DNA from: Circinella minor
Taxonomy: Eukaryota > Mucoromycota > Mucoromycetes > Mucorales > Lichtheimiaceae
Reading direction: 5' to 3'
DNA: 64,000 nucleotides
NCBI GenBank assembly: GCA_016758965.1
Contig: JAEPRB010000009.1
Location: 1 to 64,000 of the forward strand
Both the position numbers and the translations under genes were made by a program. The notes under the pieces are model-generated. The model saw only the letters and a list, made by a program, of their open reading frames with translations. It was not told where the DNA came from and ran no database searches. This document shows, one piece after another, positions 1 to 64,000 of the stretch (its first letter is position 1; each line of letters begins with the position of its first letter).

Positions 1-112
1 ATGGAAACAAGCTAAGCTAAATATCAAACCACTTTTTTTCATCCAATTTATCGTTTACAATTATTTTGAAAGGGTTCTTTGATTCGCTCATCGCAGCCCA
101 AGTGGACTGATG

Positions 113-406
113 GACCATGTAGATCGTTCTGCCTCTCTTCCCGCTCATCGCACCCCAAGTGGACATGATGGACCATGTAGATCGTTCTGCCTCTCTTCCC
201 GCTCATTGTCTGCGACCTTCCTCTTATGCGAAAGACCATGTAGTTCGTTCTGCCTCTCTTCTCACTCCATAGCTGCATTTACCTTAGTGTTGTTATGCGA
301 AAGACCATGTAGTTCGTTCTTCCTCTCTTCTCACTCCATAAATTTTTCGTTCCTGTTGTTATGTGAAAGACCATGTAGTTCGTTCTGCCTCTCTTCTCAC
401 TCCATA
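113..406. repeat. Minisatellite, five diverged copies of a 37-40 bp core
   Basis: A core beginning GACCATGTAG and running through TCGTTCTGCCTCTCTTC to an ending like CTCAT or CTCCAT starts at about 113, 171, 234, 303 and 369, so the period is 58-69 bp. The cores are highly similar and the spacers diverge. The first two copies share one version (AGATCG, CCCGCTCAT) and the last three another (AGTTCG, CTCACTCCAT), which suggests stepwise duplication. Overlapping open frames exist on both strands only because the unit lacks stops, so I do not call them genes. Confidence 0.8.
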
Positions 407-1127
407 ACTACACTCTCTTTTAGCATTGATTATATTACATATACTTTATTTTTTGTTTCATTTTTTACTAATTCACAGTTTACTTCTTACGTCATCAATA
501 TCCATTTTTAGAGAATACAAGTGATTCAAACTCTGTAATAACATGGTGAGCGATTCCTGCAACATCAAGTACCATATCTTGCGTTGTGCAACAAACGATT
601 TTTTATACATCTTCCCGTCAAGCCGCTGTGCGTATAGAACGACGTGGGGTGTACACATACTTACACAGCAAAAACAAAAGTTACGAATCTGACCATCTCA
701 ACCTTCCTGGTATTGCTCTGTTATCAGAACAAGTAAAGAGCCTTAAAAAATGGGAAACAAAGGAATAACGAAAATCAATATATCTCTTTTTTTATATAAG
801 TCAGCCCTATACTCTATTATGCTTCTTATTGTATTAATCTATATTAAATTATAATTACTTAACATATACGTATTAACTACCAATTGCTTAACCATATATC
901 AAATGCATTGTAAAAGTTTCAACGTTTTCAATGTTTTTTTTTGTTCGACAGATGTTTTTACCGTTTATTTTTGCGTAATATTGGCAGTTTATGTTCTTTG
1001 AGACTACTATTTTTTCGAAATTATCAGTTTATATATCCTTTTTCGAGATTACTTGAGATTTCAAGGTATTATATTGCGGCTCGGATAACATGTCTGAGGC
1101 TGAGTGAATTAATTAATTAATTTTTTT

Positions 1128-1164
1128 GAAAAGTACCCTGAAGCTTCGCTTCAGGGTACTTTTC
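1128..1164. repeat. Perfect inverted repeat (17-bp stem, 3-nt loop)
   Basis: The arm at 1128-1144 (GAAAAGTACCCTGAAGC) is followed by TTC and then its exact reverse complement at 1148-1164. It sits in AT-rich non-coding DNA next to an AATTAATTAATTAA run. It could be a short hairpin transcript, a MITE remnant or a palindromic scar. No flanking gene explains it as a terminator. Confidence 0.85.
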
Positions 1165-2130
1165 CATTTTATATTTGGTGATTATATTTATCATGTCTAT
1201 AATCACATTATTTTTTGCTGTGAGAATAAGTTGAACTAATTAAGTTAAACTGGTTGAATAAAATGATATGCAACCAATGTCATCAGGATACACATAATAA
1301 TAATGCCTTGTAAATATGATCAATTATCTTAATGGTATTTAACAATAAGCTATTCGCCACTTGCAAAACAGTGCTATGGAGAAGTCGGGGTGTTGATTTT
1401 ATTTTAAATGCTAATGAGAGAGATTGAGCATATACCACTCTTTCTCATGGTTCTTTTGAGTCTTATGGTATGATAAAATGGGGTGTAAAAAGATAAAGAT
1501 CGAATCTGTTGATATTGAATATTTATGGGAAAATATAAAGGATAAATTACATTATTACGGTAAGCAATTTGATGTAGTTTTTTTTTGTTTAATACTTTTA
1601 ATTGGACCTTTTTTTCATGGTTTTTTTCTTCAATCTTGCTCTTTAGAATACTGGATTTCTAATGCTTTTAGAATACTTGGGACATTAATAGCTATGACAA
1701 AAAGCTACTTGATTTATCGTACAATATAAGACTTATGGCTCACTGGAAACTCAAAAGCTACACAAGCCTTCTTTTGTTGAAATTGTACAGAAGAATAAAA
1801 AATAAAACGGGATGCTTCAAGATTAGGACGTGTTTTGACTAGTGCAAATAAAGAGAATCGATTGTTATGGTCTACTTCTACGGTCAAAATGAACAATAAT
1901 AAACAAGTCTTTGATTCAGCAAAAACATAAATAATATTTGCAAAAGGTCGTCCTCGTATTTTGGAAAATCCAAAAGCGAACTTATTCCATGTGGCGACAA
2001 AGGTTTGTTTATTCGCTAAAAAGTCATAGTATGCTTGAAAGTGTAAATTCAAGGTATTTATTTCAATTAAATTGTACGAGTAGAGACATATGAAGGGTAT
2101 AATTTAACTCTTTTTTTTTTATTTAAGCAG

Positions 2131-3293
2131 ACAGTATGATGCGGAAATATGGGAAAATATTCAAACTACGGTAAGAACAATGGTAATTTTCATTACAGTT
2201 ATAGATATGAGTAAATCAACGTGTAACTGACTTTTGATGCTTTAGGCAATTGCACGATTCAAAGTTCAACGAGAAGCCACGGATAGTTTAGATGCTGCTG
2301 TTCGACTGATGAAAGAAACTCGTGATGATTTGGTGCATGGTGAATCATCGCCATCAATCCCACAACAACAACAACAATCTACATCGACTTCTTCATCTTC
2401 AACACCTAAGAACAAAAAATTTCTTCTCATAAAAACTTTGACGAGTTAAATGTTAAAGCTCAGTTACAGTTTATTAGTTATAAGAAGGTATACAGTAATT
2501 GATTTAATTGCCTTAGATGATGACAATATTGTACAAGTGTCTAAACAATACCCATTTTTTTCTATCTACTTTTTTTTCTAGCTTACTGGAGAAACGTTAA
2601 CTGATGATGAGACGAAGATATTATCTGATATCACAAACGATGGTACAATTAAAAGTAGCTTATGATATGTTACAGCTCAGCGTTTGTTAAAAAATCATTT
2701 AGACTATTTGGATAATGTCATCATCAGGTAAGAGTTGTTTATCATTTATATGATACACAGTTACTTTATACTCTATTTTATAATAAAACTTTTTATTTTT
2801 CTTTGTTTTCTTAGGCTCTCGCTTTCCCGTATTGTCAATCTGATTGAACCAAAGCTCAAACAATACATCTTACCACATTTAGATAATACAGAAAAAGAAA
2901 GACTACAAAACACATTTACTACCTTTTTCTCTTCCTCGGTTGGAAGAAGAAACTCAAAGATTTTTATTATCTATTAAAAATGCTGCCGAAGCTGGTGATT
3001 TAGACTCGGTTTCATCACTAACCTTGGAACGTAAACTAGAATGTGTAAAGGCAAAATCAACATCAAGTCAATTATATCAATGTATATCGTGTTTAGATCA
3101 TATGTAAGTGAACACAAACCTTAATATCATTGTTCTTATTTGAAAAAAAAACGAACTGAAATTGATATTTACATATGGTTTTGGTAGTTTATCACTGTTT
3201 GGCAGTTGCGGTCAAGAAGCACAGGAGTCAGAAATGGCCTTTTATAGAAGATCAGAAACCATTCTGAATTATATTTCTAAGCTAGAATACTGA
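2131..3293 (+). pseudogene. Broken multi-exon gene, family not recognised
   Basis: A chain of plausible exons runs 5' to 3' on the plus strand. One begins after an acceptor at 2131 (QYDAEIWENIQTT), an intron spans 2171-2245, and a long piece follows (AIARFKVQREATDSLDAAV onward, with a poly-Gln/Ser stretch). Further pieces follow at about 2581 and 2815, and the tail ends YISKLEY and stop at 3291-3293. Successive pieces lie in different frames inside single exons: a shift is needed at the A6 run near 2413-2418 and another near 2931-2940, and a third join would need an intron of only about 33 bases near 2642-2674. The simplest reading is a recently decayed gene, since the codons between the breaks still look protein-like. 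I do not recognise the family. Sequence errors in the homopolymers are the alternative. Confidence 0.5.
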
Positions 3294-6216
3294 TATTCTT
3301 TAAGCAAGTAATGTGATTTTACTTAAACGTATATATATATATAACTGAATAATATAATGTTGTATTGTTGTATTACTCACCATGTTTTAATATACATTTT
3401 GTAGTGGGGAAACAAGATCACCAGCCAGCAAAAGAGAAATAACAACCAACAAGGTTCTTTTTATGACAAATGATACATTACCATTTTATTCACGCTCAAA
3501 TGTAGAGAAATGAAAACTGCTGATCCCTAAAAGAACCGAAGAAATGGAACCGAGAGAGGAAAATTAATTTGCTATTTTTTTTATAATAAATGGAATTCAG
3601 TTAAAAAATGGGTTTTGCTTTTAATATTGTACTTTTTGGATGTATATAAAACTTTTTGGTACTATATATACTACTCATACTTTATTATTTCTATTCTTTT
3701 TTCATCAAAGTAGTGTCGGTTGTTCGGCTCCTACTAAAGGTTAGTTTAAAACGGTTCTCTCAAGGAACTGAACCGAACCGGATCGTGAGGATCCCTATAT
3801 CGAACTGTCTCGAAACGAATAGAAACGGTCTATAGTTTGAATCAATGAAATTACACCAGGAAAGCAAATTTTTTTGAGTAAACAGCACAATATTAAATAA
3901 TATGAAAAAGTATGATGTACAAGAAACAATGGCCATGGACGGGATAGGTAAATGTAACAAAACGTGCTGAGGACAATAGGGCTACGTAGACTATATATTT
4001 GAATGATTGTACTAATAATTTTATTTTTAAATTTTTGCAGGGTGCTCTGAATATCTTTATTTATTGAAATGGGTGGCTCTAAAAAAAATAGATATGGTAG
4101 CATTACTTACTGATGATATCCATGTATTCACTGGCCTTACTCTATTATACGGTGCTATGTCTAGAATGATGGCTGCTTTGTTTGGACTTAAGGTATACGA
4201 ATTATTTGATTTTTTATGATTAGTGAATTAACAATTTAGTTATATTAATATACTCGCGACCTCAAATAAAGATACAGCAGCAGAAGATCAACAAGAAGTA
4301 CATCAGTCATCATTAACATCGACATATTCTGTTGAGTCTGTGTTTGTATTTCTCACTCCCAAATCAAATGCAGTAAAACCCGTTTTTGCACACCTTTTGG
4401 CCAAAATCCCACCATGTTTTCGACCCCACTTTTTGCAGACTCCTGGTTTTTGCACTACTTTCAAGCCAAATCCCATTGAAATTTCCAACTGTAACAGCAT
4501 CCGCTGCACAATATGGCCAATTTGATTATTAGATACTGTTCTGTTACGCGGGCTGTTAATTAAAGTGACTAAACAATTTTGTAACAATTATCACTGCGGA
4601 TGGATCCAACAAGAAGCAAATACCACACATCTTATCACATCCAAAGAAAAGAACATTACCCTGAACAATTCTAGTAGTAGCAGCGATGATACTAGGAATA
4701 ATCAAAGCGACGTCGCTAATTCTAACATTTTTAATCTTGAATATATGGTTGATTAGTGTAAAAACAATATCAATAACCTTTCATTTGAACTTTTTATCGA
4801 CAAGTTCCCATTTAACAAGCAAAATTGCGCAGTTTCGAAATATCACAACGTTCTTAATGCTTCAGCATTATCTCAAGAACCCTAAATTGAAAAATTAATA
4901 GGAGCATTTGCTAACTAGAAGTCTACTAATAATTTCAAACAATTCCGGGACACTCGTTCTTATGCATTATAACTAAAAACTGTGGATTTATCATAAAAAT
5001 GACAGCAAGCGGTCTAATGAAGCGTTATGCCACTGGAGACCACAAAAAACACATGAAAATATTTCAGAATTACTTTTTATCAAATCTGCAGCAAAACAAA
5101 GAGCCAAGACGTGTGATTGAATAAAAAAGTATTTTTTAGTCCCCTACAAAAAAATCAAGGATCCGAGGAAACACCATCAAAAACAAGTGATAGATGACCA
5201 AGATCAACGAGTGGAAAAAGTTATTGTGTTATTAGAGCATGTGTAGCGGGAGTTGTAAGTCACCTAGAGCTGTAACTTTACAAACCATTTTTTACGTTGA
5301 AGTGGTGTCCACCAATAAATTGTGAATCCAAACTTTGGTAGGATATCTATACTTTTTTCACATACAACCATATTTATTTATTATAGCTGTAATTTGTAAT
5401 ATAGAATAATAATAATAAAAACATGAGGGTTTTTTTGTGGGTGTAACAGTTCTGTTTTTATTAACATCGCAGAATATTTTTCATTGGGTTTATGATAGTT
5501 ATCCATAAATGCTTAATGTACAATAACTAAAAGAAATCTGGACTGGATACCGACTTACAAATGTATAATGCGAAAAAAAAAAACTTTTAGTAATGAGCTA
5601 CGATTACTTTTAAAAGATAATCTTATGAGACCCGGATTAAACTAGGAAACAAAGCTTTGATTATAATATGATATGCTTTGCAGACAGTAGTGCTTTATAA
5701 AGAGCGCAAAATAAAATCTTTGTCAAACACAAGCGTATTTAAATTTTCTCAACTCTTTTTTCTAAGCTTTCAATAAATAACTATAAATCACTTTTCTTCA
5801 ACAAGCTATTGATAAAGTTATTCATACCAAATATATCTCTTCTGTGGCGATGAAAAAAAAAACTAAAGCTGTGGATAAGACAAAGTAACAATTTATCAAC
5901 CAACTTTTATCTTGAGAAACTTTCTACGTATAAATAATAACTGGGCTTAACAAAGTCCAATTTGCTATACTGATATATTATGCCTAGCAGAATCAAATTA
6001 TTGTGTTTTAACCCTATTAATACTATATCATACTTACCAGATTCATTTTTGGTAAATTTTATTGTACTTGTATCTGCACACGGTAGTTTTTTCAAATAAC
6101 ATAATAATAATAATAATAATCTGTTCAGGTAAAATGCTGTTTCAAAAATTATTAACAAAAAATGGGTATTTAAGAATAAGGAAAAGGTAAAGGGAAAAAT
6201 GTATTTTGTGGGTATG
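3294..6216. other. Non-coding AT-rich stretch with exon-like remnants
   Basis: No intact gene is seen. A stretch after an acceptor-like site near 4040, up to a GTATAC at 4194, reads as protein (KIDMVALLTDDIHVFTGLTL onward) and may be an orphan exon of the same decayed locus. An internally repetitive block lies at about 4360-4500. Fragments around 5000-5350 read like protein only in pieces broken by stops. Confidence 0.4.
4355..4500 (-). repeat. Internally repetitive TGCAAAAA-containing block
   Basis: On the minus strand the motif TGCAAAAA recurs three times at roughly 20 and 46 base spacing, inside phrases built from TGGGATTTGG/TGGGATTTTGG and GTGCAAAAACC/GTGCAAAAACGG. A short related phrase (GTGCAAAAACCGGGGGCC) occurs near 19169-19186 on the same strand. 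It could be a degenerate satellite or transposon piece. The evidence is motif repetition by eye only. Confidence 0.35.
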
Positions 6217-7434
6217 TTATTTGATGGTGGCTAATTTTTTGCTTGCAAATTTAAGTTTAAGACCAGTACGATCCACACCTGCATCCAGTTCATCAAGAAT
6301 TTCATTTTGAGTTTCCAATTCGTCGCCGATAGCAAATCCAAGTTGTTTTTGTCGTGCTAACAACGCACTAAATTGTTCCACTTGTTGATCTTGGTCATCC
6401 ATCACTTGTTTTTGATAATCAATTAATCCATCATTATCCAATCCGCGTGTTACTTCTGTTTCCTTGGCCCTTTGTTGAGCTGCAGCTGCAGCACCAAAAG
6501 CTCGTCCGGGTCCAATGGTCGCACTACGTTTTGGGGCTGTCTGTCGGATAGGTTGTTGTTGTTGATGCGTTGGAAAACCATAATTATAATTTTCCTGTTG
6601 GTGTTCTTCCATTTGCTTTTCATTTGCTACCCTTGCTGTTTGACTACGTCGAGGTGTTTGCTTTAATAATTCTTGTTCTTGTCGACCAGAATTCACCAGT
6701 TTTAATAATGCATCCTTTTCATCTCGAAGTGTTGCAAGCAGATCTTGTCGTCGTAAGAGTTCACCTCGTGCAATCATCATACCACCTTCATAATCTTTTG
6801 ATGATTCCGATAAACCTTTTAAAGCAGCATCCAAATTAGAAGTTCGTGTGGATAGTGTTACGAGCAATTTCTTTGCTTGAACCGTGCAATTATGAGACGC
6901 GGAAATCTCGTTCCGTGCATTATGTGTGCCCCGCTTATTGATCAAAGAGCGGACTTGTCGGGCCATGTTGGTCATGGCGTTGTATTCATCCAACCAAGTT
7001 TCCAGAGTATAGTTTGTTGTGGTAACAGCTGCCGCTCCACCTCCTCCACCCCTTCCTACCCCATTTCCGGACTTGTGATTCCCTTGAGGTATAGCTAAAA
7101 AGTCCTTCCAAACGTCAGTTTGTCTCCAGCGATCGTCACGATGACTGAGAATGGCTCGGAGGTATTCTTCTAATCCACGTCGCCGATTGTCAATCTTGGT
7201 AGCATCATTAAAAGTCGGTGGGAAAAAACTCTTTGTTGGTAAATGTAATGGTACGGGATGCTTTGGGAAAATATTTTCAAATTGAGTATGAAGTTTTTCA
7301 AAATCTGAGTAACGTTTCCAGACGACCCATGTACGAACAGCTGCATGTACTTCGACACAATAAACTGTATGTGGTTTAGGCTGGTGCCTTGTTTCGGTTG
7401 AAGGGACAAAAACAGCTTGAATAACTTCTGTCAT
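6217..7434 (-). CDS. VAM7: Vam7-like PX-domain Q-SNARE
   Basis: An intronless 405-residue protein. Residues 1-115 form a PX domain: WKRYSDFEKLH carries the Arg41-Tyr42 pair typical of phosphatidylinositol-3-phosphate binding, followed by a Pro-rich loop and RRRGLEEYL at 84-92. The middle is helical and charged. The last 65 residues form a Qc-type SNARE helix, with IGDELETQNEILDELD placing the ionic-layer Gln at about residue 376, as in the second SNARE motif of SNAP-25. No membrane segment is present, which matches Vam7: it is soluble and is recruited to the vacuole by PI3P, where it pairs with vacuolar Qa, Qb and R SNAREs for homotypic fusion. The Gly-rich run near residue 130 and the Gln-rich run near 290 are low-complexity inserts. 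The start is the first Met of the frame and leads directly into the PX fold. VAM7 is about 316 residues in yeast, so this copy is longer. Confidence 0.88.
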   Translation of the reverse strand: MTEVIQAVFVPSTETRHQPKPHTVYCVEVHAAVRTWVVWKRYSDFEKLHTQFENIFPKHPVPLHLPTKSFFPPTFNDATKIDNRRRGLEEYLRAILSHRDDRWRQTDVWKDFLAIPQGNHKSGNGVGRGGGGGAAAVTTTNYTLETWLDEYNAMTNMARQVRSLINKRGTHNARNEISASHNCTVQAKKLLVTLSTRTSNLDAALKGLSESSKDYEGGMMIARGELLRRQDLLATLRDEKDALLKLVNSGRQEQELLKQTPRRSQTARVANEKQMEEHQQENYNYGFPTHQQQQPIRQTAPKRSATIGPGRAFGAAAAAQQRAKETEVTRGLDNDGLIDYQKQVMDDQDQQVEQFSALLARQKQLGFAIGDELETQNEILDELDAGVDRTGLKLKFASKKLATIK

Positions 7435-10405
7435 TTTTTTTTGTAGTTTATGATATTAATAATATATAAAAAGAGAAGTAAGGAAAGAAAAAAAAACTCA
7501 CGGAAGTAACAGTAAATAAAGGACCCGAATGTTACAAAAGAAAAGCAGGGGGACCTTTTTTTTTTTGGTATGTGTATCGAAATCTGTAGTATGATGAGAG
7601 AGCGAGAGAGACACTATCACATTAGGTGAATGTACTATCTTGTTATGTAGCAATAGTGAAGCACCCGATCAAGTTTTATTATTTTTTTGTGGCACCTTTT
7701 TTTTGTACCATAACAAAGGGTTTTGGCACTTGATGTGTTACAGATTTTGTAATTATTATAATAATATTAGAATACTTGTCTGCACCACGTTATACAAAAG
7801 AAAACTTTTAGAGTTTTTTTTTTCATACATCATAAGTTAGTTAATATTATTATTAAACATTATATCATAGTGGTATTTATTTTGAGATGGAAGTAAATAT
7901 TTTTAAATTGACCGTGTGTGTGTCTGGTCTCTTTTATCCTATAATTTAGACCATACATCCTTATCATCATTATTGTAAACACCATCATCGAAATTCTCAA
8001 TCGTTACATGTCATTTATAATACTTCTTTTATTTTTACACTAATCAAACAATGGCACATTGCCAACATAATGTTGTATTACGGTACACCCTCCAGTTTTC
8101 TTTTTTTTTTTTGTGTTCTTCGACCGAGTGACCCTTTTTTTTCTGGAGATACGTGAGTGCTAGTATAACTGCCATGCACAATAAATAAACATTAAAGCAT
8201 ACAAACAAAGAAGCATGACAAATAGTAGTAATAATAATAGTTACAACGCCATATGCAATATTTATTATTATAGTTTCTCTATTTTCCATGTGAATAAAAC
8301 GCATCATTTAACCATCAACCATTTCTTTATTGTTTATTGTGATTAGTTTTATGTAGTATTAATGGCTGACATATAGATATTGAACGAGCAAAAAGAAGTA
8401 GTTTGTTCCTGCAGTTCTACTTAAAACTAAGTATTTCTAAATCATCTATTTATCTTTACATTATTCCAAATAATGGTCCTTGATTCTCTTAATGATTAAA
8501 TATCGAAATCATACAATAAGAACATGAGTATCATTACTCTTATATATTATTGAGGTCTTTTTACCAACGGTTTAGTTTTTATGTTTTGAGTCTATGCACG
8601 CTCATGGAATATCTAACAAGATATGGACTTTCAAGTACTCACAGTATAAATGTAAATTAATCTGATTTTTTATAATTACCGAGGTGTTTACAAACTCGAC
8701 TGAAATCACAAGGTTAGTTTCTACGCAAATTCAAATTCCATATATTGATTTAACAAAGTCGCACGCTATTGCTTTTGAATCGAATGAAATAAAACCAAGA
8801 GCTCAAAGATAAAAAGCTACTTTACCTTAAGTGAGAATGATTTAATCAAAAGAGTACACGCCTCTTTCCTTTTGATGTATTATACCATACTCATCAGTCT
8901 TACTAAAACAAACCACTACTTTTTAGCACGCACGATCCACGCAAGGTTGGAGTGTCTCGTTATGTTTTAATGTTTTTTTAAAAAAATGTAAATATCTTCA
9001 ACTATCTTTCTTCTTTCGGTGCATGTGTGATAAGTAAAGCTCGTATTAAAACCAAGATCGAAGAACACTACTATTCGATCAAGTACCCCCATCTTCTGGA
9101 AACAAAAAATAACTTTTATGTACACTGCCTCAAAAACCGTCCGCTAGCTTAATTAAAAAAACAAGGTCATCCTGGATCCGTTTATGATATATGATCAAAT
9201 AAAGGGTAGTGATTTCGAGTTAATCAGTACATTATCCCAAACAAGTTTCACTAAAAATTTTAAAGTACTTTGAACTTTTGTCAGCGGAAGGTACAGAAGG
9301 ACCCGTGGAAGATGGCAGAAAGAGTATATATATGTATGTCCTTGTATCTAGTAATCATTTACTACATAGACGCTCTTTTGACAGGACATATTGGAGGAGT
9401 ATGTGATGGTTGCAAAGTAAAGCAATCAGATAAAAGAATATAAGAATAGATAAAATCCATCAATCTATCAGCTCAAACCCACCTCCGTAAGTAATCTAAT
9501 ATATTCGATATTCGGTGGAAAATATGACACATACGACTTTCATTCCCTTTTTTCAATAGACGACGGCAATGACCATAAGTAGTGGTGGCGTTATAAAATT
9601 CTTCTCAATGCTTGCTATTACATATGTATTACGTATTTACTTTAGTCATTAGTTCTCAATTAATCAATAGTTGCATTCCAGAATTTAATAAGCATATATA
9701 TATTAACATTTGGTTATCCTTTTCTATTAACTCACCTGAAAGTATTGAAATGTAATTTTTTGTTGTTAATTTTACGTTAGTGACTTGACTTTATAAACAA
9801 GTATCATGTATCTGATGTTTTACCAGATACCTTTATATTTATTTATATAAAAATAATCTAGCTATAGTTTACATGGTGTTAGGAAAGAGGAATGATAACT
9901 TTTAAGAGTGTTTGAATTATACTATATACTGAATCATCAAGATAATAAAGCTATTTGCGTATTTTGAAGATATTATCATCTATAACTTTATAGATATATA
10001 GTGTGTAAAGGTTTCCTATCTACAAATACCCTTTTTTTCTTCTATATATAAAGTACGTATCATGGTGGATCCAAGTAGTAAATTATGATTTTTTTTCATC
10101 AACTGATCCATTATTCTTTATGATTTTTTTTTCTTTTTTTATATGTGCTCAGTAATATATAATAGATTATACACTCCTACCCCTGTTATTACTCACTCTT
10201 CCTTATCACAACCTAAAAGTAACAGAACCACACAAGCCATATCATCCACTTTTTTTTAAAATAAAAAAGAGCGATAAAAAAACACAATGATATGTATAAT
10301 AGTCAGCAAAGAATAGTTTTATTGCAGCAAGAGACTACGTAAGCACCGATGATTTATTCAAATTAACTGTGCATGTTATGAGCTATGATTGGTATTTATA
10401 TTTGT
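7435..10405. other. Intergenic AT-rich DNA, no gene seen
   Basis: About 3 kb between the Vam7-like gene and the histone H3 stop. The part just upstream of 7434 should hold the Vam7-like promoter. Only short frames with no recognisable domain occur, on either strand. I see no tRNA-like, repeat or conserved block. Confidence 0.6.
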
Positions 10406-12020
<1,615 letters not shown>

Positions 12021-14135
12021 TTATGCTCGACAATCTACTACTTTGATACTTTGTGCAAGTTCTGGTGTTGATTCTGATCGTTGTGAAAGTCCTTTGTTGT
12101 TATTATTTTCATCTCGTATTACTGACCAAATGCTGAACTCGATAGCTTTACCAGAATGATACACAACTCCATCTTGGCGTACAAACAATAGAGGTAATTC
12201 CAATCGTTTTACATGTCCTGAAGGTGGAATCAGAGAGGCTATCGAAGATGTTGTGTTGTTATCGCTATCGTCTTTGAGAACTTCCATTGCTGTTGGTAGT
12301 TCGACAGAAACATGGGTACTGTGACGTGCAGATCCTGGTTGTTCTGGTTGGGAACTGACATGCCGTGCGGAAAGTGAACCATGTGGTCCCAAATAACATT
12401 CAAGCATCTGTGGATCGGGTGCAGCTTGAATCAAGTGTTCTCCAAATATATCAACAGAGTGTGTATCAGGTTTATAAAGAACTGAAGAAACGACAGGAAA
12501 TGGTGTAATGCTACGACGAGCTGGTTGTGAAATTTTAAATGATGACGGTGATGTTGCAGAAGAAGAACTTGTTCCTTCATGTTGGTGCTGAGATGTAGGC
12601 GAGGGTAATGATGCTTGTTGTTCTTGTAACGGGGACCTTTCGGGCTCAAAGAAGCTGTATTCAAATTGTGCAATGCCAACAATAGTCCAACAAAGATAAT
12701 CATCTACTTCTTCATAAGCAAGTTCTAAACTTGGTTTGTTTGGACGAACAATACGTGATTCTGAAAAATCAATCCATGAACTGCTTGTATGACCACCGGT
12801 TTCAGCACCATCGGAACAAATACCATCCATGGTAGCACCTGCTGCACTGAGATACATTGGTTTGTTTCGGCCATTGGTCGATGCTAACTGAAGTGCCACC
12901 TTTTGCATTTGACTGACTGGACCAAAAGCACAGGGTGCAATTCTACCTTTGTCGACCTTACGTATAATTAAAAGTGGTGAAGTTATCCCCGTATTATGAT
13001 CACGAAGTATCAGCTCTGTACCGTAAGTCACTGGAATTCCTGCTGTTGCTGGCGCTTGCGAAGTTGTTAAAGCTGTGGATGTGCTGCCTGGTATTGCTGT
13101 TGTTGTTGCTGGAACCCCTACTGCAAGGTGTTGATGATGGGGTTGTTGATAGTGATTTGGTCCACCTACTGTTCCTTGCATAGATGGGCGTACCAATATA
13201 ATATCAAAAGGTGACCATAAAGCATTTTTAGCACATAAACGGTTGTCTGCTGAAGTCAAGTACTTTGTACGAACTGTTTGTGAATTGATTCGGTTGAAGA
13301 GTGAAATGGGTGCATTGGTTAATATACATGAGGATACATTGCGTGCTTTGGCCGTCTTTTTGGAAGGTTTGGATATAATCGAAATCGGATGAGATAAAAA
13401 GGTTGCATAGGGTTGTTCTTGTTGTGCCAAGTTCAGACTTACACGCAGGCAAAACTGTTTGGCCTTAGCTGTACCTGTAACATGTAAAAACTTGAAACTA
13501 CCAGAAAGTGTTTCGTCCAGCATGACTCGTTGCTCCAAGGGTCGTTCTCCATTTTCACAAACAATCGCCATGGAAATGTCGTGAGCATGACGGTCCACAA
13601 ACCCATGTGATCGTAAAGTAACAACAGGTGGTGGACATAAAAACCGTTTTTCGGATCCATACGATTTTTGAGCAACAGCAGCATGTAAACATTTTATTGT
13701 TGTCATTGATTGGGACATTACAGAATTATTGTCATGTTTTCGTTGCTTTACTACTCGTTCTTCAATGTTGATTTCGTCTTTATTGTTATCTTTTGAATCG
13801 TCGTCGTTATAGCTATTGTTGTTAATACTGACGTTGCTATCTTTATCGTCAATCCAACGTCGTTTAGAAGCCATTGTTGGAGTTGTGAAATTTGGAGAAG
13901 CGGAAGAAGAAGCTGAAGAAAAAGAACCGGAGATTGCAGTTGTGTTTGTCAGTGCTGATATACTAATGTCGGTTCTTTTATTTGAGGCTGTGGTAGTAGA
14001 AGAATCACCGTTGGAATCAAGTAATGCTTCAATTGACATTGACTGTTGTGTTTGCGTTGGAGAAGAGTTAACTAGTTGAACTCTTTTACTAGAACCGAAG
14101 ACTTGTTGTGAAACAATTTGTGAATGTTGACTCAT
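12021..14135 (-). CDS. CSL (RBP-J/Su(H)/Lag-1) family transcription factor
   Basis: An intronless 704-residue protein. The family signature is clear: KSYGSEKRFLCPPP at 157-170 corresponds to the DNA-contacting loop of the N-terminal Rel-like domain. Then come ISIISKPSKK near 250 and SQTVRTKYL at 285-293, which aligns with the SQTVSTRYL loop of RBP-J. A beta-trefoil domain follows (LLIIRKVDKGRIAP, then PVSQMQKVALQL), and the C-terminal part from about 545 reads as the IPT/Rel-C domain. The first 110 residues are Ser/Thr/Asn-rich, with a basic patch (VVKQRKH) near 130. CSL proteins bind GTGRGAA-type sites. Fungi lack Notch, and in fission yeast Cbf11 and Cbf12 act in cell cycle, adhesion and lipid metabolism. 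Loop lengths between the beta-trefoil strands are longer than in animals, as is usual for fungal classes. I cannot assign class F1 or F2 with certainty. Confidence 0.93.
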   Translation of the reverse strand: MSQHSQIVSQQVFGSSKRVQLVNSSPTQTQQSMSIEALLDSNGDSSTTTASNKRTDISISALTNTTAISGSFSSASSSASPNFTTPTMASKRRWIDDKDSNVSINNNSYNDDDSKDNNKDEINIEERVVKQRKHDNNSVMSQSMTTIKCLHAAVAQKSYGSEKRFLCPPPVVTLRSHGFVDRHAHDISMAIVCENGERPLEQRVMLDETLSGSFKFLHVTGTAKAKQFCLRVSLNLAQQEQPYATFLSHPISIISKPSKKTAKARNVSSCILTNAPISLFNRINSQTVRTKYLTSADNRLCAKNALWSPFDIILVRPSMQGTVGGPNHYQQPHHQHLAVGVPATTTAIPGSTSTALTTSQAPATAGIPVTYGTELILRDHNTGITSPLLIIRKVDKGRIAPCAFGPVSQMQKVALQLASTNGRNKPMYLSAAGATMDGICSDGAETGGHTSSSWIDFSESRIVRPNKPSLELAYEEVDDYLCWTIVGIAQFEYSFFEPERSPLQEQQASLPSPTSQHQHEGTSSSSATSPSSFKISQPARRSITPFPVVSSVLYKPDTHSVDIFGEHLIQAAPDPQMLECYLGPHGSLSARHVSSQPEQPGSARHSTHVSVELPTAMEVLKDDSDNNTTSSIASLIPPSGHVKRLELPLLFVRQDGVVYHSGKAIEFSIWSVIRDENNNNKGLSQRSESTPELAQSIKVVDCRA

Positions 14136-17100
14136 GAAACAATTTTTAAAAAGAAAGGATAAAATAAAGAAAAGTGGTAAAGAAGGGAAAATTATTATGC
14201 CTTAAATATAAATGTTGTTGAGAAGTTGATCACCTGTGGTATTATTATTATTATTATTATTATATTGTTACTGTGGCGATGATGATGTTGCTAGGTTATT
14301 AAAATATTATTAACAACAGAAAAAACGTGAAGAGAAAGAGAAAGAAGAAAAAGAATATGAGAATGTGAATATGAAATTTAATAAACTAGATTACAGTATA
14401 GCTGATGTAATAATATAATGGGGGGAGAGGATAAAGGTTGTTGATGTGAATACTAGATGATGAAAGCATCTCAACATAACACAACACAATAAGGAAGGGC
14501 TAATTGATAGGCGGTGTTTCGTTTTTTCGAATGAAATGAAATGCAAAAACAGTTTTTTTTTTTTTCGTTTAACCTGTTTTAATCAAATCAACACCCAATT
14601 GTCTGCGGAGATTTCGTGAGTCATACTCTTTTGGAGCGACCTCATTGCTTGCTGTCAACCAAACCACTTCTAGAGGAAATGGGAATTGAACAGATAGTTC
14701 TTGATGTACCTCCAAGATGACTATTGACAGTAAAAAAAATGGTTAATAATAGAGGACATTAGCATTATGTAGCTTATTCATTCAATATTTTCTAATGAAA
14801 TGTACTCATATGATTATAAATATAACGGGTTTCTTCTCGTTCGATCTAAAAACGACGGCAAAAAGAAATTATAATAGGTCACGAGAGCTTCAAACTCTCC
14901 CACGCAAAAATATGCATATAAAATAAAATCATTCATTCCCAACAAGAGTATTTTCTCAAAGAGAAATATATATATTTCTATCATTGTGTACTTAAAACAA
15001 TTTAAATATACTTTATTATTATTTGACATTATAGGCAATCGTCGAAATGCAATTTGCTAAAGATATGTGGTTTCTCACATTTTTTTCCCTTTCTTCTGGA
15101 CTACTGTAATGCGAATTTCCTTTTGTAGTCTAGATAATCTTTAGCGCACTGATCTCCGTAATGACGAAACGGGTTGCCTCGACGAGTTATGATGCTTGAC
15201 GATGATGTGACCACAGATTGGATAAATATAATCAACAACCCGCGGTAACTAGTTCTCAATGGAAGTGATAAACAACATATTTTATTTATTACCCTGTCTT
15301 CCCCCCCCCAACCGTTTTTTTCCACACAGCAAAATCTTTTCAATGTAAAAAGCCTTTTCGCACGGCTTTCATTTTCACACGAACTATTGTGTGTGTTTTT
15401 AAAATAATGCATGCGATAATTTTACAGATTCAAATGTAAACATGTGATGTACATATCTAAGAATGCTTGTATCATCTATGGCTTTATCGAATATTTTTTT
15501 TATCACGATTATAAGTTATTCATTTAAAAAAAATTACTTGAAGATTGATGATAAACGGATAATTGTTTTGTTTAGTTTTTTTGTTTTTTTTTTTGGTGTA
15601 CCGAGTAGTTGGGTTTCTTTTTCTACTTTCACAAGCTAATGATTTGTTTTTGAGACGAATGATAGACCACAATTAGCTTATTGTTAAACCTGGATATAAC
15701 GGGGAAACCTGGTTTGAGGTTTTTTTTTTTTCGTGCGTCACACTGACCATGATCATTATCATTATAGGCAATATGCGGTGCTTCGATTGATAATTAAGCA
15801 CATCCTCTTAATCTTTAGTTCATGTAATAGACTTTAAGCTCCTGTCAATATTTTTTTAAAAGAAGTAACATGTATACAAACTATAATAACATTCCTTATT
15901 GACTTGGAATTTTGAAGAAATGTATATACGTGTCACAATTTATTACATTTTTATATTCTATTACTCATTAATCGTCATCAACTTTTGATAGATTGGCAAG
16001 TAATATCATTGAAACTTTTATCATCCCTCATCCAGGATTTACCATATGGGGTTATGCTTTGTTTATCAGCTGTCACGAGGCACATCTACCGTCTTTATCC
16101 AGTCTCTTGGATAATTACTCTCCCCTGTTCTCTGCTTATAACTATAATTTTCCATAATACAAAAGTTATAAAAACGTATCATCAAGCCTATATTAATACA
16201 TTTTACATATTTTGTTAGTAGAGCGCTTGTATCATAATCAAGGCAACATATTTATTTATATTACTTATTACTGGTCTTAAAAAAAGTTTTATTTTGGTGG
16301 GACAAGGTCAAATCAAGAAAATAAACACCCGTTTCATTTACTTGATGTGTGTTGTTAAAAAACAGAAACATGTAGAAAGTACTACTACAAAAAAAAACAA
16401 TACTGAAATAACTCCATACATTATTCCATATTTTGTCTTCCGTAGTGAAAAAAAAGACATTATATTTTATCTTCTTTTTCCCTGATGTCATGATTTATCG
16501 ATATATCAAATGTGTGTCATTAAAAACGAATCCGGGTGGTTGGTATTATTGTCTTTCACACTGCGTTATTTATATATTATCATTATTATTAACAATTATG
16601 TCGCGCGTCATTTTATAAGGCAATATCATTGTAATGAAATCAACAAGAAAAAATTCAAAAGGCTGAGCTCTTGCGATTAGAAAAAGGAAGACAAATCGTA
16701 TGATATGAATGTACAACCCATTTGTTATTTTTTTTTCCCAGGAAATTTACACACGGATTGTTTTTATTTCATGTCTCATTGAACACAGCGCCAGGTTTGG
16801 CATGTTTGTTCCAAACAGGTCATACAAGTATTAAATTAATACGAAAAGACCCTGTTGAGGTACAGGGGAAAGGATTGAGCTAATATAGTGTTTTGCGTTT
16901 AAAATATATACCTAAAATGAGGGGTGAGTAGAAAATATAATGAATATACGTAAAGGTTCAGAGATTTAATATAACTCTTGGCACTTGAGTGAAATTTTTC
17001 AATATAATAATTAGGAACTCATCGGAAAAAAAGAGTATATTTTCTAAGTAACCTGAAATTTGAGTTATAATCCCAAATATTTTTGCTTTTATAAAATAGT

Positions 17101-17502
17101 CCCCATTTGTATTTATGTGTGCTTGTCTATAACTACTAACTACTAGTAAGAAATACCAATAGAACTTATAAAAAATGAAAAAATACCTGTTTTCTGTTTT
17201 TCTTTCAAATTTAGCATAGTACTTAACTGGATAAGTAGGGATAAAAAGAGAGAAAATCATTTTGGGAATACCTACAGAAAAAAAGTTCCTGATACACAAA
17301 GTTTATAAAATATAAGCAATGTATGTCGTTGTTATTATGGTGGTTAATATTCTTTAGAAGTTTGTAACAGACTGCAGATTATACTAATTCATCAGATCTA
17401 TAATGATTTATTATACCTGGTGACCTCCTTTCTGCTTTGACCTTACTTTGATAACATATATATAAGTACGTAATTCAAACCTTGTACTAGTTAATTGCTC
17501 TC
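14136..17502. other. Intergenic stretch with possible orphan exons
   Basis: The first 400 bases upstream of 14135 should hold the CSL promoter and 5' UTR, with (ATT)n and purine-rich runs. A minus-strand piece at about 14569-14719 follows an acceptor-like site and reads as a protein tail (SNEVAPKEYDSRNLRRQLGV and a few residues more, then stop). Another minus-strand piece near 15112-15210 also reads as protein (RRGNPFRHYGDQCAKDYLDY). I recognise neither and found no connecting exons, so they may be gene remnants. The rest is AT-rich without signal. Confidence 0.4.
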
Positions 17503-18096
17503 TAACAACCATAAAACAACTATAGTACAAGACTTAATCCCAGACTTTTGACTTTTCTAAAAACGAATTTGCTTTCCAATGTCAGCGTGTTTTTTTCCTA
17601 GAAATGGTGTGCTTGTAAAGTAATTGCTGATGACAGCTAGTTTTTCAGCTTTATAAACTTTGCTTGATGATTGTTCCAAAGGTTCCTTGATTCTATTATC
17701 TTTGTCGATTTGCCGCTTCTTACAATACCTTTTGCTTTGGATATGACATCCCATTCCTTGTTTTCCTTTATCAAAACTTTTTCTCCGTATTTTTACCTCC
17801 TTCTAGCCTGCTCGTATTACTTTGCTATACTTTTGCTAATCCTTCTTTTCGTATCATCCATTCAACATTACATCAGGCGCCGGAGTACATAATAAAAAGA
17901 TACCAACTAATAATAATGAGTTTACACAAAGCTACCATAGACTAGATATAAAATCAGAAAGAAACGTAAGCTGAAATGGGAAAGAAGTGTTTTACGCTAT
18001 GGTCTATGTTATATTCTATTTTATAGACCAAATGAAATTTATTGTTATCATTATCTTGTATTAGAGAACAAAGAATAGACTAATAATTTATAACAA
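17503..18096 (-). repeat. Left copy of a ~595-bp inverted repeat
   Basis: This segment is the reverse complement of 25811-26405 with about 7 mismatches by eye (near 99 percent identity). Homology starts sharply at CTAAC (17503) and ends at TAACAA (18096). On the minus strand it holds a 65-codon open frame at 17557-17754 that is identical at the protein level in both copies, beginning MGCHIQSKRYCKKRQIDKDN. No known domain is visible in it. Confidence 0.92.
17557..17754 (-). CDS. Small hypothetical protein of the inverted repeat (left copy)
   Basis: A 65-residue basic, Lys-rich frame with start and stop, preserved exactly in the right copy at 26153-26350. All mismatches between the two repeats lie outside it. 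It has no signal peptide, membrane span or recognisable motif. It may be the tail of a longer element protein now lost, or simply an open frame by chance. Nearby context is repeat DNA only. Confidence 0.3.
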   Translation of the reverse strand: MGCHIQSKRYCKKRQIDKDNRIKEPLEQSSSKVYKAEKLAVISNYFTSTPFLGKKHADIGKQIRF

Positions 18097-20335
18097 GTAA
18101 TGCCAATATTTCGAGAAAGGGATAAACAGTGTGTAACCGATAAAAGTGGATGGTTACGGTTACACAAAGTTCGTGCTCTAGATTATATGTAGCATTTAAA
18201 CTTTTACTGCTCTATTATTTTCACTCGATAAAACAATTAGATATAAGAACAACAATAAAACTCGAAAAATAGTTATTTTTAAATATTAATTAGAATTATA
18301 TACTATACTAAAAAAGATCCGAACTCTTGTTGAATAGCAACCAAGTAAACTTATAACCTCATCCACCAATTTTAATAAAAAAAAATAGAACCAGGTTCTG
18401 GTAGAAAATACTAGGGAAATAGCAGAAATAACAATTGGTATTATGAAACCAAGCAATAGAAAAAGAGAAAAAATTAGTGGAGTCACTGCATACTTCTCTC
18501 TTCATCCTTTTTTTATAAATTTCTATAGTATTTCAGAATTTCGAGATCTCATTGGTGGCGATATAATTACCCGTCGGGCGTTAAAAACATCTTAATTTTC
18601 GAAAAACGACGGTTTAAGTCAGTATCCGACCAGCTAGTATTCATTTTTTAGGGATTTGCTAATGTGTACAAAAGTCTGACTAGGAGTGTCGCATGATAGC
18701 CAGGAGAAAAACAGCTAAATGACACTGCACATACCAGAGTATCACTACTCCCTTTCATCCACTTACTGTTTCTCAGTAAAAAAAAGTCTTGACAAAGAAA
18801 AAAAGAGGCCAAAAACAAAAAGTTGTCGTAGTTAATTACTTTTTTTTTGCTCCTGTGGAAAACAAATGCCACCATCGAAAGCACGTCTCAAATAATTACT
18901 ACCAAAAATAACATCAAACGGTTAGTGGAAAATAACCTTTATTTTTCTGCGTCACTAGAAAGCAATATTATTCATTAATATAAAATATATAATCAATACT
19001 GATATTAATACTACTTTCAACTTTGAATTCAGTAACTCCATGAAATTGAGTGGACACTATCATATACATAATTATCATTAGACCGACACATTTATACAAT
19101 CTGACACTGTTTATATAAATATATATGTAGATCTTCCCCCTATCCAAGATGGAGCTAATAAAATAGGCCCCCGGTTTTTGCACTCCCGCCAAATTGAAAA
19201 CCCGGGTTCTGCAACTTTTTAAAAGGATTGCTACCTTGAAAAAACCGAAGGTCTACTGTATCTTATGTTACGTACATAGTTAAAGATATTATTATGAAAT
19301 GATTTCAACAAAAAAAAACTCTGTACAACAACTGATAATATGACAATAGTAGGGTTGACATATTTGCTCGTGATAGAACATAGCAGAAGCATAAAGAAGA
19401 GAAAAAATATACCTTTTCTGCATCATACAAGAAAAGGTTGAGAGTGAATAAGTACAGGATGCATGTATAGTAAGGAAAGGTTCAATGTCCTTGGATCCCT
19501 TGTTCTTCATTAATCCACCACTGAAATAAAGCATTCTCGTTGATACAGTAATCTTGTTTCACGCGGAAACATGCCAGCCGTCATACTCCAACCATCCTCC
19601 ACCATTTTTCTCCTTCACTATGACAACTAAGTAACCATGACATCAAGTCATATAAGCTGTAAAAAATGAAGGGGAACGAAGTGTTATTATCTTGCTTTTT
19701 CACGATATTTATTATGTTATTCTCTATATTCCACACTGTCAGCCCTAACAAATACACCCTCTCCCGTCACTCATTCACCAATAATCCCACAACCCAAGAT
19801 AGTATAGTTATTTGTTGTCTTTTTAATTATAGATGATTGGAAATTACTAATATTACAAGTTACCAATTTGTTGAATGGGATATGTATGAAGGTATTGAAG
19901 ATGCCGAATCACTGTACTGTATTACCCTTGGCCCAAGGGAAATGTGTTTAATAGAATCTAGATAACACACATACCTCAATTTCAGTCCGGATAATCGACA
20001 ATGCTGCATAACAACTTTATAAGTATGACGCCACTATAAAGCAGAATGGAAGAGACACGGAAAAACTATGAAGAGGAAGAAAAGTCCACACACGCTGTAT
20101 AAGCGAAGTACTTTATTTTCTTTTTTTAAAAAAGGATCCAGTGGTATATGTACAGTATGTAAAGTGAAGATAGATAATGCAGAGTAAGGGAAAACGTACT
20201 AAATAGTGCACTATAAAATAATCTTCGGTATAAAATTTGATTTGGTTTAGGTAGAAGCATGACAATTATGTAGCTAACATGGCAGAGTAATGAAAGAAAA
20301 TGGCTGAAACAAGGTACATAATACGAGAGCTCAAA
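18097..20335. other. Non-coding interior of the inverted-repeat unit, left part
   Basis: AT-rich with no gene seen. A short GC-richer patch at about 19140-19215 carries GTGCAAAAACCGGGGG on the minus strand, which resembles the repetitive block at 4355-4500. Confidence 0.5.
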
Positions 20336-22287
20336 TTAAAGCTCAAATAAGTTTGAGTCTCTTATACAATATCGAACAGTGGAAGTGCTTTCAACTTCAA
20401 TAATGTGGTTATTTTGTTCCTTCAACAATTTCTTCAAGCTTTCTTGTGCTAGAAGTTCAATCTATGTGGAACAAGTGTATTGGTGGCTGACATGAGAAAC
20501 GTAAAAATGTAAAAAATAAAAATAAAATAAAAAATAAAATACTTACGTGAAGAGTAGCTATCAATTCAAATACTTGCATATAATTTGATCTATCATCCCA
20601 TGTTATCGGGATCTTTGCACTTCGTACTTCAATAATTTGCCATCTGCGAGCATCGAACATTGTTGCCTTGATTAACGTGATCCGGTCACAGATGCATTGT
20701 ATACCGAATGTAGCCAATTCTTGTGCATCTGTAAATTTAGCTCCTTGATATTTCATAAGTTCATTACGTAATGAATCCGTCATCATCAATATTAATTTCC
20801 AAGTATCTTCCATGGAATGGTCGATATTTTCTTTACTATATCCACTTGATGATTCCATTACAATTATGTCGCAATCATTGTTCCGACCGAGCCCATCAGC
20901 AAATAATTTTTTTGTTGTGTTTTTCCAGATGCCAGGAACAATCTGACTATTACAATGAGTTTTTACTAAAGATTCACACCTTTTCGCAAATCATTAGTAT
21001 AATTCCATAAAAAATTATTGAGCAATATCAACACCACGCTGTAGCTGCTTACCATGAAAATACAATTAGGTTGTTCGTGACTGCCATATACTTAAAGATA
21101 GGCACTACGGACTCTACCCAGAACGACCTTTCATGCTTCTTTTCGAAATTATTTCGAGAAGACATCCCCCAAAAATCCGTCATACTCAAAGCGATGAACC
21201 GAAAAATGTCTTTTGCGGTCGCGTCCTCCCATTCCTTGGATTGTGTTCGCATTCCCCATAATTTTTCTGGAAAGTCATCAAAAGGTACATTCTCACACAT
21301 AAGTTCAATCAAAAATCGTTTCACTTGTGGGAATGATGTTAATGTTGCCAATATTTCTTGCTCAGACTTATGCTTCTGAAATACTGATCTTATATGTTGG
21401 TGCATTTGCACCTCCAACATCCCCGAAAATCCAATATGGCACCGCGATTGAGCGGATCTCAATTGCTCGTTCGTCAGTTTTGGTTTGTGTGGTGAATGAT
21501 ATAGTTCAGACAGTGGTCCAGAAATTGTTTCATCATCATCAAAATTCTATTCGCATAATTAGTTTTCTTCGTCTTATGTTGGCTTGGTCCATATCATGTT
21601 GAACATACCTGTATAAAGTTATCATTGTTTTCAACATCGTCATCTTCATAAGTATATTCATCTTCACTAATTTCATCTTCACTCATTCCTTTTTCTTGGT
21701 TCACTTCATCATGTGTCTCTTCTCCATTATCATCTTTTGAAAATTTGTTAGTATTACTTTAAGACTGAAAGAACGATATAAAAAAAATCTGTGAAACTCA
21801 CTTTCGATATGCTGTAAGGTTTGGTTCTTCAAGGATTCCATAGATTGTTCAGTAATTTCGGCAGCATTCATGGCACCACGTCGTGCCAATTTTCGCGACA
21901 GGGTTTTTAGGTTTTCATTTTCCAATCTTGCAAGTCTTGCATTGTACTGATCTTTGAATGACTTTGTGAAATGATAGGTACGTGAATAATTACAACAATT
22001 GACACCATAACGTGCTAGTTGTTGATTTTTAGAGTTTCCAACCGCCTTAAAACCTTTTTGAACTTGTTCTAAAGCATCATATCTGCCGTGTTTTTATCCA
22101 TTTTATTTTGCGTAATTTTTTTCACCAGTTGGGCTGGATCAGTCCAATCAGGTATTGGTGCATTGAGGAATCCTTCTGGCACACCTGGAATCCTTGGATA
22201 TTTTATATCGATCTTTTGGATCCTTTTTCCTGCGGAGGGTTTTATTGGAGTAGTTACTTTTTTAATTTTATTCTTGTCGAGTGTCAT
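20336..22287 (-). pseudogene. Frameshifted member of an unrecognised, apparently lineage-specific gene family
   Basis: Minus-strand exons can be joined as 22287-21802, 21733-21609, 21546-21053, 20946-20547 and 20461-20336, all GT..AG and in phase with one another, ending DSNLFEL and stop. The frame from the Met at 22287 reaches a stop at 22069-22071, while the next frame continues smoothly (DALEQVQKGFKAVGNSKNQ...), so one base has been lost or gained near 22075-22085. The product would be about 540 residues: a basic N-terminus with a Pro-rich KYPRIPGVPEGF segment, an acidic middle (about residues 165-210), then an alpha-helical C-terminal half including GLGRNNDCDIIVMESSSG and RSAKIPITWDDRSNYM. 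The layout recalls large uncharacterised repetitive families of Mucorales genomes, but this is from memory. It lies between the inverted repeats and may be cargo of that unit. No transposase motif is visible. Confidence 0.6.
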
Positions 22288-24835
22288 TTTTAGTCAATGA
22301 ATCATTGGACTTCTCAACTTCAAACCCATCCAAATTCATAGAACTTGATGTAAATTTTTACCTTTTACTCTCATACAAAAAAAAATCTTCACAATCTATC
22401 CCACCCATCTGAGACATTATATTAAATATTTATGAAGAGTGTATTATATTAAATAACGGTACTGGTGACTTGAAGAACCAGTAGTTGAACTGTTCCAGCT
22501 TTTCAGCTCATTTGTGGTCTCTTAAAACATTGTCGCAAGACGACCAAGGGCAGGAACAGCCATGAGTTTTGTTTATTTTCTTTTTTTCAGTCTGAATCTT
22601 GAGTTGCTTAGAGATTTTTACAAATATATAAGAGCATAAACATCATTTGAGATACTGTTACTGATCCGATGTATTTTTCTTTATGGTATAATAATACCTA
22701 TCCAAGTGTCGTCACCTCGATTTCAGTGGCCTTAAATTGTTGCTGCTGTGATGGAGATGCTGAAGATGATGGTGGTGGATGGATTAAACTGATGCCGAAG
22801 GCCCAGTTATACTTAATTTCATGTAAAACGTTATTACTAATATATGCCTTATTGATAGCAACTGCTTATCCATACTCATCCTTCAGCCATCGGGGAAGGC
22901 AATATGTAGTATGATATTAAGCTTACGAATTTTTTATCATCCATGTCAATGACTTGCTTTTTCTACGTAATGCTGCATCTTCCAACAGGTGTATACAGAT
23001 AATGGTCATAATTGATACGTACTATTCACAAAGGTTTTACGAGTGAAATCAAGACATACGAAGTCATCATTTTATTTTACGTAACATCTATAAAATATAT
23101 GTGTGTTATATTACGTATTTCATTTGGAGCGATCATTGTATCTTTAACTGGCGTTGTGACATACTTCTTTGTATATTTCAGGATTTTTTTTGGCTATAAA
23201 GCATCCTCAGTCATAGCGTATTTTGTTAACCCACCTATAGGAGCTAATCTCCATTAAAGCAGCTTTAAAGAGGTTTATTGTATCTTTATTGCATAATAGA
23301 CGTGGTAATAATCCACTCTAATTGATTGGGACATATCATTAAACATTTTATTTCCAGGTTCTTTTCACGTACATTTTTGTCAAAATGAAGTATTTCTCTA
23401 TGCAAAACTTTTCTCCGCTTGCCCTTGAATGAAATGCATCACAAAGCAGCGGAGTGTACCAAATGCTATATATGTTCCTGCCAGCTTGATGGCTGGTATG
23501 CCTAAGTTGATGATATTGCACCGTGATCATGTCCTTGCTTTCACTGTTTTGATTAATAAGTGCTACGAATGCAACCTGACAATTATACCAAAATAAGTTT
23601 ATTTCTTTGCTAGGACTAGCACTCTGGTAGATAAATTGCGATTATAATATGTCAATATATCATGTACAAATAAAATAAAATAGAATAAACTTATAATTGA
23701 ACAAAAACAATTATATTTTTGTATTTAAAGATACTTTTTGTATTAAGCAATTTACTTCACCAAGAACATAATCCCGGTCTTCTCTACCGCGCTTATGACC
23801 AAATGGGGGGGTTGACATAAGGCTAATCGGTATTCGGCCTAAATAACACCAACAAATTATAATTATGCAACAATATTATTCAATTGATTCCACTAAAAGC
23901 TAGTCTCGTTACAGTAACTAATGTAGTTTATTAATACTTTGCATGGTTAAATCTATGACCCATTTTATTTTACTTTATTTTATTTATTATTTATTTTATA
24001 GTATTGTTCAACCTTCCGAAATCATTTGTACAGAAATAGTAAAATAAAAATTATAATAAAAATAAGAAAAGGATCATCCCCATCGATAACTCTACGTGTG
24101 ACAGGGGGATATATCCATTAGATACTCTTTATTCTAAACTTTACAGGTTCTTCTTTTGATACTATGTTCTATTAGTTATAATGTTTTCTTGTTCATTGTT
24201 CTAGTTACAATATCTGATCTCGGGATTTGCAAGTCAGTAGATAAACCAGCATTTTTAGGATGAGTGATAAAGTTGTGATGAGGTCATTTTACGTTATTTT
24301 AATCAACGCTGATATCCAAAAAACAGTGTTGGTAGTTTCAGACTTTCCAACCTGGCAGAAATATACAAAAAAACATTATAGAGTTGTCAAATATGATATT
24401 TTAGTTACCAGTAAAAATAAATATGTTACATTATATTGAATGAATTAAAAGTAACTTGGTTTATTTAAAATATCTGTTATTGTTATTATTATTATTATAA
24501 CCGGTTCACAACAGGGACTATGGAGATAAAATATAGTACAATAGCACAGATATGGCAATAATGACTTTTTTTAGAACACTGGTTTTGCATTGATATAGAG
24601 ATGCTGCGCAAGCAAACAATAACTTCAAGCGCGTTGTTCAGTATAATGTTGGCCTTAATAGCTTAAAACCCGACATCGACTGTCAATGCACAACAACTGA
24701 ATTTATTAGTTGTAGAGGAGTAGGATTTTTACGCATGTGGACAAACCTAGACTTTAGAAATGACAATGAGACCCACTCAGCAGAGGTAAAATGGACATTA
24801 GAGTATCTTTTTTCATAGCTTAAAATATAGCTATA

Positions 24836-24872
<37 letters not shown>

Positions 24873-25810
24873 TGTGTGTGTCTGTGCCTGTGTCTGTGTC
24901 TGTGCCTGTGTCTGTGTCTGTGCCTGTCTTTCGATTTTATTATTATATCAATAAAACTTCTCATTTCATAATTCCATAGACATATTGATTGAGTGAAAAA
25001 GGTTTACACTATAGGTTTCCGCCCATTTTCCTGTGGCGGAAACTCAACACTGTCAAAAAAGTATTGCGCTAAATGAAAAATTACCACGCTGACTATGGTC
25101 AATAAAGTCCTTCCAAAAATTTCAGCTTCCAATATTTCTTTCAGCTTTTGGTGGTTGGCAACCCATGAGTGGACAGCGAATGGCACAAAATGACGATTGG
25201 TTTCCTGCCACCTATACCTCCTTTACTGCTTGTCAGTTTAGGGTGTCAATCATTAAGTCGTCCCATATTTCTTAAGCTCGTTGGGAGAGTTGTATCTAAG
25301 TGGTTGGGGTCATCTTTAATTCTTTATTGATGATTAGACCATTACGGAGGGCAGCTGATGCTTCTCGTTTGCCAAGAGACCCTGCCAGAATGCATCAAAA
25401 TCTTGTGGCTTCGCAGTAACAAGATTTTGAGTGTATTAGAAAGGTTAGCATAATTTTAGCTTACTTTATTTGTAGTCATGATACTAATATTTTCTTCTTT
25501 TTAAAAAATATACGAGCGTTTTTCGCTTCTTGGTATGGGTAACAGCGCGTCTGTAGGCGATATAAAATGGTGTTAATATACTAAACATTAAGGTGCTGCA
25601 AGTCCATGTGATGGGGATTTTCCTGCTCAAGCATTTCATCAACATACAAGGAATACTACGCGATTTCAAGAAGAGTTGGAAAAGAAGTGAAGGAGTACGA
25701 GTGTATTTTTTGTGACTACAAAGCCAATAAAATTGTTGGTATCGCGACACATAAACCTTGTAAACTATTGATGAATATCGTTCTGTTTTCTTTTATAAAA
25801 TAAGAAATCG
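22288..25810. other. Non-coding interior of the inverted-repeat unit, right part
   Basis: Short frames only: a cysteine-rich one at 22669-22914 and a plus-strand hydrophobic one at 23012-23257. Minus-strand frames at 25004-25186 and 25484-25750 have no recognised domain. A compound microsatellite sits at 24835-24925. GC-richer islands (about 25010-25230 and 25250-25420) look like remnants of coding or element DNA but are broken. Confidence 0.4.
24835..24925. repeat. Compound microsatellite (CT)n-(GT)n-(CTGTGC/CTGTGT)n
   Basis: An uninterrupted CT tract passes into a GT tract and then into alternating hexamers CTGTGC and CTGTGT. A minus-strand frame through it encodes His-Arg and His-Thr strings and is an artefact of the repeat. 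Confidence 0.9.
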
Positions 25811-26405
25811 TTGTTATAAATTATTAGTCTATTCTTTGTTCTCTAATACAAGATAATGATAACAATAAATTTCATTTGGTCTATAAAATAGAATATAACA
25901 TAGACCATAGCGTAAAACACTTCTTTCCCATTTCAGCTTACGTTTCTTTCTGATTTTGTATCTAGTCTATGATAGCTTTGTGTAAACTCATTATTATTAG
26001 TTGGTATCTTTTTATTATGTACTCCGGCGCCTGATGTAATGTTGAATGGATGATACGAAAAGAAGGATTAGCAAAAGTATAGCAAAGTAATACGGGCAGC
26101 CTAGAAGGAGGTAAGAATACGGAGAAAAAGTTTTGGTAAAGGAAAACAAGGAATGGGATGTCATATCCAAAGCAAAAGGTATTGTAAGAAGCGGCAAATC
26201 GACAAAGATAATAGAATCAAGGAACCTTTGGAACAATCATCAAGCAAAGTTTATAAAGCTGAAAAACTAGCTGTCATCAGCAATTACTTTACAAGCACAC
26301 CATTTCTAGGAAAAAAACACGCTGACATTGGAAAGCAAATTCGTTTTTAGAAAAGTCAAAAGTCTGGGATTAAGTCTTGTACTATAGTTGTTTTATGGCT
26401 GTTAG
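25811..26405 (+). repeat. Right copy of the ~595-bp inverted repeat
   Basis: Reverse complement of 17503-18096. The outer end (GTTAG at 26401-26405) and the inner end (TTGTTATAAATT from 25811) mark sharp loss of homology. I could not see a convincing target-site duplication outside the two outer ends (left flank AATTGCTCT, right flank GGGGTGCTG). Confidence 0.92.
26153..26350 (+). CDS. Small hypothetical protein of the inverted repeat (right copy)
   Basis: A 65-codon frame identical in protein sequence to the left copy, despite mismatches elsewhere in the repeat. No domain is recognised. Expression is unknown. Confidence 0.3.
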   Translation: MGCHIQSKRYCKKRQIDKDNRIKEPLEQSSSKVYKAEKLAVISNYFTSTPFLGKKHADIGKQIRF

Positions 26406-26770
26406 GGGGTGCTGAATGTACTAAGTACTTGAAGATCCAATGTACTTTGCCTGGATACGGTCAAATTAAGCTGCCTTTCTGTTATATAGCAATATAATAA
26501 AAAATCAATTGTTTTATTTTACTCGATATATATTATAATAAACTATTTATAATAATAAACAAAAGTACTTTTTATAGTTTTATTGTTCTATAAATTTAAT
26601 AAGTAGGTTAACAATGATCCTGTCATCTTACAAACAAACCAAAATAAGCTTCCACAGGTGGGTCGGAGTATATACATAAGATATTTCCTTTCTTGTTCAG
26701 AAAAAAAATTTCGTTTTACCTTTTTTTTTCGCTTTGACATTATTGATCGATCGTAAAAAGGAATAACACC

Positions 26771-29363
26771 ATGGTTGCCAACAATGATTTTGTAATGACG
26801 ATCGAAGACGACGATCAAAATATTAATATTGTCGAGGAAGAAGAAGAATTAGAAAATGACGTAACTGTAGAAGAAAAGACTCAACCTGAATCCGAAACAA
26901 ACTCTTCAAAGAAGAAACGGAAGGCTGAAGACAAAAAGAAGGAAAAGAAAGAAAAGAAAAAGGCCAAAACAACAACAACTACAAAAAAGAACGACAACGA
27001 TTTTGATTCTGGTTTTACATTTGCTATTGATGGTGGTGGTTCAGCTGGCCCAAATCATGCTTGGGACTTTACTGCTGCTAAAAGTATGCTAAAGGAGGCA
27101 CAGGTAAAAAAAAAATGTTATACATATATAAAGTATCTCTTGTCACTTTTAATCCAAATTTTAACTTATATATTAACATTTGTGTGAATTATAATCAATT
27201 AGCCAAACAGTGTGCCAAGGACCGATATTGATGCAATCATTGAAAAGAAACGACAAGAAGCAAAGGCTGCTAAAAAGAAAAAAGCAAGCAAAAAGAGTAC
27301 GTTTTCATATCCTGGAAAAAAAAAGAGGCTTTTCTAGTAAAATATATAACGAAAAGTATTCTAACAAGTAAATGAATTATAGGTAATGGGGACGAAGATG
27401 CATTTGTTGATGATGACGACGAAGATTTAGCATTGGATGGTTTTGGTGCAGGTGCTGTGGATAATGAACAAAATAATGAAGAAGAAGATGATGATGATGA
27501 CGACGAAAGTGATACTGATGATGAATCTGCAAGTGATATGGATCAAGATAATGAAAGTGATGGAGGTGTTGAAAAGAGTGCAGAAGCAGAAGAAGCAGTA
27601 AGTTTAAAATTTACTTTTTCTTTTCTTTTCACTTACTATGATACACTTTTTGTTTTATTAACTTTTTTCAACTTTTAAATACATTATTTCTTTTAAAATT
27701 ATCTAGCGAAAACGTGCCTATTTTGCATCCGAAGAAGAGAATCAAACAGAAGCACATGAATCATTTACATCCATGAATTTGTCACGACCTATTCTTAAAG
27801 GTTTGGCTAACGTCGGGTTTATTAAGCCAACAGAAATTCAAGAACGTACAATTCCCATTGCATTGCTCGGTAAAGATATTTGTGGTGGTGCAGTGACTGG
27901 TTCTGGTAAAACTGCTGCATTTATCGTACCGATTTTGGAACGTTTATTATATCGACCTCGACAAACAGCAGCAACACGCGTACTTATTCTCTGTCCCACT
28001 CGTGAATTGGCTGCACAGGTACATAGTGTAGCAGCAAAATTGGGTGGATATACTGACATCACATTTTGTCTTTGTGTTGGTGGTTTAAATCTTAAACGAC
28101 AAGAAGCAGAATTAAAAAATAAACCCGATGTGGTTGTCGCTACTCCAGGTCGTCTTATTGATCATGTTCGAAATTCTGCTGGTTTTGCTTTGGATACTTG
28201 TGAAATTTTAGTTATGGATGAAGCCGATCGGTAAGTTCAAATATATACAATATTATGACAACAGAATATGTGTAAAAAAAAAAGAAATTTAATGATAGTT
28301 ACTAATTTTATATTGTACATTTCTATCCTTTTAGTATGCTTGAAGATGGTTTCGCCGAAGAACTTGGAGAAATTGTTGAAGCTTGCCCTAAATCACGACA
28401 AACTATGCTCTTTTCAGCTACCATGACCGATAATGTCGATCAACTTATTCGAATGTCATTAAATCATCCTACACGTTTATTCGTCGATCGTTCTAATCAA
28501 GCTGCTTCCCGACTTGTACAAGAATTTGTACGTATTCGTGCACACAAGGAAGCAGATCGTTCTGCAGTGCTCGTCGCTCTATGCCGAAGGACGTTTAAAT
28601 CAAGAACTATTGTCTTTTTCAAATCTAAAGCTGCAGCACATCAAATGAAAATTTTGTTTGGTTTATTAGGATTGAATGCTGGTGAACTTCATGGTAATCT
28701 TACACAAGAACAACGTCTTGAAGCACTTGAACGTTTCCGTGATCATAAGGTTGACTTTTTAATGGCTACTGATTTGGCCGCAAGAGGTCTTGATATTAAG
28801 GGTATTGATGTTGTTATCAATTATAATATGCCAAATCAATTTGCTCAATACCTTCATCGTGTTGGTAGAACGGCCCGTGCCGGTCGTAACGGTCGGTGAG
28901 TCTTATATTCCCCGTATTTATTTTCCCTCACATTTCAGAAACAAGCGCTTGGAAAAGTTATTATTATTTGAGAAAGAGAAAAAAAATTAGTATGTTGTAA
29001 TTGCTGAATTTTGCCACGTAAACTTTTTTACTTATTTATAGTTCCGTAACACTTGTTGGTGAATCTGATCGAAAAATGTTAAAGATGGCAATTAAGTCCG
29101 CAGCTGCAGGTTCACAAGTAAAAAACCGCGTGGTACCGGCCGAGTCTATCCAAAAATACAAGAAGAAGGTGGAAAAACTTACTCCACAAATTGAAGAAAT
29201 TTTACAAGAAGAAAAAGAAGAACGTGCCCTTCGTAATGCTGAAATGCAACTTCAGAAAGGTGAAAACATGATTAAACATTCAAGTGATATATATTCCCGC
29301 CCAGCAAGAACTTGGTTTAAGACCAATAAAGAAAAGAAACAAACAAAGAAAGGTTCTCGTTAA
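26771..29363 (+). CDS. DRS1: DEAD-box RNA helicase Drs1/DDX27
   Basis: Six exons: 26771-27103, 27203-27296, 27383-27597, 27707-28230, 28335-28895 and 29042-29363, giving 682 residues. The N-terminal 210 residues are alternately acidic (long Asp/Glu runs) and Lys-rich, as in nucleolar Drs1. The helicase core has all motifs: Q motif GFIKPTEIQ (Gln259), Walker A TGSGKT at 278-283, [20 protein letters not shown] at 385-388, SAT at 416-418, [11 protein letters not shown], and [14 protein letters not shown] at 563-576. The tail is Lys-rich with a predicted coiled coil and ends KKQTKKGSR. Drs1 acts in 60S ribosomal subunit assembly and 27S pre-rRNA processing in the nucleolus. Yeast Drs1 is 752 residues, so this copy is slightly short at the N-terminus. 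The Met at 26771 lies in an ACACCATGG context. It converges with the WRKY-like gene, with 197 bases between the stops. Confidence 0.95.
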
Positions 29364-29560
29364 AAAAAAGACAAAATGAGAAATAGATGATAGAATATGG
29401 TGATGAATAAGTATTATTAATAAGATATGAAAAAAAAAGTAATAATATAATAATAATAAAAAGAAAAAACAGAACAAAAAGAGTTATTTATAATTTTTTT
29501 TGGGTTACTATATCTACAAGAACTACTGCTACTACTATTACAGATAAAAAAAATATATAT

Positions 29561-31273
29561 TTACACATCTACAATACGCTTGATGCGATTACATTCATCA
29601 AGGTGTTCTCCTCGATATTTAATAAGATAATTGCCATGTTCTTTAAAAGTAACAGTCTTATTAACCGGACAACCCTAAAATTATAGAAAAAAAAATATTT
29701 AGCGCTTTTGTTTATAAATTTGTTTAAAAATTAAATGTAGGAAAGTAAAAAAAAAAAAGGGTTACCTTTGCACTATTTGAGCATTTATAATATATACTCC
29801 TATAACCGGATTTCTTATGAACCGTGTTTCCATTGTTTTTCCAAAGATAGTCATCATTGTAAGGAAATTCACGAGTTTCAATAATAGTACTTATTGCTTG
29901 CATTTCGCGTCGTCGTCTCCGCCGAGCGACTGGACGTTGTATCCGACGGGAAGTTGCTGGTAGAATGGGTAACTTATCAGGTGGAGGAAAGGGTGGGAAC
30001 AGTGGTTGATAGACTTGTCTTGGTTCGATTTGATGAGGATGGGCGGGTTGATACCTTTCGGTCGGGTGCGTCATACCGGTATCGCCATCAGTGTCAACTG
30101 GGGATAGAGCAAAATCTGAAGAAGCACTAAGTAAAACAACAATGAGATTTTTTTTTTCTTTTTTATACGTTGTCATCTTTCATTTAGATAATAAATAGTA
30201 TTGTTCAAAGAAGAAAAGAAAAAAGAGAGAATTTTTGCTTACGTTGATCTGTTGGTATTATCTTCTCGTGGTGAGGTTACGTGGTTAATAGAAGGTATAT
30301 TGAAAGAGATAGTTGGAGAGGTAGTAGAAGTTGTGTTTGTGGGGGTTGATATGGGCGGTAAGATGGTTGATACAGGTTTTGGTGAATGACTTAGTAGTGA
30401 ATCAATATTGTTGGTACTTTTTCTTCGGCCTCTATGGTGTTCCTGTGATTGTTGTTGCTGACGCTGTAATTGCTGATCCGTGGTGGAAAAAATTCTCCAG
30501 TTTTCTGTTAATTCGGGAGAATTACCAACCGCGGAATCCTGATTAACATTTTGGTGCAATTGTGGTGAACGGATCCGTGGAAGGATTGACCCGTTATTGT
30601 TGTTATTATCTATTACCAAGCTAGTAGTTTCGCTAAAACGTCGTGATGTGTTATCATCTGTTATTTCCCAACTATGCGTCGATTTATCTATTGGTGATCG
30701 ATGAGCCATACTATTTGACCGAGAGGTTCTAATATGTTGCTGCTCCTGGTGTCCTGACTCAGGTGTAGTATTATCTGAATCATAACGATGTTGTTGTAGT
30801 AAATAATCAATTTCTTTCTGTCGAAGTTTAGCTTCTTCTGCTCGTCGTCGATCTTCTTCTACTTTACTCGACAATATCAATTCAAGCAGATCCCGCTGCT
30901 CACCATATTGTTGAACAACTTTTTCCAAATTAAAAAAAGGAGAAGAATTACCGTTGCTATCTTCATCCTGTTTTGACATTTTAGGACTTGGTATAGAAGC
31001 TGCTGTTGATGCTGACATTGACCTCGAAGATGTATGAATAGATGAATTATAATAGGAGTATGGTTTGCTTTGTAAAGAAGTTCGTCTACTAGATGATATC
31101 GATGCCGTGGCTGAAGTCATTAATGGTGTTGATGGCTGGCTGGTATTAGGTGGTGATGGTGGATAATGTCGTGTTGTTATAGAGCGATACATACGATCAT
31201 CTTTATCGAGTGGTGTTGAATATATGGACTGATTTGTTGTAGGTAACATGTAAAGATTCCTAGTTGCAGGCAT
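29561..31273 (-). CDS. WRKY/GCM1-like zinc finger transcription factor
   Basis: Three exons on the minus strand (31273-30243, 30126-29766, 29674-29561) give 501 residues. The C-terminus carries a WRKY-like domain: DDYLWKNNGN at 435-444 in the position of the plant YxWRKYGQK strand, then KSGYRSIYYKC, and zinc ligands Cys459-x6-Cys466-x21-His488-x3-Cys492, with GCPV after the first Cys as in plant WRKY proteins. The domain is split by an intron between the two cysteines. A helical segment in the middle of the protein (RDLLELILSSKVEEDRRRAE) is a likely coiled coil for dimerisation. The rest is Ser/Pro/Gln-rich. The chosen Met (31273, MPATRNLYM) follows an (ATT)n leader; the longer open frame upstream to 31453 is A/T-rich and probably 5' UTR. 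FLYWCH and MULE-type zinc fingers share this fold and are the alternatives. Targets are unknown. Confidence 0.8.
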
Positions 31274-34200
31274 ATTTATTATTATTATTATAAATTTTAG
31301 AAAAAAAAAGGGAAGAAAGGGAAAAGAAGGGCTTATTGTTTCGTAATGAAAAACAAAATAGTAAATTACCTTTTTTTTGCGGGAACACAAGCCTGTTTCG
31401 TTCAGAATTTCCCGGATCTGTCCTTTTTTTTCTCTAATTCTTTCAAACCACAAGCCTTCCCCCCCCCAAAAAAAAAAAAATTCTTACATGTAAATCATAC
31501 CAAATTCTTCTTTTTTTATTTATTTACCCCCAAAACTACTCTATGACAAAGCAAAAGTGAATTAACCCGCCTATTTTCTTTCAATGCTCATTTTAGTATG
31601 TATTTTCTTTTGACTTAAAATCATCACATGTGTAGAATAGAATTCATCCATTTTTCACAGTAAAGTATTAGTCCCGAAATTGTTCTTTTACCTTTTTAAC
31701 ATTAATTTACCATTTTCTTGGAGTACACTAGTAGTAAGAAGGGAGGGGGGTGATGACGAGGAATTAATGTATATCCTTTCACAAATAAATTATCATCAAA
31801 ACATACTGTTTTTTTTATCAGCCATCTATTTCCTTTTTCCTTCAATCACGGAGAAAAAAAAATTGTTCATTCAACTCGGACATTTAACCAAATTCAATAG
31901 CTTTCGAACTTCTTAAAGGATTAATGCTCAAAAAGCAAAAAGCTCCAGTTTGCGGCTATATAATCCAACCAGCTTAACCCACATTAACAAAAACCCAGCT
32001 GTCAGGACTAGCGAATGAAGAGTAAACCATGCGCTGCTTTTTTCCCCGCGCTATTTACAACGCCCGAGTTCGTCCGACTAAATAATATGTGGGGGAAAGT
32101 GTCTACATATATAAAACTTATTAGGCTGGGAATGAATAAATGAAAAGTATGAGCCAGTCCCGATTTGTTATTGTTTTCACACGAATTAGTATTTTTTTTT
32201 TCCGGAAACTTTGTAATAAAAAAGGTACAAGACGGTATAGCGGAGTGTGCGGATGGAAGCGACCTTATTAGCCAATAAGCTTACAAAGGCTTCTGATTCC
32301 CGTCCTTCTCTTCCCGCACTTCCCATTTCCCAGAGAGCAGATTCCGTTCTGAAATTCGTAGGGACTATAGGGTCCTCAGACTTATGTAACTTTCCTGTTT
32401 TCCCCATTTTCAGTTTCTTTTTCAGCGGGGTATTTTGTTTATTATTATTATTCTTAACTATATTCTCTCTCCCCCACGATTTTGTTGCTTACATGATTAC
32501 GTTGTCAGTCATCTCCCCCACATTTTAAACTCCTGGTTAAAATAAAAAAGTAATGAAAAATAAATATAAACCCAATAACATTGACTTTATGTTATTGACT
32601 ATTTTATCTAAAAAAATAAAAAAGAGTGAGTTAACTATATATCATAGTTATTTTTTTTTTACCTTCTCATAAGGAACTCATGTATAAAAGCAAGATAACG
32701 TTGAAAATTCTAATTAGTCATTTACCGCGGTAAAATAATAATTATCTATTAAGTTCTATTTTTTTTTCAGTGTGCACTTAATCAATGACAAATAAGTAAC
32801 ACTATTTCCCAGACATCCCGCCCCGTAGGGACTCCAGGGGACTTGCTTATCAAAGCGATAATTTATGGTCACCTTTATACTTTTTGTGTAATCATTCTAT
32901 ATTACTATTTTTGTACCTCCCGCGGTGCCAGACAATTATGTTATTTATTTATTTTAGTCCAAAGAGCCAATTTATGAAACTTTTCGTCCTCGGCTTTTGT
33001 CTGCAGATTACATCCTTTTTTATTTATTTTTGTGAAACTTTTTTCAAACAACTCACACAACTAAATCCATTAAAAACCCATACGATCATTGTCCATATAC
33101 AATAAATCATATTGTTGTTTTCTTTATATGACTTGAAATAATGTGTAAGCATATTTCTTCCCGACAAAGATAACTTTTACTTTCTTGTCTTTCCACTCCC
33201 AAAAATATATAATAATTTAACAGGGGAAAGGTGATTTCCTAATTTTTTTCTTTTACAAATCATACAAAAGAATACTATGAATATTTAATAAAGTTCTATG
33301 AGAATAAATATGTGCACATTCTTCTCTTCTCTCTCAATCAATCAAAAAAGTTATGTCAGCAGAATTATAAGTTATAATATTAGTCTTAAACAAAAATGGC
33401 CCTTTCTTATTGAAAAAAAGGATAAATAGGGGCTTTGCTGACACAACCATTTCTATAATAATAATGTTGCTCCCCTTTACACCCTTCTTATACCTACTCA
33501 TTATGTCAGCAGGTCGTACATTAGCAGATGCGTGTGTGAGTTTGTTAAAATTTTATTTTAAGGAACATTAAAAGGGTTACTATAATATCGCATCAGTAAC
33601 CAACCAAATAATTATCCCACTTTGGCCTAGTTTACCTAATTGATCCACATGGTATATATATGGATAGACAAAAACCAATAATAATAGCTTTCAATGTATA
33701 ACAAAAAAAAAGATAAGCAGCATTTATTATTTATATTTTATGCTAATAAATCGGACTTGTATCATCATCAAACAATCCATTCAAAATTCTTTTTAAGTTT
33801 ACGAAATAACGACCGTAAATATAGCTTTATGCTACATGCCATTATCGACTGATCCAACAAAGTGGGGCTTATACGTAGATTTTCAAAAGGCTTCACTAAA
33901 GAGGTCTGATTCTATCAAATAAAAAGCTTTGTTATGAGAACGACCTATAACTTTCAAAAAAAATTAGACTGAAAAAAAATATAATACGTATATAAAGATA
34001 AATTGAACAAACTCCAAGCAAATAGACTAAAATTATACGTATAGTTATTATGAATACTTTAGAGACTATATAGCTACGTATACATAAAAAATTTTCAATA
34101 ATAGAACTCAAACAGATAAAAATATATCCAAACTTTCTTTTGTCGTATATATTTTGTCAATGAAAAGTTTAACCACTTTCTGCTCCATATTTAAACAACA

Positions 34201-37200
34201 GTTTTAAACAATAAAAAAAATTATGGTTACAGTAGTAGCTGTTAAACAATTTACTATATTTGTATATGTATATTGAAGCATACAATGTATAATTGAAATA
34301 CTTTGTAATAAAAAAATATAACATAAAGAAACAATATACTATGTGCTTTATTTGGACAAATTTATATTATGTAAAAAAAGAGAAAATTATGCTGTGGAAG
34401 TGCAGAAGTATTACGTCTGAACAATCCACAAAATAGAAATCCTTATGATAAGTTTCTGAGTTATTTTTGATAAATAGAACCCGTCGATCAGGTTGATAGA
34501 ACCAAAGTTACTAAAGACAAATGAGGAAAGGTGTATTTGTTTGGAAACAATTATTGTTATAAGTATCATTGAACCAATCAGACGTCTTAAATAGATATTT
34601 AGTAAGCACAAAAATAATCCCCAGTTCACCCTTTCCAGCGTTCTATCTCTTCTGTGCAAGCTACAAAAATGAAAAATTACGTACTAGTAGCAAAAAAAAA
34701 GACATGTGATGGAAAATAGTTGCTGTATGTTAATATATATATAATAAGAGTAGCATTTTTTGCTCTGATTCTTATTTTGCATAACGTACGTATTCTCTAA
34801 AATATATATATATATATAAGCATATGACTAGTTATCTGTTGTATAACACTGGAAATATGCGATTTCTTTCTTGTCACGGCGAATTGTTGTTTTACACTGT
34901 TTTATTTTTGTACACTGCACTATACTGGAATGTTATAACACCTCTCTAATTTCCAGAACATAATCATAATCAGTGTCAAAATATATGTTTTCAGTTCTAA
35001 TAATCATTACTGCGGTTATAGTGAAAGCAGATGTTATTTCTATTTCAGTAGTTTGGTTTATGTTAAAAAGAAGTATTGCTTATGTTATAGTAACAAAGTT
35101 GAAATAACCCATTGAAAATAGGATGCTTTAAACGATATTAGCTCATTTGAGATCATTTTCTTCATTCAAAGCATTGCTTCTAATTTTTTTAACAGCCCTC
35201 AACATGTGCTGAATCGTATAATTTTGTTGTCTGCATTATCAATAGACTGCTTTTTTCGCAGTTGATAGAGTGTGTATGGTATAAGAAAAATAAAGTTATT
35301 TATTGATGTCCCCGAACAATTTAAATAAGAATCCCTTTCTTTTATATGATCCAAACTATTATTCCATATACACATATGAGATAAACAGAAAGATACAAGA
35401 ATACCAAAATGAGACCAATCCTTCTTCTTCTCCATCTCTCAAAACAACTTTGTTGTATTCATTTGGCCCCTGAGTACACACTTGCACTAGAAGAAGTTGT
35501 TAAGCTATCGTCAAATACGTACCAGCTCAGCTAATAAGTCGTGTAAAGTTATCAACAATGTTGCAGCTAATAATCGAGGATCTTATTTGGTATCGCATCA
35601 AAATACCCATAAAGAAACTGTGGGCCAAAAGAAAAAGCAGTTACACACATATATTACAAAATTGGAACGTTTTCCAACTTATGTATTTACTGAATTCTCC
35701 CGTCTTCAATTGTTTTGTAAGAATCTTTGAATTGCTATTATTTTAATATTTATAGTCCAAGATCTGATATATTTGCAAGTAATTGATGACGTGTATATTC
35801 TATTATGAGAAGCTGTTAGAAGTAGTGGAATAGAAGGACAAGTTTCGGATTCACTTTGAAATTGATCATAGCATGAAGATATTTATGATCAATATACAGC
35901 ATAGTACGTATATATTAAATTCAATGGAAATAAACATCATCTATGGAGATAGGCACAGCAAAAACGTCTGTTGAGTCTTTCCCTTCAATATTATATTATT
36001 GATAATAATTATGCTTTGCTTCGACAAAGAAAAGAGAATATACAACACAGCAACAGCAATGATTATATAATTTATATCGCAACAGTGTACATAACTTTAG
36101 TCCAGTTGAAATAATACTACATATGAAGCTTTTCTTTGTTATTTATATCACCTTTACCTAGCAACATGTACATAATTACACATTCATTCTACTCTATTAT
36201 TATATAAATCATATCGCGTTGTTACTGTATACAGCAGGCCCGCGTATAATTTCATGCACTTCATTCCTGGCTATTTTGTGGAATTAATGATGGAATGAAA
36301 TTATCGGTGGATTATGTTGGAGGCAAAAACTGGTAAAATGTTTAACAGAAAATAATAATAAATAGACCAATATATATATATATACGTATATTGGTCGGTC
36401 TCTTATATGCTTTATATCAAATAGTTAATTTTTTTAGCGCTTTGTGATAAGACCAACTAATGAAGAAAAAGTACGTGAATATCATAGATACACTCAATGT
36501 TGGTACTATAGCAGAACTGTCATAAATTTCCTTGATTATCAACTAGATTAGACAGTTGCAGTCTTCTAAGCAAACTACTTTGTTTAACTTCTTTATTACA
36601 GAAAACCAATAAAAGCCTTTCTCAAGTAATGTTTTGTAAGGTTGCTTAATTTCAAGTCTTCAGAATCACTATGAAAGTGAAAATAAAGTGGGTGTGAAAG
36701 TTGACACTATGTTTTGTAAACAAGTAAATTATTAACGGCCCTACTGTTCAATGTACACGCTATCCAAAAATACTTTCATGATAAGTCAGGCACTACGTAG
36801 TTATTTTTCTTTTACTCTCGCGCCTCTACTACAATATACTTATTTTCATGTTGTTCCAACAGCTACGAAGTGGAAGTTCAAATGCTTTATGTTACGTATA
36901 AATGTCAGTAAAAGAACTTCTAAAACAACAAACCCTTATCTTCCTCTACTTACTCTTTGAAGCAAATTCCAATTAATCTAAAATAAAATTCGACTTGATA
37001 TTAAACTTGCTCAATGAATCAGTTTTATTTACTTGCACGTTCCTTCAAACCAATAGAATTGTTCACAGAAGAACGTCAAATCGTGATCAACCAAAAATAT
37101 GATTTTAACTTGTAGTAGTGGAGAAAAAGATTATAAAGAGCCAGTTGGAATAGCCCTTAAGTGTGTGTCTCATCCACGCCAATATTCTACATAAGCATTG

Positions 37201-38508
37201 CTACCTCACCATATAATAGACATTAACAAAACATACCACCAAAGCACTCAGAACGGATAACATTAGTTCATTATCGTCTTTTACAGACATTAATAGTGAT
37301 GCACGACACTTTCATGGAAAAAAGTGAAATTAATACAAGATGCTAATATTATAGTAAGACATCAAACATTGACTAATCTCCAAGCTATTTGGTTTGACAT
37401 ATCAATATCAATGACACAGTAATTGCTATTATCATTGTATTGTCACCCAGGACTGTCACCGCGCTTTCGTATTATTAATTACAGTGACTGAGTATATTAC
37501 CTTTTTGACATCTTTTTTTTTCTTTTTTTTTTTTCATTCTTCAAGGATCTTTTAATTAACGAGTTTATCGCATATGTTAATTTTGGGTTTTATCACACAT
37601 CAAATTTTTATTATTTTTATTAATTGTTGCTTTCGATACCCAACATAAATTTTTCCTCTTTCGTTTACTAGACTTTCGGGTGTTGCTGAGCTACAATATT
37701 AACAGCAGCATACAAGCAATAATCCCGATATGCACGCATATATTTGAAAGTAGTTTATGAGTCTAAATATATTTTTATCTGTTGTTTGTTATATTAAAGT
37801 GCACATGCAAATATGTAGATGATGAACAAGAAAAAAATATTCCAAAAACGAAATTGATTACCGAGAGTTTGTGATTGCGCATTCAAATTGATATATACGC
37901 ATGCATATGTTTTTTTTGGGCTTAAACAAATTAATAGAGCCTGGTGATGTGATGCATATAATACATAATATTTAATACAGTACGTAGATGACTTTTCACA
38001 GAGAGTTCCCAGAGGATAGTTTGTTTTAGTCAACGCGACTATCTGATGTTTTTTCTCATATGTATCTACTAAGCATTTCAAAATTTATATAAAATTTTGA
38101 AAATCAATTTATAGACATGCATTAAATGTAAAAGCAGCAATAAAAATAATAAAAGTCATGATAACGTGATTTAAATTAATTAAAAAGGGTAGAAATAATT
38201 TTGTTAACTCATATAAAAAAAAAAAGTCAAATATCATCTATTTCATGTCAGTAACTCGACTTTTTTTTTGTCAATTACGTAGTATAGATTTATGTTAATA
38301 ATCACAAGACCTGAATATAAACATTACCTACTTGGTTACCATTTACTTGGCATATGTAAATTAACCATGTAAAGTAGTCCATCATACGAAATATTTATCA
38401 ATAAAAAAGAACTAAAAAGTGGTCGTGTAACTTGATCGCTGTTTCTTTTTTTGACATGGTACACTTTTTTTTCAATCATCCTCAAACACAACCCTAAATA
38501 TGCGCACG

Positions 38509-38545
<37 letters not shown>

Positions 38546-38720
38546 TTTCTTTTTTATTTAGTTTGGTCCGTAATTTTTTTTCTCTCTCCCTTTTTCTTTT
38601 TTTTTTTATTTCGTTTTTTTTTTCATTTATATATACCTCTCTCTCCTCAAGCTTTTTTTGTATGCCAAATATATCTTTTCACTTGTAAAATCGATAACAA
38701 ATAAAAATAGGAAAAGTATC
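31274..38720. other. 7.4 kb gene desert
   Basis: No gene recognised on either strand. The first few hundred bases are the WRKY-like promoter, and the last 200 bases are the CT/T-rich leader of the RhoGAP gene. GC-richer islands at about 31920-32420 and 32800-32930 hold no recognisable coding or RNA signal. Short frames at 35497-35730 and 36751-36960 look protein-like in composition only. The (CA)n tract at 38511-38541 lies near the right end. Confidence 0.55.
38511..38541. repeat. (CA)n microsatellite
   Basis: About 15 CA units about 180 bases upstream of the RhoGAP start codon, followed by T- and CT-rich leader sequence. Confidence 0.95.
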
Positions 38721-41408
38721 ATGACACAAACTCAAACAGAACAACATAAGACAATTGGCAAACGAAGGTCTTTTAGTGCTTGGTTACGTCGTAAAGTTAC
38801 CCCAAAAGGGTCTGTTAGGAAGATATCACCTCGTTCAGAAACAACTTTTACAGAACCTCGAGGTAAAAACATATAGTTTATAGTCTATCGTATTCTTTTG
38901 TTCAAAAATTAACGCCATTTTTATTATTTATATTATTACTTAAAAGCTGTTTTTGGCGTACCATTAATTGAATCAATTCAATACGCGCGTCAGACAATAA
39001 GTTATCAAGATGAAGATGGTACTGTTTATCGTCAAGCTGGTGCGATTCCTACTTTAGTGGCTAAAACTGGCTTATACCTTAAACAAAACGGTAAAAAAAA
39101 ATAAAAATAAACAAAAAACAATGTCGATAAATAAGCGAGAAAAAAAAAGAAATTGTTTCAAGTACATAATTATTATGAACACGAATAAATAGATTGTTCT
39201 AAACGGATTTAGACGTTTATATGTGTTCTAGCATTACAATCTGAAGGGATTTTTCGATTATCGGGTAGTTTAAAACGCGTTGCAACACTTCAAGAAGCAT
39301 TCAACAAACCATCCTATGGAGCCAATGTAGAGTGGGAAGATAATACTGTGCATGATGTAGCTACTTTGCTCAGACGATTTTTGAATCAATTACCAGATCC
39401 AGTGATTACTCACGAATATTATCAATCCTTTCGTGATGTGATGAGTAAGTATCCAATTTATTTGTTGTGTGGCTGACTTTTTATTTATGGGGACACAGAA
39501 AAAAAGAAAAAGAAAAATCTTCTGTTTAATAATAACAATAATAATAACAATAATAATAATAGATGATAATGCATATGATTCAATCGAAGAACGAATTGAT
39601 GCATTTCAAGTTTTAATTGAAAAATTACCATTACCACATCAACAGTTACTATTATATATATTGGATATGCTCAATTTATTTTCAAGACATTCAGCTGATA
39701 ATCGAATGGATGCGTGTAACTTGGCAGCAGTATTTTGTCCGGCTATTTTAAGTCATCCATCTCATAATACGCCTGTACAATATAAAATTTCTCAACGTGT
39801 GATTGAATTCTTGATCGAGTTTCAAGCCTTATTTACAATGCAAATGGTCAATAAAAATAATAAGGTGGATGGATTCGATAGCAATAATGACGATGTGCCG
39901 CCCGTGCCCGTGTTACCTGATTGGGTTGGTGCTACATACATATCACAAAAGACGGTTCCGCCACTCGATATGGAAACTGTCCATCACCATACTAATGGTG
40001 GCGGTGTTCATAGACAAAAAGATCATAGCCTACCTTTAGATTCTGGTACTGACGTCAAGACACCCGCTCCATTTCATCTCAAGGATAATAATGATGACAA
40101 TGATGATGATAATGCATCTACTCCAAGACAAGTTCCTTCACCACCACCAGGTGTTAATGTTACACCTGCTTCTCCTATCGTTGATTCTCCCCGATCTATT
40201 CATGCAAGTGCGGATAATAATAATACAAACAAAAACACCGATAGTCCTATTGGAGTTTTAATGCAGCAATGGTATAAGGAATATTGTGAAGGTAAAAAAA
40301 AAATCACTTTTATACTATTATATGGGAATAATGTAGAAAAAAAATGAACGCCACGGAACTCAGTTTTAAGGAGAGGAAAAAGAAAAAAAAAAAGAAAAGA
40401 AAGGAGGATATTATCTGCAAATGTGTTATGTACAAAAAGATGAGAAAAAAAAGTGAAATTTGCTTATGAAAAAAATAATAAAAAAAGGGGACGGAAAAAC
40501 CGAGAAAAAAAAAAGCATGTGGTATAGTTGTTTGGCTGTAGATGATCGCCCAAAAAGTTGGATGATCTAGAAAATGTTAACCTTAATTTTTTGTATTTTT
40601 TTTTCTTTTTTATGCTTATCATATATTTAATATATCCATTATTATAGATAATACAATAGTACTTGGAATAATGGCAAGTGTAGGATTACTTTTTATATTG
40701 GCAGCCGGATATGGAGGATACCAAGCACTCACGTTCCGTAACTTGATAAATGGAATTGTATTCTTTGGCGGGTTGAGTTTATACGGAATGATGATTATGC
40801 AAGGGGTTAACAAGAGGGCAGAAAAAAAGCCATCTGCTGCAGTAACAATGGATAGTGATGATAATGGCTGTGAAGACCATATTGAAGATCTTACAACGGA
40901 AACATTAATAGAACAAGACAGAGCTACGGAAGAAGCCATGTTTAAAGATGAATCGCTTATGGCCGTATGGGGCGATCTAATGAATCGATCATGGAGAACT
41001 GATCCGGCCACACCATCCATAATGCGGAGGAATTCTTCGTCCGACTCTTATTTTAATCGTGAACAAGATACAGATGAAGAAATAGATCAAGCATCCATGC
41101 TTAGTATATCGAGCAGATTCAATGAAGAACAAAATAATAATAGTAGTGATGATGATAATTATGATGATGATGATGATGATTGGACGCCACCCGATTTGGC
41201 AGAAGAAGAATTACAAAGATTATGGTATCAATTTCAACAAGTAGAGAAAGATAAGGATTTGGCAGAAAAGTTACAACAAGAAGAAAATGCAGCTGAACAA
41301 AAACGAGATGAAGCTACCAATCCATTTTTAGCAACATCACCACCAATTTCACCTCTCAATACAGAACAAGAATCATGGAAAATTGTTGCTCGGCCACAAA
41401 AACAGTGA
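38721..41408 (+). CDS. RhoGAP protein with predicted C-terminal membrane hairpin
   Basis: Five exons (38721-38862, 38947-39090, 39232-39444, 39563-40291, 40648-41408) give 662 residues. The basic N-terminus leads into a RhoGAP domain from about residue 48: GIFRLSGS with the catalytic arginine finger Arg104, LLRRFLNQLPDPVI, and CNLAAVFCPAIL. RhoGAPs speed GTP hydrolysis by Rho/Rac/Cdc42 and so limit polarity and actin signalling. After a Pro/Asp-rich linker, the last exon encodes two hydrophobic stretches (about 412-435 and 440-460), then an acidic, Gln-rich tail rich in casein-kinase-like sites, ending RPQKQ. The last join uses a 356-base A-rich intron, long for this window. Without it the protein ends shortly after EYCEG, and 40671-41408 could be a separate gene starting MASVGLLFILAAG. 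The join is in phase with consensus sites, so I favour one gene. Confidence 0.78.
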
Positions 41409-41681
41409 TCAAATTTTACATGTTTTTTTTTTGATGTTGTTATTATTCTACAAGTCTAGAATGATAACTTAACAGTCTTTTTCATCTGTTTATACATATC
41501 TTATTTTAACGTCACAAACTTAAGTACATACATAGGTACATACATCTACGCTACACCTCTATATACACGCGCGATACCCCAACCCCCACATATGACTTTC
41601 TTGCTGTTCTCCTCTTCGAACCACCCCCAACAACAAACAAATTGAAAAGCAAAAAAACATTGTCAACTTATACTCTCCTCC

Positions 41682-41716
<35 letters not shown>

Positions 41717-42074
41717 ATTTATTTTACTTAGGGGATTATATGATACCATCAGAAGAACAAAAAAAAAAAGGGGGGGGAGGGGAAGAGGGAAAAGAAAGAC
41801 GATCACTTTTATGTCTTATTTTCTCTCTCTTATTCAATGGTATTCACTCACATCATTTATATTTATATTTTTTCTTTTTATATGTACGTACGTAGCTATA
41901 ATTTTTTTTTATGTTGTCAATGTGTGCTCTTTTTATTTATACTTTTTAGTTATAAATAGGATAACAGTTTAAATAAGGAGTGTTTTCTTTTTCTTTTTTA
42001 CTTTCAATACTTGTCAGCCTTCTTTTTACTGTTTTCTTCTTTTTATTTCACTTATTACATATCTATTATCCATC
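41409..42074. other. Intergenic with (TA)n tract and T-rich leader
   Basis: 3' region of the RhoGAP gene, a (TA)n tract at 41685-41713, a G-run near 41770, and a TTCTTTTT-rich leader just before the secreted-protein start at 42075. No gene seen. Confidence 0.6.
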
Positions 42075-42984
42075 ATGAAAATTCAAACTACACTTTTGAT
42101 TCTTGGTTTAGCAGTAACTGCATATGCTCAAAGTAAAATCGAATAGACTCTTTTATATATATATATTTGAGATTGTACTATGAGGGAATAGTAATATTCA
42201 TAATTATATCAACTAATTAACCCGTTGAATTTTGAATTGTTTTTATATAGCTGACGATAATAATACCGGTGATTCCACGGAGCAAGGTGTTGATTCTACT
42301 ATTACACAAGATCAACAAGGTGATAATAATGCACAAACAACTGAAACTGGAACTGAGCTTAACACTGGCGCTGGTGCTGACACAGGCCCTGATGCTGAGA
42401 CAAGCGCTGGTGCTGACACAGGCTCTGATGCTGAGACAAGTGCTGGTACTGACACAGGCTCTGACGCTGACTCAAGTGCTGATGCTGCTACACCTACTAC
42501 TGACCCCTCGGCTGCTCAAGGTGCTGATACCGCAGCTGCTACTGAACAACCTGAACTTAACACCTCAATTCCTGATATTGATTGGTGGTCAACTTTGGCT
42601 AGTGATGCATCAGGTATCCCTACTGATATTCCCTCATCAAGTGATCTCCCTGAGCAAGCTTCGTCTGCTTTAGGCGATCTTTCATCTGCAGGTAATGTAA
42701 AACTACTCGATACAAAAAAAAAAAAAAAGATCAGCCTAAATCTCGTATATATATAAACTAACAATCTAACCATGATACCAATGACAGCTCTTCCATCTCC
42801 ATCCTCTTTTGCTCCAATTGCTTCTTCACCTGGAAATCCACCAATGATTTCTTCATTACCCAGCTCTTCTGGAAGCTTACCTCCACCTTCATCTTTACCA
42901 GATTCTGCAGCTTCCAAGGTTCAAGCAGGCGGAGCAGTATCTGCAGCATTAGCCATGGCTTTTACTTGGTTTTACATGTTTTAA
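42075..42984 (+). CDS. Secreted Asp/Thr-repeat GPI-type surface protein
   Basis: Exons 42075-42132, 42251-42691 and 42788-42984 give 231 residues. Residues 1-18 are a textbook signal peptide (KIQTTLLILGLAVTAYA). Residues about 55-100 consist of imperfect 12-residue repeats around GADTGSDAETSA, four or more copies, strongly acidic. A Ser/Pro-rich region follows, and the C-terminus is AVSAALAMAFTWFYMF, a hydrophobic tail suited to GPI attachment after a small-residue site near AGG. The protein is probably a cell-wall or plasma-membrane mannoprotein-like structural protein. No enzyme domain is seen. The first exon is only 58 bases and encodes just the signal peptide. The next gene downstream on the same strand is also a secreted GPI-type protein, which suggests a small surface-protein pair. 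Confidence 0.8.
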
Positions 42985-43676
42985 TAATAACGTAAAAAAT
43001 CTTACATTGATAATAATCTCATTTAATCGCACCCCCTTTCAACAATCTTTCCCGCCTCCCCACCCCCTTTTTTTTTTTTTTTTGAAAAAGAAAAGATATT
43101 ATTAGTAAAAGATATTTTTACTGTTGTTAATATTACTTTATTTTCTGCTAATGCAGTTTTCTTTTAATTACCCGTGATTGTAATGGAGTTGATTTTTTTT
43201 TATTATATAACAGAATAAAGTTTTATTTTATTTCTTATAAAAAAAATATATGAGAGAATTTTGTTACAATTTTTTTCTTCAGAAGAGTGGATAACAACTG
43301 TATAAAAAAAATAGAATCTGAATGAAAATAAAAAAGGAAGGAGTAGTACGTAAACGAATGAGTGTAAAAAGAAGGAGGATATATGTAAGTGCATACGATG
43401 CGTATCTAAAACTTACTTCTTCACTCTTTTATTATCTTTATTATTATTACAGAGTTATAACAATAACATCTTCTCCCTCCTTTCCGTCTTTTTCTTTCTA
43501 TAGCCCCTCTCTTCGCCCCCTTCTTCTAGTTTCTTTTTTTTCTCCCTTTTCTATCTCTCTCTCTTTTTTTTCTTTGATTTCTCTTTTTTTTCTTGTTTTC
43601 TTTCTTTTTTTTTTTTTTTTCAAAATAATTTTAAGTCAGTTCAATAACCACCCAAAAAAGAAAAAATTAAAAAAAA
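42985..43676. other. Intergenic with strongly CT-rich leader
   Basis: A poly-T run near 43069-43083 follows the stop of the first surface-protein gene. 43440-43625 is an almost pure pyrimidine tract on the plus strand, typical of fungal core promoters of well-expressed genes, ending about 50 bases before the next start. Confidence 0.6.
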
Positions 43677-44404
43677 ATGCTTATGATCAAGGTGTTCACG
43701 ACAATAGCAGTAATAGCTACTAGTACTATGGCTCAAATGAGTGCTCCAATGAAAAATTTTAATGTTACTAGTCCTGTCAGTAATGGTCCATATGTTGCTG
43801 GTCAAGTCTTGCCTTGTACATATATCCTCTTTTCTGAAGTGGACACTTCATGTAAATTATTGTTATGAATATTTATATCTAATACAATGCTTGATAAAAA
43901 AAAACAACAACTGATATTTATCTATAAATAATAATAATAGCACTTAAACTCCAAATTACCCTTGAACCTGTCGGTTCTTCTCCTTCCGCTGGTAGCAGTA
44001 GTAGTAGTAGCAAAGCAAGTCCTTCAGGAACAAGTGCAACTAGTTCAAATAATTCCACCATGGTTATTGCTCAAAATGCGGATGTTTCCAAAACAGATGC
44101 TTCAGCTAAACAAAATGGAAATGTAACATATTATGAACATTCCATCAACTATAATGTACCCAAAACAGTGACACCTGGAAGTTATCAAGTAGTATTCAGT
44201 GATCTGGCGACAAATACCGACTTATCTGTCCCAATTGAAATTCGTCCAGTTAGTGCAGCTACTGCTAATAGTCCTTCAGCTACCGGTAGTAGTGGTGATA
44301 GTAAGAATGTTTTTGCAAGTGGAACTTCAATGTATCATCGGCCACTAACTATAACAGCATTTTGTGGTTTGGCTATCGTAGCTGGTGTAGCCATTATGTT
44401 GTAA
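43677..44404 (+). CDS. Secreted Ser-rich GPI-type protein, Kre9/Knh1-like N-terminus
   Basis: Exons 43677-43851 and 43941-44404 give 212 residues. A signal peptide covers residues 1-19 (up to TSTMA). The mature start FNVTSPVSNGPYVAGQVLPC resembles the beta-sandwich domain of the Ser/Thr-rich GPI family related to Kre9/Knh1 (ITSP...G motif, then PVGSSPSAGS and YNVPKTVTPGSYQVVF). A Ser-rich linker (a run of seven Ser residues) interrupts the domain. The C-terminus (ITAFCGLAIVAGVAIML) is a GPI-type hydrophobic tail. Such proteins sit at the cell wall and are linked to beta-glucan assembly in yeasts. The role here is inferred only. Met2 alternatives (MIKV) would not change the signal peptide. Confidence 0.72.
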
Positions 44405-45072
44405 AATGATTTTAGCTACAAAAAAAGTAGTAGTAGTGATAGTAGTAGTCTTTTTTTTTATATTTTCTTTTTTTTTTAAAAAATACACAAATTATCTATA
44501 CAGAAACCAGACCTTCTTTATTGGTTAGTTAACTATTATTTTATATGTAGTAGTTAAACCCTAACCTACTTTTTTCCTCTCTCTTGTTTTACTCCTTAAT
44601 AATAATAATCTCTCTTCTTCCTTTTTTTTAACTCCTTGAATTATTTGATTCTCCCCTCATATTCGCTATATTGTAAAACACGATACCATTACATATTACT
44701 TTTTCAGTTACTGTAAAGTCAATCGGATTTTTGTTAATTTTTGTTTGATTTACATTAAAAAATATTGTTACTTACTGATAATCTAGATAACACACGACAA
44801 ACATTAAATGAAATTGGGTACTTTTATATGTCGTCAACGGTAGTAGTAGTAGCAGTAACAGTAATTGCTAGTGTATAAATAATGTAGGGGAAAGACAGGA
44901 AGCAGGGTGGGGGAGTGAAAGAAACTATATATATATATATATATATATATGGGATGAAAACAGTATATATATATATATAATGTATCTTGTATCTTGTATC
45001 TTGTATTATTATTATTATTATTACTATTAAACTATTAAATTACTATATAAAATGATTAAGCCTCTTTTACTA
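44405..45072. other. Convergent 3' regions with simple repeats
   Basis: AGT trinucleotide, (TA)n (44927-44950 and 44964-44980), GTATCTT triplication near 44982-45004 and ATT repeats lie between the stops of the second surface protein and creC. No gene seen. Confidence 0.7.
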
Positions 45073-48062
45073 TTAATGTAAATTAGATGAAGCCTGTGAT
45101 GAAGCTGCAGAAGGCGGAGGACGTTGCCAAACACCCACACGACCTTTTCGATCTGTTGTAACAATAACATCTTCACGAAAATAAACTCCTACACAAGGAT
45201 CTGCATGTACTGCCTTGACCATCGTAGGCTGTAAAAATGCAACCTGATTTTTGGATTGAATCGGATGAACTGTAGGTCCTTGATCCTGTATGGCATTTAA
45301 CATATTCGCAGGAGGGCCATTATGCTGCGATGACACTGAATTTCCTCGATGTCTACCACCCGTTGTCGTTCTCTAATATATATATATATATATAGATCAT
45401 TGTCAGTTTTATGAAAATACCTTTTTTTTTCTTGAACTTACCATTTTCGGTCTGTGTAACGCATTAACTGAAAAATCCCATAATATTAATTTTGCATCCT
45501 CTCCTACACTTGCAAATCGATATACTCTTTCATCACAACGCCAAGAATCAAAAGCAACTCCAGTAACATATGAACTATGACCTTGACATCGTGCAATTAT
45601 TCGTTGCTCACGGAAAGCCCATATCGTTACAAGATCATCCTCACCACCCGTCTAACCAAAAAAAAAAAAAAGAAGAGAAGTATGAATACTAGGAGGTGGA
45701 TTAAATAATTTTTTTTTAAAAAAAAAAACAAAAATACTTACAAGTATATATCGACCATCTGGACTCCATGCTACACAATTCATACCACCATAATATGATT
45801 GATAAATATCATATAATCTAAAAATAATATATATATATATATAAGTCAATCCTATATTTTTTTCTCCAATAAATAGATTTATAATAAAAAAAACATGAAA
45901 AGCCTTACGTTTCTTGAACAAAATTAATGACCCGCAATAAACCATCCAATCCAACTACTGCGACATGTTGACAATCCGGTGAAAATGCAAAAGCTACATA
46001 TTATATTTTTTTTATCATATAAATATTCATAATACTATATAAAAGAGATTTTGTGATTACTATTTTTTTTACCTTTAATTGGTTTTGAAGATAATGTCCA
46101 ATGTGTCACTGGGTTACATTTCATAGAAATCTTAGGCGATGGCTTGGTTACTCGAAACCTTCAATAAAAAAAATCAGTTTTTATTTTTACTTTTATTTTT
46201 TTTCCCCTGAGTAATTAAAGTACACACGCACACAAATAGGATCAAAATCTAAAAGAAATGAAATGAATGATGGACTCACGTAGTTTTTTGTTGTGATTCC
46301 ATGGTAGTATTCGATGTATTGTTATGATGAATATGTAAACTTCCAGTGCTGTAATGTTTCCGCCGATTTAACATAGGAGGTGTTGTAGAAGAAAGCCCAG
46401 TCGTAGCCAATGGATGAAATGGCTCATCTTCTTTATCTTTATCAAATATCATCATCGTTCCATCTGCGAATGCTGCCATAAATAAAGATTCAGAACCTTG
46501 TAACCATTTAATCATAGTAATAGCTGACGAATTCATGATACCCTACATATGTATATATGGCAATATTTTAATTTTTAACATGCTTCTTTCTACATTATTC
46601 ATACCCACCCCCGTCCCGATTTTTACTTAATGCTAACTTACACCCTTATTTATTCGACCATACTTATTACAAAGTGGATCAAACCATACAATGTCACCCG
46701 ATGAAAATCCAATAATAATGTCCAGATGATCAGATCCTCTTGTTAATAAATTTACATCGTGTGCTGTTGGATTAGCTTTGGCAAAAATAATACGCGAAAG
46801 TGGTTCCTATTTTAGAAATTGTTATATCATCAAGTTACACACAGTCTTTTTTTTTTGTCGTTGCACCACAAAACATGTACACACAAAATCCAATCCCGAA
46901 AAAAAAATGTTACCTTGGGATGACCAAATGCATCAATCCACACAAAACTATTTCCACAATTATAAAATAAATTGGTATCTTCACTAGTCCTAGCTACGAG
47001 AATCTTGGCTAATTGATTATTGGTTACAATTTTATTAACAAAACTAGATGATGTCTTTGTAATATTTGTTCGAGGTTTTCGTCTAGAACTGACTGTATTA
47101 TTTCTTGATAAGAATGAAAATCCTCCATTATTACTATTCCCATTGCTATTATTAATATTGTTGCTATTGTTATTGCTATTGTTGCTGTTGCTATGGATAT
47201 AATTATTATTACTATGACTAATACTGTTGGTTGTACTGGTTGATAATGAAGACGATATCATATTTGGGGGTAAAGGTGGTGACGTCGATAAGAAGGAAGG
47301 TCCTTCTAAAGAAGATCCAAGTTTGGGTATGATGCTATTGCTGTTGACCGCTTGACCTTCCGGAATAGAAGGAGACAAGGGTGATACCGGAATTCCACCA
47401 TGGTGGTTGTTGTAATGGTGGCCGTGATGCGGGTGAAGGTATCTATTACTGTTACTATTATTATTACTGTTATTGTTACTATTACTCGTCGTCGTATTAT
47501 TATTATTGTTACTACTGTTGTTGTTGTTGTTGTTGTTGTTATAACTCGATGAACTACTAGATAAAGAAGGTGTACGAGAATCTTCGTCCGAGTTATTACT
47601 ATTATTATTGTTGTTGTCATGAGAAGTTGAAGAAGAAGTCGATCCAAATATACGTCGGTAGGACCGTGCACCCGGTTGTGGCTCGTAACGTTGTAAATTA
47701 TTGAAAGTTGTTTCTTTATACTTGATGGAGACTAAACTGGCAGTTGTACCTATACTAAAGTTAGGTGTCAAGGATCGAAAAAAAGCTTGATTGGCTAAAT
47801 GATAAATGCCTTCAGGAGCTTGAAACTCCTGACATTCATGCCCTGGAATAGACGGTGGACTGTAGGTTGTCATGCGAGATGAAGTAGATCGAAGAGCATC
47901 GCCGGCCGAATGTCGTCGAGTAATGAAGTTTCCGCCCTAAAAAAATATAAAGTATGTATACATATCGAAGTCAATACCAATAATAATAATAATAATAGAT
48001 AAACAACGGGTACATCACTTTTGATATGATTTGTTTTGTTTTTTGCTTACTCCGTCGACCAT
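45073..48062 (-). CDS. creC: CreC/WDR20-type WD40 protein
   Basis: Nine exons on the minus strand: 48062-48051, 47936-46914, 46806-46642, 46542-46280, 46158-46073, 45993-45909, 45817-45742, 45651-45442 and 45372-45073. The joined product is 739 residues. The first exon encodes only MVDG. The N-terminal third is unusually Asn/Ser-rich (long AAC/AAT runs at 47130-47620). WD40 repeats follow: [56 protein letters not shown] with [13 protein letters not shown], and [15 protein letters not shown], closing with [17 protein letters not shown]. This order matches WDR20/Aspergillus CreC, which binds and stabilises the CreB/UBP46-type deubiquitinase in carbon catabolite repression and permease turnover. 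All phases agree, so the gene appears intact. Human WDR20 is shorter because it lacks the Asn-rich insert. Confidence 0.92.
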
Positions 48063-48743
48063 ATAAATATTATTTACTCTAACAAAATAATTGAAAGAAA
48101 AGTAAAGAAAGAAAAGAAAAACAGGGAAAAAAAATAGAGGGGTAAAAAAATATATATATTATTATTATAAGCAGTAAAGATAATATAATTTTTTTTTATA
48201 ATCAAATCCAAGCAAAGAAAGTTTGTGAGACAGTTTAGAAAGGCCGGAGTAAACCCTTTTCTTCAACTGTTTACATCATTCCCTACCCTACCAATTCTTT
48301 TTAAAATAAAGAACTAAAGAATACTATTCACTCACCATATACTTTCTGTATATAGACTATTACTAACTAGTAGACTATTATTTATAACTAAAATGCCTAA
48401 TTTTTATTACCATTTAAATCTTAAAAATTAAGTTATCTTATGATTCATTTTCATTAAGAGAACGTCATGTTATTAAGATAATCTTTTTATTATTATCATA
48501 AGGGTCAAACTGTTATGCTTTTCTAGTACTTATTAATTAAGTATTAGCTTTTATAAACTTATTATAGCCCAGAATTTATCCAATTGAAAAATTTCAAAAA
48601 CGGTAGTCAGCAACTTAATTTTTTTGGTAAAGCAATCCCCACTTCTTCATTATTCTTCTTTTTTTTTTACCCTGCTTACCTAAAAAAAAGCACGCTTTTC
48701 TTTTTTGTTTAATACCTTCTTTTATTAAAAAAAAAAATTCACC
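48063..48743. promoter_or_regulatory. Shared divergent promoter of creC and TAF12
   Basis: 681 bases separate two start codons pointing away from each other. Both edges have A/T- or pyrimidine-rich leaders (TTCTTTTTTTTT near 48655-48668 before TAF12). No TATA box can be chosen with confidence in such AT-rich DNA. Confidence 0.45.
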
Positions 48744-50154
48744 ATGGCTAGCAATAATCCTTTTCCACAACAACTTCAACAGTTACCGTTAATGATTCAG
48801 CAATATCATAAACAAGCAGAAATGTTAACCAACAGTATTACACAGCTACGTCAAAATTTAGAACGTACTGATCTTTCTCAAGAAGAAAAGAATCAAATCA
48901 AACATCAAGAACAAGAAATGCAATCTAAACTCGCTGTATATCAAACTTTTCTTAATAACTTAACGCCAAAATTAACTCCTGCTCAACAACAAATGGTCAT
49001 GCAACAACTTGCTGTTAATCAAAATCTTGAATCAATACAACAACAACACCACCAGCAACAGCAACAACAGCAACACCACCAGCAACAACAACAACAACAA
49101 GCACCACCTTCTCAACCAGGATCACCTGCATTCCCTCAACATCCTCCCTTGAATATTCAACAAATTGGTAAGAGTTCTTATATACTTTAGTATATTGATT
49201 TAGGTGTTTATTTGGTGTTGTTTGTGTATATTATATGTATATGAAAGGAAAGGTGGGATGATATCTGGTATTCATATTAAACATGAAAAAAAAATCATAA
49301 TAATGCACATAATAAACTCATAAAAAATATAATAAATAAATATAAAAGCCGCGCAGCAACATCAAATGATGGCAATGGCAGGTTCTCCTCCTCAACCTAT
49401 GTCAACAACTTCATCACCTCGTCAACCTATATCTACACCTCTTGCTTCTCTTGCACCTTCTAAACAAAGTACACCTGTTGCCACTCCTACAAAGGGTATG
49501 TTTACTTTTCCAACGATGTCTGGTCCACCACCATCAGCAAATTCAGCCATGACTCAAAAACCAACTGTACCTATTACACCTGATCTTGAGAGTGGTTCAC
49601 GTATATTGGGTAAACGAAAGATTCAAGAACTTGTTGGTCAAATTGATCCATCAGAACGATTAGAACCAGAAGTGGAAGATGTAAATGTTTTATACTATAA
49701 TATATTTAAGAAAAAGGATAGATAAAAGGAAAAAGGTTTTTAATATATATGTATGATACATACATATTTTTTTTTTTAGATCTTATTGGAAATTGCAGAT
49801 GAGTTTATTGAATCAGTTACAAAATTCGCTTGTCGATTAGCAAAACATCGTAAATCAGATACTTTAGAAGTTAAAGATCTTCAATTACATCTTGGTAAGT
49901 AGAACAAAGTAAACCGTTTTTTTAATTATTTATAGGAATAGTTCATTTGATGGATTGTTAATTATATCATACGATATTATCACTTTTTATTAGAACGTAA
50001 TTGGAATGTACGTATACCTGGATTTGCAGCAGATGAAATAAGATCACTTCGAAAACCAGTTCTTCCAAGTAGTCATCAAAGTAAAGTACAAGCTGTAAAT
50101 ACTGCTAAAGCACAAGGATCATCTGGACAACATTCAAAGAAGGATAATAACTAA
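48744..50154 (+). CDS. TAF12: TAF12, TFIID/SAGA histone-fold subunit
   Basis: Exons 48744-49167, 49349-49680, 49780-49894 and 49994-50154 give 343 residues. The N-terminus is helical and Gln-rich with a QQQHHQQQ tract. The middle is Ser/Pro/Thr-rich. The C-terminal histone fold is diagnostic: [20 protein letters not shown], then [38 protein letters not shown] and [14 protein letters not shown]12 pairs with TAF4 in TFIID and with Ada1 in SAGA. Introns interrupt the histone fold twice, which is why the domain is scattered over three frames. The start lies in a CACCATGG context after an A-run. Yeast TAF12 is 539 residues and human 161, so this size is in between. Confidence 0.95.
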
Positions 50155-51111
50155 ATTAATAATTATGTGATATAATGGAATATAAAAAAAAATAAAACAG
50201 AAAAAAGAGGACTACTGATATATGTCCAGTTAAACAATTTCTTTATTAACAAAAGTAATTAAGGTTGATTAATGCTATTTTATTAGTTTATGTTATGTAT
50301 TTGGATTAGTTTTGTGGCGAATTTAATGTAGTGGCTGAAGAAAGGTTATATTATATATATTTGTTGCATGAAAAAGTGTTACATCCTATTAGTATTTTTA
50401 TTTCATCACAGAAGGAAAATTTATTCATATGTTATTGTAAAAACACGCTTTGTAGCAAAATATAAATCCTACTACTGTATCTTTTTGGCTATCCTCTTTA
50501 ATAACAATCTCGTAATCTAGTAAAAGATACAAACGAATTCTGATTTGTTATTAGAACATAGTTGAAAGATACATACGACATACTCATATTAATAGCAAAT
50601 GAAGCACTCGTATACTTTTAAAGACAAAGCTAGTTATCAAAGCGAAAATTACAAACTATCATAGATATACTATCAAGACATAAGGGATATCTGGATAATA
50701 ACATACAAATGTTTGAAATACGTAAGAGTTAAAAGAATCTCATGAAAAGTATATATGAAGGGGAATTCATCAGCAATACTACAATTGTCGAAGATAAAGA
50801 AATGTTGGAACTTTATAAAATATAAGAAATGAATTAAGTTAATTTCTTTATAATTTATTATGTAACTATTAGGATAAAGATGTGATTTTTTTTTCTCAAT
50901 TTGATAATGAAATAATAATCAATAATGACAAGTGATAATAATAATAATAATAATAATAATAGGAATAAAACTACTGTTTTTTTCTTGGATGGGTAAAAAA
51001 AAAATATCTACATATTAAAAAGAATTATTTATAAGGTACATATAAAAAAAGGGGATTACAAAAAAAAAAGAAGATGGAAGTTTATATACGACAATTTTTT
51101 TTTCAAATAAA
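50155..51111. other. Convergent 3' intergenic region
   Basis: AT-rich, with an (AAT)n tract near 50938-50961. No gene seen. Confidence 0.65.
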
Positions 51112-53300
51112 TTAAACAGGGTTCTTCTTTTCATCGGTTTGTTTGATATCAATAGAAGGTTCTTTATCACCTTCATTGATATTAGCGTGATTGACATCAC
51201 CGAAAGCTTCATCAATCTCTTCTAAACTTTTACCCTTTGTTTCGACAAAGAAAATATATACTACAAAATGATAAGATAAAGTTATTATTTGTCAATTTGA
51301 TATCCCTCAGCACAATATTACAATATATATCTTTGTGTAGACATACCTAAGACGAAAGAAATGGCACAGAAAGCCATGTAAAAGATGTAAGTTGCCCATT
51401 GAATCTTTACTAGTAATTCAGGTGTCCAAAGACCGACAGCAAAGTTACAAAGCCAATTGGATGAAACAGCCAAAGACATTCCTTTGGCTCGTGCACGAAG
51501 TGGGAAAATTTCAGCAGGATCTGAGTAAAAAATTATTATCAGTTTAGTAAAGAAAAAAAAAAGTAGAAATGATAATGATCATGACGTAGGTTACACCGAA
51601 TAACTTTAATATACTTACAAAGCCAACCAACACATGCCCAGGAACAACCAAAAGTAAATACATAAATCATTGTAAAAACAATAACTAAAATGGATGATGT
51701 CAAACCCATATCATACTTGTTGAATACACCCATCAAAATAAGCCAAACAACCATAGCACAACTACCAGTCATAAAAAGTTTACGACGACCTGCTCGATCA
51801 ACTAAGAAAATAGCTACAAGGGCACCTACAAAGTAAGCCAATGCTGTGAAACCAGCCATAAGAATTGGCATACGACCAGCACCGAGTACTCTTTCGTACA
51901 TCTTTGGAGCGTAGTACTGTTTTTTTTTTTTTTTTTTTTAAAAAAAAGAGAGAGATAAATCAATAAGTAAAACCATAATATAATTTTTTTTCTTGTTTCC
52001 CAAGACATTCATTATATAGAACTGTCATCCCATAAATAAATAGTTCAATATATATATCTTACCGTAACAATGTTAATACCCGAAAGTTGTGCCAATGCTT
52101 GTACCATGATAGAAATTATAGAACGACGACGCATAGTTGTAAACATTTCCTTCCAACTGGCCTGACCAAGAGCTGCTTCATAATTGACTGCATTAACAAT
52201 ATCTTGACGTTCTTTTTGTACGCCCTCATCACTTTCATCTTTGCCGTATAATCGCGCCAAAACCACAGTTGCTCTGTCAACATTACCCTTCTTGACAAGG
52301 TAACGAGGAGATTCAGGCAAAATAAAGCAACCAACTGCGAGAATAATAGCGAAAACACATTGAAGGAGTAAAGGACCACGCCATGACCATTCACCATCAA
52401 CGTACGTAAATCCATAATCAATAAAACCTATATAAATATGTATATATTAGTTGATCTTATTTATTGGGCTCCTTCCCCTCTTCGAACCCATCCAAAAACA
52501 AAGTAGACAACTTCTTATTACCTGAGCATGCATAACCGAACATATTGATACTCATGCCTGCAACAGTAACTCTACCTCGCTATATAAAATAGGAACAAGT
52601 AAACATATAATTAATATTAGATATTATGTCAATATGTATGATTCTGCATTAAATTTTGTGTTCTCATGCATAGGAACATAACCACGCTTGTATATCCATA
52701 CACGTACACAAAAACTTCGCCCATTCTATTTTCCCATGAATCAAAAAAAAAAAAAAAACTTACATTATGTGCACGACTCAACTCAGCCATGTAAACAGGT
52801 ACAACAGTACTTAAAAATCCAATACCGAAACCAGCAATCAATCTACCAAACAATATTTGAACAAGTGTCACGGATACTGTTTGAAGAATACCACCAACAA
52901 TAAATACTAAGGAACCAATTTCGATTGTCCATCGACGACCCCAATTATCCATAAACCAAGGAGCAATATAAGATGTCACCCAAGCACCAAGCAAGAAAAT
53001 ACTAACAACGAAACCTTGAATTGTCTCACTTGGATGATCAAATGTTTCAAGCCAATGGTTATTTACCAAGATACCTGCTAACACACCCTGATCATCTATT
53101 ATAATAATGAAAAATAAGTATCTTTTTTTTCTTTATTTGATCTGATCCTTATGATAATCACTACTACTAATATATCATCCACATCCATGAATCCAAATTG
53201 TACGTATTATAATAATAAACTTACAACCAAAAAGAAATTGACCAACAGATGCAAAACATGCTAAAAGGTATAGTAATAATGTTCCTTCTATCACAGCCAT
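51112..53300 (-). CDS. MFS sugar (hexose) transporter
   Basis: Seven exons on the minus strand (53300-53225, 53095-52764, 52579-52522, 52427-52063, 51916-51619, 51520-51347, 51260-51112) give 483 residues. Sugar-porter signatures are all present: FGYDQGVLAGI near 25-33, WGRRW after TM2, GRLIAGFGIGF, PESPRYL at 193-199, QLSGIN at 269-274 in TM7, DRAGRR at 317-322, YPAEIFPLRARAKGMS and VETKGKSLEEID at 440-451. Twelve membrane helices are expected at the plasma membrane. The substrate is probably a monosaccharide by proton symport, since the QLSGIN motif is usual in hexose carriers, but specificity cannot be read from this. The C-terminal tail (EKKNPV) is cytoplasmic and Lys-containing, compatible with ubiquitin-controlled turnover. 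The N-terminal cytoplasmic part is very short, about 6 residues. It is 3 kb from creC, a regulator of permease turnover in Aspergillus, which may be coincidence. Confidence 0.93.
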
Positions 53301-55178
53301 GCTTTAAACAAAAGGGAAAGCAAGAAGATGTGTGTAGAGAAAAAAAGAAAAGAAGAAGAAAAAAAGTGTTTTTAATGAATCAAGTTTATCTGAACAGAGA
53401 GCTTATTTAAATGATTTTTTGTACCCTTTGCCCCGGATTTACTTGTTTTTCTTTTGCGGGGAAATAATAAATGGAGTATATAGTTATTAAAGTTGTTGTT
53501 AATGGTTAGCGGTTTTATGTTGTTGTTCGTGATGAGAAAGGTGTGAGACACAAATCAAAAAAGAGAAGGAAAAAGAAAAAAGTGGTTTCTCTGACAGGCC
53601 CGATCTTTTTTTAAGTTCCTTTTTCGATATATAGTTTCCCCATTTAGACTTTAACTTTTTTTTCAAGCCAAAAGGGATCACACGATTTCCCCATGTCTTA
53701 CACCTCTTTTTTATCCCGCTAAAAAAGTAATAATGCGATTTTCTGGAGTATAGCATTTAGATCTTATTCTTCTATTTGTCATACTCTGTTGTTTTTCCTT
53801 CTCTGAATAATGGGCTGAATTATTTTAACTGAGTTTGCGTCATTGACTTGTACAGAAAAGTTGATTCAAAGAAGTCGACAACAATCCGTTATTGCTACTA
53901 TAATTACTGCGTTTCATTTACTGTATAACTTGGGCACAATAAAACTTTCTTTATTTTTCTCGTCTTTTATTAGGTAGAACCCTCAACTCAATCTTATGTA
54001 ACTTCTTTAGATTTATAACCAAATGCTTTTCTTCATTTTAAAGATCTTTAAAGTATTAAAAAAATGTCATTCCGAGCTGGTTTTTTTTTTTTTACTGTAT
54101 CTCGGACTTCATGTAAAATTTCGGGGGAACCCTCACTTAAAGTTTCCTTGTACTGTATATGAATCTATATCAGGGACAGAGCAAGAAAGATCAAGCATAT
54201 ATTTTCTTTCTTATATGCATTGTCATCAATAAGAAGAAACTTAATAAAAGATAACTTTGATCATTCTATGAACAGCTTTTTGATTTCGAATTTCTATTGT
54301 ACAGAAATCCATTCTCCACCCAATACCTCGTAATCTGATTCTTTTTGCTTTACTATTTTTTTCCCATCATAACTAACTTAGTATTTTGTACAACAAAAAC
54401 TTCTGGCGATCAAAGATCATATAAAATACGTAAATTGTTTTTCTGTGTCAAAATAAAATAAAATTAAAGTTTGGGTCCTTCCTGCAGAACGGAAAAAAAA
54501 ATGTATCATCCCAACAAAAATGTTTCTATGATAAACAAGTTTCCATGGTTGCCGTACTCTCCAAAAACATTTTTCATGGGGTATATTAACGGACCTTCTT
54601 TTTTTTATTACTCTTATGGAGGTTATGCATGCAAAAAAAAAACCTTTTTTTTTTACCGCTCGTTCCCGCCAAAGTCTCAGAAATATAATATGCATGTCTT
54701 ACCAATTAAATTATTAAGATAAATAATATCATAAAGCTATTGTTGTTTCAAGAGTTTCATATACAAGTGAATACACATATTTGTTTCCATGATCCTTTAT
54801 TGATTCATAATAGTAAAATTCTTGTTCATATATTACATAAGTCTTTTGATCTGGTCATAGGGTTACAGGTCCAAAAATTACCCCTTTTCCAAACATAGTA
54901 ATTAAAGCATTGTACTCAGCGAAACAAAAGTGTGATACACTTGACTTTTTTTTATATGAATTTAATTACTTGTAGTGGAATATACCTTCCATAAAAGTAA
55001 TCGGTGAATTTTTTTTATTACTTTGTAATAAAAATGACACGACAATGGTACTTTTTTTTTTATATTTTACAAAATATATATATATCTTAGTAGAATCAAC
55101 TAGTAAGTAATTTATAACAGTTATTTTGGATCTAGGAACACACTTTTTTTTATGAGTACTACCATTATATTAGTAATG

Positions 55179-55219
<41 letters not shown>

Positions 55220-57667
55220 CCTAAGTATTCCAAAAATCGTAGGATAGAAATAACAGCAACATTGAACATTCAGTAGTAGTTTAATGAATTACTTTTTTCT
55301 TTTTGGTATTTCTCCGAACCATTTGTGTAAATCATTATAAGTTTGCTCTGTTGCCAAAACAAATAGAATACCGCAAGATTGAGTATGTACAAAAAAATGG
55401 CATATCTCTTTTGATTATTTTAAAATGAACTTTTTTTTCTTTGGAGATTTTACCGGGGGAAAAAAGAAAACTAATGTTTGTCTTATTGCTTGGAAGCGTG
55501 GCAAGTCGCTTATCAGAATATACATGGGAATACTATACACTACTTAAGGTAAACTATTTTTTTAATCATTACTACGTAAGTCTATAAGAAGTAAATGTAA
55601 AAAATTTATTGAAGAAAAAACCATTATCCTAAAAACGGATAATAGAACGCTTGGGAATTTTTTTATGATTTTTATTTTTCTTGTTACAGAGAACGAATCT
55701 ATTCTTATATCAAATTTCTAGTTCTGCTAAAAGCTTCAATAATACAATCTTATCTTTCTGGAACATGTGGTAATTGTTTTGTATTTATAAACTACGTAGA
55801 ATTGAGAATAGAAAAAAGAAGTAGTGTTCTTGTCTGTGGCAAATAAAAAAGAAGATACTATAAGCTCATATTATATGAATACTGAAAATAATGAAAAAAG
55901 TTGTATCATTATCTAATCATAAACCATATTTAATCAGGGAAGGAGTTATTGTTATAAAGATGGGAAGCAAGTCATCAATATGAGTTGTCTTTATTCATAT
56001 CACGATACGTATACAAAATTTTATTTATAATAAAGTTTGAATGCTTTGATAAGCTAATATATATAATTATATTGCTTTGTCAACTATAAATCAAAAAAGT
56101 ATCGAATGATAATTCTTTTAAAACCAGAAAGAATGCACTACGTATTATTAAAAAAAAGCTTCACTAGTCTGAAATATAATATTTGTTACTACATACTCAC
56201 TCAAAGTTGCTTCAAATACTCAGTTAAAATGTGCTGCCATAGAAGCTCATTAAAGAATGTGGACTTGATGTGGACCAACCAAAAGTTAATTATTTTTTCT
56301 CATTACGTAACAAAATTAAGGTCTACTTGATAATGTCAAGTTTTTAATGCTGTTTATCTCAACAATTATTTTATTTCAAAAAAGGGGGATTTCCATGGCT
56401 AAAAATAAAAAACGTAACCGCGTTGAACCAACAAACATTGGACAAAAGAGGTATTGTCGCTTCTATGATGATTGCAAAAAGGTACAACGTGTCATATGGG
56501 CTTCGCCGTATGTATTAAAGAGTGTTGGGATGTCAAGATAATGGAATCAAAGTGAATCTTCATTAATGCTTCAATGATCGAGAACAAGTAAAAAAAAAAG
56601 TATATACGCTTTCTAAGATGTTTTTCTTTTTATATTGGGTTCAAAAAATGCTACACTATATGCCCTTCTCAAACTTCTGCGGTACATATATTGGTGTACT
56701 AAATGTAGTATGTAATAAGTAAAAGAGAAAGAGGAAGGTTTAATATATACATAAAATTGAAAGTAAACTTATTTTGTGTAAATATATTAACTTGTAATGA
56801 CAGCTTGATGCATGGAGAGGGAGAAAAGCAACACAAAAATTGAGAATACTTTACTAGAGATGATTAAAAACTTTCAATGCCAGATCAAAGTCCTTATAGG
56901 TAAAGGGCTTCGGTATACATTGTGATCCCTCCGCCAACGCCTACGCCAACATTTTTTTCTTTATATCAAAAACAACTGCCTCTCTGTTCTTCAACCACAG
57001 CCACAGTCAACTTCTATTCTCCTCATCCTAACAACCATCCCGCAACTGCTATTCAAGAAACAAGCATCAATAGATTTTTTTTTAAAATACTACGTATTAA
57101 TAACAAATAATAAATAATAACAAAAACTATATATTTTTTTATATATTGAAGCGTTTAATCTGTGATTGAAGTACTTGGTACGTATAAAGATATATAATAA
57201 AGAAAAAATAATACAATATTATGTAGTTGTATTTCGATATTAAATTATATGAAATAGAATATAAATTTGGGTTGTGGGAGTTCTTAATATATTCAGGCGT
57301 AAAAAAAATATTGTCTAAAGAATAGAGTTTTGTACATGTTTTCATAGCCAAACAAAGAAACAATTTTGTTTAGCATAATTAATGGATCACAATTTATAAT
57401 ATAATAAACTTCTAAAACATCATAAATTTAAAGAGTTTTTAGTTGTATGGCTTTGTAGACTATTGATCTATTTATTTTTACTCTAACTTGAAATGTACTA
57501 TATCGTACATGTTTCCAGAGAGATCGCGGTTCCTAGGTAACACACAGCCACCAATAAATTGAGTCGCGTACTTTTTTTTTTTAATTTCAAACAAAAAGTA
57601 GACAATACAAATTGCGCGTCGTCGCGTTTTTTCTTCTTTTAAAAACACACCACACAAATCACACATA
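53301..57667. other. 4.4 kb AT-rich intergenic region
   Basis: No gene recognised. A short plus-strand frame at 56395-56541 (from MAKNKKRNR to KSVGMSR) has protein-like composition, but no partner exon or domain was found. A (CAG)12 tract lies at 55180-55215. The last 150 bases are the ASF1 leader. Confidence 0.5.
55180..55215. repeat. (CAG)12 trinucleotide repeat
   Basis: Twelve uninterrupted CAG units in otherwise non-coding DNA. The flanks carry no open frame that would make it a Gln or Ala tract. Confidence 0.95.
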
Positions 57668-58726
57668 ATGTCTCTTGTCAACATTTTAAACATTACGGTA
57701 TTGGATAATCCTGCTTCCATTACAAGTCCTCTTCAGTTTGAAATTACATTTGAGTGCAATGCTGAACTTCAAGATGGTAAGCTAGTTTTTATTTTTTTCT
57801 CTATTGACCCTTATTATCAGTCATTTTCATCAACTACTTTCTTTTTTTTTTTAAAAAAAAAAAAACTATTGTCTTTTTGCTAACACATTTTACTTTAAAA
57901 TGCACCGAAAAAAAATAATTATGGTAAAGATTTGGAATGGCGTATGATTTATGTTGGTTCAGCTGAAAGTCAAGAATATGATCAAGTTCTTGATTCCATC
58001 ATGGTTGGACCTGTTCCTGTTGGTGTCAACAAATTTGTCTTTTCAGTAAGCTTTACTTTTTTTTTTTTCTCTTTTTTGGCTTTTTTTGTTGCTTGTTGGA
58101 ATTATTCTAAATATATTATTATCATCATAACAATTTATTATATAGGCTGGTCCACCAAAGCTTGAACTTTTGCCTCAAAAGGACCTTCTTGAGGTAACAG
58201 TAGTACTTTTAAGCTGTTTGTACCACGAAAAGGAATTTGTTCGTGTCGGATATTATGTGAACAATGAATATGTTGATGAAGCTTTGCGCGAAACTCCACC
58301 AGAGCAAGCACAAATCGATAAGTTACAACGAAACATTTTGGCAGATAAACCCAAAGTCACCAGGTAAAATCGAAGAAAAACAAAATTTGAAAGAGAAAAA
58401 AGAATGGTTATACTAAATAGGTTTCCATTATATTTTGATTTAGATACACCATTGATTGGTAAACAATTGAAGTTTCCTTTTAAGAGATATTGTGGCATGG
58501 ATGATAACATATAAATATTTATATGATTGATAATTAACACGTGTAAATATTTATATTCATAGGTCAAACCCACAACAAACCGATATCGCAGCCGAAGGAG
58601 CATCCGGTCAAACTGACCAGGTAATTTATATTTGTCATAAACAAGGGTAACCAAATGAGAAAGAAAAAAAAACATGGGAACTAATCATTTAATTCGTACC
58701 AAATTTAGGATATGATGGTCCAGTAA
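57668..58726 (+). CDS. ASF1: Histone H3-H4 chaperone ASF1
   Basis: Six exons (57668-57776, 57930-58045, 58146-58363, 58444-58458, 58563-58620, 58709-58726) give 177 residues. The immunoglobulin-like core is unmistakable: [54 protein letters not shown], and [20 protein letters not shown]. Val94, the key H3 contact in yeast and human proteins, is kept. The fourth exon is only 15 bases and restores RYTIDW at 148-153, the counterpart of the family's RFNI-W strand. Without it the core would lack its last strand. After the core only about 24 residues remain, so the long acidic tail of yeast Asf1 is absent. ASF1 hands H3-H4 to CAF-1 and HIRA in replication-coupled and replication-independent assembly. 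The histone H3 gene lies elsewhere in this window, but no linkage is implied. Confidence 0.95.
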
Positions 58727-59067
58727 CTGGATGAATTTTGAAGATGTTGGGGGAAGGGATACCCGGATTATATGTGCGTGTTATGTGTTTTTTTCTGTAT
58801 GGAAAAAATGCAAACATATTTTTTTTTAGAAAAAAAAAACTAGTTAACGTAATGTTATTCTTGTTATGGAAAAAAAAAGATAGCAAATACAGCAATACTA
58901 CATACATTCATTATTATAATTATTATGTAAAAGAAATTATACTAAAAAAATTAACAAAAAAAAAAGAGAGGAGGTAGGAATATGGACATTGGAAGGATCA
59001 AAAATGGGTAAATGTTGTAGGGGTATGAAGAGAAATGGATAGGTTTTAACGAGTGAGTTTTCCTATT
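58727..59067. other. Convergent 3' region between ASF1 and the coiled-coil gene
   Basis: A-rich, no gene. The two stop codons face each other 341 bases apart. Confidence 0.7.
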
Positions 59068-61282
59068 TTATTTCTCCATGATTGCATCTGGGCCTTGCCA
59101 TAAATTAATGAGAATAGCAGCCACTAGCACTAATGAAAAACGACACCATTGACATAAACCACGGAAAAGACCTTGTAAGATCCAACGTGCACTGTCACTT
59201 ATTCCAGATGGCATTTCATCGTGGAATATTTCCGTACTATTAGAGTACTCGGTATAGCGTCTCCCACTTCCATTGTAACGGCAATCAAACGACGTAAATA
59301 ACAGTTCTGAAGAGAGTCGTGGGTAGAGATTATAAGAGTCATATACACTTCCGGATCCACTAGGGGAAAACATATCAAAGTCCATAATGCTACCACCCTT
59401 GATATTAATACTTTTCACACTGCAGGACTTGGTACTATTGGAACTACCATTGTTGACGCCACTCTTGATGTAACGCGCAGCCTCTTGGACTATTGAATTC
59501 TCTTTAAAACCAGCTGATGTTATGAGGGTCTCTAGTGCGTATTCAGCTGGTGCTCTGTAGAATGGTGCTAAATTGTGTTCCGTCAGACTTGCAACATCAC
59601 GCAATTTAGTCAAGGATAAACATGATTCAGAATCAGAAGAACTTATATGTCCCTCATCTTCATCATTGTGTTTTTCCTTTTCTTTAACAATACTGTTGAA
59701 TCGCTTGTTGCTATCGTTATCGTTGTCGTCATGGTGTTGTAAATTTTTGAACCATGCATTTTCCAATTCACCCAAAAGACTTTGTTTCGGTGTGGTCATC
59801 CGCAACTCTTGCACATTACATGAGAGTCTGCGACTACAATTTCTAACTGCAGATGATCCCACCACCATAAAAGAGCTGCCGCCGCATTCGCTAGGTGATG
59901 GAGATGGTTTAGGTGACCATCCAATACCTCGATCTCGTAAACGTGACAAAATAGTGCGATGGTCTTCCAAACTCGTCGTTAATTCTTCAATATGCTTAAA
60001 TTGGCGTTGGTAGGCTTCCTGTAAATTATCATATCCTTGTTGTGTAAATTGAAAATGATGAAATTGCTGGCGTAAATTGTCGAGATCTAAAAGGGACTTT
60101 TGTAATTTATCTTCAATAGCATTTTTAGCATACGCAAGACTTTCATTTTCTGATTGCATCTGTGTCATCTTTTCGGCAAGCTCTTCGGCTATCCATCGAT
60201 CATCATCTTCTTCGTTACACAAATAAGGCGTTCCTTGGTTTGGACCATCATTGTTATTGTTTTGATTTAGGCGTGCTGCTGCTCGTTCCTGCCGAGCATT
60301 CCTAGATTCTTCCAATTCTTGGATTTTTTGAACAGCACATTCAAGGTTACTTTTTAAAAGGTCAATTTCATTTTGTAATTTTCGTGCTTGTTTGTCATTA
60401 GCCTGACCCGTTGCTGCTGATTCATTCAAGGCATTATCAAGCATATGTTGCATTTCTGTGTTTTTACGTTCAAGTGCTTCAATTAGTGCTTCGCGTGCAT
60501 TTTGATTTGATATCAGTCGCATGGTAGTGTCATTGTATTCATCGTCTTGATCATCGTCATTGTAATTTTTTTCATCTTCATCTTGACTCCCATGAGCACT
60601 ATCCCAGCCACCATCATCGATCGACGGTGATGGTAAACTTTGATTGCATTGATTTACTTGCTGTAATAAATCTTCATATTTTGATTTTAAAGACATGTTG
60701 TTATCAAGTAATGACTTGCCAATTTCGGCTGCGAGTGCGAGGTCTATGACGATATAAACAAAATAGTTTATTATATTTGTATGTTAGTAATAGATAATTA
60801 TTATTTTTTTTACTCCAGCTACAATTTAATAATGATATTGATGACTGATTGAATATAATATATCACTGCGTGTTTATGCATGCATACGCACGCCCCCTCT
60901 TACCCCTTTTTATCGTTCTACTAATTTTCTTTTTCCTTTTTTTTTCAACACCCCTTTTTTTTTTCTCTTCCCCCACACTACTTTCTCTCATTCACATACA
61001 CAAATATTCTATTTTTTTTTATCTCTCACATCATTATCGAGTACACAGTTAAAGAAAAACAGTACTACTGTTTTTTTTTATATTACCTTTGTCTTTTTCA
61101 CGAAGTGAGGAATACGCGTTCTTTAATAACGATGTTAGTTCAGTAGATGATTTATCAGCTACCCAAGAAAATGATGACATAAAAGAAGCTGTTGATATTG
61201 CTCCTGGTGAAACAGGTTCTGTGTTTGGTACTCGTTGTTGTGATAAAGTAGAAAGTGGCGGAGGTGTATTACGACGAAGCAT
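59068..61282 (-). CDS. Coiled-coil protein with dynein-adaptor CC1 box and C-terminal membrane anchor
   Basis: Two exons on the minus strand (61282-61087, 60743-59068) give 623 residues. Residues 66-81 read DLALAAEIGKSLLDNN, an excellent match to the CC1 box (AAxxG core) with which BICD, BICDR, TRAK/HAP1 and Spindly bind dynein light intermediate chain. The intron splits its first codon. Long coiled coil follows (about 138-230 and 255-330), broken by Asn-rich loops. QSLLGEL at 386-392 resembles the Spindly motif that touches the dynactin pointed end. The rest is Ser/Asn-rich. The last 25 residues hold one hydrophobic span (about 598-614, CRFSLVLVAAILINLW) and a short polar end (GPDAIMEK), the layout of a tail-anchored protein. 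I infer a membrane-bound adaptor linking an organelle or nuclear envelope to dynein. The end lacks the PPPX of canonical KASH peptides. Function is inferred from motifs only. Confidence 0.75.
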
Positions 61283-63255
61283 ATTGGCTATTGGTATTAT
61301 TGTTGTTTATGTACAGTTGCAAAATGTAAAAAATAAAAATTGTATGTTATTTAAAAGAGTGTGTAAAATATTCAAATGTTATAATTTAAAAAGTGAAGAT
61401 ATAAAAAAAAAAAGAAAGAGAAAAGAAGAAAATAAAGGGAGAAAATGAGAAGTGAAATAAATATATGAGAAAGATCGGAGGGACCTTTTCAAAAGGCTGT
61501 AAAAAAACGAGTTTTTTTTTTTTGGTCTATATGTATCCATTACACATATTTAAGTATCCCATATACAACATATATACACACCCACTATTCCCTGTTATTG
61601 AGCTGCGTCATTAAATGGTGCCCATTATCCATTATGTACCTTTTATTAAGTTACATTGTGATATAAAAATTTCTTTACTCTTCTGTACAACCATTTATGC
61701 ATACGCATATTCTCTTTTCTTGGTTAATCGCTTCTCTTTTCGATAGTGAATGGCGAGAAAAAAAAAACGCACATACAGCAAACATTGTTCTTCTTTTTTT
61801 ATTTCTTGCTTTATCAGTTGCTGCAACAAAAGTATTGTCGTACCAACTTTTTAAAAAGATAATGGTCTGTGAACAAGGTGATGTCTATCACATGTTTATT
61901 CGGACTGATCTCTTTTTGGTGATTTTTTGTTGAAGTAATAATAAAAAAGCAAACAGGCGATTAATCTCATTTCCTCCTTTTTCCACTCCTCCTTCTTTTC
62001 CACTATATAATCCCCATTCTTACACTCAATATATCTTTTGTATTTTACATCTGTCTGAGTTCTTGATTGCCTATTTTTGAAGTGAATTAAATAAGAAAAA
62101 ATGTCATCATATATATGAAAAAACTACATTTTTATTTAATTGACTTTATTACATGTTATTAAAAAGAAAAATCCAGGAGAAGATAAACCTGGTGTCATAT
62201 TTTTCCTTACTTTTTTTTTTTTTTTTTACGATAAAATTAATAAATCTGTTTTTTTTTTTTGACATATGACCTGCTCCTCCTCAACTCCTTTTGTCTCCAT
62301 AGGAACATGGGTCGTCATAGCATGTGAAATAAAATATTTTCTGGTGCCCTTGAAGGCATGATTGGAGCAATCAATTAACTCTTTCCATTCTTTTTGCGAT
62401 AGCCATTGAATAACAACAGATTCAAAAAAAAAAAACACACAAAGAATTAATCTTTCGTCCTAATTTTTTTTCTCTAGCATGGGAATAAAATGATTGGGTA
62501 ACAAAATAAAAAGAGACGATCCAGTCGAGCTTTGCGTAACGCAAGTTCTAAAATTAACTCTTGGATAAATTGCTTCAATATTTCTCTCCGCTTGCGGGGT
62601 GTAATGGTGTATGCCGCAGTTCTTTTGACAGAGAAAAAAAAAACCAAAGGGGAAAATGATACGCGTTTTTTTTTTCAGGGCATAATCAATACTAACATGG
62701 TTCTCTTGAAGTTATGTTTCTAAATGATCAGTTTACTGCCATGTTTCTCCCTTGAATTTTTTTCACACCATATTTATACACATACATTGATTAATATTTC
62801 AAGACAATCAATTTATACAACTTGTTAGTGGCGGGTTCTAATTTTTTTTTGTTTCCACTTTTGTGTTACGCGAACTTAAAGAGAGAGAAAAGTTCATACA
62901 AGGCGGGTTTGATGATGGTAACTTTTTTTTTCTTTTTTAGCGCCACCCTCTATTCACTCGTAATCTTTTCTTTCTTTACCAACTCTCTTTTTTCTTTATG
63001 ACTCTGTTGTAAACCAGTCCTTCCTTTGATTATTTTCCTTGTCTTCTTTCTCTCTCCTCTTTATAAACACTTCTTCTTTAACCCTCGTTATACAGTCATT
63101 CCTTTATAAAACAAATCATTCCTTTTTTTATCAATCCCTCTATATCTCTTTTCCTCCTTAGAATAATTCCCTTTCTCTACTATTAGTCCTCCTTTTACTT
63201 ACTCTTCTTTCTTCTCTTTCTTCTCTGCTCTGAAAAAAAGAAAACGAATCTCATC
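61283..63255. other. Intergenic between divergent coiled-coil and homeobox genes
   Basis: No recognisable gene. Short frames at 61697-61933 (+) and 62226-62438 (-) lack domains. 62950-63235 is a long, almost pure pyrimidine stretch on the plus strand that probably forms the core promoter and leader of the homeobox gene. Confidence 0.55.
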
Positions 63256-64000
63256 ATGAACCACATGAATCACCCTTCACTTTTAACCGCGAGCGCTAAT
63301 GTCCCCTCTCAACAACATCACCACCACCACCAGGAACAACAATCTCAACAACAGCCAAAAAAACGTACTCGCGTAACACCTTCACAACTTACCATTCTAG
63401 AAGAAACTTTTGCCATTAGTGCAACACCAGACAGTAAGATGCGTAAACAATTAGCACAAAAACTTCAAATGCCTGAACGATCCATTCAAATTTGGTTTCA
63501 AAACAGAAGAGCCAAAGTAAAAATGTTACAGAAGCGTGCAATAATGCGAGAAGAACAAGAAGCAGCCAAAGCTCGATTATATGCAGAAGCAGCAGCTTAT
63601 GTTCATAATCATCATCACCAACCTTATTGGTATCCACGTAGGTCACATCATCAACATCCACCATTTCCTCCTCCACCGCCCGCAAAAGTACCAATTCAAC
63701 GTGCATGGAGTTCTGATATTATTTCATCTAATAATTCTACTATCTCCTCTGCACAACACCATTCTCACCCAACCCCTCCTACGTCTTCTTCTTCAACTAC
63801 TACAACAAATACAATTCCAGTGACAACATCAGTAGCTACCCAACATCAAATACCAATGCCACATCAACAAACAAATGCATATCCTCCTCCTCCTGCATTT
63901 GCAGCGCCACCTCTTCCACCACCACCTTTTACAACAGCTACACCTCCACTTCCATTATATATTGTACCAAATGAAACTATGGGTTATCCAGATGAAATGG
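63256..64000 (+). CDS. Homeodomain transcription factor, 3' end beyond the window
   Basis: The frame opens at 63256 (MNHMNHPSLLTASANV) and stays open through the last base, 248 codons, without a stop or visible intron. A His/Gln-rich lead precedes a homeodomain at about residues 35-94: KKRTRVTPSQLTILEETFA, then MRKQLAQKLQMPERSIQIWF with QNRRAKVK. The recognition helix carries Trp48, Phe49, Gln50, Asn51 and Arg53 by homeodomain numbering, all standard, so DNA binding to TAAT-type sites is expected. It is a typical 60-residue domain, not TALE. Behind it come a helical segment and long Pro/His/Thr-rich, probably disordered stretches (PPPPPA, poly-Ser, poly-Thr). Fungal relatives include Yox1- and Pho2-like factors, but I cannot choose an orthologue. 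Confidence 0.9.
   Translation, partial: MNHMNHPSLLTASANVPSQQHHHHHQEQQSQQQPKKRTRVTPSQLTILEETFAISATPDSKMRKQLAQKLQMPERSIQIWFQNRRAKVKMLQKRAIMREEQEAAKARLYAEAAAYVHNHHHQPYWYPRRSHHQHPPFPPPPPAKVPIQRAWSSDIISSNNSTISSAQHHSHPTPPTSSSSTTTTNTIPVTTSVATQHQIPMPHQQTNAYPPPPAFAAPPLPPPPFTTATPPLPLYIVPNETMGYPDEM

Follow-up and report, generated by a model that had tools for sequence, protein, structure and literature searches.

The window analyzed here is a 64,000-nucleotide stretch of Circinella minor DNA, and the gene of interest occupies positions 59068..61282 on its minus strand, with an ATG at 61282 and a stop codon at 59068, so the coordinates given in the earlier note are exact at both ends. In our gene model, the spliced product has 623 residues and is encoded by two exons joined in frame. 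Exon 1 (61087..61282, minus strand) contributes 196 bases, covering residues 1-65 and the first base of codon 66, and exon 2 (59068..60743, minus strand) codes for residues 66-623 and the stop codon. Both are separated by a single intron of 343 bp (60744..61086, minus strand; GTAATA...CATAG) that immediately precedes D66 of a CC1 box, and two other genes of the same family in this genome have open frames interrupted where this intron sits, before the CC1-box aspartate. The modules of the protein follow the order CC1 box, coiled coil, Spindly-type LLGEL, and one membrane-grade span. The CC1 box, coiled coil, Spindly-like QSLLGEL, and hydrophobic C-terminal span that had been claimed for this locus are thus all present in the 623-residue product.

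The gene is convergent with one for the histone chaperone ASF1, which extends over several exons at window positions 57602-58367 (plus strand) and has three open frames matched by Pfam ASF1_hist_chap (E values of 1e-9, 7.1e-17, and 2.7e-29). Elsewhere in the window, an open frame at 12021-14201 (minus strand) combines LAG1-DNAbind and beta-trefoil domains, which suggests what we take to be a CSL-type transcription factor, and other frames carry a PX domain (6217-7452, minus strand) and a RhoGAP domain (39445-40347, plus strand). Three long frames (30239-31483, 40587-41408, and 46830-47936) had no Pfam match at an E value of ≤0.001.

The CC1 box lies at 60664..60743 (minus strand; residues 66-92) and is defined by Pfam and profile matches and by invariant positions. 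Its first part is DLALAAEIGKSLLDNN (residues 66-81), followed by the segment SLKSKYEDLLQQ (residues 83-94), and it is preceded in exon 1 by a conserved lead-in, SSFSWVADKSSTELTSLLKNAYSSLREKDK (residues 36-65), with a mean column identity of 0.70 in 32 aligned sequences. In the same alignment L67, L69, A70, A71, E72, G74, L77, L78, N81, L84, and Y88 are invariant. The AAxxG core was kept in 67 of the 69 sequences that cover the box, as expected if the assignment made in the earlier note is right, and the pattern AA[EI][ILY]G was found in 67/80. Among the 13 sequences lacking this pattern, nine are models that start downstream of the box core and two appear to be mis-spliced at the exon junction, by our interpretation. 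The remaining two are P0033 from Rhizopus arrhizus, with VAEIG, and P0073 from Gymnopilus, with ASAVA. As an alanine-to-valine change in the CC1 box weakens dynein binding in animal adaptors (PMC8319186), dynein binding by P0033 may be weakened as well.

The Pfam family HAP1_N (PF04849) matched residues 60-99 of the window protein with an E value of 1.8e-6 and a score of 27.8 bits, short of the 33.9 bits set as the curated cut-off. Similar matches were obtained in 22 of the 32 aligned members at an E value of ≤0.01 and in 23 of the 40 sequences of a second alignment at ≤0.001, and 11 of 79 homologs carried a precomputed PF04849.19 label. Of P0073, P0074, P0076, and P0077, only P0074 (2.8e-4) and P0077 (0.055) were matched, both weakly, and unrelated families scored alike. 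A six-frame search with HAP1_N gave no match in the C. minor genome, which was to be expected because the match is short, split by the intron, and below threshold; the same search gave a sub-cut-off match in Thermotoga.

No match was obtained when the window protein was searched against the PDB as a single sequence, so profiles were needed. A longer profile retrieved BICDR1 with a full-sequence E value of 8.7e-12, a value that takes in the biased coiled-coil stretch, and it also matched Crescentin and other coiled-coil proteins. The CC1 block was therefore searched separately, with a profile of 59 residues built from 15 chosen sequences, leaving out the long coiled coil, against 177,635 PDB sequences. 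The five best matches were four BICDR1 entries (5.8e-8, 1.3e-7, 1.3e-7, and 1.5e-7) and TRAK2 (4.7e-5), the matched region being the 36-residue CC1 core. Two Sir4 entries came after the adaptors (E values of 0.003 and 0.006) and were taken as chance matches. The earlier note had typed the protein as BICD/TRAK/Spindly-like, and this is supported, with a refinement: among solved structures, BICDR1 and TRAK2 are its nearest relatives. BICD2 (6pse) appeared with an E value of 0.74 amid unrelated entries and Spindly was absent from the best 16 PDB matches listed.

These matches bear on the suspicion that the protein is a golgin- or SNARE-like coiled-coil tether that does not bind dynein and has acquired its CC1-like sequence by convergence. 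Tethers are common among tail-anchored coiled coils, and coiled coils match many profiles spuriously, as seen here with Crescentin and with the single matches to ten other families in a Pfam scan of the 32 aligned members. Against this, the match is confined to the CC1 core, the five best of all the PDB sequences are CC1-box adaptors, and a second adaptor module, the Spindly-type motif described below, is conserved at the expected place, so we consider such a tether very unlikely. With significant matches to both HAP1_N and the BICDR1/TRAK2 structures, and with near-invariance among homologs, the CC1 box lies beyond chance, and we regard the CC1-box and tail-anchor architecture encoded by this gene as confirmed at the level of sequence.

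Protein searches retrieved at least 79 homologs (72 + 1 + 6), in a word-limited search that says nothing on absence from other fungi. The named ones come from 25 genera (23 plus Cunninghamella and Hesseltinella), which we take to be Mucorales, Umbelopsidales, and Endogonales, and many of the remainder derive from metagenomes. The closest homolog among the matches listed is from Circinella umbellata and is 89% identical to the query over 59% of the query's length. C. minor itself has three family genes, the one in the window and those at C242 and C53, and each of the latter two has a CC1 box, LLGELE or LLSELE, and the tail. The third gene (G000:C53:140445-142166, minus strand; L023) shows the CC1 box DLKLAAELGRSLLDNN, LLSELE, and the conserved tail. 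In a midpoint-rooted tree of 53 sequences (50 of the 79 homologs, the window protein, and the C242 and C53 genes), the window protein clusters with Circinella, Zychaea, and Fennellomyces. Another large group includes the C242 gene, and P0078, P0079, and P0072 make up a separate cluster; the C53 gene sits on a long branch, and its placement is unsure.

A single homolog is from a basidiomycete, the Gymnopilus protein P0073 (1172 amino acids). The family profile gave it 86.6 bits, compared with 7.7 bits for the best of 1000 shuffles of the same protein, which destroy the heptads and so exclude coiled-coil likeness incompletely. Nearly the whole score (73.2 bits) comes from the N-terminal stretch with the CC1 region and coiled coil, and the tail, WMWFQFAVVVLVFVYAMAKRGP, aligns in order and is weak alone (3.5 bits). 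Given the distance between real and shuffled scores and the alignment of both ends in order, we set aside the idea that P0073 is coiled-coil noise; in our reading, it is probably a remote family member in which the CC1 box has changed or decayed.

To describe the regions that follow the CC1 box, we rely on the alignment and on a single-chain AlphaFold2 model of an Umbelopsis ortholog, P0030 (40 sequences, mean pLDDT of 69, pTM of 0.27). In this model the CC1-box helix spans residues 51-105, coiled-coil helices span 139-223 and 229-320, and a break (321-347) leads to another helix at 348-362. Residues 106-138 have no helix and low confidence, and this loop of the ortholog is predicted to be disordered. 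The corresponding acidic loop of the window protein (60520..60654, minus strand; residues 96-140) has a block identity of 0.21 and 14 acidic residues out of 45. The two aligned coiled-coil helices occupy 60265..60519 (minus strand; residues 141-225) and 59932..60204 (minus strand; residues 246-336, ending in HIEELTTSLEDHRTILSRLRD). From the CC1 alanines to the Spindly-type motif there are 273 residues in P0030, or 240 when loop 106-138 is subtracted, compared with 231 residues to the Spindly motif in BICDR1. The coiled coil that would span dynactin is thus about 240 residues long, close to the BICDR1 value, but it is broken by the acidic loop after the CC1 box. This is a difference from BICD2, which continues without interruption over the corresponding stretch (PMC9481740).

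Near the end of the second helix, residues 307-328 (59956..60021, minus strand; QEAYQRQFKHIEELTTSLEDHR) show QxxY/H followed by acidic residues, which resembles the form of the heavy-chain-binding site HBS1, QxxY/H plus glutamates (PMC7615804). The pattern is conserved in 25 of 32 sequences and lies about 237 residues past the CC1 box, compared with about 33 in BICDR1; because of this difference in position, we treat the block as an uncertain candidate for an HBS1-like site.

The Spindly-type motif SLLGELE (59761..59781, minus strand; residues 387-393) is the predicted dynactin pointed-end site. QSLLGEL corresponds to residues 386-392, and the general five-residue pattern, L-hydrophobic-X-E-hydrophobic (PMC9481740; PMC7615804), falls at 388-392. 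Taken alone, this pattern is weak evidence, as it is expected 0.55 times per shuffled window protein and occurs twice in the real one, the other occurrence (69-73) being a coincidence inside the CC1 box. What makes the motif meaningful is its setting. Residues 385-395 form a conserved island with a mean column identity of 0.66, with flanks of 0.20 before and 0.16 after, the strict extended pattern LLxEL is kept by 72 of 80 sequences, and in the P0030 model the motif begins the helix at 348, past the end of the coiled coil. Among the eight exceptions, the general pattern still covers P0078 (LLSEF) and P0033 (LMHEL), LSSEL occurs in P0069 and P0070, and P0021 has lost the motif; the others are P0001, P0072, and P0073. 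A second conserved island follows at 59494..59574 (minus strand; residues 456-482, NLAPFYRAPAEYALETLITSAGFKENS), with an identity of 0.52, against 0.16 on one side and 0.23 on the other, and a family consensus near LxxFYNxPxxxALExxLSxA. This region could be a site for cargo, kinesin, or self-inhibition.

The C-terminal helix and anchor cover residues 591-623 (59071..59169, minus strand), in which the hydrophobic span CQWCRFSLVLVAAILINLW (residues 596-614) is followed by QGPDAIMEK; the P0030 model also has a C-terminal helix, at 477-513. On the Wimley-White octanol scale, 596-614 is the best 19-residue span (-9.2; next best, -2.8) and the only membrane-grade one in the protein. The single span claimed near the C terminus is therefore there, with 9 residues left after it instead of the 10 first counted. 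A span better than -4 occurs within the last 60 residues of 78 of 79 family proteins, the sole exception being P0072, from a contig of 1463 bases. P0037 and P0055 have a stronger span elsewhere, which we read as intron or 3'-end read-through, and the span found within the last 60 residues of P0055 is a different one from the conserved tail. The tail itself is conserved in 79 of 80 sequences, 76 of them recognized by pattern and 3 by eye (the window protein, P0001, and P0002; CQWCRF), so the anchor is as much a family feature as the earlier note supposed. W, F, G, and P are invariant in 17 chosen tails, among them the basidiomycete tail and the one encoded at C53, which indicates that more than hydrophobicity is conserved. 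A tail profile searched against the PDB gave nothing meaningful, the three entries retrieved (two transferase records and TatB) having E values of 0.39 to 1.1.

The charges around the span suggest its orientation and membrane. The mean charge is +5.2 over the 24 residues before the span and -0.94 after it (n = 79), and the net charge after the span is positive in only 4 of the 79 proteins. Under the positive-inside rule the basic flank marks the cytosolic side, so the last ~9 residues would be in the lumen. Since this charge distribution is accompanied by a short conserved end containing GP, the membrane is most likely that of the endoplasmic reticulum (ER) or the nuclear envelope (outer nuclear membrane). 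Alternatively, the protein could sit on the mitochondrial outer membrane as the fungal equivalent of TRAK/Milton, in place of the Miro receptor or in addition to it. In favor of this, TRAK2 ranks second among the solved relatives, the matching Pfam family is HAP1_N, and the genome has a Miro match (C29). Tail anchors of the mitochondrial outer membrane, however, typically end in basic residues, while here the basic residues come before the span and the end is on average acidic, and similarity to BICDR1 exceeds that to TRAK2. We therefore judge a mitochondrial TRAK counterpart improbable.

The preferred location, ER or outer nuclear membrane, includes a special case in which the protein is a KASH-like adaptor of the nuclear envelope, whose GP end would engage a SUN protein in the perinuclear space and so link dynein to nuclei. 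The charge pattern and the short conserved end fit this idea, and the genome has SUN-domain matches at C6 and C80. Animal KASH proteins end in PPPX, but neither this end nor the plant VPT end was seen on inspection of the family C termini, the end after the span is only ~10 residues long in many sequences, and Pfam KASH had no match in the C. minor genome, in a search whose positive controls were also silent. Two KASH proteins, KASH5 (PMC9242646) and ZYG-12 (PMC12581424), have been described as membrane-embedded dynein adaptors. We regard the KASH-like case as possible, with the balance somewhat against it.

The partners that such an adaptor would require can be recognized in the same genome. 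Pfam DLIC matched at C412 and C21; the matched frame at C412 contains ANFFQSLLLRK, and at C21 SQFFQKLLYKN is found in a frame on the same strand just downstream of the match, presumably an exon of the gene for the dynein light intermediate chain (LIC). The FFxxLL helix of LIC is bound by Hook and CC1-box adaptors (PMC5841405). Dynactin p62 was found at C66, in a search that covered this one of the pointed-end proteins. HOOK_N matches occur at C119 and C158.

Putting these modules together, we consider the window protein to be a tail-inserted CC1-box adaptor of dynein-dynactin, with a probability of about three in four, and, by its modules, probably a new variant within this class. Dimerization, dynein binding, motor activation, and the identity of the membrane are what we infer here. 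A dimeric coiled-coil adaptor of the CC1-box class would lay its ~240 helical residues along dynein-dynactin, and its LLGEL motif would dock at the pointed end of dynactin. The C-terminal helix would insert as a tail anchor in the membrane of the ER or the outer nuclear membrane, leaving the last ~9 residues on the lumenal side, and would thereby hold the motor there independently of a Rab or Miro receptor. A broader and more speculative version, which we think unlikely, is that early-branching fungi possess an ancient adaptor class joining the CC1 box of animal BICDR/TRAK proteins to a nuclear-envelope tail anchor, the GP end being a new SUN-binding peptide and the protein serving as a per-nucleus dynein adaptor in multinucleate hyphae, and basidiomycetes retaining this layout with a decayed box.

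If the main reading is true, the CC1-box adaptor class would be older than the animal radiation or independent of it, as the CC1-box adaptors described in the literature consulted are animal and the fungal ones are Hook complexes, with Num1 as another fungal system (PMC8319186, PMC8730729, PMC7649786, PMC9481740). It would also add another lineage with an adaptor that is a membrane protein in its own right; KASH5 has been called the first such case (PMC9242646). Dynein adaptors fixed directly in a membrane are so far known from a few animal proteins, and this family offers direct tests of nuclear or ER movement in coenocytic hyphae, using species amenable to laboratory culture. Among the literature matches listed, none described a fungal CC1-box adaptor that carries its own anchor, subscription papers being mostly outside that search.

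Compared with known systems, the closest is BICDR1 (BICDL1), whose CC1 box EKDLVLAARLGKALLERN aligns without gaps with the fungal block and whose coiled coil is similar in length. Its chain contains SLLSEIE, which we take to be its Spindly motif and which resembles the fungal SLLGELE. BICDR1 is an animal adaptor that reaches membranes via Rab proteins and, to our knowledge, has neither a membrane span nor a disordered loop after the CC1 box. In TRAK1/TRAK2 (Milton) and HAP1, the CC1 box is DRDLELAARIGQALLKRN, and the Pfam family named after HAP1 covers the fungal box below its cut-off. TRAK2 has SLAAEIE opposite the fungal LLGELE, in a weak stretch that is not significant alone (5.0 bits). We know of no tail anchor in TRAK proteins. 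They bind Miro via a separate motif (PMC10897228). Among fungal systems, the FTS-Hook-FHIP complex is a dynein adaptor of the Hook type (PMC8730729), and the HOOK_N matches of C. minor are separate from the CC1-box family; Num1 is a cortical dynein anchor (PMC7649786). The comparison with KASH5 made in the earlier note survives in its logic, an adaptor fixed in the membrane; the fungal tails end in neither PPPX nor VPT. KASH5, a mammalian meiotic KASH protein working with SUN1, is fixed by its own span and has a putative Spindly motif after its coiled coil (PMC9242646), but it binds LIC through a pair of EF hands, where the fungal protein has a CC1 box. ZYG-12 of Caenorhabditis elegans likewise recruits dynein to the nuclear envelope with an anchor of its own (PMC12581424).
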